Source of the DNA: Methylocystis sp.
GTDB lineage: Bacteria; Pseudomonadota; Alphaproteobacteria; Rhizobiales; Beijerinckiaceae
NCBI GenBank assembly: GCA_024506175.1
Contig: JAMBEQ010000227.1
Span: 1-63,726, forward strand
Direction: 5' to 3'
DNA: 63,726 bases
The notes under the pieces were generated by a model. That model was not told the origin of the DNA and ran no database searches. It was given only the letters and a program-made list of their open reading frames with translations. This document shows, piece by piece, positions 1 to 63,726 of the stretch (position 1 is the stretch's first letter; every line of letters starts with the position of its first letter). Made by a program: the position numbers and the translations under genes.

Positions 1-2
1 AC

Positions 3-617
3 GAATACCTTCTGCAGCTCGAAGACTCACTTGCATATATGTGCCGCTGGGCTTTGCAGGGCGTGCGAGTTCAGCTGGTGAGATCGGAAGTCGACGAGTG
101 GCGGTCGCTCTTGGAGAAATACCTTGCGCATTTCGCGCAAAGCTCGGAAGTTTCGATCCTGGACTCGCATGCGCCGGAGGCCTCTCGCGAGTTGTTTCTC
201 GACAGGCTTCGCGACTTTCCGCTTCTAGTCGATCTCTCCCGCCGTTCTGGTAGGGAAATCGCAGACACGGCGCGGCTTTTCGAGGATATCGGAGGATTCC
301 TCGGATTGCGCCAGATCGCCGCGCTCGTGGCCGGATTGGCGGCGCGCGACGGCTGGGAGAGAAAGCTGCAGATCGTCGTCGACGAGCGGCTTCGCTCGTC
401 AGCCGCGCGGATTGCAGGGGCGGCTTTGCGATCGGGCGGCACCGACACCGTCGGCGTGTTTCAACACGCCGGAATGGCTTCGCGATTGACGCAATTCCAA
501 AGGCTGCGCGCGGAAATAACGCAAGGCGAGCCCAAGTCGATTGCGCCCTTTGCCCTGCTCGTAAACGAACTCGAATTATTGGTCGAAGCCGGGGAAGCCG
601 CAGGGCCATTAGCTTGA
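3..617 (+). CDS. C-terminal part of a probable NAD-specific glutamate dehydrogenase (truncated by window edge)
   Basis: The frame is open to the left edge of the window, so only the last about 204 residues are present and the true start is outside. The visible part is all-helical. Its pattern (VDLSRRSGREIADTARLF, then a GLRQIAALVAGL stretch and DGWERK) resembles the C-terminal helical region of the very large NAD-dependent glutamate dehydrogenases, where a VxDLARRSGRPV-like motif is followed by a YFxxGxxLGLDxLR-like segment. No catalytic domain is visible, so the assignment rests on this tail only. The stop codon lies 21 bases before the start chosen for the next gene, so the two may be co-transcribed. 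An unrelated helical protein cannot be excluded. Confidence 0.5.
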   Translation, partial: EYLLQLEDSLAYMCRWALQGVRVQLVRSEVDEWRSLLEKYLAHFAQSSEVSILDSHAPEASRELFLDRLRDFPLLVDLSRRSGREIADTARLFEDIGGFLGLRQIAALVAGLAARDGWERKLQIVVDERLRSSAARIAGAALRSGGTDTVGVFQHAGMASRLTQFQRLRAEITQGEPKSIAPFALLVNELELLVEAGEAAGPLA

Positions 618-638
618 GTGGATAAGGAGATCCGCGTC

Positions 639-3230
639 GTGGAGGAAAGGCCGCTCGCTCACCTGCTCATCGAGACTTGCCAAGAGGCCGCTTGCTTGAT
701 GGACGCGCAAGGGCGGGTGATCGCCTTGAATAAGGGCGGCGAGGAAATAACCGGCTTCCGAGAATCGGAGCTGATCGCGCGGTCGTTTCCGGGCAAGCCA
801 AAGATGGTAACGGGCGCCGGCGCGGATTCGGCGCTCGCCTGGCTCCTCGCTCCCGCCCGACAATGGATCGATATGCGGATAAAGAGAAAGGACGAACGCG
901 AAATCGACGCGAGCTGTGAAGTTTTCCGCCTCGGGGCCAAGAACCTCGTGGGGATTTTGATTAAGTTTCGGCCAGAAGGCGCATGGAGTGCGGATGGCGC
1001 GGCGCTCGAGGACATGAAAATAAAGCTCGAGGCGATTTTTGGCGGAATGGCTGACGGCCTGGTGCTGATCAACGAATTTGGATCGATTTTGCTGTTCAGC
1101 GCCGGTGCCGAAAAACTGTTCGGCTATAGGGCCGAGGAGGTGCTCGGCCAAAACGTTAAAATGCTGATGCCGTCGCCATATCACGAGGAGCATGATCGTT
1201 ACCTTGCAGCCTACCGCGAGACGGGCGCCCGCAAGATCATTGGCATTGGGCGGGAGGTTTCGGGAAGACGCAAGAATGGCGCGATTTTCCCCATGTATCT
1301 CTCCGTAGGGGAGATATGGTTGGAAGGACGCCGCTACTTCGTCGGCGTCACTCATGACCTGACAAGCGCGAAGAGCGTTGAAAGCCGCTTGTGGATGCTC
1401 TCTGCGGCGGTTGAGCAAAGCCCCGTCGCGATCATGATCTCGGATAAGCATGGCGTGATCGAATATGTGAATAGCTGTTTCACAAAGCTGAGTGGATATG
1501 CTGAAGACGAGCTTTTGGGCAAAAACCCGAGGGTGCTGCAATCCGGGGAAACACCGAAAGAACGGCATCAGCGTCTTTGGCAGACGATCTCGTCCGGCGG
1601 CGAGTGGCGCGGCGAGATTCAGGACCGGCGCAAGAATGGCGAACCTTACTGGGCCTACGAGACGATCTCCCCCTTGTACGATCCTCATGGAGAGCTGAGG
1701 CATTATCTTGCGATTCAGCAAGACATCACCGAACAAAGGCGCGATCGGGAGGCCCTTACTGAAAGCGAGGAGCGCTTCCGTAAAGTTGCGGAAATGGTCG
1801 GTGAGTGGCTTTGGGAGCAGGACGCCGAAGGCCGTTACACCTACAGCAGCGACGCGGTGAAGGACATTCTGGGGCTCGAGCCGGCGGATGTGCTGGGAAA
1901 ACGTTATCTCGACCTATTCCAGGACGGCGCGTCTGAGTCTGGTTATCAGCCTGTCTGGACGCGGGCCGCGCCGTTTCGTCGGGTCACCAACTGCTATCGG
2001 CGCCCGGATGGCAGGCGGGTTTTCACGGAGTCGTCAGGCGCGCCTCTCTTCGACGAGAACGGCCGTTTGATAAAGTGGCGCGGCGTCGACCGCGACATAA
2101 CGGAGCGTGTCCAGTATGAGGCCGCCTTAAGGGTGCGCAACCGGGCGATCGAGTCGGTCGATGTCGGCATCGTCATCTCCGACGCGCGCGCGCCCAGACA
2201 CCCGAACATCTATGTCAATCCCGCGCTCGCCCGCATGACTGGCTATACTCAGGACGAGTTGATGCGGGGCGGCATGCACATGTTGCAGGGGCCGGGGACC
2301 GACCCAGCCGCAATCGAAGAAATTCGTCGGGGGTTGCAAACAGGCCAGAGCTTTGAAGTCACCCTCAAAAATTATCGCAAAAACGGTGAGGCCTTTTGGA
2401 ACGAGCTATTCATCTCGCCCGTGCGCGACGAGAGCGGCCAAATCACGCATTACATTGGCGTTCAGACCGATGTGACCGAAAAGCGGCGAGCGGAGGAGAA
2501 CCGGCAGGAGCTCGAAATTGCGAAGCAGATACAACTGTCGTTGCTGCCCAGCAAACCATTGCGCTTGGCGCATGCCGAGGTGGCGGGCGTCTGCTTGCCC
2601 GCGACTCACGTCGGCGGAGATTACTTCGATTATTTTGAAAATGACGGGAACATCGATTTCCTTATCGCCGACGTTTCCGGACACAGCGTAGGCGCAGCGC
2701 TGATCATGACGGAGGTCAGGAGCATGGTGCGCGCCCGTTTAGGAGGAACGTCAACCGTCCATCCGGCCGTGGTGCTGCGCGAGCTAAACGTTTTGCTGGA
2801 AGAGGACCTCGATCGGTCGGAGCTCTTCATCACGATGTTTTGTTGTCGATACGCGCAGAGCGCGCGACGCCTCACCTATGCAAATGCAGGTCATAATCCC
2901 GGCTTGCTCTTGCGACGGGGCGATGTGAGTTGCGTACAGCTGGACGCCGACGGCCTGGTGCTCGGCGTTGAGCATTCAGTCGAGTTCGAAGAGCGGGACG
3001 TGTTGCTTTCCGCTGGCGACAAGCTTCTCTTCTACACGGATGGAGTCACAGAGGCGCAGGATTCAGCTGGAACCTTTTATGGCTTGGAACGGCTTTGCGT
3101 TCGGTTTGCTGACAATCGAATGCTTCCGCCGGAGGCTATCGCAAAAAGCATCATAAATGATGTGAGAGAGTTCTGCGCGCCCTCGGCCGCGGAGGACGAC
3201 ATGGCTCTGCTCGTCCTGGAAGTCAGGTGA
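639..3230 (+). CDS. Multi-PAS sensor protein with SpoIIE/PP2C-type phosphatase domain
   Basis: Likely an 863-residue soluble sensor phosphatase of the RsbU/SpoIIE class, which typically controls an anti-sigma/anti-anti-sigma partner switch. I chose GTG at 639 because AAGGAG lies 9 bases upstream; GTG at 618 is the alternative. Domains: PAS1 about 5-110, PAS2 about 126-243, PAS3 about 248-368, PAS4 about 372-490, PAS5 about 498-615, PP2C about 630-863 (motifs VGGDYFDYF, ADVSGHSVGAAL, FYTDGVTEA carry the metal-binding aspartates). PAS2 resembles the haem PAS of FixL, with His185 and Arg205 at the haem-ligand and oxygen-contact positions. PAS5 resembles a LOV domain but has Met546 where the flavin-adduct cysteine should be. 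There is no transmembrane segment and no kinase, RsbW or STAS gene next to it. Phosphatase class is firm; ligands and target are inference. Confidence 0.88.
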   Translation: MEERPLAHLLIETCQEAACLMDAQGRVIALNKGGEEITGFRESELIARSFPGKPKMVTGAGADSALAWLLAPARQWIDMRIKRKDEREIDASCEVFRLGAKNLVGILIKFRPEGAWSADGAALEDMKIKLEAIFGGMADGLVLINEFGSILLFSAGAEKLFGYRAEEVLGQNVKMLMPSPYHEEHDRYLAAYRETGARKIIGIGREVSGRRKNGAIFPMYLSVGEIWLEGRRYFVGVTHDLTSAKSVESRLWMLSAAVEQSPVAIMISDKHGVIEYVNSCFTKLSGYAEDELLGKNPRVLQSGETPKERHQRLWQTISSGGEWRGEIQDRRKNGEPYWAYETISPLYDPHGELRHYLAIQQDITEQRRDREALTESEERFRKVAEMVGEWLWEQDAEGRYTYSSDAVKDILGLEPADVLGKRYLDLFQDGASESGYQPVWTRAAPFRRVTNCYRRPDGRRVFTESSGAPLFDENGRLIKWRGVDRDITERVQYEAALRVRNRAIESVDVGIVISDARAPRHPNIYVNPALARMTGYTQDELMRGGMHMLQGPGTDPAAIEEIRRGLQTGQSFEVTLKNYRKNGEAFWNELFISPVRDESGQITHYIGVQTDVTEKRRAEENRQELEIAKQIQLSLLPSKPLRLAHAEVAGVCLPATHVGGDYFDYFENDGNIDFLIADVSGHSVGAALIMTEVRSMVRARLGGTSTVHPAVVLRELNVLLEEDLDRSELFITMFCCRYAQSARRLTYANAGHNPGLLLRRGDVSCVQLDADGLVLGVEHSVEFEERDVLLSAGDKLLFYTDGVTEAQDSAGTFYGLERLCVRFADNRMLPPEAIAKSIINDVREFCAPSAAEDDMALLVLEVR

Positions 3231-3288
3231 CCAATCATCTTGCCAGCTGTCGCGAGCATGGAGGCTTCTTTCCTGGAGAAGGGTGAAA

Positions 3289-4227
3289 ATGAGCGCGATG
3301 GCCGGCTCTTTAGGACGGCGCAAAATTGGGCTCGCTCTCAGCAGCGGGGTGGCCAGGGGGTGGGCCCATATTGGCGCGATTCGCGCTTTGGCGAGACTGG
3401 GGATCCCGTCCGACATCGTCGCTGGGTCGTCGGCCGGAGCCTTTGTCGGAGCATGTTATCTCGCGGGCCAGCTCGACGAGCTCGAAAAATGGACGCTGTC
3501 GCTCACTAAGCGCCAGATTTTCAGATACGTCGACCTGCACTTCGGACGCGGAAGCCTGCTGAGCGGCAAACGGATTTTGGAAGAATTGCGTCAACTTATG
3601 GGAGCGCGTCGCATCGAAGACCTGCAAAACACATTCGTCGCCGTTGCGACGGACCTGACCACTGGCCATGAGGTCTGGCTACAGCATGGCGGGCTTGTCC
3701 AAGCCGTTCGCGCATCTATCGGGTTACCGGGCCTTTTGCCTCCTGTACAATTGGGCGACCGTGAGCTTGCCGATGGCGCGCTCACCGATCCGCTGCCAGT
3801 CGCCCCTTGCCGGGCCTTGGGAGCCGATCTTGTCATCGCCATAAACCTGAACACGGACGTCATCGGGAAGATGCGGCGGGCCGCTTCCTCCCCCCGGACT
3901 TCCATCGGCTTTGACCCGTCGGTTCTCGGGATCGAACAGGCGAACGGCGAGGGCAACGCTGGCGGATTTATCGAGCGGGAGCGTAGGCAGCCGAGCTTGT
4001 TCAGCGTGATGAGCGCCTCGCTTGGCATTATGCAGGATCGGTTGACTCGTTCGCGCCTCGCCGGCGATCCGCCCGATGTGCACATTACGCCGCGGGTCGG
4101 GCATATCGGATTATTGGAGTTCGAACGCGCCAGAGAGGCCATTGGGGAGGGCGAGGAGGCGGTCAATCTCAAGAGAAGGGAGTTGAACGACCTATTGGGC
4201 GCGCTTGGAGGCGATCTTAGGAGCTAG
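3289..4227 (+). CDS. Patatin-like phospholipase family protein (RssA type)
   Basis: A 312-residue patatin-fold serine hydrolase, expected to cleave acyl chains from (phospho)lipids with a Ser-Asp dyad. The oxyanion glycine-rich stretch near residues 19-24 is followed by GSSAG with nucleophile Ser48. The dyad aspartate is in the DGA motif at residue 162, followed by DPLPV as in bacterial RssA proteins. ATG 3289 has GGAGAAGG just upstream and is preferred over GTG 3283. No signal peptide is evident. It follows the PAS phosphatase by 58 bases on the same strand, so co-transcription is likely, but no functional link is known. Confidence 0.85.
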   Translation: MSAMAGSLGRRKIGLALSSGVARGWAHIGAIRALARLGIPSDIVAGSSAGAFVGACYLAGQLDELEKWTLSLTKRQIFRYVDLHFGRGSLLSGKRILEELRQLMGARRIEDLQNTFVAVATDLTTGHEVWLQHGGLVQAVRASIGLPGLLPPVQLGDRELADGALTDPLPVAPCRALGADLVIAINLNTDVIGKMRRAASSPRTSIGFDPSVLGIEQANGEGNAGGFIERERRQPSLFSVMSASLGIMQDRLTRSRLAGDPPDVHITPRVGHIGLLEFERAREAIGEGEEAVNLKRRELNDLLGALGGDLRS

Positions 4228-4326
4228 CCAGGCAAACGCGCAGGAGAGCGCCTGCGCCAGAGACGGCGGCGCTGCGCCCCATTTTGCGCCTTGCCCGGGC
4301 GTCAGCGGGCTGGCTAACAGAGCAAG

Positions 4327-5085
4327 TTACTCCCGAATGACCTTTGCCGCGAACATATAGCCTTCGGACCGTACGGTCTGGATCAGGGTTGGCTTTTTGG
4401 CGTCGGCCTCAATTTTTTGGCGAAGACGGCTGATCAGCACGTCTATGCTCCGTTCAAATGGGCCGGAGGTCGGCCCGTGCGTCATGTTAATTAATTGTTC
4501 TCGTGTTAGGATTCTGTTAGGATTCTCGCACAGGGCATGGAGGAGATCGAACTCCGCTCCTGTCATCGCAACCCTTATTCCACAGGGAGCGATGACTTGA
4601 CGCGTGAAAAGCTCGACCCGCCAGCCTGCGAACAAATATGCCTGACCTGCAGGCCGGTCTTCGACCGAAGCGGGCTTCTCGGAGCGCCTCAAAACCGCAC
4701 GAATACGCGCAAGTAATTCGCGTGAATTGAACGGTTTTACGACGTAATCGTCAGCGCCCATCTCGAGGCCGAGGATTTTGTCCACGTCGTCGCCCTGTGC
4801 AGTAAGGATAATAATGGGGATCGGATTCTCGGATCGGACCCTACGGCAGATGGAGAGCCCGTCCTCACCTGGCAAATTGAGATCAAGGAGCAAAAGATCG
4901 TATGTCTTTTGCTGGAGCGCCGCGTCCATGTCCGCGCCGTTCCCCACCACGCGCACGTCGATGTTGTGGTTGGCAAGATAAAGAGAAATCAGTTCGCCAA
5001 TTTCTGCGTCGTCTTCTACGAGCAGGAGGAAGAGGGGGCGCGACTCGTTTAGTCTCACGTTCATTGGCGGCGCCTGGACATGCAT
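4327..5085 (-). CDS. OmpR/PhoB-family response regulator (orphan)
   Basis: About 252 residues. The N-terminal receiver domain (about 17-130) has the acidic pair in VEDD, phospho-acceptor Asp68 in LLLLDLNLPG, the conserved threonine in ILTAQG and lysine in VVKPF. The C-terminal winged-helix DNA-binding domain (about 150-250) contains LLHALCENPNRILTREQL and ends in the TVRSEGYMF hairpin typical of OmpR/PhoB proteins. The start is uncertain: ATG 5085 with GGAG 12 bases upstream is used; GTG 5115 and ATG 5064 are alternatives. No histidine kinase is adjacent. It is divergent from the SulP-Ehr operon across about 440 bases and is a candidate regulator of it. Confidence 0.9.
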   Translation of the reverse strand: MHVQAPPMNVRLNESRPLFLLLVEDDAEIGELISLYLANHNIDVRVVGNGADMDAALQQKTYDLLLLDLNLPGEDGLSICRRVRSENPIPIIILTAQGDDVDKILGLEMGADDYVVKPFNSRELLARIRAVLRRSEKPASVEDRPAGQAYLFAGWRVELFTRQVIAPCGIRVAMTGAEFDLLHALCENPNRILTREQLINMTHGPTSGPFERSIDVLISRLRQKIEADAKKPTLIQTVRSEGYMFAAKVIRE

Positions 5086-5528
5086 TGGGGTGGATGCTCC
5101 TTCAGGCGTGGTCACGCGGAAGGCGAGGAGTCTATTCGATTTGCGTTTCTGCCGCGCAATTCAAATGCGGCGATATTATGGCGATCGGGAAACAAAACGG
5201 AAATATCGGGGCCGAAGGGGAGAAAATCGTGAAATTGGCTCTCCCTATCGTCCAGCCTGCGATTTGATGCGGAAAGGGCGCAAATGGATGCTGGTGTCGC
5301 GGGATCCCTCATGACTGTCCCAAAGGCGGAAATCTTCCTCGTCGCCCGAATTCCACCATTCCGCGGATTGTCCGTCAACATTGACGGCGCGGCGCGCCCC
5401 GATCGCTCTGGCGCCAGCTATCGACCACACGCTTGGCAGGGCGCCGCCAGGCGCAAGAAACAGACGCCGATTTCCTAAAGACGGAAGCGGTTTCCGCTAA
5501 GATACAGTTAGCGCGGAGAGGTTCAACC
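5086..5528. other. Divergent intergenic region between the response regulator and the SulP-Ehr operon
   Basis: No convincing protein gene is visible in these 443 bases. The region must carry promoters for both directions. No clear sigma-70 pair or sigma-54 GG/GC element could be picked by eye. The one notable signal is the small inverted repeat AGCGG-TTT-CCGCT at 5486-5498, 31 bases before the SulP start. It could be an operator or a short leader hairpin. Confidence 0.5.
5486..5498. promoter_or_regulatory. Short inverted repeat upstream of the SulP gene
   Basis: Perfect 5-base arms (AGCGG and CCGCT) separated by TTT, just upstream of the GGAGAGG ribosome binding site of the SulP gene. This is a possible operator for the divergent OmpR-type regulator. 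It is short enough to occur by chance in GC-rich DNA. Confidence 0.25.
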
Positions 5529-7202
5529 ATGACGAATTCAGCAATTCAGGCGCATCTGCCGAAGATCGGCTTTGCCGGGCTCACCGAAAATTGGAGGGCC
5601 GACATTATCTCTGGCTTGCTGGTGTTTCTTATTGCCCTCCCGCTCTGTCTGGGCATTGCGATGGCGTCGGGCTTTCCGCCCCAGGCCGGCGTCATCACCG
5701 CCATCGTCGGCGGCTTGTTCGTGTCGCGGATCAACGGTTCGTTCGTCACTATAACCGGGCCCGCGGCCGGGCTCATCGTCGTCATCCTCGACTCCGTGCA
5801 GGCGCTCGGCGGGGGGGATGCGATGGCCGGCTACCATTACACCCTTGCGGCGATTGTCTGCGCCAGCGTCATTCAAACGCTGATGGGCCTGATGAAGGCC
5901 GGGAAGATGAGCGCCTTTTTCCCATCGTCGGCCGTGCACGGCATGCTGGCGGCGATCGGCATCATCATCATGGCTAAGCAGGTTCACGTCATGCTCGGCG
6001 TGAAGCCCGATGCGGGGACGCTGTTCGAGACCATAAGCGCCATTCCCGCGAGCATTCGTGACATGAACCCTGAAGTGGCGACGATCGGCTGCATCGGTCT
6101 GCTTATTCTCATTGCTTGGCAGACGGTGGGAAACCGTTATTTGAAAATGATCCCCGCGCCGTTGATCGTCGTCGCCGTCGGCATGGTGCTCGGCCAGTAT
6201 TTCGACCTCGATCACGAGCACCTCTATCTATTCTTGCCCGACACGCAGTTCCTTCCCCATCACGAATTCACGATCGGGCCCAAGTTCTTAGTCTCGATCC
6301 CGCAGAATTTCTTGGCGAGCTTCGCTTTCCCGGATTTCTCGCTGGTTGGTCACGCGGTCTTTTGGCAGCAAGTCATCACCATTTGTCTCGTCGGCAGTCT
6401 CGAAAGCCTGCTCTCGGCTGCGGCTGTTGACAAGCTTGACCACTATAAGCGAACCTCCGACCTCAACCGGGACCTTGCAGCGGTTGGGCTCGGCAATGTA
6501 ATTTGCGGGCTGATTGGCGGGATGCCGATGATCGCAGAAATTGTCCGCAGTTCGGCCAACGTCAACAATGGCGCGCGCACGGGCTGGGCGAATTTCTTCC
6601 ATGGGCTGTTCCTGCTGATCTTCGTCGCGCTGTTCCCGCGGGTCGTGCACGAGATTCCGCTAGCGGCGCTCGCAGCCCTTCTCGTCTTCACGGGCTTCCG
6701 CCTGGCCTCTCCGAGCCAGTTCAAAAAAACCTTGGAGATTGGCTGGGATCAGCTGGGCGTTTTTGTTATCACCATCGTCGGCGTGCTGGCGACGGACCTC
6801 CTCATCGGCGTCGCCATCGGCATCTTCGCCGAATTTGTCATCCACTTCGGACGCGCAGTGAACTGGAGCGCCATCTTCAAGATCTATCGCAAGGTCGAGG
6901 AAACGGAACCGGGCGTCTTCCGGGTCGAGATCAGCGGCGCCGCCTTCTTCGGTAATTACCTCCTGCTGAAGGACGAACTGTCCAAAATTCCCCCGGGAAA
7001 GAAAATCGTGATCGATTTGTCCAACACGGCGCTGATCGATCATACCGTCATGGAGAACCTTCACCACTTTTGCGAGGACTATGAAAAGACTGGCGGGCAT
7101 GCCGAAATACAAGGCCTCGATGGCCATGTCGCCACCTCAGCTCACCCGCTGGCGCCGCGCAAGCGGGTCGGTGAAAACGGGTTCCGCAGCGCGTCGAACT
7201 AG
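5529..7202 (+). CDS. SulP-family inorganic anion transporter with STAS domain
   Basis: A 557-residue inner-membrane transporter. The N-terminal part (about 15-430) is the SulP membrane domain with about 10-14 hydrophobic segments, including the family signatures ALPLCLGIAMASGFPPQAG and TITGPAAGL. The C-terminal STAS domain (about 440-535) contains IVIDLSNTALIDHTVMENL. SulP proteins carry sulfate, bicarbonate or other anions, and the substrate cannot be read from sequence. ATG 5529 is preferred to an upstream ATG at 5433 because GGAGAGG precedes it and the transporter homology starts here. It is the first gene of an operon with six Hyf-like subunits (38 bases to hyfB), and no sulfate-assimilation gene is nearby. 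Bicarbonate is therefore a reasonable candidate substrate, as an inference. Confidence 0.9.
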   Translation: MTNSAIQAHLPKIGFAGLTENWRADIISGLLVFLIALPLCLGIAMASGFPPQAGVITAIVGGLFVSRINGSFVTITGPAAGLIVVILDSVQALGGGDAMAGYHYTLAAIVCASVIQTLMGLMKAGKMSAFFPSSAVHGMLAAIGIIIMAKQVHVMLGVKPDAGTLFETISAIPASIRDMNPEVATIGCIGLLILIAWQTVGNRYLKMIPAPLIVVAVGMVLGQYFDLDHEHLYLFLPDTQFLPHHEFTIGPKFLVSIPQNFLASFAFPDFSLVGHAVFWQQVITICLVGSLESLLSAAAVDKLDHYKRTSDLNRDLAAVGLGNVICGLIGGMPMIAEIVRSSANVNNGARTGWANFFHGLFLLIFVALFPRVVHEIPLAALAALLVFTGFRLASPSQFKKTLEIGWDQLGVFVITIVGVLATDLLIGVAIGIFAEFVIHFGRAVNWSAIFKIYRKVEETEPGVFRVEISGAAFFGNYLLLKDELSKIPPGKKIVIDLSNTALIDHTVMENLHHFCEDYEKTGGHAEIQGLDGHVATSAHPLAPRKRVGENGFRSASN

Positions 7203-7240
7203 TTCCTCTCATCGAGCAGGAATGCAAGGACATCCATAGC

Positions 7241-9238
7241 ATGCCCCTTTATCTCGCATTGGTCTGCGTCGGCGGACTGATCGGCGTCAGCTCGCTTCCC
7301 ATCTACAAGCGGGAGACCGCCGGCGTGGCCGAGCTCATCTATCGGCTCTGCCTCGGAATTTCCGCACTGCTCTTTGTAGCGGCGATTATCCCGCGCGGGG
7401 CCAACGCGCTCGATCTCACCCTGCCGCTCGGCCTACCGTGGATCGGCATGCGTCTGCATCTCGATGCGCTGACCGCCTTTTTTTTGGCGGTCGTCAACCT
7501 CGGGGGGGCAACCGCGAGCGTGTACGCCATCGGCTATGGCGCGCATGTCAGCAACCCGGTGCGGGTCGCGGCCTTCTACGCCGCTTTTCTCGCTGGCATG
7601 AACCTCGTGGTGCTTGCCGCGGACGCCTACACCTTTCTGGTCGCGTGGGAGTTCATGTCGCTTGCGTCCTGGGCCCTTGTGCTGACCCATCACCACGACG
7701 CCGAAAATCGCCGGGCCAGCTACATCTACTTGCTGATGGCGAGCTTTGGCGCGCTCGCGTTGTTGATGGCCTTCGGCGTTCTTGGCGGCGTGAGTGGCGC
7801 TTACGACTTCGCCTCGATCCGCGAAGCACCGAGAGATTCCTGGCAAACAGGCCTCGTGCTGGCGCTCGTTCTGCTTGGCGCCGGGTCGAAGGCAGGCCTC
7901 GCGCCACTGCATGTTTGGTTGCCGCTTGCGCATCCGGCTGCGCCGAGCCACGTCTCGGCGCTGATGAGCGGCGTTATGACCAAGGTCGCGATCTACGGAT
8001 TCATCCGCATCGTATTCGATCTCCTGGGCCCGCCCGCCTTTTGGTGGAGCATCGAACCGATGACATTCGGCGCGATCAGCGCGGTCATCGCGATTCTTTT
8101 CGCGACGCTCCAGAGCGATCTGAAGAAGCTCCTCGCCTACAGCACCATCGAGAATATTGGCGTTATCTTCATCGGACTCGGGCTTTCGCTGGCCTTCAAG
8201 GCGAACGGGATGCTCGTGCCGGCTGCGGTGGCCTTCAGCGCTGCACTTTTCCATATTTTCAACCATTCGCTGTTCAAGAGCCTTCTCTTCTTCGGGGCCG
8301 GCGCGGTTCTCACCGCGACTGGCGAACGAAACATCGAGCGTCTCGGCGGCTTGATCCATTCGATGCCGAAGACGGCTTTTCTTTTCCTCGGCGGCTGCTT
8401 CGCGATAGCGGCGCTGCCGCCGCTGAATGGCTTTGTGTCCGAATGGCTGATGTTTCAGGCCATCTTGCTCAGCCCCACCATGCCGCAATGGATCCTGAAG
8501 CTGCTCGTTCCCGCTGTGGGCGTCGCGCTCGCGCTGAGCGCTGCGCTCGGCGCGAGCTGCTACGTTCGCGCCTATGGCGTCGCGTTTCTGGGTCGCCCGC
8601 GCTCCGATGAGGCGCGGGAGGCGAAGGAAGTCGACCAGTGGTCGTTGGGCGCCATGTCCTTTCTGCTCGGCCTATCGCTCACCGCTGGGCTCTTGCCAGG
8701 CTTCTTCATCGACACGATTTCGCCGGTGGCCAAAGCGTTTATCGGAGGCCGAATGCCCGCGCAGAATGAGGTCGGCTGGCTTTCGATCGCGCCCGTCGCC
8801 GAGAGTCGGAGCTCTTACAACGGCATGCTTGTATTTGTGCTCATCGTCGCTTCCGCTTGGGCCGCGAGATGGCTGATCTACAAATATTGGTCTGGTGCAA
8901 CCAGGCGGGCGCCCGCGTGGGACTGTGGCTACATCGAACCCAGCACGGCGACCCAATATACAGGATCGAGCTTCGCGCAACCCATTCGCAGGACGCTTGG
9001 CGTCATCGCCTTTTCCGCGCGCGAACGCCTCGACATGCCCTTGCCGGGAGAGACGCGCGCGGCGCGCTTTAGCGTGCAGATCCAGGATCGCATCTTCAAC
9101 TTTCTCTACCTGCCGATCACGAGCGCGGTCGCCCGCATCTCCAATTGGCTGAACGCCCTCAATTTCCTGTCGATCCAGGAATACCTCGGTCTCGTCTTCG
9201 CAGCGCTCGTCCTGCTGTTGGTGGGGGTCGCGCGATGA
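7241..9238 (+). CDS. hyfB: Hydrogenase-4 component B-like proton-translocating subunit (NuoL/Mrp antiporter family)
   Basis: A 665-residue polytopic membrane protein of the complex-I antiporter-like family. The core channel signatures are present: GAGSKAGLAPLHVWLPLAH with its lysine and the following SALMSGVMTKVAIYGF with a second lysine, both on the proton path. The C-terminal extension (WDCGY, ATQYTGSSFAQPI) is typical of HyfB/HycC rather than NuoL. AAGGA precedes the ATG. The stop overlaps the next start (ATGA). In this operon it would form one of two proton- or cation-conducting subunits of the membrane arm. Confidence 0.9.
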   Translation: MPLYLALVCVGGLIGVSSLPIYKRETAGVAELIYRLCLGISALLFVAAIIPRGANALDLTLPLGLPWIGMRLHLDALTAFFLAVVNLGGATASVYAIGYGAHVSNPVRVAAFYAAFLAGMNLVVLAADAYTFLVAWEFMSLASWALVLTHHHDAENRRASYIYLLMASFGALALLMAFGVLGGVSGAYDFASIREAPRDSWQTGLVLALVLLGAGSKAGLAPLHVWLPLAHPAAPSHVSALMSGVMTKVAIYGFIRIVFDLLGPPAFWWSIEPMTFGAISAVIAILFATLQSDLKKLLAYSTIENIGVIFIGLGLSLAFKANGMLVPAAVAFSAALFHIFNHSLFKSLLFFGAGAVLTATGERNIERLGGLIHSMPKTAFLFLGGCFAIAALPPLNGFVSEWLMFQAILLSPTMPQWILKLLVPAVGVALALSAALGASCYVRAYGVAFLGRPRSDEAREAKEVDQWSLGAMSFLLGLSLTAGLLPGFFIDTISPVAKAFIGGRMPAQNEVGWLSIAPVAESRSSYNGMLVFVLIVASAWAARWLIYKYWSGATRRAPAWDCGYIEPSTATQYTGSSFAQPIRRTLGVIAFSARERLDMPLPGETRAARFSVQIQDRIFNFLYLPITSAVARISNWLNALNFLSIQEYLGLVFAALVLLLVGVAR

Positions 9239-10188
9239 CAATCATCTTCGATCTATTCGCGCAGATCCTCCAGATGGCGCTGGTGCTGCTGGCCGCGCCG
9301 CTGCTCATCGGCTTTGTCCGAAAGGTCAAAGCGCATCTCTTGCGGCGGCAAGGCCCCCCGATTGTCCAGCCATGGCGGGATCTCTTGCGTCTCCTGCGCA
9401 AGGAGACGGTCCTGGCGGAGAATGCGTCGTGGTTTTATCGCGCCGCGCCATATTTCATCTTCGCGACGACATGGGTTGCGGCTTCGCTGACGCCCACGTT
9501 CGAGAATGGGCTGATGTTCAGCTGGGCGGCTGATCTGATCGCCATCATCGCGCTTCTGGGGAGCGCCCGCTTCCTGCTTGCGCTCGCCGGGATGGATGTC
9601 GGCACGAGCTTCGGCGGCATCGGCTCAAGCCGGGAGGCGATGTTCGGCTCGCTCGCCGAGCCGGCGACGATCATGATCGTCTTCACCGTTTCGCTGGTCG
9701 CGGGATCGACGCAGCTCTCGGAAATTGCCTCCTACATGCTGGCGCATTCCGAGCTGCGCGTATCCGTCGGCATGGCGCTCATCGCGCTCCTTATCGTCGC
9801 GATCGCGGAGAACGGCCGTGTGCCGGTGGATAACCCCGCGACCCATCTTGAGCTGACCATGGTGCATGAAGCGATGATCCTCGAGTATTCAGGGCGCCAC
9901 CTCGCGCTCATCGAGCTCGCGTCGGCGCTGAAGCTTCTGCTCTACATCTCGCTGATTGATTGCATGTTCTTTCCCTGGGGGATGGCGCCCCATGGTGCGG
10001 GCGTCGTAGAAATGGCCACGGGCGGCGTCGCTTTTGTATTCAAGCTTGCGGTCGCCGGCGTCCTCCTTGCGGTGTTCGAGACGTCGACCGCCAAGATGCG
10101 CGTCTTTCGCGTTCCAGACTTCCTTGGCGCAGGGCTGATGCTCGGTTTGCTCGCGACGCTGCTGGTCTTCGTCACTCGGAGCCTTTGA
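9235..10188 (+). CDS. hyfC: Hydrogenase-4 component C-like membrane subunit (NuoH family)
   Basis: A 317-residue membrane protein, with start ATG overlapping the hyfB stop. NuoH/HyfC proteins anchor the peripheral redox module to the membrane arm. The conserved acidic loop is present (AENGRVPVDNPATHLELTMVHEAM, here in two parts around residues 192-215), as is the VQPWRDLLRLLRKE motif near the N-terminus, where group-4 enzymes contact the small subunit. An upstream in-frame ATG at 9145 lies inside hyfB and is not used. Confidence 0.9.
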   Translation: MTIIFDLFAQILQMALVLLAAPLLIGFVRKVKAHLLRRQGPPIVQPWRDLLRLLRKETVLAENASWFYRAAPYFIFATTWVAASLTPTFENGLMFSWAADLIAIIALLGSARFLLALAGMDVGTSFGGIGSSREAMFGSLAEPATIMIVFTVSLVAGSTQLSEIASYMLAHSELRVSVGMALIALLIVAIAENGRVPVDNPATHLELTMVHEAMILEYSGRHLALIELASALKLLLYISLIDCMFFPWGMAPHGAGVVEMATGGVAFVFKLAVAGVLLAVFETSTAKMRVFRVPDFLGAGLMLGLLATLLVFVTRSL

Positions 10189-10190
10189 CA

Positions 10191-10853
10191 ATGGAGCATC
10201 TATCGCTCGATATCGCGCAACTTCTCGCTGGCGCGCTGGTGCTCGTGAGCTTCATGCTGCTCTATCAGGATCGGCTCCAAGGGCTCATCAATATCTTCGC
10301 CTTGCACGCGTTCGTCCTTACGCTGTCTGTCGCTTGGCAAGCCTATATCCAGCATGCTCCGCATCTTTACGTGACCGCCGGCATCGCGCTCATCTTCAAA
10401 GCGCTGGTTATTCCGATCAGCCTGCGTACGATCATCAAGCGCCTGCGTATCCATCGCACCGTCGAGATGATCGGCGGCGTCGGGGTCACGATGTTGATCG
10501 GAATCTTCCTCACCGCGCTCTCGCTTGTCGTGATGCTGCCCGCGACGGCAAGCGCCGATCCGCTCGCGCGCGAGGATATCGCATTCGCCTTGGCGATCGT
10601 TTTGCTCGGCTTGCTCATGATGGTCACCAGGCGCAACGCCGTCAGCCAGATCATCGGCTTCATGTCGCTAGAAAATGGATTGATCCTCGCTGCGGCCGGC
10701 GCCAACGGGATGCCGCTGGTCGTCGAGATCAGCGTCGCATTCTCTGTGCTGATCGCCTTCATCATCATCGGCGTCTTCCTGTTTCGCATTCGCGAACGTT
10801 TCGACACGGTCGACCTCTATCACCTGGATCGCGTGCGCGGAGAACGCAATTGA
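10191..10853 (+). CDS. hyfE: Hydrogenase-4 component E-like membrane subunit (NuoK-like)
   Basis: A 220-residue membrane protein with about six hydrophobic segments, three bases after hyfC. The C-terminal half carries the HyfE/NuoK-like pattern SLENGLILAAAGANGMPL followed by VAFSVLIAFIIIGVFLFRI, with the membrane glutamate of the NuoK family. It is longer than NuoK (about 100 residues), as HyfE proteins are. Its TGA stop overlaps the TTG start of hyfF. Confidence 0.87.
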   Translation: MEHLSLDIAQLLAGALVLVSFMLLYQDRLQGLINIFALHAFVLTLSVAWQAYIQHAPHLYVTAGIALIFKALVIPISLRTIIKRLRIHRTVEMIGGVGVTMLIGIFLTALSLVVMLPATASADPLAREDIAFALAIVLLGLLMMVTRRNAVSQIIGFMSLENGLILAAAGANGMPLVVEISVAFSVLIAFIIIGVFLFRIRERFDTVDLYHLDRVRGERN

Positions 10854-12301
10854 GCAGTAATCTCCTTTTGATTTCCAACGCCCTCGTTTCCGTCCCGGCG
10901 GCTGCCGCCTGTGTGCTGGCCTTTCAAACGGATTATCGACGCTCGGCGCAGATCAACCTGGCGGCCTCGGGCGTCACCTTCCTCTTCGCGCTGACGCTGC
11001 TGCTGACCGGCCCCGAAAATGGGACTTATCTCTTTGTCGACGACCTCAATATCGTCTTTATCATTCTCTCGACATTCGTGGGCTTCACGACGAGCATCTT
11101 TAGCGCGAGCTACATTGGACACGAGATCGACACAGGAAAACTAACGTCCGCCAACGTTCGATTTTACCATGCGATGTATCAGGCGCTCATGTGTTCGATG
11201 AATTTGGCGCTTCTCGCCGCCAACATCGGATTGATGTGGGTCGCGGTGGAAATTGCCACGCTTTCGACCGTGCTGATGGTGGGCCTTTACCGAACGCCGC
11301 ACGCGCTCGAAGCCGCATGGAAATATTTCATACTCGGCAGCGTGGGCATCGCGCTCGCGCTGTTCGGCACGATCCTGGTCTATATGGGGGCACAGCCCGT
11401 GCTCGGCGAGGGCTACGACGGGATGGTGTGGACGTCCTTGATGCAGCACGCGTCACAGTTCAATCCCCGTATGCTCAACGTCGCTTTCGTCTTTTTGATG
11501 CTGGGCTACGGCACAAAGGTCGGCCTCGCGCCGATGCACGCCTGGCTTCCCGACGCCCATGCGGAGGGCCCGACGCCCATTTCGGCGGTCTTGTCGGGCC
11601 TCCTTCTGAATGTGGCGCTTCATGCGGTGCTCCGGTTTAAAATGCTGCTCGCGGCCAATGCGGCTGCGATCACGCCTGGGCCGCTGATGATCACGCTTGG
11701 TCTTGCGTCGCTTATCTTCGCGGCCTTCATGCTTTACCGCCGTGACGACATCAAACGGCTTTTCGCTTATTCGTCGATCGAGCATATGGGCATCATCGCC
11801 TTCGCCTTCGGGGTCGGCGGGCCGCTCGCCAATTTCGCGGGCCTTATGCACATGGCGATGCATAGCCTGACGAAGTCCGCGATCTTTTTCGCCGTGGGTC
11901 ACATCGCGCAGGTCAAAGGCACGCAGAAGATCGCGGACATCAGGGGCTTGACCGAGAGCCATCCGGCGCTGGGATGGGGGCTGGTGGCGGGCGTCGTGGC
12001 GATCGTCGGCTTGCCGCCGCTCGGCGTCTTTATGAGCGAGTTTCTCGTCGTCAGCTCCACCTTCGCCCAGCAACCGCTTCTCGCCATTCCTCTTGTTTTC
12101 GGCCTTCTGGTGGCGTTCGGCGCGATCCTGTTAAGACTGATCGGCATGGCGTTCGGCGAGGCGACCGAAAGCAAAGAGAGCGCCGTTAAGGCGTCGCTTG
12201 TGCCTCTCTATGCGCATCTGGCGCTGGTGCTGCTGGCGGGGCTGTACCTTCCGCCGCATCTCGTCGCGTGGTTTCAGAATGTTGCGCGTCTACTAGGCTG
12301 A
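10850..12301 (+). CDS. hyfF: Hydrogenase-4 component F-like proton-translocating subunit (NuoN/M-like)
   Basis: A 483-residue second antiporter-like subunit. The signature GYGTKVGLAPMHAWLPDAHAEGP and the following SAVLSGLLLNVALHAVLRF match HyfF, and a further membrane lysine lies in YRRDDIKRLFAYSSIEHMG. The start is a TTG at 10850 that overlaps the hyfE stop (TTGA). No in-frame ATG is suitably placed, because the frame upstream lies inside hyfE. Translational coupling is likely. Together with hyfB it gives two ion-translocating modules; HyfD is absent. Confidence 0.88.
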   Translation: MSSNLLLISNALVSVPAAAACVLAFQTDYRRSAQINLAASGVTFLFALTLLLTGPENGTYLFVDDLNIVFIILSTFVGFTTSIFSASYIGHEIDTGKLTSANVRFYHAMYQALMCSMNLALLAANIGLMWVAVEIATLSTVLMVGLYRTPHALEAAWKYFILGSVGIALALFGTILVYMGAQPVLGEGYDGMVWTSLMQHASQFNPRMLNVAFVFLMLGYGTKVGLAPMHAWLPDAHAEGPTPISAVLSGLLLNVALHAVLRFKMLLAANAAAITPGPLMITLGLASLIFAAFMLYRRDDIKRLFAYSSIEHMGIIAFAFGVGGPLANFAGLMHMAMHSLTKSAIFFAVGHIAQVKGTQKIADIRGLTESHPALGWGLVAGVVAIVGLPPLGVFMSEFLVVSSTFAQQPLLAIPLVFGLLVAFGAILLRLIGMAFGEATESKESAVKASLVPLYAHLALVLLAGLYLPPHLVAWFQNVARLLG

Positions 12302-12318
12302 TGTCGAAGGACAGAAAC

Positions 12319-13836
12319 ATGGATCTCTTGCGCAAAGAAGCGTTGGCTTCTCCCGCTGTCCCGGCCTGTCGCCCGTGGCCTCGCATGGCTGTCGACCAAG
12401 CCACATGGCGGGCGACAATCAATCAGCTCGCTGCCGGGGAGTGCGACCTGCTCAGCCTTTGGAGCGACGGCGCGCAGGTTCATTTGGCGGCGTTTCGTCC
12501 AAGCGATGCAAGCGTGCAGATACTGTCGCTCGACTGCGCCGGGGGCAGCTATCCGTCGGTTGGACGCGCGCACCCGTCCGCACTTAGGCTCGAGCGCGCG
12601 ACCTTCGACCTCTATGGCGTCGTCGCGGAAGGTTCGTCCGATACACGACGGTGGCTCGATCACGGCCGGTGGGGCGTGCGGCGTCCGGGCGGCGCCGGAG
12701 AGGCGACGGCCGGCGCCGCCGATCCTTATACGTTTTTGCCCGTCGAAGGCGAGGGGCTGCATCAGATTCCCGTGGGCCCCGTGCACGCCGGCGTCATTGA
12801 GCCGGGGCATTTCCGTTTCACCGCCAATGGCGAAGTGGTCGTGCGTCTCGAGGAGCGGCTGGGTTTCGTCCATAAGGGCGTCGGTCAGCTGATGTCTGGG
12901 GCGTCAATCGAGGGCGCGGCAAAGCTCGCGGGCCGGGTCTCCGGCGACAGCACGGTCGCATACGCTATTGCATTCGCCCAGGCGGTCGAGGCGGCGCTGG
13001 AGATCAGCGCGCCGCCGCGCGCGGTGTATTTGCGCGCATTGATGGCCGAGCTGGAGCGTCTCGCAAATCATTTTGGCGACATCGGCGCGATTTGCAACGA
13101 CGCGTCTTTTGCCTTGATGCAGGCGCAGTGCGCCTTGGTTCGGGAGAAGATTCTCAGGGCGTCTAAGGCGTGCTTCGGTCATCGGTTGATGATGGACTGC
13201 GTTTCGCCGGGCGGCGTCGCGCACGACCTGAGCGCAGACAAAGCGGCTTGTCTTGGCGAGCTGCTCGATTGGATCAGGCTAATGACGCCGCGTCTTATCG
13301 CCCTTTTTGGCGATACCACCTCGCTGCAGGATCGAACGGTCGGAACGGGCATCCTCAACACGTCTCTCGCGCGCCAATTTGGCTGTGGCGGCGTTATCGG
13401 CCGCGCGTCGGGCAGGGAGTTCGACGCCCGCAAAGCGATCGGTTACGCTCCGTATCCGGATTTGTCGTTTGCAGTTGGCGGTTCGCGTGATGGCGATGTC
13501 GATGCGCGCGTGTGGGTGCGCTTCGACGAGGTCAGCGCCTCGACCGAGCTTGTTACGCAAATCCTCGAACGCATGCCCCACGGCCCGATAAACGTCGAAT
13601 TTCAGGCGCGGACGGGGGCGGTTCGAGAGGGCGCGGCGTTGGTGGAGGGCTTCCGAGGCGACATTTTCGCCTTCCTTCGGATCGGGGAGGACGGAACAAT
13701 CGAGAGCTGCCATCTACGCGATCCCTCGTGGTTCCAGTGGCCGCTGCTCGAGGCGGCGATCAAGGGCAATATCGTCGCGGATTTCCCCCTATGCAATAAA
13801 TCCTTCAACTGCTCCTATTCCGGGCACGATCTTTAA
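12319..13836 (+). CDS. hyfG: HyfG/NuoCD-like large subunit lacking the [NiFe]-binding cysteines
   Basis: About 505 residues: an N-terminal NuoC-like part (about 25-120, ending LERATFDLYG) fused to a NuoD/hydrogenase-large-subunit part (about 148-505). The group-4 motif PxGPxHxxxxEPGHFRF is present at 151-167. At the first metal-binding motif, where hydrogenases have RxCGxC, this protein reads RVSGDS (206-211), with both cysteines replaced by serine. The C-terminal DPCxxCxxH/R motif is replaced by a sequence with cysteines five residues apart (LCNKSFNCS). It therefore cannot hold a normal NiFe site and resembles the Ehr (energy-converting hydrogenase related) class. ATG 12319 has GAAGGA 7 bases upstream; ATG 12301, overlapping the hyfF stop, is the alternative. 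Confidence 0.88.
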   Translation: MDLLRKEALASPAVPACRPWPRMAVDQATWRATINQLAAGECDLLSLWSDGAQVHLAAFRPSDASVQILSLDCAGGSYPSVGRAHPSALRLERATFDLYGVVAEGSSDTRRWLDHGRWGVRRPGGAGEATAGAADPYTFLPVEGEGLHQIPVGPVHAGVIEPGHFRFTANGEVVVRLEERLGFVHKGVGQLMSGASIEGAAKLAGRVSGDSTVAYAIAFAQAVEAALEISAPPRAVYLRALMAELERLANHFGDIGAICNDASFALMQAQCALVREKILRASKACFGHRLMMDCVSPGGVAHDLSADKAACLGELLDWIRLMTPRLIALFGDTTSLQDRTVGTGILNTSLARQFGCGGVIGRASGREFDARKAIGYAPYPDLSFAVGGSRDGDVDARVWVRFDEVSASTELVTQILERMPHGPINVEFQARTGAVREGAALVEGFRGDIFAFLRIGEDGTIESCHLRDPSWFQWPLLEAAIKGNIVADFPLCNKSFNCSYSGHDL

Positions 13837-13848
13837 CAGGGCGCGACC

Positions 13849-14367
13849 ATGCAGAAATTTCTCTTTCAGGGATTGCTTCGGCGCGCGTTGACCGAACCGG
13901 CGCCCGAGCCGGACGCCGCCGCGGTCGCGGAGCTCGGCTACACGCTCGGCCGCACAGCGAACCGCAAGCTCGGCCGAAGCCTGTCAATTCGTGAGGTTGA
14001 CGCGGGCTCGTGTAACGGCTGCGAACTCGAAATCCATGCGCTCAACAACGCGTACTACGACATGGAACGTTTCGGCTTGCGCTTCGTCGCCTCCCCCCGC
14101 CACGCGGACGTCTTGCTCGTGACCGGGCCCGTGACCAAGAACATGCGCGAGGCGCTCGAGCGCACCTATAACGCAACGCCGGATCCGAAGTGGGTCGTGG
14201 CCGTTGGCGACTGCGCCTTCAACGGCGGCGTCTTTGCCGAAAGCTATGCCTGCGTGGGCGCCGTGGCGGAGGTGATCCCGGTCGATCTGCACATACGCGG
14301 ATGTCCGCCCGATCCTGTCGCGCTGCTGAAGGGATTGATCGCGCTCGTCGAGGGAAGCGAGCGTTGA
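13849..14367 (+). CDS. hyfI: HyfI/NuoB-like small subunit with one [4Fe-4S] cluster
   Basis: A 172-residue NuoB-family protein. All four cluster ligands of the proximal/N2-type [4Fe-4S] site are present: Cys55 and Cys58 (GSCNGCELE), Cys122 (VGDCAFNGG) and Cys152 (RGCPPDP). It is the only iron-sulfur protein in the operon. No HyfA/HyfH (NuoI-like) ferredoxin subunit, formate dehydrogenase or maturation gene is present, so no chain of clusters leads away from this one. It is the last gene of the operon, 12 bases after hyfG. Confidence 0.92.
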   Translation: MQKFLFQGLLRRALTEPAPEPDAAAVAELGYTLGRTANRKLGRSLSIREVDAGSCNGCELEIHALNNAYYDMERFGLRFVASPRHADVLLVTGPVTKNMREALERTYNATPDPKWVVAVGDCAFNGGVFAESYACVGAVAEVIPVDLHIRGCPPDPVALLKGLIALVEGSER

Positions 14368-14535
14368 TTTCCTAAGTGGCGATCTTGGCGCAGGGGTGCT
14401 GAAGGCGGGATCGGCCCTGCGCATGAAGCGGCTGCGGGGCGGCGGCGCCGAACTTGATTAAAGAGCGCCCGGGGCGCGGGCGCGCATCCTGCCGATCCAG
14501 AGCTTATCCATTCGCTGCAATCCGTTGGAAACAAA

Positions 14536-14567
14536 CGCTTTCTTGTCACCCTGCGACAAAAAGCGCA
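14536..14567. terminator. Hairpin downstream of the SulP-Ehr operon (possible terminator)
   Basis: Arms around GCTTTCTTGTC and GACAAAAAGC pair with one bulge around a 7-base loop. There is no T-tract on the plus strand. On the minus strand it is followed by GTTTGTTT, so it could also end leftward transcription from the cob operon. Weak evidence. Confidence 0.3.
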
Positions 14568-14598
14568 CTCTCTTTGGGAGCGCTGCAGCAATTTTGGC

Positions 14599-14627
14599 TT
14601 GACACTTGTGCAATGCAGCAATACAAA
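14599..14627 (+). promoter_or_regulatory. Sigma-70-type promoter of a small RNA
   Basis: TTGACA at 14599-14604 and TACAAA at 14622-14627, separated by exactly 17 bases. It is the best-matching housekeeping-type promoter I noticed in the window. It reads towards a 90-base segment with hairpins and a Rho-independent terminator and no open frame. Confidence 0.65.
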
Positions 14628-14633
14628 TGTGTG

Positions 14634-14725
14634 ACGGAAGCAAGATTTGCTGTCGCTTCCGTAGCCCTCCTTGGGCGTTTCCTCCCTTGACTTGGGCCGC
14701 TGGCTTTCCGGCGGCCCCTTTTTTT
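14634..14725 (+). ncRNA. Candidate small regulatory RNA with anti-Shine-Dalgarno loops
   Basis: Predicted transcript of about 92 bases with its own promoter and terminator. Hairpin 1 has perfect 8-base arms ACGGAAGC (14634-14641) and GCTTCCGT (14655-14662). Hairpin 2 is GCCC-TCCTT-GGGC (14664-14676), with an exposed TCCTT that is complementary to AAGGA. CCTCCC at 14681-14686 is expected to be single-stranded. Hairpin 3 is the terminator (14694-14717) with a T-tract. This architecture resembles alphaproteobacterial trans-acting sRNAs that mask ribosome binding sites, but I cannot assign a known family. It runs towards the 3' end of cobB. Confidence 0.62.
14694..14725 (+). terminator. Rho-independent terminator of the small RNA
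   Basis: GC-rich stem GGGCCGCTGG/CCGGCGGCCC with a short CTTT-containing loop, followed by seven or more T residues. A textbook intrinsic terminator on the plus strand. Confidence 0.85.
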
Positions 14726-14729
14726 GCTT

Positions 14730-14772
14730 GGAGCGCATCCCGCAAAAGTCGACGGACTTTGCGACGCATGAT
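14730..14772. repeat. Partial copy (C) of a palindromic intergenic repeat
   Basis: Contains GAGCGCAT, then GCAAAAGTC, a short loop, GACTTTGC and GCATG. It matches the second half of the longer repeats at 33401-33515 and 57384-57500 and forms the same hairpin. Likely a decayed REP/RIME-like element. Confidence 0.5.
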
Positions 14773-14797
14773 CCATTTCTGCAGAAAGCGCGACGCC

Positions 14798-16096
14798 TCA
14801 GCTGATCAGATGAAAGAATGAGCCCGTGACCAAGCCGTCGCGCAGGCCGACAGGGGTCTCGTCATCTGAATAGGCGTCGCGCGCAAAGGCGAAGGGAGCG
14901 CCCGATTCTCCGACAATCGCGGCGTAATGAAACTCGTGGCCGCGCAGCAGGCCGCCTTTGGGCCCGAGAGGATGGTCCCCCGCAAGAGTTGCGCGGCGGT
15001 AACCCAAGTGGAGCTTGTGCTTCGCAAAGCTCGTCTCGAGGTTGAGCAGCCCCGCCATCGGATGGGCCGCGCCGTTGGCGTCGATCAGAGAGCGCCCAAG
15101 CACCATGTAGCCGCCACACTCGCCGTGGACCGGCCTGCCTTCGGCGAACCCGCGCAGCCCGGAGAGAAAGGCTTCAGCCTGCGCCAAGCGGCCGGCATGA
15201 AGCTCAGGGTAGCCGCCGGGAAGCCAGCAGAGATCGCAGTCCGCGGGCGGTGGCTCGTCGGCGAGCGGCGAGAAGAAGAAGAGCTCGGCCCCCTGCGATC
15301 GCCAGCTCTGCGCCAGATGCGGATAAAAAAACGAAAAGGCAGCATCGCGCGCCACGGCGATTCGCTGCGCCGGAGGGGCGAGCGGGGCCGTTGCATGATG
15401 GCCAGCGGCCGCGGCTGCGGCTGCTTGCGCGACAGCGGGCGCGTCGACATGCGCTTCGATAAAATCCGCCAGGGCTTCAAGTCTTGCGTCGAGAGCGTCC
15501 GTTTCTCCTGCCTGCACGAGTCCGAGGTGGCGCTCCGGCAGTTTGACGGCGTCGTTGCGGGGCAGGGCGCCGAAAAGGGGCAGGCCAAGGGCCGCCACGC
15601 TCTCCCCGACGAGACGACGATGCCTTTCGCCGCCGAGGCGATTTGCCACGACGCCCGCGATCTTCAGGCGCGCATCGTGGCTTGCAAGGCCTCGGATGAT
15701 CGCCCCCGCGGTCTGCGCCTGGCCGGAGACGTCATGCGCCAGCAGCACCGGCCAGCCGAGCAGAGCGGCGATATCCGCGCTCGCTCCCGTGCCCGCCGCG
15801 CCGCCGGGCGCGCCGTCGAAAAGGCCCATGGCGCCTTCGGCGATAACGATATCGGCGCCGGCACCTGCGCGCGCCGCCAGCTCGGCGATCACGCCCGGCT
15901 CCATCGCCCAGGAATCGAGATTGATGCTCTCACGTCCCGTTGCGGCGGCGTGGAAGGCGGGGTCGATGTAATCAGGCCCGCATTTGACGGCTGCGACTCG
16001 CATGCCCCGTCGCGTCAGCGCGCGCATCAGGCCGAGCGCGAGCGTGGTCTTGCCTGAGCCCGAACGCGCCGCCGCGATCAACAGGCCAGGCGTCAT
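14798..16096 (-). CDS. cobB: Cobyrinate a,c-diamide synthase
   Basis: A 432-residue glutamine- and ATP-dependent amidase that amidates the a and c side chains of (hydrogeno)byrinate. An N-terminal dethiobiotin-synthetase-like domain carries the P-loop SGSGKTT (residues 12-18). The C-terminal class-I glutaminase domain has the nucleophile in [11 protein letters not shown] and ends with a FHYA-type histidine motif. It is the last gene of the long cob operon, and its start overlaps the cobM stop. Confidence 0.95.
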
Positions 16097-16857
16097 AAAC
16101 CGCCCCTTGGCCTGAAACGGCGATCGTAGCCTGCGTCATAAAGCGCGCTTTCGCGGAAATCCTCTGCGCCGAGCGAGGGGCCGACGAGAATGAGCGCCGT
16201 GCGCTCCATCGGCGCCGCGGCGGCGCGCGCCTCGATGTCCGCGAGCGTCCCTTGCACGATGGTTTCGTCGGGCCAGGAGGCGCGAAAGACGAGCGCGACG
16301 GGGCAATCGCCGCCGTAGAAGGGGGTGAGTTCCTCGACGACGCGGGCGAGAACGTGAATGGAAAGATGGATGGCGAGCGTCGCCCCAGATTGCGCGAAGG
16401 TCGCGAGCTTTTCGCGCTCTGGCATGGCCGAGGCGCGGCCGGAGGTGCGGGTGAGCACGAGCGACTGCGCAACTTCCGGCAGAGTGAGCTCGCGCCCGAG
16501 CGCGCTCGCCGCCGCGGCGAAGGCCGGCACGCCGGGCGTCATCGTATAGGGAATGCCGAGCGCGCGCAGACGGCGCGTCTGCTCGCCGACCGCGCTCCAG
16601 ATGGAGAGATCGCCAGAATGCAGTCGCGCGACCTCGAGCCCGGCGTCATGCGCGTTTTTCATTTCAGCAACGATGTCGTCGAGCGACAACGGCGCCGTGT
16701 CGATGATGCGCGCGTCTGCCGGGCAATGGGCGAGGACGCCGGCAGGCACGAGAGAGCCCGCGTAAAGACAGACGGGGCAGCGCGCGATGAGGTCGCGGCC
16801 GCGCAGGGTTAGGAGATCGGCGGCGCCGGGGCCGGCGCCGATGAAATGCACAGTCAT
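16093..16857 (-). CDS. cobM: Precorrin-4 C11-methyltransferase
   Basis: A 254-residue tetrapyrrole methylase that transfers a methyl group from S-adenosylmethionine to C11 of precorrin-4. The fold signature [18 protein letters not shown] opens the protein, and YAGSLVP and the SGDLSIW segment (where CobM replaces the usual GDP with GDL) identify the CobM branch. Both ends overlap neighbours by four bases (ATGA). Confidence 0.94.
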
Positions 16858-17243
16858 ATCTGCTCCTCGGGGCCGATCGCGAGCGCGCAGGCGGCGTAGG
16901 GCGTTGCAACGCGCGGCGCCAGGAGGCGGCTTCCAGGACCCGCCCCGACGAGGGCGGCTGCCTCGGCCACGCTGCCGACGCCAAACATCGCCTGCACGCG
17001 GGGCGAGTGAGTGGCCGCAGCGCCCTTGCGCGCCTTCAAGGCGCCGAGCGAAAGAAAAACCAGAGGGACCCCGAGCAGCTTCGCCGCCTCATGAAGGCCG
17101 GGCTCGTCAGCCTTGCTCTCCAGCGTGCACAGTGTGAGGCATGAAAGAGGCACGCCATGCTGCGTGGCGACCTCGCGCACGAGTTCGACGATCGCTTGCG
17201 CCGCGACGCCCCTGCGCGCTCCAATGCCGGCGGCATATTTCAT
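16854..17243 (-). CDS. cobE: Cobalamin biosynthesis protein CobE (CbiG C-terminal domain)
   Basis: A 129-residue protein matching the CobE / CbiG C-terminal domain: [17 protein letters not shown] near the start, then [12 protein letters not shown] and [24 protein letters not shown]. Its exact role in the aerobic route is not settled; in CbiG the homologous protein acts at the C20 acetaldehyde step. ATG 17243 is chosen because it overlaps the cobL stop, rather than the start six codons upstream. Confidence 0.88.
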
Positions 17244-18442
17244 GGCTTCACCGCACGCCATTGCAGGACGGCCATGGCCGGATCGAGCGCATGAAAACGC
17301 CCGACCGGCCGCGCGCGCGCGATTTGCAGATGGGTAAGATCGCCGCCTCTGGCTGCGAAAGCCTGCGCGAGCAAGGATTGCGTTTCGAGCGTCACAGCAT
17401 TGACGACGATCCTGCCTTGCGATGGCAGGGCGCGCCAGGCGGCTTCGAGCGTCGCCTCATCGGCGCCGCCGCCGATGAAGATGGCGTCAGGCGCCCTTAG
17501 ATTTTCCAATGCTTGCGGCGCCGCGCCTGTGACGATCTCCAAATCGGGGACGTCCAGCGCGAGCGCATTGCGCGCAATGCGGGCGGCGCGCGTCTCGTCC
17601 CGCTCCAAGGCGATCGCATGGTTGGCGGGATGGCTCAACATCCATTCGATGGAAATCGATCCCGAGCCCGCGCCGATATCCCAAAGCGTTTCACCCTTGC
17701 GCGGCGCGAGAGCAGACAGCGTCACGGCCCGGATCTCGCGCTTGGTGAGCTGGCCGTCGTTCTCGAACCAATCGTCGGGCAAGCCGGGCGCGAGCGGAAT
17801 GACGCGCGCGCCAGCGTCCGCCATGACTTCGATCGCGACCGTATTGAGGGGTGCTATGTCGTTAAGTTGGAAAGCGTCCGCACGCGCCTCCGTGATGCGT
17901 TCGCTCGGGCCGCCCATGTGTTCGAACACGACGAGCCTCGATGCGCCCATGCCGCGTTCAGAAAGATACAGCGCGAGACGCGCCGGAGTCGTTTCGTCCC
18001 ATGAGAGCGCGATGATGCGCGCGCGCGGCTGCAGATATGGCGCAATGCGCTCGAAGGCGCGGCCGTGCAGTGAGACGAGCGCGCAATCCTGCTGGCTCCA
18101 ATTGAGCCGCGCCGCCGCGAGGGAGAAGGCCGAAGGCGAGGGAATGCAAAGGATTTCCTCACGCCCGACATGGCGCGAGATCAGATCGCCGACGCCATAG
18201 AAAAATGGATCGCCGGAAGCCAGCACGACGACCGGCTCGCCGCGCCGCGCCAATATGCGCGGGATGGAGTCCGTGAGTGGCGACGGCCATTGCAGGCGCT
18301 CGGCCTTGTTCGCCCTGACGTGCGAAAGGTGGCGCGCGCCGCCGACGATGAGCGTCGCACGTTCGATCAGCGCGCGCGCCGCGGGCGCCAGCGCCTCGAC
18401 GCCGTCTTCGCCAATGCCGATGATGGAGAGCCATTTCTCCAT
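17240..18442 (-). CDS. cobL: Precorrin-6Y C5,C15-methyltransferase (decarboxylating)
   Basis: A 400-residue fusion of the CbiE-like (N-terminal, about 1-200, tetrapyrrole methylase with GIGEDGVEAL and ASGDPFFYG) and CbiT-like (C-terminal, about 215-400, Rossmann methyltransferase with LWDIGAGSGSISIEW) enzymes. It methylates C5 and C15 and removes the C12 acetate carboxyl. Length fits CobL. It starts directly after the cobJ stop. Confidence 0.95.
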   Translation of the reverse strand: MEKWLSIIGIGEDGVEALAPAARALIERATLIVGGARHLSHVRANKAERLQWPSPLTDSIPRILARRGEPVVVLASGDPFFYGVGDLISRHVGREEILCIPSPSAFSLAAARLNWSQQDCALVSLHGRAFERIAPYLQPRARIIALSWDETTPARLALYLSERGMGASRLVVFEHMGGPSERITEARADAFQLNDIAPLNTVAIEVMADAGARVIPLAPGLPDDWFENDGQLTKREIRAVTLSALAPRKGETLWDIGAGSGSISIEWMLSHPANHAIALERDETRAARIARNALALDVPDLEIVTGAAPQALENLRAPDAIFIGGGADEATLEAAWRALPSQGRIVVNAVTLETQSLLAQAFAARGGDLTHLQIARARPVGRFHALDPAMAVLQWRAVKP

Positions 18443-19195
18443 TCATTCGGCCTTTCGCGCGGTATAGACCCAATCGCGCGCGCTTTCGCGCGTGATGCGT
18501 TTGGTGCCGCTCGCGCCGATGACGACGAGCGTCGACATGTCGATCAGCGAAACATCCACCTCGTCGAGCGTCGTGAGGATGATGTCTTCCTTCTCCCGGC
18601 CCACCGATTTCGCTAGGCCAACAAACGCCGAGCCGGGCAGGAACCGCCTCAGCAGCGCGAAAGCGTCTATAACGCGCGTGGGCCGCGCGCGAGAGGCCGG
18701 GTTGTAAAGCGCGATGACGAAATCGCCGCGCGCCGCATGTTCGAGCCGCTTCTCGACCACATTCCAAGGCTTGAGATTATCCGAAAGCGAGATGGCGCAG
18801 AAATCATGGCCGAGCGGCGCGCCGAGACGCGCGGCCGCCGCCTGCATGGCGGAGACGCCAGGAACGACGCGAATATCGAGGTCGCGCCATTCCTTGGGCC
18901 CGTGATCGACGGCTTCCAACACGGCCGCGGCCATGGCGAAGACGCCCGGATCGCCGCCGGATACGACGGCGACGTTGCGTCCTTGCGCCGTGCGCTCCAA
19001 CGCCTCGCGCGCGCGGTCGATCTCTACGCGATTGTCGCTGGCGATGCGGGTCTGGCCTTCGCGCATCGGCACGCGCGCGACATAGGGTTCGTAACCGATG
19101 ATGTCTTGCGCCTGCGCCAGCGCCTCTTGCGCTTCGAGCGTCAGCCAGCGTTCATCAGCGGGCCCGAGGCCAACGATGTAGAGGACGCCGCTCAT
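18443..19195 (-). CDS. cobJ: Precorrin-3B C17-methyltransferase
   Basis: A 250-residue tetrapyrrole methylase. It contains VGLGPADERWLTLEAQEAL, the SAM-binding VVSGGDPGVFAMA, VVPGVSAMQAAAARLGAPLGHDF (in two adjacent blocks) and ISLSDNLKPW, all diagnostic of CobJ/CbiH. It contracts the ring while methylating C17. It overlaps cobI by four bases. Confidence 0.95.
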   Translation of the reverse strand: MSGVLYIVGLGPADERWLTLEAQEALAQAQDIIGYEPYVARVPMREGQTRIASDNRVEIDRAREALERTAQGRNVAVVSGGDPGVFAMAAAVLEAVDHGPKEWRDLDIRVVPGVSAMQAAAARLGAPLGHDFCAISLSDNLKPWNVVEKRLEHAARGDFVIALYNPASRARPTRVIDAFALLRRFLPGSAFVGLAKSVGREKEDIILTTLDEVDVSLIDMSTLVVIGASGTKRITRESARDWVYTARKAE

Positions 19196-19956
19196 GGACG
19201 GCGGCCCTGGCCCGGCACGAGCGCCATGGAGAAATAGGGGGCTTCGTCGCCGCTTTTTTCAGCGAAGGGCATGATCTTTTCGCCGGCCATGGCGCCGCGT
19301 TCGACGTAGATGGCGCGCGAGACGACGCCGGCGCGTTCCATCGCGCGACGCAGCTTCGGGAAATTTCCGCCGAGCTTCATGACGACCGCCGCATCGGTCG
19401 TCGCCAGACGTTGCGCCAGCGTGTCCTCATCGAGCGTTGCCGGCATGACGGTGAGAATATCGTCGCCCCATGTCATGGGTTGGCGCGCGGCGGCGAAACA
19501 GCCCGACATGCCAGAGACGCCTGCGCAGACCTCGACGCGAAAGCGGCCCTCGAGCCGGACGAAAATATGCATGAAGGAGCCGTAGAGGAACGGATCGCCT
19601 TCGCAGAGCAACGCCACGTCGCGCCCCTCTTCGAGCACGGCGGCGATGCGTTGCGCGCTTTCCTCGTAGAAGCTCGCGAGCGTTGAAACATAATCGGGCG
19701 CGTCGAAAGCGATCTCTGTCGTGATGGGGTAGAGGAGCGGCAGCTCCTCGTAGCCTTTCGAGAAATAGCGCTCGGCGATCGTGCGGGCGTGGCTCACGCG
19801 ACCACGCTTGGCGAAATAGGCGATCGTCTTCGCTTCGCCGATAAGGCGCGCCGCTTTCACTGTGACGAGTTCCGGGTCGCCGGGGCCGAGCCCGATTCCG
19901 ACCAACGCGCCAAGCGTCGCCGCGCCTTGCGAAGAGATTGCGGGGCGCGCGTTCAT
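19192..19956 (-). CDS. cobI: Precorrin-2 C20-methyltransferase
   Basis: A 254-residue tetrapyrrole methylase that methylates C20 of precorrin-2. It contains GIGLGPGDPELVTVKAARLI (start of the SAM-binding domain), LLCEGDPFLYGSFMHIF and VCAGVSGMSGCFAAARQPM, as in CobI. It overlaps cobH upstream by four bases and cobJ downstream. Confidence 0.95.
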   Translation of the reverse strand: MNARPAISSQGAATLGALVGIGLGPGDPELVTVKAARLIGEAKTIAYFAKRGRVSHARTIAERYFSKGYEELPLLYPITTEIAFDAPDYVSTLASFYEESAQRIAAVLEEGRDVALLCEGDPFLYGSFMHIFVRLEGRFRVEVCAGVSGMSGCFAAARQPMTWGDDILTVMPATLDEDTLAQRLATTDAAVVMKLGGNFPKLRRAMERAGVVSRAIYVERGAMAGEKIMPFAEKSGDEAPYFSMALVPGQGRRP

Positions 19957-20585
19957 TCGGCGTCGCTCGCAAGCGCGTTGATGGCGGCGGCGGCCATGGC
20001 GCTGCCGCCCTTACGGCCTTTCACGATCGCGTAAGGCACGCGCCCGTCTGTGGCGAGCGCCTCTTTCGATTCCGCCGCGCCGACGAAGCCGACCGGCATG
20101 CCGATCACCGCCGCGGGACGCACGGCGCTTTCATTCAGCATTTCGAGGAGGCGGAATAGCGCAGTCGGCGCATTGCCGATCGCAACCACCGCGCCATCCA
20201 GCCGGTTGCGCCAAAGCTCCATCGCGGCGGCGCTGCGCGTCGCGCCGAGCTCCGCAGCCAGCGTCGCGACGACGGGCTCTGCGAGGGTGCAGACGACGGG
20301 ATTCTTTGCCGGCAGGCGCGCGCGCGTCACGCCATGGGCGACCATATTGGCGTCGCAGAGAATAGGCGCGCCCTTGCGCAGCGCGGCTTTCGCCTCTGTC
20401 ACGAAAGTTGGCGAGAATTCTATATCGTCGGCGAGCTCCACCATGCCGCTGGCGTGGATCATGCGCACGGCGACCTTCTCTTGCTCCGGCGTGAAGCGCG
20501 CGAGATTGGCCTCGGCGCGGATGATCGCAAAAGAGCGCTTGTAGATCGCCGCGCCGTCGCGGATGTAGCTCAATGCGTCGGACAT
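19953..20585 (-). CDS. cobH: Precorrin-8X methylmutase
   Basis: A 210-residue enzyme that moves the methyl group from C11 to C12 to give hydrogenobyrinate. The catalytic-histidine motif RMIHASGMVEL lies near residue 40, and PVGFVGAAESKEAL and the GRKGGSAMAAAAINAL tail match the family. ATG 20585 is the start. The much longer open frame upstream overlaps cobG and is not used. It overlaps the cobG end by 16 bases. Confidence 0.95.
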   Translation of the reverse strand: MSDALSYIRDGAAIYKRSFAIIRAEANLARFTPEQEKVAVRMIHASGMVELADDIEFSPTFVTEAKAALRKGAPILCDANMVAHGVTRARLPAKNPVVCTLAEPVVATLAAELGATRSAAAMELWRNRLDGAVVAIGNAPTALFRLLEMLNESAVRPAAVIGMPVGFVGAAESKEALATDGRVPYAIVKGRKGGSAMAAAAINALASDAE

Positions 20586-21856
20586 GGATGTTCCTTTGCG
20601 CGCGCAATGAGCGTTTTCTCGATTGCGCTGATGTCGAGCCCAGTGCGCTGCGGCGCATCGTTGGCGCAGCCTTGCTCGACAAGATCGAACCGGCCGCCAT
20701 TGGCGACGAGCGTCACGGGCGCGCTTTTTGGATGGGCGCAGCCTTTCGCACAGCCGGAGATGTGCAGGCCGACGCCATCTAGGCCCGCAAGCTTTTGCGC
20801 CAGCGGCGCGAGCCGCGCAAGAGCCCCTCGCGTGTCTCCCTGCGCCTGGGGACATTCCGGCGCGCCGGGGCAGGCGACGACAGAGAGGCGTGGGTCCTCG
20901 TGTGAGACGATGAGGCAAAGCGCGCGGGCGGCGTCCACAATGCCCTGCGCCGCCTCGGCGTTTCCAGTCGGAATCAGAGCGGCGCGCCAGGGCGTGAGGC
21001 GCACTTCGCCGATACCGATCGCCTCGGCCAGCGCGGCGAGTTGCGCAAGCTCAAAGGCCCGCCAACGGCCGGAAGGCGCCGCGGCCCCAGCGAAAAAGAG
21101 GCGACCCGTTTGCCGGGCGCCCAGAAACGGGGCCGGAGGGGCTTTGGGGCGCCGCGCGGCGAGGGCGCTTGCGAGCCGCGCCATACCGAGCACGCGTTCG
21201 GCGCCGAGCGCCGCGACAAGCCGCCTCATGCGCCGAAGCTCAAAGGCGCCATCGCGCAGCGTGACGAAAGCGCGCGCAAGCTTCAACGCCGCGTCTATGG
21301 CTTCCGTCAGCTCCACAAGGATTACGAGGTCGTCGGGGCCTGCGATTCTAAGCTCGACGCAATCGCTATGCGCTGGCCCAACGAAAATATCCGCTTCGAT
21401 ATCGCAAAGCGGCAACGGGCTTCCGTCGTCGATCGCGAAGAGGAATTTTGCGGGCAGGGCGCGAAGCGCCTCGTCGGCCTCGATGGCGCCCGCCAGTTTT
21501 CGCGCTATCGCGTTCGCGTCGAAGGCCGCGTGTCCATCGAGGCCCGCGAGAGGAGAGGCGACGATGTTTGTTACGCGCTCGGCCTCTGCGTTGCGCGGGA
21601 GAAGCCCCGCCGCCTCCAGCCTCGGCAGCGCTTCGCGGATTGTCGCTTCGCTCAAGCCCCGGAGCTGCAGTTGCGCGCGCTGCGAGAGATCGACGAAACC
21701 ATTGCCTAAGTCCTCGGAAATTGCAGCTACAGTGGCAAGCTGAGCGGCGCTTATGCGCGAGCCAATCGTCTTGGCGCGGATCAGCAGCCCGTCATTGCTC
21801 GCCATGGGGCGAAAGGCGCCCGGACACCAGCCTCTGATCTCAGGCGTCTTCGGCAT
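20570..21856 (-). CDS. cobG: Precorrin-3B synthase (oxygen-dependent, sulfite-reductase-like)
   Basis: A 428-residue nitrite/sulfite-reductase-fold enzyme that hydroxylates C20 of precorrin-3A using O2, which marks the aerobic cobalamin route. The N-terminal WCPGAFRPM-DGLLIR block is typical of CobG. The [4Fe-4S] cysteines lie in VACPGAPECPQAQ and HISGCAKGCAHP. It overlaps cobN by 17 bases and cobH by 16. Confidence 0.94.
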   Translation of the reverse strand: MPKTPEIRGWCPGAFRPMASNDGLLIRAKTIGSRISAAQLATVAAISEDLGNGFVDLSQRAQLQLRGLSEATIREALPRLEAAGLLPRNAEAERVTNIVASPLAGLDGHAAFDANAIARKLAGAIEADEALRALPAKFLFAIDDGSPLPLCDIEADIFVGPAHSDCVELRIAGPDDLVILVELTEAIDAALKLARAFVTLRDGAFELRRMRRLVAALGAERVLGMARLASALAARRPKAPPAPFLGARQTGRLFFAGAAAPSGRWRAFELAQLAALAEAIGIGEVRLTPWRAALIPTGNAEAAQGIVDAARALCLIVSHEDPRLSVVACPGAPECPQAQGDTRGALARLAPLAQKLAGLDGVGLHISGCAKGCAHPKSAPVTLVANGGRFDLVEQGCANDAPQRTGLDISAIEKTLIARAKEHPCPTH

Positions 21857-24800
21857 GGCGCCCTCCGACGTTCATCAGCACGTCGCGCACGCTGTTGCGA
21901 CCTGTCCGCCACAGTTTGCGCTCGAGCGCTTCGTTGAACACATGCGCAATCGCTTCCAAAGCGCGCGGGTTTTGGCGCGCGAGAAACGCGCGCACCTTGT
22001 CGTCGCCGAGCGTCGCCGAAAAGGCGAGGTCGAATTGCGCGTCGCTGACAAGCCCGCTCGTCGCCGCAAAGGCGTAGAGATTGTCGATTCCTTCCGCGAT
22101 CTCCGCCCCGCCGCGGTGGCCGTGGCGCATCTGGCCTTCGAGCCAGCGCGGATTGGCGAGACGCATGCGCAGCACGCGCGCGATCTCGTCCTGCAAAGGG
22201 CGGGCGCGCAAACGCTCGGGGCGCGTCACATCGAGATGCACGAAATCAGCCTTGCCGCCGAGCATTTTATTGGCGGCCGCGAAGCCGCCCTCGAAATCGG
22301 CGAACGCGGGGCCTGTCAGCACGTCGACTTCCGCCATGTCCTGCACATGCACATGCGCGTCGGCGCGCGCGACCTGCGCGCTGAAGGCGTCATAGGCCGG
22401 CGCGCTCTCGCCCGCGCGATCGAGCGCATGGCCGCCCGCTTGCAGATAGGCCGCGCCAAGATCGTCGCGCGAGGCCCATTCGCCGCGAATGATCCTGTCG
22501 CTGACGCCCAGCCCATAGCTTCCCTGCGCCGCGCCGAAGATGCGCGTGAGGTTGTGCGCTTCCTTGAGCGGATTGAACGCTGGATCTTCGTCGAGCGTCG
22601 CCACCGCGCGCACGGCGTCGTCGAAGAGTGCGATGAGGTTTGGAAACATGTCGCGGAAAAGCCCCGAGACATGCAGCGTGACGTCCACCCGTGGGAAGTC
22701 GAGCTTCGCCTGCGGCAAGATTTCAAAGCCGATGACGCGCGCGCTCGCATGATCCCATCTCGGCATGACGCCGAGAAGCGCGAGCGCCTGAGCGAAATCC
22801 TCGCCGCCTGTGCGGATCGTGGCGCTGCCCCAGAGGTCGAGCATGATATGGCGCGGAAATTCCCCATGCATCTGGGCGTGGCGCGTCATCACCTCATGCG
22901 CGGCGCGGCGGCCGATGTCATTGGCGGTTTGCGTCGGCGCGTGGCGCGGATCGATGCAAAAAAGATTGCGTCCCGTGGGGATGACGTCGGCGCGGCCGCG
23001 AGAGGGGGCGCCGGCTGGGCCAGGCTCGATAAAGCGTCCCGCAAGCGCTGCGATGAATGCATGGCGTTCGGTCGCCGCGCATTCGTTGCGCGGGGCGTCG
23101 GGGTCGGCGCGCCCGAAGACATGAAGGCCGTCGCCGATGCGCATTTCCTTGAGATCACACATCCAGGCGTCGAGACGCGCCAGCGTTTCGGCGATGTCGG
23201 TTTCGCGCGTGACGCCGCATTCCTGCGCGAGGCCGCTGCGTTCGGCTTGATCCACAATGGCGCCCGCTATCAGCTTGGCGCGGCGCGGATCGAGCGACGC
23301 CGCGCTCGCATATTCGTCAAGCAGCGCCTCGATCGCGGCGGCGGAGTCGTAGAGTTCAGCCTCGGCGAGCGGCGGCGTCAGATGCCCAATCGTCACGGCG
23401 CTTGTTCGGCGCTTGGCTTGCGCGGCCTCGCCGGGATCGTTGACGATGAAGGGATAGATGAGAGGCGTCGATCCGAGCACGACTTCGGGCGCGCATTCCT
23501 CAGAAAGCATAACCGATTTGCCGGGCAGCCATTCGAGCGTGCCATGGGCGCCGAGATGAATGAGCGCGTCTATTTTGCGGATGTGACGAAGCCAGAGATA
23601 GAAGGCGACATAGGCGTGGCGCGGCGGCCGATGCGTGTCGTGATAGGACTCGTAGCGCTCCGCGCGCGCGCCGCGATCCGGTTGAAGAGCGATGACGAGG
23701 TTGTCTTTCACAATGCAGGAAAAACGAAAGTTGCCGCCGACCACGTTTGGATCGTTTTGCGCAACGCCCCAGGTTTCGTTGAGGTTGGCGACGAACCTTG
23801 ACGGGAGTTTCTGGAGCAGGCGCGCGTAATCCGACGCCGGAAATTCGATAATATGCGCATGCTTCTCCAATGCGCGAACGATTTGGTTGCGCTGGGCTGC
23901 TTCACCTTCGGCACGCGATGACGGGAGAGCGTCGAGTGCATAGCCGGCGTCGCGCAGCGCTGCGATAATCTCATGGACGCTCGCTTCCGCATCCAAGCCA
24001 ATCGCATAGCCGCTGCGTCCGCGGCGCGCGGGGTAGTCGGAGAGAATGAGCGCGAGGCTTTTCTCGGCGTTCGCTTTGCGGCGCAGGCCCGCCCAATTCG
24101 CTGCAAGATCGGCGACGAAAGCGATACGCGAGGGCTCGGGCGCGTGGCGGGGCTCGTCCAGCTCGGCGGCGCCGCGCGGCCCCATTTCCTTGAAGGAAAT
24201 AGCGCGCGTGAAGATGCGGCCGTCGACTTCCGGCAGCACGACGTTCATTGCGAGATCGGCGCCATTGGCCCCGCGCGCCGACGCTTCCCAGGCGTCGCGC
24301 GTGCAGGTGGCGAGCGCGACTTGCAAGACCGGCGCATCGGCGCGGTCGAGCACGCAGCCCTCGTCGCGGCGCGCCGAGAAGGCTGTGGCGTTGAGGATGA
24401 CATCTGGCGCGAAGGCGTCCAGCGCTTGCGCCACGAAGGCTTCGCTCTCATTGTCCTTCAGGCTCGCGACATATAGCGAGTCGACCGCAAAACCGCGTTC
24501 GAAGAGAGCGTCTGCCAGAGCCGCGATCGGCGCGGCGTCATCGGCGAGATAAGACGAACGATAAAAGACGATCGAGGCGCGCGGCGCCCCGTCCTGCGCC
24601 GGGCGGCAGGCTTCCTCGTAGCGGCCGGCGTTGGCGACCGGGACGCTCTCTCGCCAGTCGGCGGGACGCCCCGCGAGCGTCGACGTATAGCCTAGGAACG
24701 AGCGCAGATTTTCAGGCCCGCCGTCCTGAAAGAAGCGCCAGATGCGGTTGAGCGCCTTGGCGTCGAGCGTCGAGGCTTGCGAAAGACGCTGATCCTCGAC

Positions 24801-25154
24801 CGTGTCGCCGGGCACAATCGCAAGCGCGATTCCATGCGCGCGCGCGAGGCTTTCGAGCTGGTCGACGCCATAGGCCCAGTAGTCCTTGCCGCCCAAGAGG
24901 CGCACGACGATCAGCCTCGCATGTCGCACCACCTCGTCGAGATAAAGGTCGACGGAGTAGGGATGTTTGAGTTGCGTCAGCGACGCGCAGCGTAGACTCG
25001 CGCGCGGCGCTTCCTCGAGCCCGTGCAGCCGCGCGAGCAGGCGCAGCTCCGAGTCGGAGAAGGACAGGAAGACCAAGTCGGCCGGCGTCTGGCCGAGATC
25101 CATCGCCGCGCCGGCGTCGTCGAAACTATGGAGATCGCGCGGCAGGAGATGCAT
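21840..25154 (-). CDS. cobN: Cobaltochelatase large subunit
   Basis: A 1104-residue H-subunit-type chelatase that inserts Co(II) into hydrogenobyrinate a,c-diamide together with CobS and CobT (chelatase), which are not in the window. Family blocks are seen throughout: NVVGGNFRFSC, HLGAHGTLEWLPGKSVML, PFIVNDPGEAAQAKRR, MLDLWGSATIRTGGEDFAQ and AQGSYGLGVSDRI. It is somewhat shorter than many CobN proteins (about 1200-1300 residues). It follows cobW by 9 bases. Confidence 0.95.
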   Translation of the reverse strand: MHLLPRDLHSFDDAGAAMDLGQTPADLVFLSFSDSELRLLARLHGLEEAPRASLRCASLTQLKHPYSVDLYLDEVVRHARLIVVRLLGGKDYWAYGVDQLESLARAHGIALAIVPGDTVEDQRLSQASTLDAKALNRIWRFFQDGGPENLRSFLGYTSTLAGRPADWRESVPVANAGRYEEACRPAQDGAPRASIVFYRSSYLADDAAPIAALADALFERGFAVDSLYVASLKDNESEAFVAQALDAFAPDVILNATAFSARRDEGCVLDRADAPVLQVALATCTRDAWEASARGANGADLAMNVVLPEVDGRIFTRAISFKEMGPRGAAELDEPRHAPEPSRIAFVADLAANWAGLRRKANAEKSLALILSDYPARRGRSGYAIGLDAEASVHEIIAALRDAGYALDALPSSRAEGEAAQRNQIVRALEKHAHIIEFPASDYARLLQKLPSRFVANLNETWGVAQNDPNVVGGNFRFSCIVKDNLVIALQPDRGARAERYESYHDTHRPPRHAYVAFYLWLRHIRKIDALIHLGAHGTLEWLPGKSVMLSEECAPEVVLGSTPLIYPFIVNDPGEAAQAKRRTSAVTIGHLTPPLAEAELYDSAAAIEALLDEYASAASLDPRRAKLIAGAIVDQAERSGLAQECGVTRETDIAETLARLDAWMCDLKEMRIGDGLHVFGRADPDAPRNECAATERHAFIAALAGRFIEPGPAGAPSRGRADVIPTGRNLFCIDPRHAPTQTANDIGRRAAHEVMTRHAQMHGEFPRHIMLDLWGSATIRTGGEDFAQALALLGVMPRWDHASARVIGFEILPQAKLDFPRVDVTLHVSGLFRDMFPNLIALFDDAVRAVATLDEDPAFNPLKEAHNLTRIFGAAQGSYGLGVSDRIIRGEWASRDDLGAAYLQAGGHALDRAGESAPAYDAFSAQVARADAHVHVQDMAEVDVLTGPAFADFEGGFAAANKMLGGKADFVHLDVTRPERLRARPLQDEIARVLRMRLANPRWLEGQMRHGHRGGAEIAEGIDNLYAFAATSGLVSDAQFDLAFSATLGDDKVRAFLARQNPRALEAIAHVFNEALERKLWRTGRNSVRDVLMNVGGRHAEDA

Positions 25155-25163
25155 TCGCGCCCC

Positions 25164-26198
25164 TCACGGCTGCGCCAGCAGCGCGGCGATCGACTCGCGG
25201 TCGAGTCCCTTTTCGCCGATCACGACGAGACGGCTCGCGCGTTCTTCGCCAGACTTCCACGGACGGTCGAAATGATGCTGAACGCGCGCGCCGACGCCCT
25301 GCACGAGAAGACGCATCGGCTTGCCCGCGACCTCAACAAAGCCTTTCACGCGCAGCACGTCATGCGCGCGCGCCGCTTCAATAAGTTTGGAAACGAGCGC
25401 GGCGGGATCGGAGACGGCGGGAATGCTCAAGACGAAACTGTCGAAGTCGTCGTGGTCGTGCTCGGTCTCGGCGTCGTGATGCGAGGGGCGGTTCGTAAGA
25501 TCGTCCTCCGCCGCCGCGGCAAGGCCGAGCAGCACGAGCGGATCAACGCGCCCCTCGCGAGCGCGCACGACCTTCACGCTCTCGCGCCCGCCTTGCGCCA
25601 ATTGCGCTGCGACCGCCGCTTCTTCGGCCTCGTTGAGCAGGTCGGTCTTATTGAGGATCACGAGATCGGCGCAGGCAAGCTGGTCTTCGAAAACTTCTTC
25701 GAGCGGATTGTGGTGGTCGATCGTCGCGGCGTCCGCGCGTTCCCGCGCAATTGCGTCGAGATCGTCCGCGAAACGGCCTTCCGCGACCGCCTTGCCGTCG
25801 ATGACCGCAATCACGCCGTCGACGGTGAGCTTCGAGCGGATCGCAGGCCAGTAGAAAGCTTTCACCAAAGGCTTCGGCAGCGCGAGGCCGGAAGTCTCGA
25901 TGATGATGTGGTCAGGCCGCTTCTCATGCGCGAGCAGCGCCTCGATCGCCGGGACGAAGTCGTCGGCCACTGTGCAGCATAGGCACCCGTTCGCAAGCTC
26001 GACGATGTTTTCCTCTGGGCAGTTTTCGACGCCACAGGCGCGCAAGATCTCGCCATCGACGCCGACGTCACCGAATTCGTTGATCACGAGCGCGAGTCGC
26101 CGGTCGCGCGCATTCTCCAGCACATGGCGGATCAGCGTCGTCTTGCCGGCGCCGAGGAAGCCGGTGATGATTGTGGCCGGTATCTTGGCGGCGCTCAT
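25164..26198 (-). CDS. cobW: CobW-family GTPase (cobalamin-linked metallochaperone)
   Basis: A 344-residue G3E P-loop GTPase. Walker A GFLGAGKT is at residues 13-20, the CxCC metal-binding motif GCLCC at 71-75, NKTD in the G4 box, and a histidine-rich stretch (HHDAETEHDHDD) before the C-terminal CobW domain. CobW is thought to deliver cobalt to the CobN chelatase, and the gene order cbtB-cbtA-cobW-cobN fits this. ATG 26198 overlaps the cbtA stop. Confidence 0.94.
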   Translation of the reverse strand: MSAAKIPATIITGFLGAGKTTLIRHVLENARDRRLALVINEFGDVGVDGEILRACGVENCPEENIVELANGCLCCTVADDFVPAIEALLAHEKRPDHIIIETSGLALPKPLVKAFYWPAIRSKLTVDGVIAVIDGKAVAEGRFADDLDAIARERADAATIDHHNPLEEVFEDQLACADLVILNKTDLLNEAEEAAVAAQLAQGGRESVKVVRAREGRVDPLVLLGLAAAAEDDLTNRPSHHDAETEHDHDDFDSFVLSIPAVSDPAALVSKLIEAARAHDVLRVKGFVEVAGKPMRLLVQGVGARVQHHFDRPWKSGEERASRLVVIGEKGLDRESIAALLAQP

Positions 26199-26863
26199 GC
26201 GGTCTCCGTTTCGTCTTGCGAGACGAGGCGCCACGCCAGGCCGGCGAGCGCGCCGGCGAGCACCCAGCAAAGCCCCTGCACGGTAAGCGATGCGGCTGCG
26301 AAGCGCGCGGCGAGCTCCGCCGGAACCGTGCTTTCGGGCGCGGCCGGGGTCGGCCAAAAGAATTGCGGCGCGACGATCAGCGCGGCGCCGAAAAGTTTGG
26401 CGGCCGTCGCCTCGAGGCGCAGCAAGGCGAAGAGGCCGGCGCCTGTGGAGGCGGCGGTTGCGACCCACCAGATCTGGCGCCCGGCGAGATCGGTCTCGGC
26501 GGCGCCCGGCAATTGCGGCGCAAGGCCGAGGCTCGTCGCCAGCCCGGTTGCGGCGAAAGCGCAGGCGCCCCAGAGCGCGGCGCGTCGCGGGCCGATCGCC
26601 TCTCCCGAAAAGAGCATGCCCGCCAGCAGGATCAGCGCATAACCCGTCGAGACGGCGACTGTCGCGAGACTTGTCGCCGCGGTGCGGGACAGGCCTTCCC
26701 AGGCTGGGCCCGCCGCTTCCGCAGCGTCATGCGCATGCTGCGCCGTCTCATACACCTCGGCGGCGAGGATGAGGGGGGTCGTCGTGACGTGCTGCAGACC
26801 CGCAACAGCCAAGCCTGCAACGACGCCGGCGATGAGGCCGGCCGCCAAAAGGCGCGTGATCAC
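26195..26863 (-). CDS. cbtA: Cobalt transporter subunit CbtA
   Basis: A 222-residue integral membrane protein with about six hydrophobic segments. The N-terminus (LLAAGLIAGVVAGLAVAGLQ, then TTPLILAAEVYE) and the conserved tryptophan/glycine-rich helices match CbtA, the predicted energy-independent cobalt permease partner of CbtB found under cobalamin riboswitches in proteobacteria. It lies 20 bases after cbtB. Confidence 0.9.
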   Translation of the reverse strand: MITRLLAAGLIAGVVAGLAVAGLQHVTTTPLILAAEVYETAQHAHDAAEAAGPAWEGLSRTAATSLATVAVSTGYALILLAGMLFSGEAIGPRRAALWGACAFAATGLATSLGLAPQLPGAAETDLAGRQIWWVATAASTGAGLFALLRLEATAAKLFGAALIVAPQFFWPTPAAPESTVPAELAARFAAASLTVQGLCWVLAGALAGLAWRLVSQDETETA

Positions 26864-26883
26864 GGGTCGCGTGGAGTGCGCGA

Positions 26884-27066
26884 TCAGTGGCAGGGGAAGG
26901 AGAGCGCGTGGCGCGAATCGTGCGCCGCGTCATGCACGCTCTGCGAATTGGCAAAGCCTGCGCCATAGACGAGGCCCAGCCCGATGAACAAAGCGACGAA
27001 AGCGGCCTTCAGCGTCTCCGCGCGGGCGGCGGAAAGCGAACGGACGGCGGCGGTATTGGTCGTCAT
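26884..27066 (-). CDS. cbtB: Cobalt transporter subunit CbtB
   Basis: A 60-residue protein with one transmembrane helix (about 20-40) and a metal-binding C-terminus with His45, His49, His53 and a terminal Cys-His pair, the CbtB signature. ATG 27066 is used: AGGGAG lies upstream next to a hairpin, and the riboswitch precedes it. The longer frame to 27162 would run into the riboswitch. First gene of the twelve-gene operon. Confidence 0.9.
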   Translation of the reverse strand: MTTNTAAVRSLSAARAETLKAAFVALFIGLGLVYGAGFANSQSVHDAAHDSRHALSFPCH

Positions 27067-27074
27067 GTAAACGT

Positions 27075-27097
27075 CTCCCTGCCGCCCCACCGGCGGC
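27075..27097 (-). promoter_or_regulatory. Expression-platform hairpin next to the cbtB ribosome binding site
   Basis: On the minus strand GCCGCC-N5-GGCGGC forms a 6-bp hairpin ending directly at AGGGAG, the ribosome binding site of cbtB (plus-strand 27075-27080). No T-tract is present. This suggests that the riboswitch acts on translation initiation. Confidence 0.5.
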
Positions 27098-27108
27098 GCA
27101 ATATTCCG

Positions 27109-27280
27109 ACTAGCGACGGCAGGTCTCCTGGCTTCCGGGTTCCATCCGCGCCGCCTTCCCAAGCTTATCGCTCAGTGGCCGATGGCGCGGCCTTCCCGGT
27201 CACAGTTGCGGGGGCAGCCGCGGTTTTGGGGGCTCCCGCACCGCGTTCCCTTTTCGCCTTCTTGCGAAGGACCGTCACCT
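27109..27280 (-). promoter_or_regulatory. Cobalamin riboswitch controlling cbtB-cbtA-cobW-cobN-cob operon
   Basis: Read on the minus strand it shows the conserved AdoCbl-riboswitch core: GGTGACGGTCC at the 5' end, GCGGCTGCCCCCGCAACTGT in the middle, GCCACTGAGC, and the B12 box GAAGCCAGGAGACCTGCC near the 3' end, closed by a CGTCGC/GACGGT region. It lies just before cbtB and would lower expression of cobalt entry and corrin synthesis when adenosylcobalamin is plentiful. Confidence 0.95.
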
Positions 27281-27329
27281 TCAGTCATATGCGCGCGTCA
27301 CGTTTACGTCAAACGCTTAGGAGCGCGTC

Positions 27330-27947
27330 TTGCAGATAGACCAAGAAAAGGACGCCGCGCGCCGCCATCGCGAGAAGATGGAAAAGCGCAAGGCGGTTCA
27401 GGACGCTGAGGTGGCTGGCAAGACGATCGTGCAAATGGGTCTGCTGATGGTTCACACCGGGCCGGGCAAGGGCAAATCGACGGCGGCCTTCGGCCTCGCT
27501 TTGCGCGCGCTCGGTCATGGCTGGAAGGTGGGCGTCGTGCAGTTCGGCAAGGGCGCTTGGCGGACGGGCGAGCGCGACATGCTCGAGAAGCTGGGGCAGG
27601 TCGAATGGCATACGCTCGGCGAGGGCTTCACCTGGGAAACGCAGGACCGCGCGCGTGACGAGGCGGCCGCGCGGCGCGCCTGGGAAAAGGCTTGCGCGCT
27701 GATGGATGATCCGGAAATCCGCCTGCTGGTGCTCGACGAGCTCAATATTTCGCTGCGCTACGACCATCTTCCGCTTGCGGAAGTGCTCGCGCGGTTGACG
27801 GCGCGGCGGGTCGATCTGCATGTGGTCGTCACGGGGCGCAACGCCAAGCCGGAAATGATCGCGGCGGCCGATCTCGTCACGGAAATGACGCTGGTTAAGC
27901 ACCATTTCGCAGCGGGGGTTAAGGCGCAGGAAGGCATAGAGTTTTAA
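27330..27947 (+). CDS. cobO: Cob(I)yrinic acid a,c-diamide adenosyltransferase
   Basis: A 205-residue P-loop ATP:corrinoid adenosyltransferase of the CobA/CobO family. Walker motif VHTGPGKGKSTAAFG; GVVQFGKGAWRTGE; LLVLDELNISLRY; HVVVTGRNAKPE. It attaches the 5'-deoxyadenosyl group to the cobalt. The start is TTG 27330 with AGGAG 5 bases upstream. It is divergent from the riboswitch operon, and no riboswitch is seen on its own side. Confidence 0.94.
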   Translation: MQIDQEKDAARRHREKMEKRKAVQDAEVAGKTIVQMGLLMVHTGPGKGKSTAAFGLALRALGHGWKVGVVQFGKGAWRTGERDMLEKLGQVEWHTLGEGFTWETQDRARDEAAARRAWEKACALMDDPEIRLLVLDELNISLRYDHLPLAEVLARLTARRVDLHVVVTGRNAKPEMIAAADLVTEMTLVKHHFAAGVKAQEGIEF

Positions 27948-28029
27948 GCAGGCGGACAACCGCGGACATCTGCGCGCCAGTCAAATTCACAGCATCCAAA
28001 GCATGGTTTTCTGCAAGATGAGACTTCAA

Positions 28030-29073
28030 TCAACCAATGCGCAGCTGCTCTACGCGGTCTATCGCTGAGCGCCATACCCTGGAGAGAGATTTTTTGACGA
28101 CGCTAAGCGCCCGCCAGAAGGCTAAGCCAGCTTTGATCGGCGGAATCGCAAGCATCCCATAGGCCGAGTGCGGGTTGGGGCCCTCTTCGTCGACGCCGTA
28201 GGATAGGCGAGGGTTTTGTGGAGAAGGGACCTCGAGCGTCCCAAACATCCAATCCCACACTGCGAGGACGCTCCCGAGATTACGATTGAAGTGCTGGGGA
28301 TCTTTCGAGTGATGGATCTGATGATGGGCCGGGCTCAAGAAAATTCGTCCCCAGACCCCCTCAAACGGAATCCAGAACTGCGAATGCTGAAGATGTCCGA
28401 TGGTCCAAAGGAAGGTGATGAATATAATGTTTTTGCCATCGACAGAGAACATTTCTGCATTTCGGCCGAATAGCCAGTCCAATACGCCGGAGGCGCCGCC
28501 GATAAACAAGGCGAGCATATAACCGAAAACAATACTGTCGATGGGGTGATTTCTGAAGTTGGTCAGAGGCGTGAGGACGTCAGCCGTGTGGTGTAATTTA
28601 TGGAGCTCCCATAAAACCGGGACCCGGTGTTTGAGGTAGTGGTCGACCCAATATCCAATCTCGTAGGCCAAGAACAATGCGACCGTCGTTATCAATTTGA
28701 CCGTAAAATCACAGCAGCTGACAGGGTCAATTTCGCCGAATGCGCTTCTTAGGGCGGAATGAACGCCCATCGAAATCGTGTTCGTTGAAATCACAAGGCC
28801 GCCCACGACCGCCGGCATGAAAACGACGCTCAGAACAAAGAGCTTCAGGTCGGCATGGAAGGATTCGCGCGTCAAAATGCTTTTTGTAAAGATAGCACGC
28901 GCGATAGCCCGCAAATTGGCGCGCCCGCGGCGCCTTTTATGGTGATAGGCCAAGGCGCAAAAAGCAACGCAGAACGACGACGCTAGCGAATAGACTGAAA
29001 AAATCGAACCCGCCGTGAACAGTTCGTAGGACACCCTGTTTACGGAAAAGCGGATGGCGCTGCTCAGGTCCAT
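28030..29073 (-). CDS. Sterol desaturase / fatty acid hydroxylase family protein
   Basis: About 347 residues, integral membrane di-iron oxygenase. Histidine motifs in order: DHYLKH, HKLHH, HFNRN/GHLQH region and HHQIHH, as in the sterol desaturase superfamily. The substrate could be a sterol, hopanoid-related lipid, carotenoid or fatty acid. ATG 29073 is preferred over a TTG at 29142. The gene is flanked by intergenic space and lies tail-to-tail with cobO. Confidence 0.85.
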   Translation of the reverse strand: MDLSSAIRFSVNRVSYELFTAGSIFSVYSLASSFCVAFCALAYHHKRRRGRANLRAIARAIFTKSILTRESFHADLKLFVLSVVFMPAVVGGLVISTNTISMGVHSALRSAFGEIDPVSCCDFTVKLITTVALFLAYEIGYWVDHYLKHRVPVLWELHKLHHTADVLTPLTNFRNHPIDSIVFGYMLALFIGGASGVLDWLFGRNAEMFSVDGKNIIFITFLWTIGHLQHSQFWIPFEGVWGRIFLSPAHHQIHHSKDPQHFNRNLGSVLAVWDWMFGTLEVPSPQNPRLSYGVDEEGPNPHSAYGMLAIPPIKAGLAFWRALSVVKKSLSRVWRSAIDRVEQLRIG

Positions 29074-29496
29074 TGTAAGCTTCTGATCCGAGGAATTGGG
29101 AGGCCCCGGCGGGATTGAGCCGCCTGGGAACGTCTCCGGCAATGGCGTCCGGCGGGCTCCGGCCCCCGATTGGTCGTCAACTGGCCTCTCTGCAAAGCCT
29201 ATTCGCGGGATTCAACTTTGCCAAGGCATTATGGGCGCCCTGGCTACTGAATCCGCTGTCGCTTGGGGAGGTTGAACGAAAAAGCCGGGAGCAGGGCGCC
29301 GAGCAAAAGCGGAGCCGGCCGCTCGGGTTTTTGCCGCTCTCACGAAGCAGGAAGGCTGGCCCAAAAAGCGGAAGCCGACGCCCGAACAAGTCGAAAGCGT
29401 CGGCTCCATATCGATCTGCGCCAAGGCCGCGCAGAGCGTCCTCCCCGAAGACAAGGCCGGGAGGTTTAACCCCCGGCAAGTCGTTCGGCAGGGGTA
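29074..29496. other. 423-base region without a convincing gene
   Basis: The open frames here have no good start or codon pattern. One short frame (about 29289-29503, plus strand) gives a protein-like C-terminal sequence ending in a stop but has no start codon. It may be a gene remnant. No promoter or RNA could be picked out with confidence. Confidence 0.4.
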
Positions 29497-29691
29497 TTAC
29501 TGAATCATGCGGGCGGTGGAGCCGACGCCGGCGGAGCCGAGCGCTTCGCGGTTGTTGCCCGTGCCGTTCGTGCCCTCGGGGGAGATCCAGTCCGGAACCC
29601 AAGTGAGAGCGACGACGATGAAGCCGACGAAAGCGGCGACCCAAACCAGCATCTTGCCGATGTCGCCGGAGCTGTGAACGTTGACAGCCAT
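29497..29691 (-). CDS. Small single-pass membrane protein of unknown function
   Basis: A 64-residue protein with AGGGGG about 7 bases before the ATG. Residues about 13-33 form one hydrophobic helix (MLVWVAAFVGFIVVALTWV), followed by a Gly/Asn/Ser-rich hydrophilic tail. I do not recognise the family. The ribosome binding site and clean helix favour a real gene. It is divergent from rpsB. Confidence 0.55.
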   Translation of the reverse strand: MAVNVHSSGDIGKMLVWVAAFVGFIVVALTWVPDWISPEGTNGTGNNREALGSAGVGSTARMIQ

Positions 29692-29947
29692 GCGTTTTCC
29701 CCCTGTTTGTTATTTACCTGAATGCTTGCCGCATCGAGGGTAACCCTAGCCCGATTCAAACCGCTTGGCAATCTGCCGGTCGGGTCAATTTTGAGGGGGG
29801 CAAAACCAGACTTATACGCAATAAAAACAGCAATTTGACATGCGACAACTGGTCGCGGACGAAATTTTTTTCGCGGTGCAAAAATGAAAGAGTCGCGCCC
29901 TCTAGGCGCCCCTTCCGCCCTCCTTGCAAAGCTGGCCGCGAGCCCTA

Positions 29948-29976
29948 TTGCTCCTTTCGGGCGCTTCGCATATAAG
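29948..29976 (+). promoter_or_regulatory. Probable promoter of rpsB-tsf
   Basis: TTGCTC at 29948-29953 and TATAAG at 29971-29976 with a 17-base spacer, about 115 bases before rpsB. The rest of the 29692-30092 gap is AT-richer than its surroundings and contains another TTGACA (29835) without a convincing -10. No other gene is seen in the gap. Confidence 0.45.
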
Positions 29977-30092
29977 CGCGCGCATCCCACAGGCGAAGGT
30001 TATGCGGCGTCTGATCCAAGGCGTCGTTTCCGGTGGCCGGCTTCCGGCCTCTTTACCTTGCTTTCGCCGAGGCTCAACCGGAGAAAAGTAAA

Positions 30093-31109
30093 ATGGCGCT
30101 TCCCGATTTCACCATGCGCGGCCTTCTCGAGGCGGGCGCTCACTTCGGCCACCAGGCTCATCGCTGGAACCCGAAGATGGCGCCGTATATTTTCGGCGCG
30201 CGCAACAATATCCACATCATCGACCTCGCCCAAACCGTTCCGCTGCTGCATCAGTCGCTGAAGCTCGTATCGGATACGGTCGCCAAGGGCGGTCGCGTGC
30301 TTTTCGTGGGCACCAAGCGTCAGGCGCAGGATCAGATCGCCGACGCGGCCAAGCGCAGCGCGCAATATTACATCAACTCCCGCTGGCTCGGCGGCACGCT
30401 GACGAACTGGAAGACCATTTCGGGCTCAATCAACCGCTTGCGCAAGCTCGACGAGATGCTCTCCGCCGGCGCGCAGGGCGTGACGAAGAAGGAGCGCCTG
30501 CTGCTGACCCGCGAGCGCGACAAGCTCGAGAAAGCGCTCGGCGGCATCAAGGACATGGGCGGCACCCCAGACCTGATCTTCGTCATCGACACCAATAAGG
30601 AGCAGCTTGCGATCAAGGAGGCCAACCGCCTCAAGATCCCGGTCGTGGCGATCCTCGACACCAATTGCGATCCGGATGGCGTGACCTATCCGATCCCGGG
30701 CAACGACGACGCCGGCCGCGCCATCGCGCTCTATTGCGATCTCATCGCCCGCGCCGCGATCGACGGCATCTCCCGCAGCCAGGGGGCGCTGGGCGTCGAC
30801 CTCGGCGAAGCTGAGGCGCCGCAGGTCGAGCCAGCCGTGGCGGGCGGCGAAGCCCCCGCCGCTTACGAGTCGGCCGAGGCGTTCGAGCTGTTGGCGGCGC
30901 CGCGTGGCGCGCCCGACGATCTCGCGAAACTCAACGGCGTCGGCCCGCAGCTCGTCAAGAAGCTCAACGACCACGGCATCTTCCATTACTGGCAGCTCGC
31001 CGCGATGACGCCCGCCGACGTGGAGAAGGTCGACGCGGATCTGAAGCTCAACGGCCGCATTGCCCGCGACGGCTGGATCGATCAGGCGCGCGCGCTTCTT
31101 TCCGCGTAA
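30093..31109 (+). CDS. rpsB: Ribosomal protein uS2 with C-terminal helix-hairpin-helix extension
   Basis: A 338-residue protein. Residues 1 to about 255 are a normal bacterial S2 ([56 protein letters not shown]). The extra about 80 residues contain a helix-hairpin-helix-like unit ([20 protein letters not shown]), an extension found on S2 of many Rhizobiales. GGAGAAAAG lies before ATG 30093; an upstream in-frame ATG is ignored. Confidence 0.97.
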
Positions 31110-31139
31110 CGCCGGACTGTCATCTTTCGCCTTTACCTC

Positions 31140-31168
31140 GGGCGCCGGCTCACCCTGAGCCGGCGCCC
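31140..31168 (+). promoter_or_regulatory. Perfect 13-bp hairpin between rpsB and tsf
   Basis: GGGCGCCGGCTCA-CCC-TGAGCCGGCGCCC with no mismatch and no following T-tract. It could be a partial attenuator, an mRNA-processing site or a stability element adjusting the S2/EF-Ts ratio. Confidence 0.6.
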
Positions 31169-31244
31169 GTCGCCATAAAGCCCCCGAGAGCCGGGAAACC
31201 CGGAGTTCCCGCTTCTAAACGGTCCAAACAGAAGGATTTCGACC

Positions 31245-32171
31245 ATGGCCACGATTACCGCCGCCCTCGTCAAGGAACTGCGCGAGAGCACCGGCGCCGG
31301 CATGATGGACTGCAAGGCGGCGCTCACCGCGACCGACGGCGAGTTCGAGGCCGCGGTCGACTGGCTGCGCAAGAAGGGCCTCTCGAAAGCCGCCAAGAAG
31401 GCCGACCGCGTGGCCGCCGAAGGCCTCGTCGCTGCGCTCACCGGCGACAAGAAGGGCGTGGTCGTCGAGGTGAACTCGGAGACCGACTTCGTTTCGCGCA
31501 ATGCGGACTTCCAGGCGCTCGTCAAGAACATCGCCGAGGTCGCGCTGACCACAGGCAAGACCGACGCCGCCGAGCTCGGCGCCCAGGCTTATCCGGGCGG
31601 CGGCACGGTCGCCGAGAACATCACCAGCTCGATCGCCACGATTGGCGAGAACCTGACGCTCCGCCGCGCGGCTTTGCTGACCGTCGGCGACGGCGTCGTC
31701 GGCCGCTATGTGCACGGCCAGGTCGTCGACGGCCAGGGCAAGATCGCGGTGATCGTCGCGTTGGAGTCGACGGGCGACAAGGAAGTGCTCGGCAAGCTCG
31801 CCCGCGAGATCGCCATGCATGTGGCGTCCGCCAATCCGCAGGCGATGGACTCTGCCGGCCTCGACCCCGCTGTGGTCGAGAGAGAGGCCAACCTGCTGCG
31901 TGAAAAGAACGCCGGCAAGCCCGACAATGTGCTCGCCAAGATCGTCGAGTCCGGCATCAAGACCTTCGCCAAGGAAGTCTGCCTGCTCGACCAGATCTCG
32001 AACCACCCCGAGCATAATGGCAAGACCGTCGCCGTGGCGGTGAAGGAGCTCGAAGGCAAGGCCGGCGCGCCGATCGCCATCAAGGGCTTCGTCCGCTATG
32101 CGCTCGGCGAGGGCATCGAGAAGCAGACGAGCGATTTCGCGGCGGAAGTCGCGGCGGCTGCAAAGGGCTGA
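31245..32171 (+). CDS. tsf: Translation elongation factor Ts
   Basis: A 308-residue guanine-nucleotide exchange factor for EF-Tu. The N-terminal UBA-like domain has [19 protein letters not shown], and the core contains [14 protein letters not shown] (the TDFV contact with EF-Tu) and [15 protein letters not shown] lies 10 bases before the ATG. It is followed by an intrinsic terminator. Confidence 0.97.
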
Positions 32172-32210
32172 GCCAGCCTTTCCAGATCGCACAGAGACAA
32201 TCGAGATAAG

Positions 32211-32237
32211 GCCGGGGCTTAAGCCCCGGCTTTTTTT
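32211..32237 (+). terminator. Rho-independent terminator after tsf
   Basis: GCCGGGGC-TTAA-GCCCCGGC followed by seven T residues. A strong intrinsic terminator separating rpsB-tsf from the SDR gene. Confidence 0.9.
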
Positions 32238-32360
32238 ATAGATTTGCCACCCTACCTGGCGGCCGTCGTCTTCTGCGACATCTCCGCATGGATGGTCGAA
32301 ACCAGCCAAGGCGATAGAAAATCAGAGAGAGCCTCGGCGGCCCGGAGGCATTTCGCTTTT

Positions 32361-32387
32361 GAAACAATCCTCTCGTCCCCCGCGTTT
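32361..32387 (+). promoter_or_regulatory. Possible EcfG-type (general stress) promoter of the SDR gene
   Basis: GAAAC at 32361-32365 and CGTTT at 32383-32387 with a 17-base spacer, close to the alphaproteobacterial EcfG consensus GGAAC-N16/17-CGTT with one mismatch. It lies about 34 bases before the start codon. Confidence 0.35.
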
Positions 32388-32420
32388 CGACCGACTGGCG
32401 GGGGCGCCGGGAGGGTCGCA

Positions 32421-33404
32421 ATGCCTGCGCAAGAACAGTCGATCGAAGAAGCGCTCAAGGAAAACGTATCGATCCACGGCATCGAGAGCGAAGCCGCCCT
32501 GCCGGATATGCAGACGCAGGGCGACGGGCTGCGCGACCCGCGCGAGCTTTACCCGAAGCCGCCTTTCGATAAACAGCCGCAACCCTGGCCGGGCCTCGCC
32601 TGCAAGATGAATCCCCGCCCGGATCACGGCGAGAAAAGCTATCGCGGCTCAGGACGCCTCAAAGGTCGGAAGGCGCTGCTCACGGGCGGCGATTCGGGCA
32701 TCGGCCGGGCGGCGGCCATCGCCTTCGCGCGCGAGGGCGCGGATGTTGCAATAAATTATCTCCCGGAGGAGGAGGAGGATGCGCGGGAGGTCGTGGAGCT
32801 CATAAAGGAGGCCGGCAGGAAGGCCGCCGCCATCCCGGGCGACATTCGCGACGAGACGTTTTGCAGAAAGCTCGTCGACGACGCCGTGCATGAACTTGGC
32901 GGCCTCGACATTCTGGTGAACAACGCCGCGCGACAGCATGTCCACGAATCCATCATGGAGATCACCACGGAAGATCTCGATTGGACCTTCCGCACGAATC
33001 TCTATGCGCTGTTCTGGATTACCAAGGCGGCGATTCCGCATATGCCGCCAGGTTCGACGATCATCAACACAACGTCGATCACGGCCTACGAGCCATCGAA
33101 GCACTTGCTCGACTATGCCGTGACCAAGGCGGGCATTCTGAATTTCACCTGGGGGCTCGCCAAGCAGCTCGCATCCCTGGGAATACGGGTCAACGCTGTC
33201 GCCCCCGGCCCCTTCTGGACGCCGCTGCAGCCGAGCGGCGGGCAGACGCAGGATCATCTTACGAAATTCGGCGGCGACACGCCGCTGGGGCGGCCGGGCC
33301 AGCCGGCGGAGATCGCGCCGCTCTATGTTCTGCTTGCCTCGACCGAGGCGAGCTACGCCACGGGACAGGTCTTCGGCGAGACGGGCGGCGAGGTCGGGCC
33401 CTAG
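32421..33404 (+). CDS. Short-chain dehydrogenase/reductase (YhdF/YghA-type)
   Basis: A 327-residue SDR with an about 80-residue N-terminal extension. Cofactor motif TGGDSGIG at 88-95, NNAA after strand 4, catalytic Ser in [10 protein letters not shown] and YAVTK. The long proline-rich N-terminus ([17 protein letters not shown]) is typical of the stress-linked SDR group that includes YhdF, YghA and YdaD. GGGAGGG precedes ATG 32421. It interrupts the usual tsf-pyrH linkage and has its own probable promoter. Its stop codon lies in the first bases of a palindromic repeat. Confidence 0.88.
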
Positions 33405-33515
33405 CGCGCTTTCCGCTCGCATGGAATCATGCGAGCGACAAGAAATCGCGCCAAATCAGAAGTCTGGAGCGCATTCTTGTGCGCAAAAGTCTGTCAACTT
33501 TTGCGAAATGCGCTC
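33401..33515. repeat. Palindromic intergenic repeat, copy A
   Basis: About 115 bases. Hairpin 1: CGCTCGCAT-N6-ATGCGAGCG. Hairpin 2: GAGCGCATT, then GCAAAAGT-N6-ACTTTTGC and AATGCGCTC. It is nearly identical to copy B at 57384-57500 and partly to copy C at 14730. A REP/RIME-like family of this genome. Confidence 0.8.
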
Positions 33516-33614
33516 GAACGCTCTGTTGGGCGATCCGGCGGGGGATCACTTGCGGCGAGCGCGCGTCATTCGTATGTAAGTCCCGCCCCGCCCAAGCATT
33601 AGAGAGACTCCGTC

Positions 33615-34340
33615 ATGCTCGACCACGCCTCCCAGCGATATAAACGCGTGGTCGTGAAGCTTTCGGGCGAGGCGTTGCAAGGCCCCTCGCCACATGGGCT
33701 GGACGCTGTGACCCTGGCGCGCATCGCCAAGGATCTTGCGAGGGCCGCCGAGAACGGCCACGAAATCGCGGTCGTGGTCGGCGGCGGCAATTTCTTTAGG
33801 GGCATCAAGGGGGCCGAGACGGGGATCGAGCGCGCCCGGGCAGACTCCATCGGCATGCTGGCGACCGTCATGAACGGGCTTGCGCTGGAGCAGGCGATCG
33901 AGATGCAAGGGCGTCAGGCGCGATGCCTTTCGGCGGTTCCCATGCCGTCCCTGTGCGAATCCTTCTCGCGCCGCGCCGCGCTGCATCACCTCGCCAAGGG
34001 GCGGGTGGTCATCGCCGCCGGCGGCACGGGCAACCCATTCTTCACCACCGATACCGGCGCCGTGTTGCGCGCGGCCGAGCTTTCCGCCGATGCGGTGTTG
34101 AAGGCCACGCAGGTCGACGGCGTCTATACGGCCGACCCGAAGCGCGACCCGAACGCAAAGCGCTACGAGCGCTTGACCCATGATGAGGCCATCGCCCAAA
34201 ATCTCGCGGTGATGGACACTGCCGCCTTTGCGCTCGCGCGAGAGAACCGCATTCCGATTGTCGTATTCTCCATCGGCGAGCCGGACGCCATCGCCTCGGT
34301 GCTCGCCGGCAGAGGCCGGTCGACCCTCGTCGCGCCTTAA
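33615..34340 (+). CDS. pyrH: UMP kinase
   Basis: A 241-residue amino-acid-kinase-fold enzyme that phosphorylates UMP to UDP. RVVVKLSGEAL, VVGGGNFFRG, CESFSRRAALHHL and GTGNPFFTTDTGA are the family blocks. It is the first gene of the pyrH-frr-uppS-cdsA-dxr-rseP run. Confidence 0.96.
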   Translation: MLDHASQRYKRVVVKLSGEALQGPSPHGLDAVTLARIAKDLARAAENGHEIAVVVGGGNFFRGIKGAETGIERARADSIGMLATVMNGLALEQAIEMQGRQARCLSAVPMPSLCESFSRRAALHHLAKGRVVIAAGGTGNPFFTTDTGAVLRAAELSADAVLKATQVDGVYTADPKRDPNAKRYERLTHDEAIAQNLAVMDTAAFALARENRIPIVVFSIGEPDAIASVLAGRGRSTLVAP

Positions 34341-34484
34341 TCCCGCGCGTCTTTGTGGCGCGCGGAGTTCAAAAACATGCCATAAGGGGCCTGATTTCGG
34401 GACCCGAGAATGGGCATGCCCCGTTTAGAACATCGCTGGGCTCCTCCGCGCGTCGCCGCGGCGACAAGACAGGTTAAGGGAATT

Positions 34485-35045
34485 ATGACGGACAAATTCG
34501 ATCTCGCGGACTTGAAGCGCCGCATGCAGGGCGCGATCGCGACCCTCAAGCATGAATTCGGCGGCCTGCGGACTGGTCGCGCCGCCGCGAGCCTGTTGGA
34601 CCCGGTGCATGTCGACGCTTATGGTCAGGTTTCGCCGCTCAATCAGGTTGCAACTGTCAGTGTGCCGGAGCCGCGGATGCTCTCTGTCCAGGTTTGGGAC
34701 AAGGCGCTCGTGATCGCGGTCGACAAGGCGATCCGCGAGGCAAACCTCGGCCTTCAGCCCACCGTCGAGGGTCAAACCCTGCGCATTCGCATGCCGGAAC
34801 TCAACGAGCAGCGCCGCAAGGAGCTGGTAAAGGTGGCGCACAAATATGCGGAGGAGGCGCGCGTGGCGGTGCGTCATGTTCGCCGCGACGGCATCGACAT
34901 ATTAAAGAAGCTTTTGAAAGACCACGCCATTCCGGAGGACGACGGCAAGCGTCACGAAACCGAGGTTCAGAAGGCGACCGACGAGGCGATCAAGGAGATC
35001 GACGCCACATTGGCGACCAAGGAAAAGGAAATTATGCAGGTCTGA
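34485..35045 (+). CDS. frr: Ribosome recycling factor
   Basis: A 186-residue protein that releases ribosomes after termination. [33 protein letters not shown] and [31 protein letters not shown] (read as adjoining blocks) are characteristic. AAGGG lies just before ATG 34485; the upstream ATG at 34410 is not used. Confidence 0.97.
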
Positions 35046-35128
35046 GGTAGGTCGCCCCGCTTCACGGAAGCAAGCGCGGCGGCGCCCGCCAGCTTTGCTA
35101 AGATCGGCCGGCGATTCGGATTCCAACG

Positions 35129-35905
35129 ATGGCGGAAGGCGATTTACTCGAAATGGCGACGACCGCACTCGGCATCAAAACGACCCCGCGTCACATCGCG
35201 CTCATCATGGATGGCAACGGCCGCTGGGCCGCCGCCCGCGGCCTGCCGCGCTTGGAAGGGCATCGCCGGGGCGTCGAGGCGCTGCGGCGGGCCGTGCGCG
35301 CCGCGATCGAGCTCAAGATTTCCTATCTCACGGTCTATTCCTTTTCGGCCGAGAACTGGTCGCGTCCGCGCGACGAGGTGCAGAGCCTGCTGGGGCTGCT
35401 GCATCGTTTCATCCGCAACGATCTGAACGAGCTGCACGCCAGTAATGTGCGGGTTCGCGTCATCGGCGCGCGCGCCGATCTCTCTCCCGATATATTGGGC
35501 CTGCTCGAGGAGGCCGAACGGGTGACCCAGGCCAACACTGGCCTGACGCTCGTCGTCGCCTTCAATTATGGAGCGCGTCAGGAGATCGCCGCAGCCGCTC
35601 GTGCGCTCGCCGAAATGGTCGCGCAAGGACGCCTTGCGCCGAACGAGATCGACGCCGACGCGATCGCTGCGCGTCTTGATACGGCTGACATACCCGACCC
35701 CGATCTCATCATCCGGACTTCGGGTGAGCAGCGCCTCTCCAATTTCCTTCTATGGCAAGCGGCTTACGCCGAATTCGTATTCCTGCCCATCCTTTGGCCG
35801 GATTTCGACAGGGCGGCGATGATTGCGGCCTTGCAGGAATACGCTCATCGCGAGCGCCGGTTCGGCCGGGTCGAGCCTGCGCTCAGCGCCAAGACGGCCT
35901 CATGA
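35129..35905 (+). CDS. uppS: Isoprenyl (undecaprenyl) diphosphate synthase
   Basis: A 258-residue cis-prenyltransferase making the C55 lipid carrier. [16 protein letters not shown] carries the catalytic aspartate; [11 protein letters not shown] and [16 protein letters not shown] are conserved. Its stop overlaps the cdsA start (ATGA). Confidence 0.96.
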
Positions 35906-36756
35906 GCGCCCTGGCCAAGAAGGAACCGGAAAAGAGCGGCGGCTTCGCTGATCTCGGCCCGCGCGTCGTCTCGGCGGCGGTGCTGGTCGCGATCGCGCTT
36001 GTGACGCTCTATGTCGGCGGCGTCGTTTTCACGTTATTCTGGCTTGCCGCCGCTTTCGCCGTAAATTGGGAGTGGCAGGGGCTCATTGGGGGCGAGCAGC
36101 GGCTTGGCAGGGTCGCCGCGGGCGGTGCGGCTGTCGCCGCCGCCGCGGCTCTTGGCGGGAGCGGACTGGCGGGCGCCGCCGCTCTGGAAGTCCTCGGTTT
36201 CGCCGCGATCTCCGCGTTTCTGGCGGGCAGAGAGCGGCGCGTCTGGGCGGCGGGCGGCGTCGTCTACGCCGGAGCCCTGGCCTTTTCGGTCTGTTGGCTG
36301 CGCGAGTCCCCCGACTTCGGGGTTCTCGCAATCGCTTATCTTTTCGCCATCGTTTGGGGGACGGACGTCTTTGCTTATTTCGGCGGAAGACTGATCGGGG
36401 GCCCTAAGCTTTGGCCGCGTGTTTCGGCCGGCAAGACCTGGTCCGGCACGATCACGGGGGTGGTGAGCGGGGCCTTGCTCGGTGTCGCAACAGCCTATGC
36501 CGGGGGCGGCGCGGCGCTTGCAGGGCCCCAAACCTTCCTTGTCGGCTTGTCGGCCGCCGCCATATCGCAATTGGGCGACTTGTTCGAATCGTCGGTCAAG
36601 CGCCGCTTTGGCGTCAAGGATTCGAGCCAGCTCATTCCCGGCCATGGCGGGGTCATGGATCGGCTGGACGGTTTCATCTTCGCCTGCGTTTTCGCGGCGG
36701 CGATGGGCTTGGTCCGGGGCGACCCTTCGGCTGCGGCCAACCTCTTTTTCTGGTGA
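35902..36756 (+). CDS. cdsA: Phosphatidate cytidylyltransferase
   Basis: A 284-residue membrane enzyme making CDP-diacylglycerol. About seven hydrophobic segments and the C-terminal signature [19 protein letters not shown]. The start overlaps the uppS stop; the longer frame upstream is not used. Confidence 0.95.
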
Positions 36757-36763
36757 AGCGATC

Positions 36764-37996
36764 ATGGATTTGAAGAACGGACATGGCAACGGGCGCGCGC
36801 GAGCGCCGCGCCGCATCGTCCTCCTTGGGGCGACCGGCTCGGTCGGCCGTTCGACGGTCGATCTATTGGAACGTGACCCTGAGGGCTTCTCCGTCACTGC
36901 CGTCGTCGGCGGCCGCGACGCGAAGGCGCTCGCCGAGATCGCCCGCCGCACCAAGGCCGAATTCGCGGCGATCCGAGACGAATCCGTCTATCCCGAGCTC
37001 AAGGAAGCGCTCGCGGGGACCAATACTCAGGTTGCCGCCGGTCGTGAGGCGATTATCGAGGCGGCGGTGCGCGAGGCCGATCTCGTGGTGTCCGCGATCG
37101 TCGGCGCAGCCGGCGTCGAGCCTACTCATGCCGCGCTCTCGCTGGGGCGGGACATCGCGCTCGCCAATAAGGAATGCCTCGTCTGCGCCGGCGCGCCCTT
37201 CATGCGCATGGCCCAGAAGATGCGGGCGATGCTCTTGCCAGTCGATAGTGAGCACAACGCCATTTTCCAGGCGCTCGGCGGGGAAGACCCCTCGCGAATC
37301 GAGCGCATGATCGTCACGGCGTCGGGCGGTCCTTTCCGCACCTGGAGCAAGGAGCGCATCGCCGACGCGACTGTCGAGGAGGCGCTCAACCATCCAAATT
37401 GGGCGATGGGTCCCAAGATCACCGTCGATTCCGCGGGAATGATGAACAAGGGCCTAGAGCTGATCGAGGCGCACCACCTCTTTGGCGTGCCGGCGGAAAA
37501 GCTCGAGGTGGTCGTTCACCCGCAATCGATCGTGCACGGGCTCGTGGCCTTCTCGGACGGCTCGGTCACAGCCGGCATGGCGCCGCCGGATATGCGCGTG
37601 CCAATCGCCCATTGCCTGGCCTACCCCGAGCGCCTGACGACCCCCGCTCCCCGGCTCGATTTCGCTAAGCTCGCCACATTGACCTTCGAGGCTCCTGATT
37701 TCGATCGCTTCCCGGCTTTGAGGCTAGCGCTCGACGCGCTGGCGCAGGGCGGGGGGCTCACGACGGTGCTCAATGCGGCCAATGAGATTGCGGTCGAGGC
37801 TTTCCTCGACCGCCGCATTCCTTTCTCCGGGATCGTCCGCCACGTGGCCGAGGCTTGCGAGACGGCGCTGCGGGAAGGATATGCGCAAGAGCCTGAAAGT
37901 GTGGCGGAAGCGCTCGCCGTTGACCATATTGTCAGAGAAAGGTCGCGGGCGGTCTTGGCCGCCGATGCGCCTTCGGGCATGTTAACGCTTCAGTAA
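36764..37996 (+). CDS. dxr: 1-deoxy-D-xylulose 5-phosphate reductoisomerase
   Basis: A 410-residue NADPH-dependent enzyme of the MEP isoprenoid pathway. LLGATGSVGRSTVDLL binds NADPH, ALANKECLVCAG and PVDSEHNAIFQAL hold the metal and substrate, and NHPNWAMGPKITVDSA is conserved. Starts at ATG 36764, 7 bases after cdsA. Confidence 0.96.
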   Translation: MDLKNGHGNGRARAPRRIVLLGATGSVGRSTVDLLERDPEGFSVTAVVGGRDAKALAEIARRTKAEFAAIRDESVYPELKEALAGTNTQVAAGREAIIEAAVREADLVVSAIVGAAGVEPTHAALSLGRDIALANKECLVCAGAPFMRMAQKMRAMLLPVDSEHNAIFQALGGEDPSRIERMIVTASGGPFRTWSKERIADATVEEALNHPNWAMGPKITVDSAGMMNKGLELIEAHHLFGVPAEKLEVVVHPQSIVHGLVAFSDGSVTAGMAPPDMRVPIAHCLAYPERLTTPAPRLDFAKLATLTFEAPDFDRFPALRLALDALAQGGGLTTVLNAANEIAVEAFLDRRIPFSGIVRHVAEACETALREGYAQEPESVAEALAVDHIVRERSRAVLAADAPSGMLTLQ

Positions 37997-38057
37997 CCAA
38001 ATCCCGCGCCCCGCGCTGGCGCGGTGTTTGGACGAGTGAAGCGTTGGAGACGAGACC

Positions 38058-39212
38058 GTGCTGGATCTGCTGATGACTTTCGCCACTTACATCATCCCCT
38101 TTGTCATCATCCTGAGCGTCGTCGTCTTCGTCCACGAATTCGGCCACTTCATTGTCGGTCGGTGGTGCGGGGTCAAGGTTGACGCCTTCTCGATCGGCTT
38201 CGGTCCCGAGTTGTGGTCGCGCGTTGATCGCTACGGGACGCGCTGGCGCATTGCGGCCATACCGCTCGGCGGCTACGTGAAATTCCATGGCGACGCCAAC
38301 GCCGCGAGCGCCCCTGACCCTGACTCCCTAAACGCCATGCCGGACGCCGAGCGCGCCGTCACTTTCGCGGCGCAGCCGGTGTGGAAGCGGTCGGCGATCG
38401 TTTTCGCCGGGCCTTTTGCGAATTTCATTCTCGCCATCGCCCTGTTCGCGGGCATGTTCGGCTACTATGGCCGCACTGTGCTGGCGCCGCGCATCGGCAC
38501 TGTCATCGAGGGCGGGGCCGGCGCGGCGGCGGGTTTCAAGCCGGGCGACCTCGTGCTCTCGATCGATGGCGCGCCGATCGACGCCTTCTCGAAAATCCAG
38601 GAAATCGTGTCCGCCTCGGCCGACACCAAGCTTACTTTCGTGATCCGGCGCGGCGACAAGGATTTGACGCTCGAGGCGACGCCGGCCTGGCGCGAAGTTG
38701 AAAGCGCCGCAGGCAAGGTCCGAATCGGCATGCTTGGCCTCAAGTCGTCGGCCGACGCAAAAGACGTGCGTGAGGAACACTTCGGGCCGGCCGAATCGGT
38801 GGCGATGGGATTTAGCGAGACCTGGCAGGTTGTGCATCGCAGCGGCGCGTATATCGCAGGCCTGGTGAGCGGCCGGGAGAGCGCCGATCAACTCTCAGGT
38901 CCGATTGGCATCGCTCAGATCTCGGGCCAGGCCGCCCAGGCGGCTGCAAAAGTTGGTTTCGCTCCCTTTTTCAACCTCATAGCCATCCTCTCGGTCTCAG
39001 TCGGCCTGCTGAATCTGATGCCCGTCCCGCTGCTGGATGGCGGCCATTTGTTGTTTTTCACAATAGAGGCCGTCCGTGGCCGCGCCCTGAACGAACGCGC
39101 CCAGGAGCTTGCTTTCCGGCTGGGCCTCGCCATGGTCGGCGGGCTGATGATCTTTTCGACATACAACGACATCGCGCGGCTTCTTCAGCGTCTTGTCGGC
39201 GGGGCGTCGTGA
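38058..39212 (+). CDS. rseP: RIP-type zinc metalloprotease RseP
   Basis: A 384-residue site-2 intramembrane protease. HEFGH at 26-30 holds the zinc, one PDZ domain is at about 130-215 (GGAGAAAGFKPGDLVLSIDG), and the second metal motif is NLMPVPLLDGGHL. The start is GTG 38058 with GGAG upstream. It probably cleaves an anti-sigma factor and signal peptides in the membrane. Confidence 0.95.
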   Translation: MLDLLMTFATYIIPFVIILSVVVFVHEFGHFIVGRWCGVKVDAFSIGFGPELWSRVDRYGTRWRIAAIPLGGYVKFHGDANAASAPDPDSLNAMPDAERAVTFAAQPVWKRSAIVFAGPFANFILAIALFAGMFGYYGRTVLAPRIGTVIEGGAGAAAGFKPGDLVLSIDGAPIDAFSKIQEIVSASADTKLTFVIRRGDKDLTLEATPAWREVESAAGKVRIGMLGLKSSADAKDVREEHFGPAESVAMGFSETWQVVHRSGAYIAGLVSGRESADQLSGPIGIAQISGQAAQAAAKVGFAPFFNLIAILSVSVGLLNLMPVPLLDGGHLLFFTIEAVRGRALNERAQELAFRLGLAMVGGLMIFSTYNDIARLLQRLVGGAS

Positions 39213-39243
39213 ACGGGGACGAGCGGATTGTCAGGCGCTGATC

Positions 39244-39271
39244 AAGACCGCGGCCCCCGCCGCGGTCTTTT
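39244..39271 (+). terminator. Rho-independent terminator after rseP
   Basis: AAGACCGCGGC, a C-rich loop, then GCCGCGGTCTT and T residues. It suggests that bamA has its own promoter in the following 230 bases. Confidence 0.8.
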
Positions 39272-39416
39272 GATTTTATTGAGCCTATTGGCGGTCTCTT
39301 AACTTTCTGATGACCATAAATCGTGGCTTCGACGCCACGCCTTCGACAAATTGCGCGAATAGATTTTAATCTGGATTTGCAGGGGTGGTTAAACCCTGTA
39401 GAAGTTTTGGCGGAAT

Positions 39417-39435
39417 GCGAAACAGAACGTTTCGC
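39417..39435. promoter_or_regulatory. Inverted repeat upstream of bamA
   Basis: GCGAAAC-N5-GTTTCGC, perfect 7-base arms, 67 bases before the bamA start. Possible operator or leader hairpin. Confidence 0.3.
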
Positions 39436-39502
39436 TCTTTTCGATACGTTGTCATTCGCCGCGCTGCGGGCGGCGGAAGTTGCGGACGAGGACCAGCATT
39501 AC

Positions 39503-41983
39503 ATGCAATCCACTGGCGGCATTTGGAAATCTTCGTCACTGCTCGTCGCCGCACTCGCGGCGTTCTTCGCCTTTTCCGCGCCCGCGCTGGCGGACATCGT
39601 CGTGCAAGGCGCCACGCGCACCGACGCCGAGACCATCCGCTCCTATTTTACCGGCGAGAGCCCGGCCGAGGTCGAGAAAGGGCTTGAGGCGCTTCGTGAA
39701 AGTGGCCGGTTTGCATCCGTTTCCGCCAGCCGAAAAGGCGGCAATGTCATCATCCGCGTGGCTGAGGGCAACCAGATCAACCGCGTCGTGATCGAAGGCA
39801 ACAGCAAGATCAAGAGCGAAAATCTGCAGCCGGAGCTGCGCACCAAGGCTCGCGGCGCCTTCAGCCCACAGGTTGCAGAGGCCGACGTCGCCCGCATAAC
39901 CGAAATCTATCGCCGCGCCGGTCGCGCCGCCGCGAAGATCAGCTATCGCACGGTCGAGTTGCCGAATGGCCGAATCGATGTCGTCTTCACTGTGGTTGAA
40001 GGCGATAAGACGGGCGTGAAGGAGATCCGTTTCGTCGGCAACAACGTCTATTCTACGCGTCGCCTGGTTGGTCTGATGGAGACGACGGAGATGAATTTCC
40101 TCTCCTTCATCAAGACCAGCGACGTCTATGATCCCGACCGGATCGCCGCCGATCTGGAGCTCGTGCGCCGCTTCTATCTGAAGAATGGCTACGCCGATTT
40201 CCGCGTCGTCAGCTCGGATGCCCAATATGACCCGGCGCAGGCGGGCTACATCATCACCATCGTGGTCGAGGAAGGTCCGCAATATCGCGTCTCCTCAGTG
40301 GGCGTCGAATCGCATCTGCCCGACGTCGACGGCGCCGCGCTCAACGATGTGCTGCGCATCGCGCCCGGCGATGTCTATAATGGCGACGCCGTCGAGAAGA
40401 CCGTCGAGGCGCTGACCCGCGAAATCGCCAGGAAGGGCTACGCCTTTACTCAGGCGCGCCCGCGCGGCGAGCGCGATCCCGCCTCCCAGACCGTCGCGAT
40501 CCGCTTCGTCCTCGACGAAGGGCCGCGCGTCTATATTGAGCGCATCAATATCAGGGGGAACACCCGCACGCGCGATTACGTCATTCGCCGCGAATTCGAT
40601 ATCGGCGAGGGCGACGCCTACAACCGCGTTCTCATCGAGCGCGCGGAGCGCCGGCTGAACGGCCTCGGCTACTTCAAGAAGGTCAAGATCACGAACGAGC
40701 CGGGCTCGTCGCCCGATCGTGTTGTGCTCAATGTGGATGTCGAGGATCAGCCGACTGGCAACTTCGGCGTCTCAGGCGGCTATTCGACCAACCAGGGCTT
40801 CATCGCCGAGGTCTCGGTGTCGGAGAGCAACTTCATGGGCCGCGGCCAGGCGGTGCGTCTGTCGGTCCAGGCGGGTCAGATCGCGCGCGGCGTGACTTTC
40901 AGCTTCACCGAGCCGTATTTCCTCGACCAGCGCATCTCGGCTGGCTTCGACGTCTTCGCGCGGCGGCAGGACGCCTATCATTACTCGATCTACAGCTCGA
41001 CCTCCGTCGGCGGAACGGTGCGTTTCGGCGTCCCGGTCTCAGACGAGCTCAGCTTCTCGCCGCGCTATTCGGTCTATCAGACGACGATCTCGATCCCCAA
41101 CACCATCAGCAAGCCCTATAACGACTGTACCAACCCGCTCGCGGTTACGCCCGGCTCGCCCCTCGTGGGGCCGCCGAGCCTGTTCTTCAACTGTCAGACG
41201 AATGGCGAAGCGTCGCTGGCCATCAAGCAATCGCAAGGCACGATCCTCACTTCGATGATCGGCTACTCGCTGAACTACAATACGATCGACGACTTCCGTA
41301 ATCCGCACAACGGCTGGCTTGCCACCTTGAGCCAGGATGCAGCCGGCCTGGGCGGCACGTCTCGCTACCTGCGTACGACCGGCGACGTACGCTACTTCCA
41401 TGAGGTTCCCTATCTCGACGACGTTGTCGGCATCGCCCGCGTGCAGGGGGGCCACCTGCTGCCTTTCGGCGGATATACGCCGCGCATTCAGGACAACTTC
41501 AATCTCGGACCGAGCCTGGTTCGCGGCTTCTCGCCGGGCGGCATCGGCCCGCGCGACTCCAATCTCTTCACGACCTATAATGCGCGCTACGGGAACTCGC
41601 TCGGCGGAACGGATTATGTGGGGGGCTCGCTCGAAGTGCAGTTCCCGCTGTGGGGTCTGCCGAAGGATCTGGGGTTGAGGGGCGCCCTCTTCGCGGACGC
41701 CGGCAGCCTCTGGAACTTCCAGGGCCGCACCAACTTCAGCAACAATCTGCCCACAATCCCCGGCGTGACCTGTCTTGCGGCTTACACCGCGGCGGCAGGC
41801 TTCGGGCAGGGCACTTGCGTCGTGCCGGCCTCGAACGAGTTCCGCATCCGTTCGTCCGTCGGCGCGTCGGTGCTGTGGAATTCGCCCATGGGCCCGATCC
41901 GCTTCGACTATGCGGTCGTGACGTCGAAAGCCCGCGAAGACATCACCCAGAACTTCCGCTTTTCGGGCGGCACGAATTTCTGA
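39503..41983 (+). CDS. bamA: Outer membrane protein assembly factor BamA
   Basis: An 826-residue Omp85 protein that inserts beta-barrel proteins into the outer membrane. Signal peptide 1-30 ending SAPALA, five POTRA domains to about 400, then the 16-strand barrel with the RGF motif ([14 protein letters not shown]) and C-terminal phenylalanine. ATG 39503 is chosen because the signal peptide begins there; the frame is open back to 39323. Confidence 0.96.
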
Positions 41984-41989
41984 TAATCA

Positions 41990-42026
41990 AAAACCCGCCG
42001 GCGGCGCGCCGCTGGCGGGTTTTTTG
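41990..42026 (+). terminator. Rho-independent terminator after bamA
   Basis: AAAACCCGCC-GCGGC...GCCGC-GGCGGG followed by six T residues, immediately after the bamA stop and before lpxD. Confidence 0.85.
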
Positions 42027-42054
42027 TGTCCGGAATCCGGCGAGAGCGGCTCAC

Positions 42055-43113
42055 ATGAGCGTTGCGGCCTTCTTCCATCTCTCGCGGCCCTATTCGATCG
42101 AGGAGATCGCCGAACTCGCCGGCGCGACGGTCCGGCAGGCCGAACCTTCGGATAGTCCGCTGCTGATCACCGGCGTTGCGCCCCTTGGCGCCGGCCATCC
42201 CGGCGACCTCTGCTTCTTTGCGTCGAGACGTTACACAGACGCCCTCGCAACTTGCCGCGCTACCGCCTGCTTTATCCAAGCGCGGCGCGCTGACCTTCTT
42301 CCCAGGCGGATAACAGCCCTGATTGTCGACGATCCGCAGCGCGCGATGACCCTGGCTGCGGCGAAGCTTTTTCCCGAAGCTTTGCAGCCCCAGTCGCTTT
42401 TCCGCTCGACCGGCGTTTCGCCCAGCGCGACGATCCACCCCGAGGCGCGGTTGGAGCCCGGCGTCACCGTAGACCCCGGCGCCGTCATCGGCCCGGCCGC
42501 GGAAATCGGCTCGGGAACGATCGTCGGGCCGCAGGCTGTGATCGGCCCGGGCGTGCGCATCGGCCGCGATTGCTCGATCGGCGCTCAGGCGAGCATCATA
42601 TGCTCGCTGATTGGGGACCGGGTCATCATCCATCCTGGCGCGAGGCTCGGGCAGGATGGTTTCGGTTTCGCAAAGGGTGACAAGGGCTGGCTGAAGACGC
42701 CTCAGCTCGGTCGGGTCATCATTCAGGATGACGTCGAGATCGGCGCCAATACGACGATCGACCGAGGCGCGGCCCGCGACACGATCGTCGGCGAGGGCAC
42801 CAAGATCGATAATTTGGTCCAGATCGCCCACAATGTCGTCATCGGCCGCTTTTGCGCGATCGTCGCGCAAACAGGAATCGCGGGATCCTGCGAGATTGGC
42901 GACTACGCCGCGCTCGGCGGCCAGTCGGCCGTCGCAGGGCATCTCACGATCGGAGAGGGCGCCGCCGTCGCCGCGAAATCCGGCGTGATGCGAGACGTTC
43001 CGGCGGGCGCGCGCTATGGCGGCGCCCCTGCGCGACCGTTGCGGCGCTATCTTCGCGCCGAAGCGATCATTGACAGGCTGGCGCGGCGCGACAAGGCGAA
43101 GAAGCCGATATAA
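42055..43113 (+). CDS. lpxD: UDP-3-O-(3-hydroxyacyl)glucosamine N-acyltransferase
   Basis: A 352-residue lipid A enzyme (third step). N-terminal uridine-binding domain, then left-handed beta-helix hexapeptide repeats from about 110, with GQDGFGFA, the catalytic histidine in IAHNVVIG and GGQSAVAGH. The frame extends upstream into bamA; ATG 42055 is the start. Confidence 0.96.
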
Positions 43114-43164
43114 AAGGACCCCGAGGGGCGCGGCAGACGCTCTGCATCACGGGGGAAGGAAACT

Positions 43165-43629
43165 ATGTCAGGGACGGAAGCCGGCGCGACGCTCGAAAGC
43201 GCGGATATTCTCGAGATCATGCGCAGCCTGCCGCATCGCTATCCTTTTCTGCTGGTCGATCGCATTATCGATATTCGCGGCGACGAGGCCTGCATCGGCA
43301 TAAAAAACGTCACGATAAACGAGCCGCAGTTCATGGGGCATTTTCCTGAACGGCCCGTCATGCCCGGCGTTCTCCTCATCGAAGCGATGGCGCAGACGGC
43401 CGGCGTGATCGTCATGCGCGCGCAGGCGCAGAGCGAAAAGCCGAAGCTCGTCTATTTCATGACGATCGACGGCGCGAAATTCCGCAAGCCCGTGACGCCC
43501 GGCGACCGCGTTGAATTCCACATGGCGAAGACTGCGCAAAAGCGGAATATCTGGTGGTATCACGGCCGGGCGCTCGTCGACGGCGCGCTCGTGTGCGAAG
43601 CGCAGATCAGCGCCATGATGGGCGTCTGA
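43165..43629 (+). CDS. fabZ: 3-hydroxyacyl-[acyl-carrier-protein] dehydratase FabZ
   Basis: A 154-residue hot-dog-fold dehydratase. The catalytic His is in [13 protein letters not shown] and the catalytic Glu in [11 protein letters not shown], with [11 protein letters not shown] between them. GGAAGGAAAC precedes the ATG. Confidence 0.97.
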
Positions 43630-43652
43630 TAGAGCCCGGAGCGGGCGGGCGC

Positions 43653-44459
43653 ATGACGGCAACCATCCATCCAACCGCGATCATCGAAGCCGGCGCGCGT
43701 TTGCATGGGAGCGTCGCCGTGGGCCCATTCTGCCATATTGGCGCGGGCGTCGAGATCGGCGCCGGCGCTGTCCTGCAATCGCATGTCGTCGTCATGGGGC
43801 GCACGGTCATCGGCGCGCGCGCGCGCGTTTTTCCCTTTGCCTCGATTGGGGCGCCGTCGCAGGATCTCAAGGCCGCGCTGGCGGAGGGCGCGCTTTCGAT
43901 CGGCGAGGATTGCATCATTCGAGAGGGCGTCACGATCAACTCCGGGGTCGACGCGAGCACTCGGATCGGCGCTGGCTGCGCGCTGCTCGCCTATTCGCAT
44001 GTCGCGCATGATTGCCGCCTTGGCGACGGCGTCGTGCTCGCCAATCAGGCGCTGCTCGGCGGCCATGTGGAGATCGGCGATCATGCGTCGATCGGTGGCG
44101 GGACTGCGGTGCACCAGAATGTCCGCATCGGCTCGCACGCCTTTGTGGGGGGACTCGCGGGCGTGGAGGGCGACGTTATTCCTTTTGGACTCGCGGGAGG
44201 CAATCGCGCGCATCTCTTCGGCGTGAATGTCGTGGGCCTGAGACGGCGCGCCTTTTCCGCCGAGCGCATTGCGTTGCTACGGGAAGCTTACCGACGCCTA
44301 TTTTTGAAAGACGCCGACGCGAGCGCCTTGAGCGAACGCATCGACGCTGTCGAAGCGGCCTATGCGGACAACGCCGATGTCGCGCAAATCCTCTCGTTCC
44401 TGCGCGCGCGCTCGCAACGCCCCCTTTGCGCGCCGCGCCGCCGTGCGGACCTCGCGTGA
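43653..44459 (+). CDS. lpxA: Acyl-ACP--UDP-N-acetylglucosamine O-acyltransferase
   Basis: A 268-residue hexapeptide-repeat acyltransferase, first step of lipid A. Catalytic histidine in LLAYSHVAHDCRLG; GGLAGVEGDVIPFGLAGGN and the helical C-terminal NVVGLRRRAFSAE are typical. Its stop overlaps the lpxB GTG start directly, with no lpxI between. Confidence 0.96.
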   Translation: MTATIHPTAIIEAGARLHGSVAVGPFCHIGAGVEIGAGAVLQSHVVVMGRTVIGARARVFPFASIGAPSQDLKAALAEGALSIGEDCIIREGVTINSGVDASTRIGAGCALLAYSHVAHDCRLGDGVVLANQALLGGHVEIGDHASIGGGTAVHQNVRIGSHAFVGGLAGVEGDVIPFGLAGGNRAHLFGVNVVGLRRRAFSAERIALLREAYRRLFLKDADASALSERIDAVEAAYADNADVAQILSFLRARSQRPLCAPRRRADLA

Positions 44460-45604
44460 GCGGCCCACGCATTTTTCTCGTCGCCGGCGAAGCTTCCGGC
44501 GATGCGCTCGGCGCGGCCTTGATGCGCGCCCTGCGAGAAAGCCGGCCAACGGCGGAATTCATCGGCGTTGGCGGCAAGGCGATGACGCGCGAAGGGCTCG
44601 CTTCGCTGTTTCCGATGACAGAGATAGCGGTCATGGGCCTTGTCCCTGTCATCGCCAGCCTTCGGGCGATTCTTGCGCGCATCGACGAGACGGCGCAGAC
44701 CGTTCTGGATGAGAATCCCGATTGCCTGGTCATCATCGACGCGCCCGATTTCACGCATCGCGTGGCGCGCAAGGTGCGCCGCGCGAATGCGCGCATTCCC
44801 ATCGTGGACTATGTCAGCCCCACGGTCTGGGCCTGGCGGCCGGGACGCGCGCGGAAAATGTGCGAATATGTCGACTGTGTGCTCGCCTTGCTGCCCTTCG
44901 AGCCGGCGGCGCACCGAAAGCTCGGCGGGCCGCGCTGCGTCTATGTCGGCCACCCGCTCGTCGAAAAGCTCGATCAGTTTCCGCGGCCGCGCGATAAGGC
45001 GGGACCGCCGCTCCTGCTGGTCCTTCCCGGCTCGCGCCTCGCTGAAATCGCGCGGATGACGCCGCTTTATAGCGAAACACTCGCGCTGCTTTTGCAAGAC
45101 CATCCTCAGATCGACGTCGCTGTTCCGGTTGCGCCCAATATGGAGGCGCCCTTGCGCGAGGCGCTGCGCGGCTGGCCGATCGTCCCGCGCCTCCTTTCGC
45201 AGTCCGAGAAGTTCGGGGCGTTCGGACAAGCCCAAGCAGCGCTTGTCACCTCCGGCGTCGCCACGTTGGAGCTCGCGCTTGCGCGCACGCCCATGGTTGT
45301 CGCCTATCGCGTCTCGCGGCTCGAATCCTTCCTGCGCTTTCTCGTCAAGGTGCATTCGATCGTGCTTCCCAATCTCATCATCGGAGAAAACGCCATTCCG
45401 GAGTTTGTCCAGGAGGCAGCGACCCCGCGCGCCCTCGCGGAGGCCCTTGCGCCGCTTCTCCTCGCGGAGAGTCCGGCCCGCGCATCGCAACTGGCGGCTT
45501 TTGAGCGTGTTCGGGCGAATCTTATCGAGGCGGGCCCATGTCCGAGCGCTCGAGCGGCGGAGGTGATCCTGGGTTATGCGGGCTGCTCGCGCGCAACCCG
45601 CTGA
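44456..45604 (+). CDS. lpxB: Lipid-A-disaccharide synthase
   Basis: A 382-residue GT19 glycosyltransferase. LVAGEASGDALGAALM, SPTVWAWRPGRARKM, YVGHPLVEKL and LLVLPGSRLAEIARM are diagnostic. The start is GTG 44456, overlapping the lpxA stop (GTGA), so the two are translationally coupled. Confidence 0.95.
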   Translation: MSGPRIFLVAGEASGDALGAALMRALRESRPTAEFIGVGGKAMTREGLASLFPMTEIAVMGLVPVIASLRAILARIDETAQTVLDENPDCLVIIDAPDFTHRVARKVRRANARIPIVDYVSPTVWAWRPGRARKMCEYVDCVLALLPFEPAAHRKLGGPRCVYVGHPLVEKLDQFPRPRDKAGPPLLLVLPGSRLAEIARMTPLYSETLALLLQDHPQIDVAVPVAPNMEAPLREALRGWPIVPRLLSQSEKFGAFGQAQAALVTSGVATLELALARTPMVVAYRVSRLESFLRFLVKVHSIVLPNLIIGENAIPEFVQEAATPRALAEALAPLLLAESPARASQLAAFERVRANLIEAGPCPSARAAEVILGYAGCSRATR

Positions 45605-45740
45605 CCGGTGTGCGCCAGCGCATTCTAAAGCAGGGGCATTTCCGCTTGTATCTTCTTGCGACGCAACCATAATCGGCCGCAGTCTCTTGTCCCGGCCATG
45701 AATGCTCCGGAGCGCCGCGCAAATGCGAAAGGACCGTCCA

Positions 45741-47186
45741 TTGTCGGAAACCGCAAGCAAGATCTATTTCACGCGCAAATCCGTCGTCGCCCTCATCGCG
45801 GCGCATAGCGCCGAAACGGACGGCGATGGCCTGAAGCGCGCTCTGGGCTGGGCGTCGCTCATGGCGCTCGGCATCGGCGGCATCATCGGGGCGGGCATTT
45901 TCGTGCTCACCGGCACGGCGGCGGCGAACTACGCCGGGCCGGGCGTCATGGTCTCATTCGTTCTTTCCGGGCTCGCCTGCGCCTTCGTCGCGCTTTGCTA
46001 CGCCGAGCTTGCCGCGCTCATTCCTGTTTCCGGCAGCGCTTATACTTATACCTATGTCACGCTAGGCGAGATTTTCGCCTGGATCATCGGTTGGAACCTC
46101 GTGCTCGAATATGCCGCCGGCGCCGCGACCGTCGCCGTCGGCTGGGCGGGATATTTCAACCGCGTGATGCAGGGGTTGGGCATCAGCATCCCGCCCCAGC
46201 TCACGAGCGCCTATTTCGCCTCGTCCGGCGATTCCGCCGCGCATGGTTTCTTCAACCTGCCGGCGGCGGGCATTGTGCTTTTGCTCACTCTTTTGCTCGT
46301 CCGAGGCACGAGCGAGTCGACGCGCTTCAACAACGTCATCGTCGCCCTCAAGGTGATGGTGGTGCTGTTGGTGATCGCCGTCGGCGCAGCTCATATCCAT
46401 ACGGCCAATTGGTCGCCGCTGATCCCGGAGAACAGCGGGGAATTCGGCGTCTATGGCTGGAGCGGCGTGGCGCGCGGGGCCTCGGTGGTTTTCTTCGCCT
46501 ATGTCGGATTCGACTCGGTTTCCACAGCGGCGCAGGAGGCGCACACGCCGCAGCGTGACGTCCCGATCGGCATCGTCGGCTCACTCATCATCTGCACTAT
46601 TCTCTACGTCGCGGTCGCCGCTGTGGCGACCGGGGTCGTGAACTATAAAGACCTCGGCGTGCCGGACCCGATGGCGCTGGTCATGGACCGCACGGGCGTG
46701 GCCGGGCTCGCCTGGGTGGTGAAGCTCGGCGCGCTTGCGGGACTGACCACCGCCATTCTTGCGCTGCTCTATGGTCAAACGCGCATCTTCTTCACCATGG
46801 CGCATGACGGCCTCGTGCCGCCGATCTTCGCGAAACTCCATCACCGCTATCGCACGCCGGCTGTGAGCCAGATTCTCGTCGGCCTCATTGTCGCGCTCGC
46901 GGCGGGGCTCTTTCCCATCGATCTCCTGGGCGAGATGGTGAGCATCGGCACGCTCGCGGCTTTTGCGCTTGTCTGCGTTGCCGTCATTCGCCTGCGGCAG
47001 ACGCACCCTGAATTGCCCCGACCCTTCCGCGCGCCGGGCATTCCGGTGATGCCGGTGCTGGGCGTTCTTTCCTGCCTGGCGTTGATGATCGCGCTGCCGC
47101 TCGACACCTGGCTGCGCCTCCTTATTTGGACGGGCGCGGGCCTCGCCATCTACGCGTTTTACGGGATCCATCACGCGAGGCGGTAA
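45741..47186 (+). CDS. APC-family amino acid permease
   Basis: About 481 residues with 12 or more membrane helices. The first helix contains GIGGIIGAGIFVLTG, the substrate-binding signature of the CAT/YfnA branch, and GFDSVSTAAQEAHTPQRDVP follows in helix 6-7. The likely start is TTG 45741, with AAAGGA 7 bases upstream and the usual short N-terminus; ATG 45723 or 45702 are alternatives. Substrate (cationic or other amino acid) is not readable. Confidence 0.88.
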   Translation: MSETASKIYFTRKSVVALIAAHSAETDGDGLKRALGWASLMALGIGGIIGAGIFVLTGTAAANYAGPGVMVSFVLSGLACAFVALCYAELAALIPVSGSAYTYTYVTLGEIFAWIIGWNLVLEYAAGAATVAVGWAGYFNRVMQGLGISIPPQLTSAYFASSGDSAAHGFFNLPAAGIVLLLTLLLVRGTSESTRFNNVIVALKVMVVLLVIAVGAAHIHTANWSPLIPENSGEFGVYGWSGVARGASVVFFAYVGFDSVSTAAQEAHTPQRDVPIGIVGSLIICTILYVAVAAVATGVVNYKDLGVPDPMALVMDRTGVAGLAWVVKLGALAGLTTAILALLYGQTRIFFTMAHDGLVPPIFAKLHHRYRTPAVSQILVGLIVALAAGLFPIDLLGEMVSIGTLAAFALVCVAVIRLRQTHPELPRPFRAPGIPVMPVLGVLSCLALMIALPLDTWLRLLIWTGAGLAIYAFYGIHHARR

Positions 47187-47192
47187 GTTGGC

Positions 47193-47216
47193 GGCGGCGC
47201 GCTGCGGCGCGCCGCC
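47193..47216. terminator. Hairpin between convergent genes (possible bidirectional terminator)
   Basis: GGCGGCGCGC-TGCG-GCGCGCCGCC, a perfect 10-bp stem 7 bases after the permease stop and between two convergent genes, but without a clear T-tract. A second small hairpin CCCAC-C-GTGGG follows. Confidence 0.4.
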
Positions 47217-47279
47217 CACCTTTCCCACCGTGGGCCACGCCGAAGCGTTCATGGGCACGCCCGCCGGCTTTGATTTAAA

Positions 47280-48611
47280 TCAGTCGGTCTCGGCGGTTCT
47301 TTCCGCCGATCTCTCGGCCAAAGCGTCTTGTCCGAGCTCTTCCTGCCTGCGCCACACCCACCAGGCGAGGATCGCCACCGGAAACCCCATCAAAGACGTG
47401 CCGACAAAAAAGGTCTCGAAGCTTGTGTGCTTGATGATGAAGCCGGACGTTCCCGCGAGCAGGCTGCCGGGGAGGGCGCAGAGCGAGGTCAGCAGCGCAT
47501 ATTGGCTCGTCGCGAATTCGGTCGAGACGAGCGAAGACATATAGATGATCAGCACCACTTGAGCGAAGGCGTAGGCAAATCCATCGACGCCCACGGCCAG
47601 CGCGAAATCCGTGAAGTCGTGGCCATGGGCCGCGAGCCAAGCCAGGGACAGATGCGAGGCGGAGCCAGCGACGGTGCCGATGAGCAGGCTTTTCATCATG
47701 CCGAATTGGCGCACGACGAGGCCGGCGAGCAGAGTTCCGCCGAGCGCGATCCAGAAGCCGAAGACCTTCGTAACGGTGGCGATGTCGGCTTCCGAGAAAT
47801 GCAGGCTCTTGAACAGCGGCATGGCCATGGCGCCGGAGATGTAGCCCGGCATGCGAAAGCCGGCGATGAGGAGAAGGATGGCGAGCGCCATCGGTCCCAG
47901 CCGGCGCCACAGCTCCTTGATCGGCTCCGTGACCGTGAAGACGAAACCCGGCCTCTCGCGATGCGGCTCGACATCCGAGGGCGGCTCCGGCGCGAGGAAA
48001 GTGGCGAAGAGGCCGAGCGTCATGACGCCCGCCATGCAGAGATAGGCGGCCTTCCAGCCGTAGAAATGCGCCAGATAAAGCGCGCCTGCCCCTGCGATGA
48101 GCGTGCCGACGCGATAGCCCATCTCGGCGGCGGAGGTCATGAAGGCGAGCTTTTCCTTCGGGGCGACGGTGATGCGCCAGCCATCGACGGTAATGTCCTG
48201 CGTCGCGCCGGCAATGCCGAGCGCGAAGGAGAAGAGCACCGTCCAGGCGAGCCAATTTCCCGGATCGCCATAGGCGACGCCGACCAGCGCGATAATGACC
48301 GCAAGCTGCGAGACAACGATCCAGCCGCGCCGGCGGCCGAAGAGCTTTGCGAAAACCGGCGCGTCATATTCGTCGAGAAAAGGCGCCCAGACCCATTTGA
48401 ATTTGTAGGCGAGCGTCATCTCGCTCAACAGGCCGATGGTTTCGATCGGCACTTTCGCCTCGTAGAGCCAGGCCGATTGCGTGCTGTAGACGAGGAGAAA
48501 GGGCAGGCCGGTCGCGAAGCCGAGCATGATCGCCGCGCCGACGCGACGCGGATCACTGTTGAAATGGGCGAGAAGGGAAGTCTTATCCTGGGGCGCGGCG
48601 ATGTCGTGCAC
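47280..48611 (-). CDS. AmpG-like MFS permease
   Basis: A 443-residue 12-helix major-facilitator protein of the AmpG family, which imports muropeptides in cell-wall recycling. MLGFATGLPFLLVYSTQSAWL, FKWVWAPFLDEYDAP and GATQDITVDGWRI match AmpG signatures. No beta-lactamase or other recycling gene is adjacent. It is divergent from cobT. Confidence 0.8.
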   Translation of the reverse strand: MHDIAAPQDKTSLLAHFNSDPRRVGAAIMLGFATGLPFLLVYSTQSAWLYEAKVPIETIGLLSEMTLAYKFKWVWAPFLDEYDAPVFAKLFGRRRGWIVVSQLAVIIALVGVAYGDPGNWLAWTVLFSFALGIAGATQDITVDGWRITVAPKEKLAFMTSAAEMGYRVGTLIAGAGALYLAHFYGWKAAYLCMAGVMTLGLFATFLAPEPPSDVEPHRERPGFVFTVTEPIKELWRRLGPMALAILLLIAGFRMPGYISGAMAMPLFKSLHFSEADIATVTKVFGFWIALGGTLLAGLVVRQFGMMKSLLIGTVAGSASHLSLAWLAAHGHDFTDFALAVGVDGFAYAFAQVVLIIYMSSLVSTEFATSQYALLTSLCALPGSLLAGTSGFIIKHTSFETFFVGTSLMGFPVAILAWWVWRRQEELGQDALAERSAERTAETD

Positions 48612-48718
48612 GGCGTGGCCTCTTCTGGGGTCTGGCGTCTAATCGCGTCCGCGCGCGCCCGTGTCAAACCTGGCGCTTCAAACTCGCAATTAACGTCTCG
48701 AAGCGCTAAACCCCGCGC

Positions 48719-49741
48719 ATGACCGAAGACATTCGCCCGTTCGAAGAAATCCGCATCCTGTTCGCCAACCTCGCCGCGCCGAGCGAGGCCGCCGTCGCCG
48801 CCGTGCGGGCGCGCGACTCGCAGCTCACCAAGCCGCCGGGCGCCTTGGGGCGGCTCGAGGAAATCGTCGAATGGCTTGCGGCCTGGCAGGGGGTTCCGCA
48901 GCCCGCGATCGCGCGGCCGCTCGTCGCCGTCTATGCCGGCAACCACGGCGTCGTGGCGCAGGGCGTCTCGGCGTTTCCGGCGAGCGTCACCGCGCAGATG
49001 GTTCAAAACTTCATGACCGGCGGCGCCGCGATCAATCAGATATGCAAAGCGCATGGGATCGGCCTCAAGGTCTATGAGCTGGCGCTGGAGCGGCCCACGC
49101 AGGATTTCACGCAGGCGCCCGCCATGGACGAGCGCGAGGCCGCGGCGACCTTCGCTTACGGCTTCGAGGCGATAGAGGGTGGCATCGACCTCCTCGCGCC
49201 AGGAGAGATGGGCATCGGCAATACGACGAGCGCCGCCGCCATTTACGCGGCGCTGTACGGCGGGCCGGCCTCGCGCTGGACCGGGCGGGGGACGGGCGTT
49301 GACGACGTCGGGCTCGCCCGCAAAAATGCGGCGATCGACGCGGCCCTCGCTCTGCACGGCCCGCATCTCTCCGATCCGCTGGAAATCATGCGCCGCCTCG
49401 GCGGTCGTGAGATCGCTGCGATGATGGGCGCCATTACGGCGGCGCGGCTCAACCGCGTGCCGGTGGCGCTCGACGGCTATGTCGTCTGCGCCGCCGCCGC
49501 GCTGCTGCACGCCATCACGCCCGACGCGATCGCCCATTGCGTCGCTGGCCATGTCTCCGCCGAGGGGGCGCATGGCGAGGTTCTGGCGCGGCTCGGCAAA
49601 AAGCCGTTGCTCGATCTCGGCATGCGGCTCGGCGAAGGATCGGGCGCCGCGCTGGCGATCTCCATCGTGAAGACGGCGCTCGCCTGCCATCGCGACATGG
49701 CCACATTCGACAGCGCCGGGGTGAGCGCCAAGGCCGTATAA
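48719..49741 (+). CDS. cobT: Nicotinate-nucleotide--dimethylbenzimidazole phosphoribosyltransferase
   Basis: A 340-residue enzyme that makes alpha-ribazole phosphate, the lower-ligand precursor of cobalamin. SQLTKPPGALGRLEE, GNHGVVAQGVSAFP, MGIGNTTSAAAIYAAL and the catalytic glutamate in RLGEGSGAALAI are present. It is separate from the main cob operon, and no riboswitch is seen before it. Confidence 0.96.
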   Translation: MTEDIRPFEEIRILFANLAAPSEAAVAAVRARDSQLTKPPGALGRLEEIVEWLAAWQGVPQPAIARPLVAVYAGNHGVVAQGVSAFPASVTAQMVQNFMTGGAAINQICKAHGIGLKVYELALERPTQDFTQAPAMDEREAAATFAYGFEAIEGGIDLLAPGEMGIGNTTSAAAIYAALYGGPASRWTGRGTGVDDVGLARKNAAIDAALALHGPHLSDPLEIMRRLGGREIAAMMGAITAARLNRVPVALDGYVVCAAAALLHAITPDAIAHCVAGHVSAEGAHGEVLARLGKKPLLDLGMRLGEGSGAALAISIVKTALACHRDMATFDSAGVSAKAV

Positions 49742-49809
49742 CGCCGCTTACAAACTATCGTCACATCTGCGTGCGCACAGGTTGGAGCCTCAACAGGAGT
49801 CTCGCTGCG

Positions 49810-50739
49810 ATGAATCCGGACCTTCTGTCGGCCAATGTTTGTTTCGCCTTCATGGCGATCGTCGCCGCTGCGCTTCTTGCGCATCTGAGCCAGCTCGCAA
49901 GCCGGCGTCGCCTTCTGCATGGCCTTTACGCCGTGACGGCCGCTGGGCTTCTCTACCTCTTCGGGATGAAAGCGCTGGGTTGGAGCTTCATTCCTCGTGA
50001 AGTCTTGCTGGCGGTTTATGCGGGGCTGTTCGTCGCCGTGGCAGGCGTGGCGTTCCTCCGCCGCGGCAAGGGCGGGGACGCACAGATCCCCTGGGTCGGC
50101 CTCATGATCGAGCAGGCGGCGATGGCCTATATCTTCGCCCCTGTGAACTATTGGAAGCCTCCGCTCGCCGCCCTGCTTCTGCTCTACTTCCTGATTGAGA
50201 TGTTCAGCTGGCTCAAGGGCCGGGAGGCCGAGACGGAGCAGGGGGTCACAAACCACCAGCCCCCATTGTTTCCGCCCAAGCGTGTCCGCGGCCTGAAGGA
50301 ATTCGGCCTCGCGGGGGCCGCCGCCGCGCTTGTCTATGTCTTCGCTGCGGGCACGGCCAGGGTCCCGGTGGCGTCGGCTCCAGAGGAAGAGGCGAAAATC
50401 GACGAAACGGCCGCCACGCCCGCCGAAAACGCCGAGTCGCCGACTCCCGCCGAGACGCAGACCGGCGAAGCGCCCGCGTCCGAAGAGCCGAAGCCGGTCG
50501 AGACCGCCCAGGCGCCCGAAGCCGCAACGCCCCCCGCCGCGCCCGTGGAAACGCCGGCGGGCGTCGCTGACACGTACACCGCCAAGGCCGGGGAGACGCT
50601 GAAGACGATCGCCAGGAAGCTCTACGGGAAGGCTGAAAAGCTCAAGGCCCTCGCGCAAGCCAATCCTGGCGTGAAGCCGACCGCGAAGCTGAAAGCGGGG
50701 CAGGTCATCAAGCTCCCGGAGCCGCCCACGAAGAGGTGA
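49810..50739 (+). CDS. Membrane protein with C-terminal LysM domain
   Basis: A 309-residue protein. Residues 1 to about 140 hold four to five membrane helices, and another hydrophobic segment is near 160-180. A long Pro/Glu/Ala-rich linker (about 180-255) follows, and a single LysM peptidoglycan-binding domain (about 255-305; YTAKAGETLKTIARKLYGKAEKLKALAQANP in two blocks) ends it. It probably connects the inner membrane to the cell wall. Function unknown. It lies 68 bases after cobT. Confidence 0.75.
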   Translation: MNPDLLSANVCFAFMAIVAAALLAHLSQLASRRRLLHGLYAVTAAGLLYLFGMKALGWSFIPREVLLAVYAGLFVAVAGVAFLRRGKGGDAQIPWVGLMIEQAAMAYIFAPVNYWKPPLAALLLLYFLIEMFSWLKGREAETEQGVTNHQPPLFPPKRVRGLKEFGLAGAAAALVYVFAAGTARVPVASAPEEEAKIDETAATPAENAESPTPAETQTGEAPASEEPKPVETAQAPEAATPPAAPVETPAGVADTYTAKAGETLKTIARKLYGKAEKLKALAQANPGVKPTAKLKAGQVIKLPEPPTKR

Positions 50740-50786
50740 CGCCAGATCGCTCGCCTCCAAAACCGTAAGCAACCAAGCAAGTGATC

Positions 50787-50800
50787 GCGTCTTAAGACGC
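50787..50800. terminator. Palindrome between convergent LysM and cyclo-ligase genes
   Basis: GCGTCTTAAGACGC, a perfect 14-base palindrome, followed downstream by a second small hairpin GAGAGC-AC-GCTCTC. It lies between convergent gene ends and may contribute to termination in both directions. Confidence 0.3.
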
Positions 50801-50850
50801 CCAATCCCGTGAGACGAGAGCACGCTCTCAAATCACGGAAAGACGGGAGC

Positions 50851-51438
50851 TTACGCCGGAACGATCAACTCCCGCTCGGTCAGCAGATAATCGAGCCGCT
50901 GGTCGTGCGGCTCGGTAGGGACTCGTTCCGCTTCCTGACAGGAATAGGCAAGGCCGACGACCGTCACCTTTTTTCTCGGCCGCAGCTCCGCGAGCGTTGC
51001 GTCATAGATGCCGCCGCCATAACCGAGCCGAAACCCCTTGCGGTCAAAGGCGGCGAGGGGGGAGAAAATGACGTCGGGATCGCGCGCCGGCTTGTCTTCG
51101 GCTGGCTCCAAGAGGCCGAATGGGCCCTTGAGGAGATCGTCGCCCGGCAAAAACTCCCGGAAAACCAGCGGGTGACGCACTTTATGCATCACCGGCAGGA
51201 CGACCTGATAGCCATTTTCCGCAAGCGCCTCGATCAGTGGGCGCGTGTTGAGCTCGCTGCGGATCGGCCAATAGACCGAAACGACCCGAGCCTTGGGAGG
51301 TTCGCTGGCGAACAGCTGCTCGACGAGCGCGAGACCACGGCGCGCTACGGCCAGGGCGGCGTCATGGGATTCCTCATGGGTGACAAGGTCGCGGCGCGCA
51401 AGCGAGCGCCGGCGCAGGTCGGTCTTTGTATCGGTCAT
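50851..51438 (-). CDS. 5-formyltetrahydrofolate cyclo-ligase
   Basis: A 195-residue enzyme of the 5-FCL (YgfA/Fau) family that converts 5-formyl-THF to 5,10-methenyl-THF with ATP. YWPIRSELNTRPLIEAL, FSPLAAFDRKGFRLGYGGGIYD and EPHDQRLDYLLTE are conserved blocks. ATG 51438 is the start. It lies immediately downstream of the 6S RNA on the same strand, as in many proteobacteria. Confidence 0.93.
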   Translation of the reverse strand: MTDTKTDLRRRSLARRDLVTHEESHDAALAVARRGLALVEQLFASEPPKARVVSVYWPIRSELNTRPLIEALAENGYQVVLPVMHKVRHPLVFREFLPGDDLLKGPFGLLEPAEDKPARDPDVIFSPLAAFDRKGFRLGYGGGIYDATLAELRPRKKVTVVGLAYSCQEAERVPTEPHDQRLDYLLTERELIVPA

Positions 51439-51467
51439 GGAGAAATGCGCCGGCAGAACGAGATTGA

Positions 51468-51622
51468 TAGCGCGGGCCACATGAGCCGTGGGACGTCGAT
51501 CCCGGGAACCTACAACGTAGGTGGGCGCCATGTGGCCAAGCCCACGGGCGAGGCCAGGGACAGCTCCCTTAAGGATCGATAAGGCCCCGGGGAATTAAAG
51601 TCCTGCACGCACCCCGCAGCGC
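51468..51622 (-). ncRNA. ssrS: 6S RNA
   Basis: Read on the minus strand, GCGGGGTGCGTG (5') pairs with CATGTGGCCCGC (3') as the closing stem, and TCGATCC pairs with GGATCGA as the inner stem. GTGGGC/GCCCAC forms the apical stem. The central bubble contains the small 3' hairpin CCTAC-GTT-GTAGG typical of alphaproteobacterial 6S RNA. It mimics an open promoter and holds RNA polymerase-sigma70. A TTATACAA-like -10 lies just upstream (about 51626-51635). It sits directly before the cyclo-ligase gene, the classic 6S context. Confidence 0.8.
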
Positions 51623-51664
51623 CGCTTGTATAATCTAGCGCGGCCGGCGCGCCGGCGCCAGTGC

Positions 51665-52387
51665 TCAGGCGTATTCCGGTTCGGCGCGCGCCTCCGGGAC
51701 TTGCTCGGCACCCATGGTGGGCAAGCGTTTGATCCGCACGAAAGTGAAGAGATTGAAGGGCGCGAGCAGGCGCCGCTCGACGAGCTGCATGTCAGGGCGC
51801 TGGTCGACCCAATCGCCGATGACCGCCCAGGGGAACTGGGGGCGCCAACCGAGCTTTGGGGCGACATGGCGGTCGAGCCAATGTTCAAAAATGGCAAAAG
51901 GGTCGCCATTCCGGCTGACATGGTTGACGAGGATGATCTCGCCGCCAGGGCGCAACACGCGGGCGATCTCGTCCAACATGGCTTCCGGCTCAGGCGCCAC
52001 GGTCAACACGAATGGCGCGCAGACGCAGGCGAAGCACGCATCTGCGAAGCCCAAGCGGGTCGCGTCCATCTTGTAGAGGCCGGCCACGTGGTTGAGCTCA
52101 TTGCGCTGCACGCGCTCGGCGGCGCGGCGTAGCATGGCTTCGCAGAGATCGACGCCATAAACTTCGGTGTGCGGCTCGAACATCGGGAGCTCCAGCCCCG
52201 TGCCGACGCCGATGTCGAGAATCGGGCCGTCCGCTTTGGAGGCCGCCGCAGCCAGCGCGCGCCTACCCGGCCGAAACACAGCGGTAAAGACGAAGTCATA
52301 GACAGGCGCCCAGCGCGCATAAGCGGCCTCGACGTCGCAGTTTTCCAGCGGCTCGAGATCGAGGCTTGAGTGTCTGGCTTGACTCAT
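51665..52387 (-). CDS. SAM-dependent methyltransferase, PmtA-like (phosphatidylethanolamine N-methylation)
   Basis: A 240-residue class-I methyltransferase. [23 protein letters not shown] followed by [15 protein letters not shown] and the GGEIILVNH block resemble the Rhodobacter-type PmtA/UbiE-like phosphatidylethanolamine N-methyltransferases, which make phosphatidylcholine. A related small-molecule methyltransferase is possible. The start overlaps the mnmA stop by ATGA. Confidence 0.65.
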
Positions 52388-53622
52388 CTCGGCGCCCTTT
52401 GCGCGGTTGCGGCGCGCGGCGTCGGCGCCATGACTGGAGGGCTTTGCTTCGCCTCGGCCGCAGCAATAAAGCCGCCGCCCAGCACCCGGGCGGCGTCGTC
52501 GGCGTGATCGTAGAACACGCAGGCCTGCCCCGGCGAGACGCCGAATTCGCCGGTCGCGAAAACCACCGCCGCCTCCGCGTCCTCGCGCGGCACCAGCCTT
52601 GCGGGCACAGGGGGACGGGTCGAGCGGACGCGGGCCATTATGTCGATTCCCTGCGGAGGCAATCGGGACAACGCGCCAGGGCCGATCCAGTTCACATCGC
52701 GAAGGACGACCGCGCGCGTTTCGAGCGCCTCGCGCGGACCCACGATGACCTGCGCCTTCGCCGCGTCGATACGCACGACGAACAGCGGTTGCGCGTCGCG
52801 CCCGGCGACGGCAGCGCCGAGGCCCAATCCCCGCCTCTGGCCAATCGTATAGTGGGCCACCCCCGCATGGCGGCCGAGCACCCGCCCATCGACATGGACG
52901 ATGTCGCCCGGCGCCATGGACTGAGGCGCGAGGCGCTGCACGACGTCCGTATAGCGGCCGCTCGGCACGAAGCAGATGTCCTGGCTATCGGGCTTGTCGG
53001 CTACCTCGAGAGAGAAGCGGCGCGCCATCTCGCGCACCTCCGTCTTGGTGAAGTCGCCGAGCGGGAAGCGCAGCATCTTCAGCTGCTCCCGGGTCGTCGC
53101 GAAGAGGAAATAGCTTTGATCGCGCGAGGCGTCCTTGGCCCGGTAGAGCGCCCGTCCGCCCTCGCCGTCGTCCCGCGAGGAGATGTAGTGGCCGGTCGCG
53201 AGAATATCGGCGCCGAGGTCCTTCGCCGTTTCGAAGAGGTCGGCGAACTTGATGAACTGGTTGCAGGCGATGCAAGGCACCGGCGTCTCGCCGCTGGCGT
53301 AGGAGGCGGCGAATTCCTCGATCACCTTCTCCTGGAAGCGGCTCTCGTAATCGAGCACGAAATGCGGAATTCCCAGGCGCGCGGCCACGGCGCGGGCGTC
53401 CTGGATATCCTGACCGGCGCAGCAGGCGCCCTTGCGGTGGGCGGCCTCGCCATGGTCGTAGAGCTGGAGGGTCACGCCGACGACGTCGTAGCCCTGCTCC
53501 TTCAGGAGGGCCGCGACCACGCTGGAATCTACGCCCCCGGACATCGCGACGACGGCGCGCATCCCCCCGCGCGACGCCGGGAAGGTCGGAGTTTCGTCCG
53601 CAGCGCTGGAGCAAATTGTCAT
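52384..53622 (-). CDS. mnmA: tRNA-specific 2-thiouridylase
   Basis: A 412-residue enzyme that thiolates U34 of Lys/Glu/Gln tRNAs. The PP-loop SGGVDSSV, catalytic cysteine in [22 protein letters not shown] and [13 protein letters not shown] are present. It is followed by the PmtA-like gene with overlap. Confidence 0.96.
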
Positions 53623-53830
53623 TGCCGGGAGGTTTTGCGTTAGAGTGAAACGGGCCGGCGCCTTTGCCGCGGCGCGGCAAAAAAAACCGGCAATGCGCCA
53701 TTTAGAGCATTACCGGGCGAAGAGGCAATCGCATCGGCGAGACGCCCGGTGTCATATCGGTGTGATATTGCTCGTTGTCGGCACGGCTGCTAAGAGGCCG
53801 CGAACTGTAGCGGGGCGCGGGGATGAGTCC

Positions 53831-54772
53831 ATGGCGGCGATGAAACTTCTGGCGGGCAATTCCAACCGGCCGCTCGCAGAGGCTATTGCGGCGCACCTCA
53901 ACACGCAGCTTTGCCGCGCCCATGTGCGGCGCTTCGCCGATCAGGAAATCTGGGTCGAGGTCCTCGAGAATGTCCGTGGGCAGGATACGTTCGTGATCCA
54001 GTCCACCTCCTTCCCGGCGAACGACCATCTGATGGAGCTCCTGATCATGATCGACGCGCTCCGCCGCGCGTCGGCGCGCCGCATCACGGCGGTGATCCCC
54101 TATTTCGGCTACGCCCGGCAGGATCGCAAACAGGGCGGGCGCACGCCGATTTCGGCCAAGCTCGTCAGCAATCTCATCACCCGCGCCGGCGCCGACCGCG
54201 TGCTCACCGTCGACCTCCACGCCGGCCAGGTCCAGGGCTTCTTCGACATTCCGACCGACAACCTGTTCGCCGCGCCGGTCATGGTGGCGGACATCAAGGC
54301 GCATCGACTTTTGAAGAACGTCATGGTCGTCTCGCCGGATGTCGGCGGCGTGGTGCGCGCCCGCGCCCTCGCCAAGCGCATCGACGCTCCGCTCGCCATC
54401 GTGGATAAACGTCGCGAGCGCGCCGGCGAGTCCGAGGTCATGAATATCATCGGCGAGGTGGCCGGCCACAACTGTATCCTCGTCGACGACATCGTCGACT
54501 CCGGCGGCACGCTGTGCAACGCCGCCGAGGCGCTGCTCGCCGCCGGGGCCAAGTCGGTCCACGCCTATATCACCCATGGCGTGCTCTCGGGGCGGGCGGT
54601 CGAGCGCATTGCAGCCTCGAAGCTCGAAGAGCTCGTAATCACCGACACGATCTGCGAGACTGACGGCGTTAAGGCCGCGCCTAATATCCGCGTGATCCCC
54701 ATCGGCCCGCTGATCGGCGAGGCGATCGCCCGCACGGCGCGCGAGGAGAGCGTGTCGAGCCTCTTTGATTGA
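53831..54772 (+). CDS. prs: Ribose-phosphate pyrophosphokinase
   Basis: A 313-residue enzyme making PRPP from ribose 5-phosphate and [62 protein letters not shown] and the PRPP loop [12 protein letters not shown] are all present. ATG 53831 is used; ATG 53840 is possible. The about 200 bases upstream hold no other gene. Confidence 0.96.
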
Positions 54773-54925
54773 GGCGCGCCTTCTGGGGACGATGCGGCAA
54801 ATTGCCACGCGGGCCGCGAAGCGAAGCCCTGCATAGAGCGGCGGGGAAACCGCCTCAAGCGTCTCTCACAGCGGGCTAGAGCCCATTAATCAAGAGCCGC
54901 GCATCGGCGGGCGGTGCGGCAGCCC

Positions 54926-55711
54926 TCACCCCCGCGCGTCAAAGGTCCGCACGCTGCCGTCCACAAAGAACACCTTCCTCACCCGGAAGGTCGCCTTGAG
55001 ATTCTCCCGGTCCTCACTCACAAGGCGCCGGCCCGCTCCGTCGAGCTTGGTTGCGTCGACCTGCTCGTCCCAGCGGAGCGCGCCGCCTTCGGAGATCAGC
55101 GCGCTCACCGCGATCTTCGAGCGGTAGATGTTTCGATCCTGCAAGTCGGTGAGCTTCATCACGCCTTCGAAGGCGCGGATCGGCTTGCCGGCGAGGTTTT
55201 CGAAATTGAGAGAAAGCGTCACATGCGCGCCCGCGTCGGCGCTCTTGTCGAGAAAAGTAAAGACGATCGGCGCCGGAGGGTGGGGGAAGCTGACGGGATC
55301 CGGCGTCGCGGCGTCCGCTCTCGGCTCTTGCGGCTTTGGCGTCGTATCTGGCGCGGCGGCGAGCATGGGCTTTTCGGGCGGCGTCGGAACCGAGTTTACG
55401 GCGGCTTTCGGCTCGGCGGCTTTGGGCTCAGGAGTCTTAGAGCCCACACCCTTAAGCAGGCGCGCGAGCTCCGCCTTGTCGCCAGCTTTCACGGGACGGG
55501 GCGCTTCGGCGCTTTTGGGCTCGGCGGCGGGCCTCGCCGCCTGCATCTCAGCCTTTCCGAGCCCGATCAGCCCGGCGACCTTGCGCTCGATGTCGTTCTT
55601 GCCGGCGAAAAAGCCGCCTGCCGCGCCGGCGATCACCACGGCGGCGATCAATGGGGCAGGGCCGAGCCTCAGTGCGCCGCCCTTTGAGGACCGGGATTTC
55701 TTCTTCGCCAC
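54926..55711 (-). CDS. Membrane-anchored protein of unknown function with beta-rich C-terminal domain
   Basis: A 261-residue protein: basic N-terminus, one hydrophobic helix (about 18-38, PLIAAVVIAGAAGGFFAG), a Pro/Ala/Lys-rich linker (about 55-145) and a C-terminal domain (about 150-255) that looks like a secreted beta-sandwich (VTLSLNFENLAGKPIRAFEG, DRNIYRSKIAVSA). I do not recognise the family. It faces the periplasm if the helix is a signal anchor. Divergent from the acyl-CoA ligase gene. Confidence 0.65.
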   Translation of the reverse strand: MAKKKSRSSKGGALRLGPAPLIAAVVIAGAAGGFFAGKNDIERKVAGLIGLGKAEMQAARPAAEPKSAEAPRPVKAGDKAELARLLKGVGSKTPEPKAAEPKAAVNSVPTPPEKPMLAAAPDTTPKPQEPRADAATPDPVSFPHPPAPIVFTFLDKSADAGAHVTLSLNFENLAGKPIRAFEGVMKLTDLQDRNIYRSKIAVSALISEGGALRWDEQVDATKLDGAGRRLVSEDRENLKATFRVRKVFFVDGSVRTFDARG

Positions 55712-55785
55712 CGCGCGTCTCCGAATCTCAGATGAGGCGCGTAAAATTCGCCGGATTGGCGGCGCGGGAGAAGCGGCGCTTCTTT

Positions 55786-55811
55786 CCTTGGTTTACCAAG
55801 GGTTAAAACCC
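55786..55811. promoter_or_regulatory. Two adjacent inverted repeats in a divergent promoter region
   Basis: CCTTGG-TTTA-CCAAGG (55786-55801) overlaps GGGTT-AA-AACCC (55800-55811), 38 bases before the acyl-CoA ligase start. Possible operator site for an unknown regulator. Confidence 0.35.
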
Positions 55812-55848
55812 GGGTTGCCCTCGCGTTCAGCGGGCGCCAAAAACGGGC

Positions 55849-57372
55849 ATGACCGACGCACCCATTCGCGAACCCGTTCCCGCCCGTTTCAACCTCGCCC
55901 GCTATTGCCTTGCCGAAAATGCGCGGCTGCGCCCGGACGTCACCGCGATCACCGTCGTCGGGGACGCTGGCGCAATGCGCTGGAGCCATGCCGAGCTCGA
56001 TCTGAAGGTGCGTCGACTCGCGGCGGGCTTGCGGTCGCTCGATTTGCCGGCGGGCGCGCGGGTCATGATTCGAATGGGCAATGAAGCCAATGCGGCGCTC
56101 GCCTATTTTGCGACGATCGCCGCCGGCTATGTGGCTCTGCTCGCCTCCTCGCAGCTCACGTTCGAAGAAGCGGATTTCCTGTTGAAGGACTGCGGCGCCT
56201 CCGTGCTGGCGCTGGGCGCCGCTTTCGAGAGCGAGGCGCATGAGGGAAGCGCTCTCGTGCTGCGCGGCGACGATCTCGCGCGCCTAGCCGAAAGCGCGCC
56301 GCTCGAAGATTACGCCGACACGCGAGCCGACGATCCCGCCTATCTCGTCTATACGTCCGGCACGACGAGCCGACCGAAGGGCGTCCTCCACGCCCATCGC
56401 GCCGCCTGGGGCCGACGGCCCATGCGCGCCCACTGGACGGGGCTCGGCCCCGGCGACGTCATGTTGCACGCGGGCGCGATCAATTGGACCTATACGCTAG
56501 GGGTTGGAATCGTCGATCCATTGTCGGCCGGCGGTTCCGCCGTGCTCTATAATGGCCACCCCGATCCGGCCATCTGGCCGCGCCTCATCGCGGAGCACCG
56601 CGCAACGGTTTTCGCCGCGGTGCCCGGCGTCTACCGGCAGATTTTGAAATACGCCACGCCCGAGACCGCGAATCTTTCGAGCTTGCGCCACTGCCTTTCC
56701 GCCGGCGCCGCCTTGCCTCCGAGTCTTCTGGCTGAATGGCGGGCGCGCACGGGCAAGGAAATTTATGAAGCGTTCGGCATGAGCGAATGCTCGACCTTCA
56801 TTTCGAGCGGGCCGACGACTCCCGTGCATCCGGGTTCGCCGGGCCGGCCGCAGCCGGGAAGGGTGGTTGCGGCGCTCCCGCAGGAGCGCGGCGAGACGCC
56901 GCTGCCGCCGGGCGAAATCGGGGTGCTCGCCGTGCGGCGCGACGAACCGGGACTCATGCTCGGTTACTGGAACCGACCCGATGAAGAGCGGGACGCCTTT
57001 CGAGGCGACTGGTTCGTGTCCGGCGATCTCGTCGCGTTCGACGCCCGTGGCTATATGCATCACCACGGTCGCGCCGACGAAGTCATGAACGCCGGCGGCT
57101 ACCGCGTCTCGCCCGCCGAGGTCGAGAAATGCCTTCTCGCCTTTCCGCATGTCGCGGAAGCCGCCGCGGCGGAGCGTACCGGCCGGGACGCGGACGCGAC
57201 GATCATCAAGGCCTATGTCGTCATGCGCGACAATGCGCCCCGCGACGAGACGGCGCTGCTCGACCACTGCAAGGAGCATCTTGCCGCTTACAAACGTCCG
57301 CGGGCTGTCGTCTTTCTCGACGCCCTCCCGCGCAACGCGAATGGCAAGCTCGCTCGCAAGGCGTTGCCCTGA
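55849..57372 (+). CDS. AMP-dependent acyl-CoA ligase (benzoate/fatty acid-CoA ligase type)
   Basis: A 507-residue ANL-superfamily adenylating enzyme. AMP-binding P-loop YTSGTTSRPKGV, A5 motif YEAFGMSECS, A7 SGDL, A8 YRVSPAEVE and the C-terminal catalytic lysine in NANGKLARKAL are all present. The length and the A5 motif suggest an aromatic- or medium-chain acyl-CoA synthetase. Substrate unknown. Confidence 0.85.
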   Translation: MTDAPIREPVPARFNLARYCLAENARLRPDVTAITVVGDAGAMRWSHAELDLKVRRLAAGLRSLDLPAGARVMIRMGNEANAALAYFATIAAGYVALLASSQLTFEEADFLLKDCGASVLALGAAFESEAHEGSALVLRGDDLARLAESAPLEDYADTRADDPAYLVYTSGTTSRPKGVLHAHRAAWGRRPMRAHWTGLGPGDVMLHAGAINWTYTLGVGIVDPLSAGGSAVLYNGHPDPAIWPRLIAEHRATVFAAVPGVYRQILKYATPETANLSSLRHCLSAGAALPPSLLAEWRARTGKEIYEAFGMSECSTFISSGPTTPVHPGSPGRPQPGRVVAALPQERGETPLPPGEIGVLAVRRDEPGLMLGYWNRPDEERDAFRGDWFVSGDLVAFDARGYMHHHGRADEVMNAGGYRVSPAEVEKCLLAFPHVAEAAAAERTGRDADATIIKAYVVMRDNAPRDETALLDHCKEHLAAYKRPRAVVFLDALPRNANGKLARKALP

Positions 57373-57383
57373 TCGCCAAACGG

Positions 57384-57500
57384 CTAGCGCGCTTTCCGCT
57401 CGCATAGAATCATGCGAGCGATGAGAAATCGCGCCAAACCAAAGGTCTTGAGCGCATTCTTGTCGCAAAAGTCCGCCAACTTTTGCGGAATGCGCTCTAG
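57384..57500. repeat. Palindromic intergenic repeat, copy B
   Basis: About 117 bases beginning and ending with CTAG, with the same two hairpins as copy A at 33401 (CGCTCGCAT/ATGCGAGCG and GCAAAAGT/ACTTTTGC within GAGCGCATT...AATGCGCTC). It fills the gap between two convergent genes. The stop codon of the receptor gene lies in its last bases. Confidence 0.8.
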
Positions 57501-59863
57501 AATGACAGCAGTGGCCCGCTGAACGTCACCCTCACCGCCGGCGGCTCGACCGGCTTGAAGTGGCGGTCCATCACGCCGATGGCGCAGACGGCGGCGGGGG
57601 CGACGCCGGCGGCGCATTGGCCGTAGAGCGCATCGGCCGGCAGCAGCGAGCCATAGCCGTAAGTGATCTGGTCGGAGCGCGAATCGGAGATGTTGAAGGC
57701 GTCGATTTGGAAGCGCCAGCCATCCTCCCAGCGGTAGCCGAGCCTCGTATTGACCGTGCCGGTTGCGGGCGACTGCAGATTGCCGTCCTCGGTGAGCGGA
57801 CGCGCGCCGATGTAGCGGTACTTGATTGCCCCGAACCAGCCCGTCGACTCGCCGATCTCCAACCCGCCCATGGCGGTGATCGCAACGGCGTTCTGCAGAT
57901 AATTGCCCGGCGCATTGGCGAGGAAGGTCCCATAAGGAAGAGCCTCCGGCGTCAGCAGGCTTGAATAGGCGAGAGCCTGCTGCTGATCGACGCCGCGGTA
58001 GCGCGCCTGCACCAGCGCCACGTCGGCGTCGAAATTGATCCAGGAGACGGGGCGGTAGTGATTGGCGATCTCGACGCCATAGCGGCGGCTCGGGCGGCCA
58101 AAAGTCGTCGTGCCGCTGTCGCCCACGAACTGGTTCTCGGAATCAAGATTGAGCCAGAAGAAGCTGACGCTCGAATCGAGCCCCTCGATGAGCGTCGTGC
58201 GCGCGCCAGTCTCCGCGCCGCGCGACTTCACGAGCAGCGGTATCGACGCGACGCGCAGGAACGCATCCTCCTCGGAAAGCTCCGACGTCGCGAAGCGTTG
58301 CACCGTCCCGCGCGCGTCGGTGGAATGGAAACCCTCGCCGTAATTGGCGAAGAGCTCCGTCTTCGCCCAGGGCCCGAGAATGATTGACGCTTTGGGGCTG
58401 AACAGCGCGGCGTCCTTGGAGCCGCTGTTCCACGGGCCCGTCCAGAGGAAGACGGGCATTCCGTTGCTGTCGGCGACGACCGGCGAGCCCCAGAGGGATT
58501 GGATCGAGTTGATGTTGGCGTTGTAATAATCGAAGCGGCCGCCGGCGACGGTCTTCAGCCAGGGCGTCCAGCGCACAGCGGTGTCGGTCCAGAAGCTGAT
58601 GCTGCCCTCGCCGACCGCGTCGTTGCGCACCGTGTCCCAGGGCGTGCGGCGGAAGCTGTCCTGCAAGCCCAGGCGAATGTAGTCGTAGCGCCCCTGCAGG
58701 CCGACGCGGGTGACGACCGGCAGGCCGAAGCTGTCCCACTTGATGCTGTGCTGGGCGTTCACGCCCGCGAGCCAGCGGCGGTCGAACTGGCGGAATTGGT
58801 CGCCGAGATCAGGGTGCGAGAGGAAGTAGGTGAAATCGTTGTAGAGATCGAGCGTCGAGCGCACGACATAGGCTTCGACCCGGCTCGATTGGTTCCCTTC
58901 CGTCTGGCTCCAGCGGCCGGAAAGCGAGAAGCGCGTCGTGTCGCCGCCGTCGGTCGGGTTCAGCGTGCCCCAGAGCGACATCAGACCCGAATAGACGGCG
59001 CGCTCGGGGATCTGGTCTGTCGAATGCCAGCGGTTGGCGTAGCCCATGAAGGTGACGGCCGCGCCGTCTTCTTGCGTGCCGCGCGACCAGCGCAGCACGC
59101 TGTTGATGCGGCGCAGATTGTCGCCGCGCTCCCAGGGGCCGTTGTAATACTGGGACTCGACCGCGCCATAGGCGGAGCCGCCGGCGAAATCCTTATAGGG
59201 CGCGACGGCGAGCGCGCGGGCGTAGGCGAAACTGCCGCCGGTGAGCTGGTAGAAGCCCTTATCGATCTTGTCCTTATATTGCATGTACACCGAGCCGGCC
59301 GAGGAGAAGTCGCCGTCCTGCGCGTCATAGGGCCCCTTGCGGGCGAGGACGTAGGACAGAAGCTCGGGGATCATGAAGTTCGCGTCCGCATAGCCCTGCG
59401 CATGGCCGTTGGTGCGCATGTTGAGCGGCATGCCGTCGAGGTAGAGCGCCAGGTCGGAGCCGTGGTCGAGATTGAAGCCGCGCAGAAAGTACTGGTTCGC
59501 TTTACCGTCGCCGCTGTGTTGGCTGACGACGAGACCGGGGACGATTTCCAACGCCTCGGCTGGACGAAGCGCGGGGAGGGCGTTGATCTCCTTGCCAGTG
59601 AAGAACTTCTCGCTCGCGGCGGTCATCGGCGGCGGAGTAGGGGGGCCGTCGACGGCGGGCGTGGGCGCGGGGCGCGGCGCGGCGGCGACGCCAGGCGATG
59701 AGGGGCGCGGCTGCGGCTGCCGGGCCGGCTGGGCGACATGTGCGGCGGCGCGCGCGGGGCGGCGGGCGCCAATGTCGATGGTTGGTAGGGCGTGCTGGGC
59801 GCTGGCGGCGGAAGCCGCAGCAAGAGCGACGGCGGAAATGATAAGGGGAATGAAGCGAAACAT
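57497..59863 (-). CDS. TonB-dependent outer membrane receptor under cobalamin riboswitch control
   Basis: A 788-residue receptor: signal peptide 1-22 (ending ASAASAQ), a proline-rich stretch about 30-80, plug domain about 83-200 (EALEIVPGLVVSQHSG, YFLRGFNLDHGSDLALYLDG) and a 22-strand barrel ending in phenylalanine. The upstream riboswitch implies corrinoid or cobalt import, the role of BtuB. However, it is much longer than E. coli BtuB (about 600) and the proline-rich linker is unusual. No btuF/btuCD follows. Confidence 0.85.
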   Translation of the reverse strand: MFRFIPLIISAVALAAASAASAQHALPTIDIGARRPARAAAHVAQPARQPQPRPSSPGVAAAPRPAPTPAVDGPPTPPPMTAASEKFFTGKEINALPALRPAEALEIVPGLVVSQHSGDGKANQYFLRGFNLDHGSDLALYLDGMPLNMRTNGHAQGYADANFMIPELLSYVLARKGPYDAQDGDFSSAGSVYMQYKDKIDKGFYQLTGGSFAYARALAVAPYKDFAGGSAYGAVESQYYNGPWERGDNLRRINSVLRWSRGTQEDGAAVTFMGYANRWHSTDQIPERAVYSGLMSLWGTLNPTDGGDTTRFSLSGRWSQTEGNQSSRVEAYVVRSTLDLYNDFTYFLSHPDLGDQFRQFDRRWLAGVNAQHSIKWDSFGLPVVTRVGLQGRYDYIRLGLQDSFRRTPWDTVRNDAVGEGSISFWTDTAVRWTPWLKTVAGGRFDYYNANINSIQSLWGSPVVADSNGMPVFLWTGPWNSGSKDAALFSPKASIILGPWAKTELFANYGEGFHSTDARGTVQRFATSELSEEDAFLRVASIPLLVKSRGAETGARTTLIEGLDSSVSFFWLNLDSENQFVGDSGTTTFGRPSRRYGVEIANHYRPVSWINFDADVALVQARYRGVDQQQALAYSSLLTPEALPYGTFLANAPGNYLQNAVAITAMGGLEIGESTGWFGAIKYRYIGARPLTEDGNLQSPATGTVNTRLGYRWEDGWRFQIDAFNISDSRSDQITYGYGSLLPADALYGQCAAGVAPAAVCAIGVMDRHFKPVEPPAVRVTFSGPLLSF

Positions 59864-59980
59864 TGGCTGACTCGCAGCAGACGTGGACCGTCACTGCGAA
59901 TGGCCGCCGCCTTGTCGCTCTACGACAAAAGCAAAAAGTCGCCCCGGTGCACCCCGCCCGGCGCTTTCGCGCGTGACTAC

Positions 59981-60157
59981 GAACGACGGCAGGTTTCCTG
60001 GCTCGCGGGTCGTTGCGCGAGGCCGCCTTCCCGGGCCGACGCCCAGTGGCTTCCTTGGCTTCGCGCTCGCCGCTTACAGTTGCGGGGGCAGCCGCGGCAT
60101 TGGGCCACTAGGCCCTCACCGCATTCCCTATTATCCCCTCAGGGGGAACCGTCATCT
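59981..60157 (-). promoter_or_regulatory. Cobalamin riboswitch controlling the TonB-dependent receptor
   Basis: On the minus strand: GATGACGGTTCCCC at the 5' end, GCGGCTGCCCCCGCAACTGT in the core, AGCCACTGGGC, and the B12 box GAGCCAGGAAACCTGCC near the 3' end. About 115 bases separate it from the receptor start. That spacer contains a TTGTCG-N5-CGACAA hairpin and a T-run and may act as the expression platform. Confidence 0.95.
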
Positions 60158-60358
60158 CAAGATAGGCAATGATTGCGGAGTCAGAGTCAAGCCAACAGGA
60201 AAAGGCTGCGATCTCCTAGACTAGAATCTTTGTCTCCTCATTAGAGGCTCAAAACTGACTTTTAGCTGAACGGCGAAGACATCTCCGGTTCAGGCGGGCT
60301 GAGCGATCCTCGCATCATGGCGACGACGAACGAAGCCGCGAGAAAGGGAGAGCGTCAG

Positions 60359-60691
60359 ATGAGCATGTATTTCCGAAAGACGGTTGCTCTTGCTGTCCTG
60401 GCGGGGCTGCTCGGCGCCAGCGCCGCCACGCCCGCCGCCGCAGACGGCTGGGGCCGTCCCGGGTGGGGGTATGGCGGCTGGGGATACCGCCATGGCGGTT
60501 GGCGCAGTGGCGGAGCGGCGGCGGCCGCGGCGGTGGGCGGTCTTGCGCTTGGCGTCGCCGCCGCCGGGGCGATGAGCCAGCCGGGATACGGATATGGCTA
60601 CAGCTACGGCGGGTGTTACCCGGTCGATCGCCCAGTCGTCGACGGTTGGGGGAATGTCATCGGCTATCGCCGGGTGGAAGTCTGCGATTAG
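60359..60691 (+). CDS. Small exported glycine/tyrosine-rich protein
   Basis: A 110-residue protein with a signal peptide (1-24, ending PAAA). The mature part is Gly/Trp/Tyr-rich (GWGRPGWGYGGWGYRHGG), followed by an alanine-rich hydrophobic segment and a tail with two cysteines. ATG 60359 has GGGAG upstream and is preferred over ATG 60317. Similar small Gly-rich exported proteins are common in Rhizobiales; function unknown. Confidence 0.7.
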   Translation: MSMYFRKTVALAVLAGLLGASAATPAAADGWGRPGWGYGGWGYRHGGWRSGGAAAAAAVGGLALGVAAAGAMSQPGYGYGYSYGGCYPVDRPVVDGWGNVIGYRRVEVCD

Positions 60692-60783
60692 CCTGCCGGC
60701 AAGGCCTCTACTTCTAGAGTCTGGCTCCCGCGTATTGGCGTTTCCGCCGCCCCTCCCCGCCCTCTCTCGTGGCGGCGGACAAC

Positions 60784-60811
60784 GAGCCTCCCGGAGCGAT
60801 CCGGGAGGCTC
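60784..60811 (+). terminator. Perfect 12-bp hairpin after the glycine-rich gene
   Basis: GAGCCTCCCGGA-GCGA-TCCGGGAGGCTC followed by AGTTTGT rather than a full T-tract. The 3' arm with its loop recurs near 60981-61000, so it may belong to a repeat. Probable terminator. Confidence 0.4.
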
Positions 60812-60837
60812 AGTTTGTCGACAAACTTCCGAGGCGG

Positions 60838-60882
60838 CCTCGTCCTTCGAGACGCGAGCTTCGCTCGCTCCTCAGGATGAGG
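60838..60882. repeat. 45-base palindromic repeat, first unit
   Basis: Starts CCTCGTCCTTCGAGACGC and ends CTCCTCAGGATGAGG. It is the inverted counterpart of the unit at 60912-60956, with the same outer arms and a different internal hairpin. This is the CCTCATCCTGAGGAGC...GTCTCGAAGGACGAGG element widespread in Rhizobiales intergenic DNA. Confidence 0.75.
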
Positions 60883-60911
60883 CCTAAGTATACGATGCAG
60901 ATGCAGGAGCC

Positions 60912-60956
60912 CCTCATGCTGAGGAGCCTGCGCAGCAGGCGTCTCGAAGCACGAGG
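60912..60956. repeat. 45-base palindromic repeat, second unit (inverted)
   Basis: Starts CCTCATGCTGAGGAGC and ends GTCTCGAAGCACGAGG, opposite in orientation to the unit at 60838-60882 and 29 bases away. The pair could fold into one large stem. The remainder of the 60692-61005 gap shows no gene. Confidence 0.75.
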
Positions 60957-61005
60957 GGCGTCAACGCCACTTTGTCAGCAGGAGCGATCCGGGAGGCTCT
61001 CTCTT

Positions 61006-61374
61006 TCAGATAGGCTTGAAGGCGAGGGAGGATTTGCCTTCGCTCGGGTCCCGGCGCCAGACATTGTTGCTGTCTCGCTCGAAATGGGCCTTGTGCCCCT
61101 TGCGCGCGACGAGGACGAGGCGGCTGCGATCGATCGACCACCGGACCGGATCGAAGACGACAATGCCGTTGTCTCGACAGGCGGGCGCCAGTTGCGCCCT
61201 GCCGCCGGCCATCAGGGTCAGCATGCAGCCCGTGTCCTTGTCTTCGCGCAGAACGCCGTAGCGGCCAGCCGTGTCGCTAGCGCCCGAGGCGCTGGCAAGC
61301 GGCAGAGCCGCGAAAGTGGCGACGGCTAAGCCGAGGCGGCGCAGCTTTCCCGCGCGGGGCGAGGAGGTTGACAT
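61006..61374 (-). CDS. AprI/Inh-family metalloprotease inhibitor-like exported protein
   Basis: A 122-residue protein with a signal peptide (hydrophobic stretch LGLAVATFAALPLASASGA) and a mature part of the AprI/Inh beta-barrel type: AGRYGVLREDKDTGCMLTL, then a second cysteine in LAPACRDNGIV (disulfide expected), and VRWSIDRSRLVLVARKG. These inhibitors protect the periplasm from serralysin-type proteases. No serralysin or type I secretion gene is in the window. ATG 61374 is used. Confidence 0.72.
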   Translation of the reverse strand: MSTSSPRAGKLRRLGLAVATFAALPLASASGASDTAGRYGVLREDKDTGCMLTLMAGGRAQLAPACRDNGIVVFDPVRWSIDRSRLVLVARKGHKAHFERDSNNVWRRDPSEGKSSLAFKPI

Positions 61375-61568
61375 TTCGAGGCTTCTCCGAGGGATGGCGA
61401 ATCTTGCCCGCAGTCTGCCTTTTTCAGGCGCGGCGGCCAAGCGCGTTCGCGTCGCCTTGCTGAACTTCTCGGCTATAGGCGCGGTAATGTGTAGCAGGCG
61501 AGCGCTTTTGCGCCGCAGGAGCGCGCGCGTTAGAATTCTGGCGTCCCCGTTTCAGGAGTTCCCCGTAA

Positions 61569-62915
61569 ATGGATCCGGCCGCACTCGCGCTCGCCGAACG
61601 CTCTGTCCCCCGCTACACGAGCTATCCAACGGCGCCGCATTTCTCCAAGGAGATCGGCGACGGCGAGATGCGCGAGTGGCTCGCTGCGCTCGATCCGCAC
61701 GCTACGCTCTCCCTTTATTTCCACGTGCCTTTCTGCCGGGAAATCTGCGCCTATTGCGGCTGCCACACAAAGGCGACCCGTCAGGAGGCGCCGCTCACCG
61801 CCTATAAGGAAACGCTGCTGCGCGAGGTGGAGATGATGGCGCGGGCGACGCGCGCGCGCCGCGTCTCGAGCATCCATTGGGGCGGCGGCACGCCGAGCAT
61901 ATTGGGGCCCGCGCGCTTCGGCGAAATCATCGAACGCGTTCGCGACCTTTTCGACGTCACGCATGAGACGGAACACGCCATCGAGCTCGACCCGCGCACT
62001 CTGGACGGCGAAATGATCGAGGCGTTGGCGCGCGCAGGCGTCAATCGCGCCTCTTTCGGCGTGCAGGATTTGAACGCGCATGTGCAGGAGGCTGCCGGGC
62101 GCGTGCAGCCCTTCGAGATCGTCGCGGGCGCGGTCGCCAAGTTGCGCGGCGCGGGCATCGCGGCGATCAATCTCGACCTGATGTACGGCCTGCCGCGTCA
62201 GAGCGTCGCCGACGTCGAGCGCACGGCGGAAATGGCAGCGTCACTGGATCCGAAACGTCTCGCGGTTTTCGGCTACGCCCATGTGCCTTGGTTCAAGGCG
62301 AACCAGAAGCTTATCGACGCGTCAGCCCTGCCGGGGGCGGCGGAGCGTTTGGCTCAGGCCGCCGCCGTGCGCCGCGTCCTGGAGCGCGCCGGCTACGAGG
62401 CGATCGGCCTTGATCATTTCGCGCGGGCGAGCGACCCGCTGGCGGTCGCGGCGCGGGAAGGGCGCATGCGGCGCAATTTCCAGGGCTATACGATTGACAG
62501 CGCTGCAGCGCTCTTGCCCTTTGGCGTCTCCTCGATCGGTCGGCTGCCGCAGGGCTTCCTCGGCAACGCCACTGATCTCGCTGGTTGGCGCCGCTCAGTA
62601 GAGGCGGATCGGTTTCCAGTCACGCGTGGTCTTGCTTTCTCCAAGGAGGATCTGGCCCGCGCCGAGATCATCGAGCGGTTGATGTGCGACTTCGCGGCCG
62701 ATTTTGGCGCGATCGCGCTCCAGCATGGCTTCTCGATCGACGCTTTCGACAACGCGCGCTCGGCTTTGAGTGGGCTCGAACGTAACGGCGTGGTCGAAGT
62801 GACTGGCCGGCGCGTGAGCGTCACCGAACGTGGCCGGCCTTTCATGCGCCTTGCCGCTGCGCCCTTCGACGCCTATCTGGACGCAGGCGCCGCCCGCCAT
62901 TCCGCTGCGGTGTGA
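61569..62915 (+). CDS. hemN: Oxygen-independent coproporphyrinogen III oxidase
   Basis: A 448-residue radical-SAM enzyme of heme synthesis. The cluster motif is C56-x3-C60-x2-C63 with a fourth cysteine at 65 (PFCREICAYCGCHT). RYTSYPTAPHF and IHWGGGTPSIL are conserved, and the C-terminal HemN domain is present. No FNR-type site was found upstream, although hemN is often anaerobically induced. Confidence 0.94.
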   Translation: MDPAALALAERSVPRYTSYPTAPHFSKEIGDGEMREWLAALDPHATLSLYFHVPFCREICAYCGCHTKATRQEAPLTAYKETLLREVEMMARATRARRVSSIHWGGGTPSILGPARFGEIIERVRDLFDVTHETEHAIELDPRTLDGEMIEALARAGVNRASFGVQDLNAHVQEAAGRVQPFEIVAGAVAKLRGAGIAAINLDLMYGLPRQSVADVERTAEMAASLDPKRLAVFGYAHVPWFKANQKLIDASALPGAAERLAQAAAVRRVLERAGYEAIGLDHFARASDPLAVAAREGRMRRNFQGYTIDSAAALLPFGVSSIGRLPQGFLGNATDLAGWRRSVEADRFPVTRGLAFSKEDLARAEIIERLMCDFAADFGAIALQHGFSIDAFDNARSALSGLERNGVVEVTGRRVSVTERGRPFMRLAAAPFDAYLDAGAARHSAAV

Positions 62916-63017
62916 GTGGACTCCGCTATTCTCTCGGTAGGCCGAAAGTGTGAGGTGCCGGGGCTTTCCGTTCAGCGCGGCGAAAGAAGGCGGGCAGGGG
63001 CTTTTGCGGAGAGGCGC

Positions 63018-63407
63018 ATGACGTCGCTGACCGTTTTCTTTGCGAAGTTCATCGGCGCTTATGCGCTTTTTGCCGCCGCTTGGCTTGTTCTGCGCCCTCA
63101 AGCCGCCCTGGGCTTGATCGACCGCATTTCCAACGACCCCGTCTTCGAGTCGATGATCGGCGTGATGAGGCTCATTTTCGGCCTTGCTGTCGTTTCGGCG
63201 CATAACCTCTGGGGCAACTGGCTGCAGACGCTCGTGTCGTTGCTTGGCTGGATCGCCATCTTCAGCGGGCTCGCCACGATGTTCTTGCCGACAGGCCTCT
63301 TGCGCCGAGCAATGGAGTGGATGCGCTTCAAGGAGAAGCTGCCGACCTACGCGCTTCTCTCCGCGCTCCTCGGAGCGATGTTGTTTTTTGGCGGCCTCGC
63401 CGCGTGA
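63018..63407 (+). CDS. Small integral membrane protein of unknown function
   Basis: A 129-residue protein with about four hydrophobic helices (FFAKFIGAYALFAAAWLVL; MIGVMRLIFGLAVVSAHNLW; TLVSLLGWIAIFSGLATMFL; YALLSALLGAMLFFGGLA). Family not recognised. ATG 63018 has GGAGAGG upstream, so the longer frame from 62916 is not used. Confidence 0.7.
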   Translation: MTSLTVFFAKFIGAYALFAAAWLVLRPQAALGLIDRISNDPVFESMIGVMRLIFGLAVVSAHNLWGNWLQTLVSLLGWIAIFSGLATMFLPTGLLRRAMEWMRFKEKLPTYALLSALLGAMLFFGGLAA

Positions 63408-63493
63408 TGCTTTATATCGCGGGCGGCTGCTTGTGAGGGTGGGCGGGCTCCGGCATCGTGCATGCTCCCGATTCGGCCTATCTACAGGAACCC

Positions 63494-63726
63494 ATGCCCG
63501 TCTGGACGCCCGAGCAGGAGAGTGCGCTGAACGCCGTCGCGAAATGGCTCGCGACGCCGCGCGGGCCGCAAGTGTTCCGTCTTTTCGGTTACGCCGGCAC
63601 GGGCAAATCCACCTTAGCCCTGCACCTTGCCGAACATGTCGATGGCGACGTGGCTTTCGCCGCCTTCACCGGCAAGGCGGCGCTGGTCATGCGCTCTAAA
63701 GGCTGCAAGGACGCCCGCACCATTCA
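63494..63726 (+). CDS. RecD-like ATP-dependent DNA helicase (N-terminal part, cut by window edge)
   Basis: The first 77 residues only. WTPEQESALNAVAKWL is followed by Walker A GYAGTGKST (32-40) and by AAFTGKAALVMRSKGC-ARTIH, motif Ia of RecD/UvrD-type superfamily-1 helicases. AGGA lies before the ATG. The gene continues beyond the window. Confidence 0.85.
   Translation, partial: MPVWTPEQESALNAVAKWLATPRGPQVFRLFGYAGTGKSTLALHLAEHVDGDVAFAAFTGKAALVMRSKGCKDARTI

Follow-up and report, generated by a model that had tools for sequence, protein, structure and literature searches.

Why would a gene for an anion transporter stand at the head of an operon whose other members encode the subunits of a hydrogenase-related membrane complex? 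The question is raised by a stretch of DNA of 63,726 nucleotides, referred to below as the window, from a member of Methylocystis, a genus of type II methanotrophs. At positions 5529-14367 of its forward strand seven consecutive genes run in one direction in the order SulP-hyfB-hyfC-hyfE-hyfF-hyfG-hyfI (Table 1). The largest gap, which lies between the stop of SulP and the start of hyfB, is 38 bases, while the starts of hyfC and hyfF overlap the ends of hyfB and hyfE. An OmpR-type regulator flanks the operon on one side and a corrin-synthesis cluster on the other. Order, strand and spacing of all seven genes are as given in the initial annotation of this DNA, and the family names proposed there agree with the domain and NCBIfam profile matches. 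HyfB reaches 801 bits against the NCBIfam model of hydrogenase 4 subunit B (cut-off 667) and HyfF 836 bits against that of subunit F (cut-off 533), both above threshold, and HyfE stays below its own with 84 bits to the hydrogenase 4 membrane subunit (cut-off 136). The best solved-structure chain for HyfB is 7z0s_C, subunit 3 of formate hydrogenlyase. A terminator between SulP and hyfB, which had been named as a sign that the two do not belong together, does not appear in a consensus scan; the scan finds a terminator-like site after hyfI and no promoter-like site 5' of SulP.

Table 1. The SulP-hyf operon of the window and its neighbouring features (feature, positions, strand, basis or remark)
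OmpR-type response regulator	4327..5115	-	PF00072 and PF00486; divergent from SulP
SulP family anion transporter, 557 aa, weak C-terminal STAS domain	5529..7202	+	ATG start; PF00916 E 7e-63; STAS at its cut-off
HyfB, NuoL/antiporter-like subunit	7241..9238	+	PF00361 E 5e-52; NCBIfam hydrogenase 4 subunit B
HyfC, NuoH-like subunit	9235..10188	+	PF00146 E 2e-39
HyfE, NuoK-like subunit	10191..10853	+	NCBIfam hydrogenase 4 membrane subunit, below cut-off
HyfF, second antiporter-like subunit	10850..12301	+	TTG start; PF00361 E 4e-49; NCBIfam hydrogenase 4 subunit F
HyfG, NuoCD/HycE-like large subunit without Ni-Fe cysteines	12301..13836	+	PF00346; alignment to HycE
HyfI, NuoB/HycG-like small subunit, four Fe-S cysteines kept	13849..14367	+	PF01058; aligned rows
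Terminator-like hairpin, 10-pair stem and T-run, 3' of hyfI	14694..14717	+	consensus scan only

The most familiar answer would be that an ordinary hydrogenase-4 or formate hydrogenlyase is encoded here and that SulP lies next to its genes by accident. The names and the overall homology speak for this, and HyfB, HyfG and HyfI are homologous to subunits of the E. coli enzyme (7z0s chains). The resemblance ends at the metal site. When window HyfG is aligned to HycE, RVSGDS replaces RVCGIC and CSYSG replaces PCYSC, and all four Ni-Fe cysteine positions are substituted (S214, S217, S505 and G508). The four cysteines expected in the large subunit of a group 4 [NiFe] hydrogenase (Hyf/Hyc) are therefore missing, and this is not a peculiarity of one sequence. 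In none of 148 aligned HyfG rows, a number in which one contig is counted twice (L086/L106), are two or more of the four present, and two rows have exactly one. The triad S214-G215-D216 is invariant across these rows, position 217 holds S, T or A in all but the gammaproteobacterial rows L128 and L213, each with a single Cys there, and Cys at 505 or 508 does not occur in any row with its C-terminus aligned. The formate dehydrogenase and ferredoxin-like subunits of a formate hydrogenlyase are also missing: in the operon and the adjacent genes scanned (short open reading frames at 14.2-14.8 kb left out) we found no HyfA/H ferredoxin, no formate dehydrogenase and no hyp genes, which bears out the absence of ferredoxin, formate dehydrogenase and maturation genes claimed at the outset. 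Where hyp-like genes do adjoin hyfB, in one Rhizobiales family, they are not accompanied by Ni-Fe ligands. The lost ligands rule out an identity as hydrogenase or formate hydrogenlyase, an accidental SulP neighbour is at odds with a linkage that goes far beyond chance in two classes (see below), and we regard this explanation as refuted, leaving it next to no probability.

Loss of the metal site could mean decay. The replacement motif of HyfG is itself conserved, which argues for a different function that has been kept. The proximal Fe-S ligands of HyfI (C55, C58, C122 and C152) are the same in all 144 rows of the alignment, and HyfB and HyfF retain the antiporter-like domain. Respiratory complex I itself does not provide the model, as the equivalents of T. 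thermophilus Nqo4 His38 and Tyr87, which we take to be its quinone ligands, align to I166 and G215 of HyfG in the one pairwise alignment used, so that the quinone ligands of complex I are absent by this comparison. What the complex does correspond to is Ehr, a set of group 4 relatives with antiporter-like subunits and without the Ni- and Fe-binding residues (PMC6349859, as far as its available text goes). The match is one of subunit make-up and missing ligands, and the operon here differs in that SulP takes the place of partner genes for formate dehydrogenase or NuoE/F-like proteins. The NiFe-less complex itself is not new. An orphan six-gene, group-4-like cluster of unclear function in Acidithiobacillus thiooxidans has the motifs SGD[TS][TS][AV][GA]Y and NLSYSGHDL, similar to SGDSTVAY and NCSYSGHDL of window HyfG; the available text of that paper mentions neither SulP nor DabA next to it, in contrast to the SulP found here (PMC6002666). 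In the accessible portions of the open-licence literature we found no job assigned to a HyfG of this NiFe-less kind.

Whether SulP belongs with such a complex becomes apparent when the locus is compared across genomes. A survey for SulP beside NiFe-less HyfG, which the initial annotation had proposed, finds the pair conserved in Methylocystis and in Methylococcales, the gammaproteobacterial methanotrophs, that is, in methanotroph lineages. Our sample held 39 Methylocystis genomes, 33 of them with hyf genes (31 with HyfG at E <= 1e-100, and two, L095 and L097, whose hyf genes are cut by contig ends). From coordinates and loci, SulP lies directly 5' of hyfB in 29 of the 33, including G592 and G646, where it is only partly on the contig. 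It was not seen 5' of hyf in G376, G546, G617 and G622, the last judged by coordinates alone in a genome that is 73% complete. The same SulP-hyf gene order is found, for instance, in M. rosea SV97 (L070), M. silviterrae (L067) and two further Methylocystis loci (L068 and L075). The spacing between SulP and hyfB is 14-169 bases with a median of 60 over 14 alphaproteobacterial loci, 13 of them distinct and one (L098) outside the genus, with one artefactual spacing value (L085) disregarded. Beyond Methylocystis the pair is scarce in this order. Among 41 other hyf-bearing genomes of the family, one of a different genus (G431, SulP 75% identical) has SulP next to hyf, and the remaining 40 have no SulP match beside HyfG at the search thresholds. 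From the Rhizobiales, where 34 other genomes gave a strong match, 32 were taken, while G157 and G249, in which HyfG is split into pieces, were left out. All six hyf genes are present in the same order in 32/32, and SulP precedes them in a single genome, the sole Methylocystis among them, and in none of the 31 outside the genus.

The second group of methanotrophs gives the same pairing on a larger scale. Among 201 Methylococcales genomes sampled, the SulP clade occurs in 155, HyfG in 94 and DabA in 124. We collected 96 hyf loci from 92 genomes and set 14 aside, ten without hyfB in the stretch and four with less than 2.2 kb upstream, which left 82 evaluable loci; the set excludes five HyfG places of lower similarity (34-36% identity). 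A SulP gene is next to or inside the hyf operon in 55 of the 82: upstream on the same strand in 49, divergent in three and between hyfF and hyfG in three (L170, L172 and L202). Ten of the loci with an upstream same-strand SulP have two SulP genes, and L172 has SulP fragments upstream as well as a long SulP between hyfF and hyfG. No adjacent SulP is found in 25 loci, another (L211) has merely a 72-codon remnant between hyfF and hyfG, and in one more SulP lies elsewhere in the locus. Chance alone, under generous assumptions and with loci taken as independent, would put a SulP gene no more than 2.5 kb 5' of hyfB at about 0.2% of loci, compared to 50 of 82 with a same-strand upstream SulP by automated count (49 after inspection). 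The observed frequency is so far above this that chance adjacency is ruled out. Co-occurrence points the same way, with SulP in 87/94 genomes that have HyfG versus 68/107 that do not (Fisher p 6e-7, kinship ignored). The partnership of SulP with a NiFe-less Hyf complex is real, recurrent and linked to methanotrophs. Its parts are of known kinds, the combination was not found described, and the open-licence literature, in the texts accessible to us, contains no report of SulP with hyf, or of hyf with DabA, in methanotrophs.

The two classes appear to have come to this arrangement by separate routes. In a HyfG tree of 99 rows, built with every second Methylococcales locus, Methylococcales and Alphaproteobacteria each form a clade with support 100, and HyfG identity between the classes is mostly 38-49%, whereas that of SulP goes up to 73%. 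Since the two classes differ in their hyf lineage and have SulPs that are much more alike, the pairing should have arisen more than once, and the simplest reading is that it formed separately in the two classes. The SulP tree, which was made by a quick method with SH-aLRT support only, has long outgroup branches and includes several solo rows on short contigs that hide linkage, places all 23 alphaproteobacterial sequences in one clade (99), next (95) to L074, a gammaproteobacterial SulP with no adjacent hyf. As hyf elsewhere in Rhizobiales has no SulP, the lineage of Methylocystis would have gained SulP at a hyf operon already in place, and would have done so separately from Methylococcales. 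The hyf-linked gammaproteobacterial SulPs are spread over several clades, some of them mixed with DabA-linked SulPs. On this tree hyf linkage needs 10 gains or losses, at least seven of which are forced by well-supported branches; within Methylococcales each of these may be a gain or a loss.

A different picture is obtained from hyf operons at large. In a sample of 398 Pseudomonadota, 62 have HyfG at E <= 1e-60, counted as homologues by similarity, with the metal site not part of the criterion. Among the 52 of these 62 that lie outside Rhizobiales, SulP at E <= 1e-25 occurs in eight and in none of them on the HyfG contig (weaker SulPs and contig breaks may hide some). There are hyf operons without SulP on plasmids of Rhizobium johnstonii, R. 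rhizogenes, Bradyrhizobium and Methylovirgula, and HyfG homologues also on Azospirillum, Burkholderia and Rhodococcus plasmids. The initial annotation had held that absence of SulP from nearly all orthologous operons would speak against a partnership. This absence is what we see in other Rhizobiales, in the rest of the family and in the other Pseudomonadota sampled, and it is not what we see in Methylocystis and Methylococcales. SulP as an obligate Hyf subunit is ruled out by these operons. The idea that SulP is a functional partner of the complex thus survives in a narrower form: the pairing recurs and is tied to methanotroph lineages, but SulP is lineage-specific and does not have the status of a core subunit. 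Several of the genera with SulP-less Hyf are largely heterotrophic, which makes carbon uptake for autotrophy unlikely as the basic job of Hyf. That basic or universal job is probably something else, which SulP may simply exploit.

One rival explanation sees Hyf as a general Ehr-like, ion-translocating redox complex whose gradient SulP, in methanotrophs, uses for the secondary transport of an anion other than bicarbonate (sulfate, formate or an organic acid). The wide occurrence of Hyf without adjacent SulP fits this well, as does Methylovirgula plasmid pHY1, where hyf adjoins an F0F1 ATP synthase cluster. The invariant Fe-S ligands of HyfI fit it too, since they suggest redox work that a bicarbonate module does not account for. 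Nor is the substrate given away by the transporter itself, which passes no NCBIfam cut-off. We nevertheless find this explanation doubtful, though it deserves to be kept in view, because the company that the same SulP clade keeps in other genomes points to inorganic carbon.

The transporter satisfies the criterion for the SulP family (PF00916, 213 bits, cut-off 23.2). It falls far short of the BicA equivalog in NCBIfam (138 bits, cut-off 880), which leaves bicarbonate transport compatible with its sequence, and in the alignment it has a glutamate (E292) at the position that we take as the reference for the Na+-binding aspartate of BicA. It shares the family with BicA and with SulPs linked to carbonic anhydrase. 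Such a SulP gene forms one operon with carbonic anhydrase in M. capsulatus (PMC11423575, in its available text), a protein compared here at the level of the family. SulP-CS of Thiomicrospira pelophila rescues E. coli lacking carbonic anhydrase, and one other SulP of that species gave no rescue (PMC12628692, available text).

The indication of inorganic carbon comes from DabA, the partner of the NuoL-like DabB in DAB2, a CO2 hydrase driven by the protonmotive force (PMC13144422, available text). Among the 150 Methylococcales SulP places listed, at least 22 are no more than 10 kb away from a listed DabA, at least 17 of these within 1 kb, at least 48 are within 12 kb of HyfG, and 80 are near neither HyfG nor a listed DabA. 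Four genomes (G869, G806, G877 and G844) each have one SulP at DabA and another at hyf. Behind SulP in L079 come one antiporter-like gene, then DabA and then another three of the antiporter-like kind; in L216, L214 and L195 DabA is followed by a NuoL-like gene. The two systems even meet at three loci: L138 has the order SulP-SulP-hyfBCEFGI-DabA, L187 the order hyfBCEFGI-DabA with DabA likewise directly 3' of hyfI, and in L195 hyf, DabB/DabA and SulP stand one after another. A SulP clade that stands beside DabA/DabB indicates inorganic carbon as the business of SulP, and the four genomes with one copy per system weigh in the same direction against another anion. The inorganic-carbon role suggested by the initial annotation is supported to this extent, with genomic neighbourhood as its basis. 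The window operon is not itself a DAB/DAC system, as DabA (PF10070) is absent from it and genome G000 (97% complete) gives no match. It shares with DAB a NuoL-like membrane subunit (PMC13144422, available text) and, in Methylococcales, the same SulP clade as neighbour, and differs in that Hyf carries a NuoCD/NuoB-like peripheral part where DAB has DabA. Within Methylocystis DabA is found in 10/39 genomes. It does not seem to replace hyf, being present in 7/33 genomes with hyf and 3/6 without (p 0.16). The ten scanned neighbours at four of the eight solo SulP loci in Methylocystis include no carbonic anhydrase or other carbon-uptake gene.

Methanotrophs release CO2 from methane and yet need CO2 for carboxylations. 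In this setting we favour, with about even confidence, the reading that in methanotrophs SulP and HyfBCEFGI work as a single module that supplies inorganic carbon, with bicarbonate transport through SulP coupled to complex-I-like ion translocation. Behind it stand observations made on sequences, namely the operon as such, the fact that two classes conserve it, the pairing's separate formation in each of them on the simplest reading, the loss of Ni-Fe ligands with proximal Fe-S ligands retained, and the association of the SulP clade with DabA. SulP would move bicarbonate across the inner membrane, and Hyf, as a complex I relative without a hydrogen site, would move H+ or Na+ through HyfB and HyfF. 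Hyf would then supply or use the ion gradient that drives SulP, possibly in physical contact with it. The same may hold for DabB/DabA at the SulP copies next to them. A bolder version has SulP and Hyf assemble into a third inorganic-carbon pump derived from complex I, in addition to cyanobacterial NDH-1MS and DAB, with SulP as a bicarbonate carrier seated on the NiFe-less complex and interchangeable in methanotrophs with DabA/DabB; this we think unlikely. In the CO2 uptake by cyanobacterial NDH-1MS, CupA/CupB are the CO2-hydrating subunits. For a CO2-hydrating role of HyfG/HyfI, which had been part of the original proposal, we found no positive sequence evidence. Should the module reading be correct, methanotrophs would have an unrecognised carbon-supply system with a bearing on methane-to-biomass yield. 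Close HyfG homologues are common, and a partner gene gained in two classes, with relatives that are also found beside a proven CO2 pump, makes the function of the NiFe-less kind testable.

SulP and hyf could also share no more than their regulation: both would be needed under one condition, which Methylocystis would sense by means of the divergent OmpR-type regulator, and there would be no mechanical coupling between them. This regulator adjoins SulP in 11 of 13 distinct alphaproteobacterial SulP-hyf loci for which the upstream stretch is available (12 of 14 rows when the contig shared by L069 and L097 is counted twice), with 61-76% amino acid identity. It is missing at the SulP-hyf loci L098 and L099, and at all eight solo SulP loci compared. 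The varied arrangement of SulP, upstream of hyf, divergent from it or inside it, would also be expected from common control. We judge pure co-regulation to be quite improbable all the same. A shared regulator is compatible with function in one pathway, and the three Methylococcales loci with SulP between hyfF and hyfG suggest a tighter stoichiometry or co-assembly.

An OmpR-type response regulator that diverges from SulP is a candidate controller of the SulP-hyf module. The regulator is kept at 11 of the 13 distinct SulP-hyf loci among the fetched alphaproteobacterial loci with upstream sequence, and none of the eight solo SulP loci, where the SulP clade member does not lie beside hyf, has one.

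Coordinates of features at the module and at loci (L handles) fetched from other genomes or plasmids
Feature	Source	Positions	Strand	Remark
OmpR-type response regulator	window	4327-5115	-	divergent from SulP
Corrin (cobalamin) biosynthesis genes	window	14798-20918	-	downstream of hyfI, opposite strand
SulP remnants	L101	9078-9390		near second hyf copy, genome G602
Second hyf copy	L100	11957-14311		genome G500
Long DabA and four separate antiporter-like genes	L079	12018-21500		
Region with SulP relative	L222	3833-10638		near genes annotated amoABC, Methylomagnum ishizawai plasmid
hyf operon and adjoining F0F1 ATP synthase cluster	L219	1-5219 and 5887-12992		on pHY1, a plasmid of Methylovirgula sp. 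HY1

The second hyf copy of G602 is complete (6/6 genes), and in that of G500 a HyfF fragment, HyfG and HyfI are all that is seen. In one Rhizobiales family (L049, L050, L052-L055), genes that by eye resemble hypF and hypD lie immediately 5' of hyfB, with a hypE-like gene, likewise identified by eye, also present in some. Despite these upstream genes, HyfG at the same loci is without the Ni-Fe ligands.

The DabA of L079 is 1097 aa long, and its arrangement with four antiporter-like genes differs from the DabA-DabB pairs in L214 and L216. The value for the M. ishizawai plasmid SulP relative is 55%. On pHY1 there is also, downstream, a gene for formaldehyde-activating enzyme.
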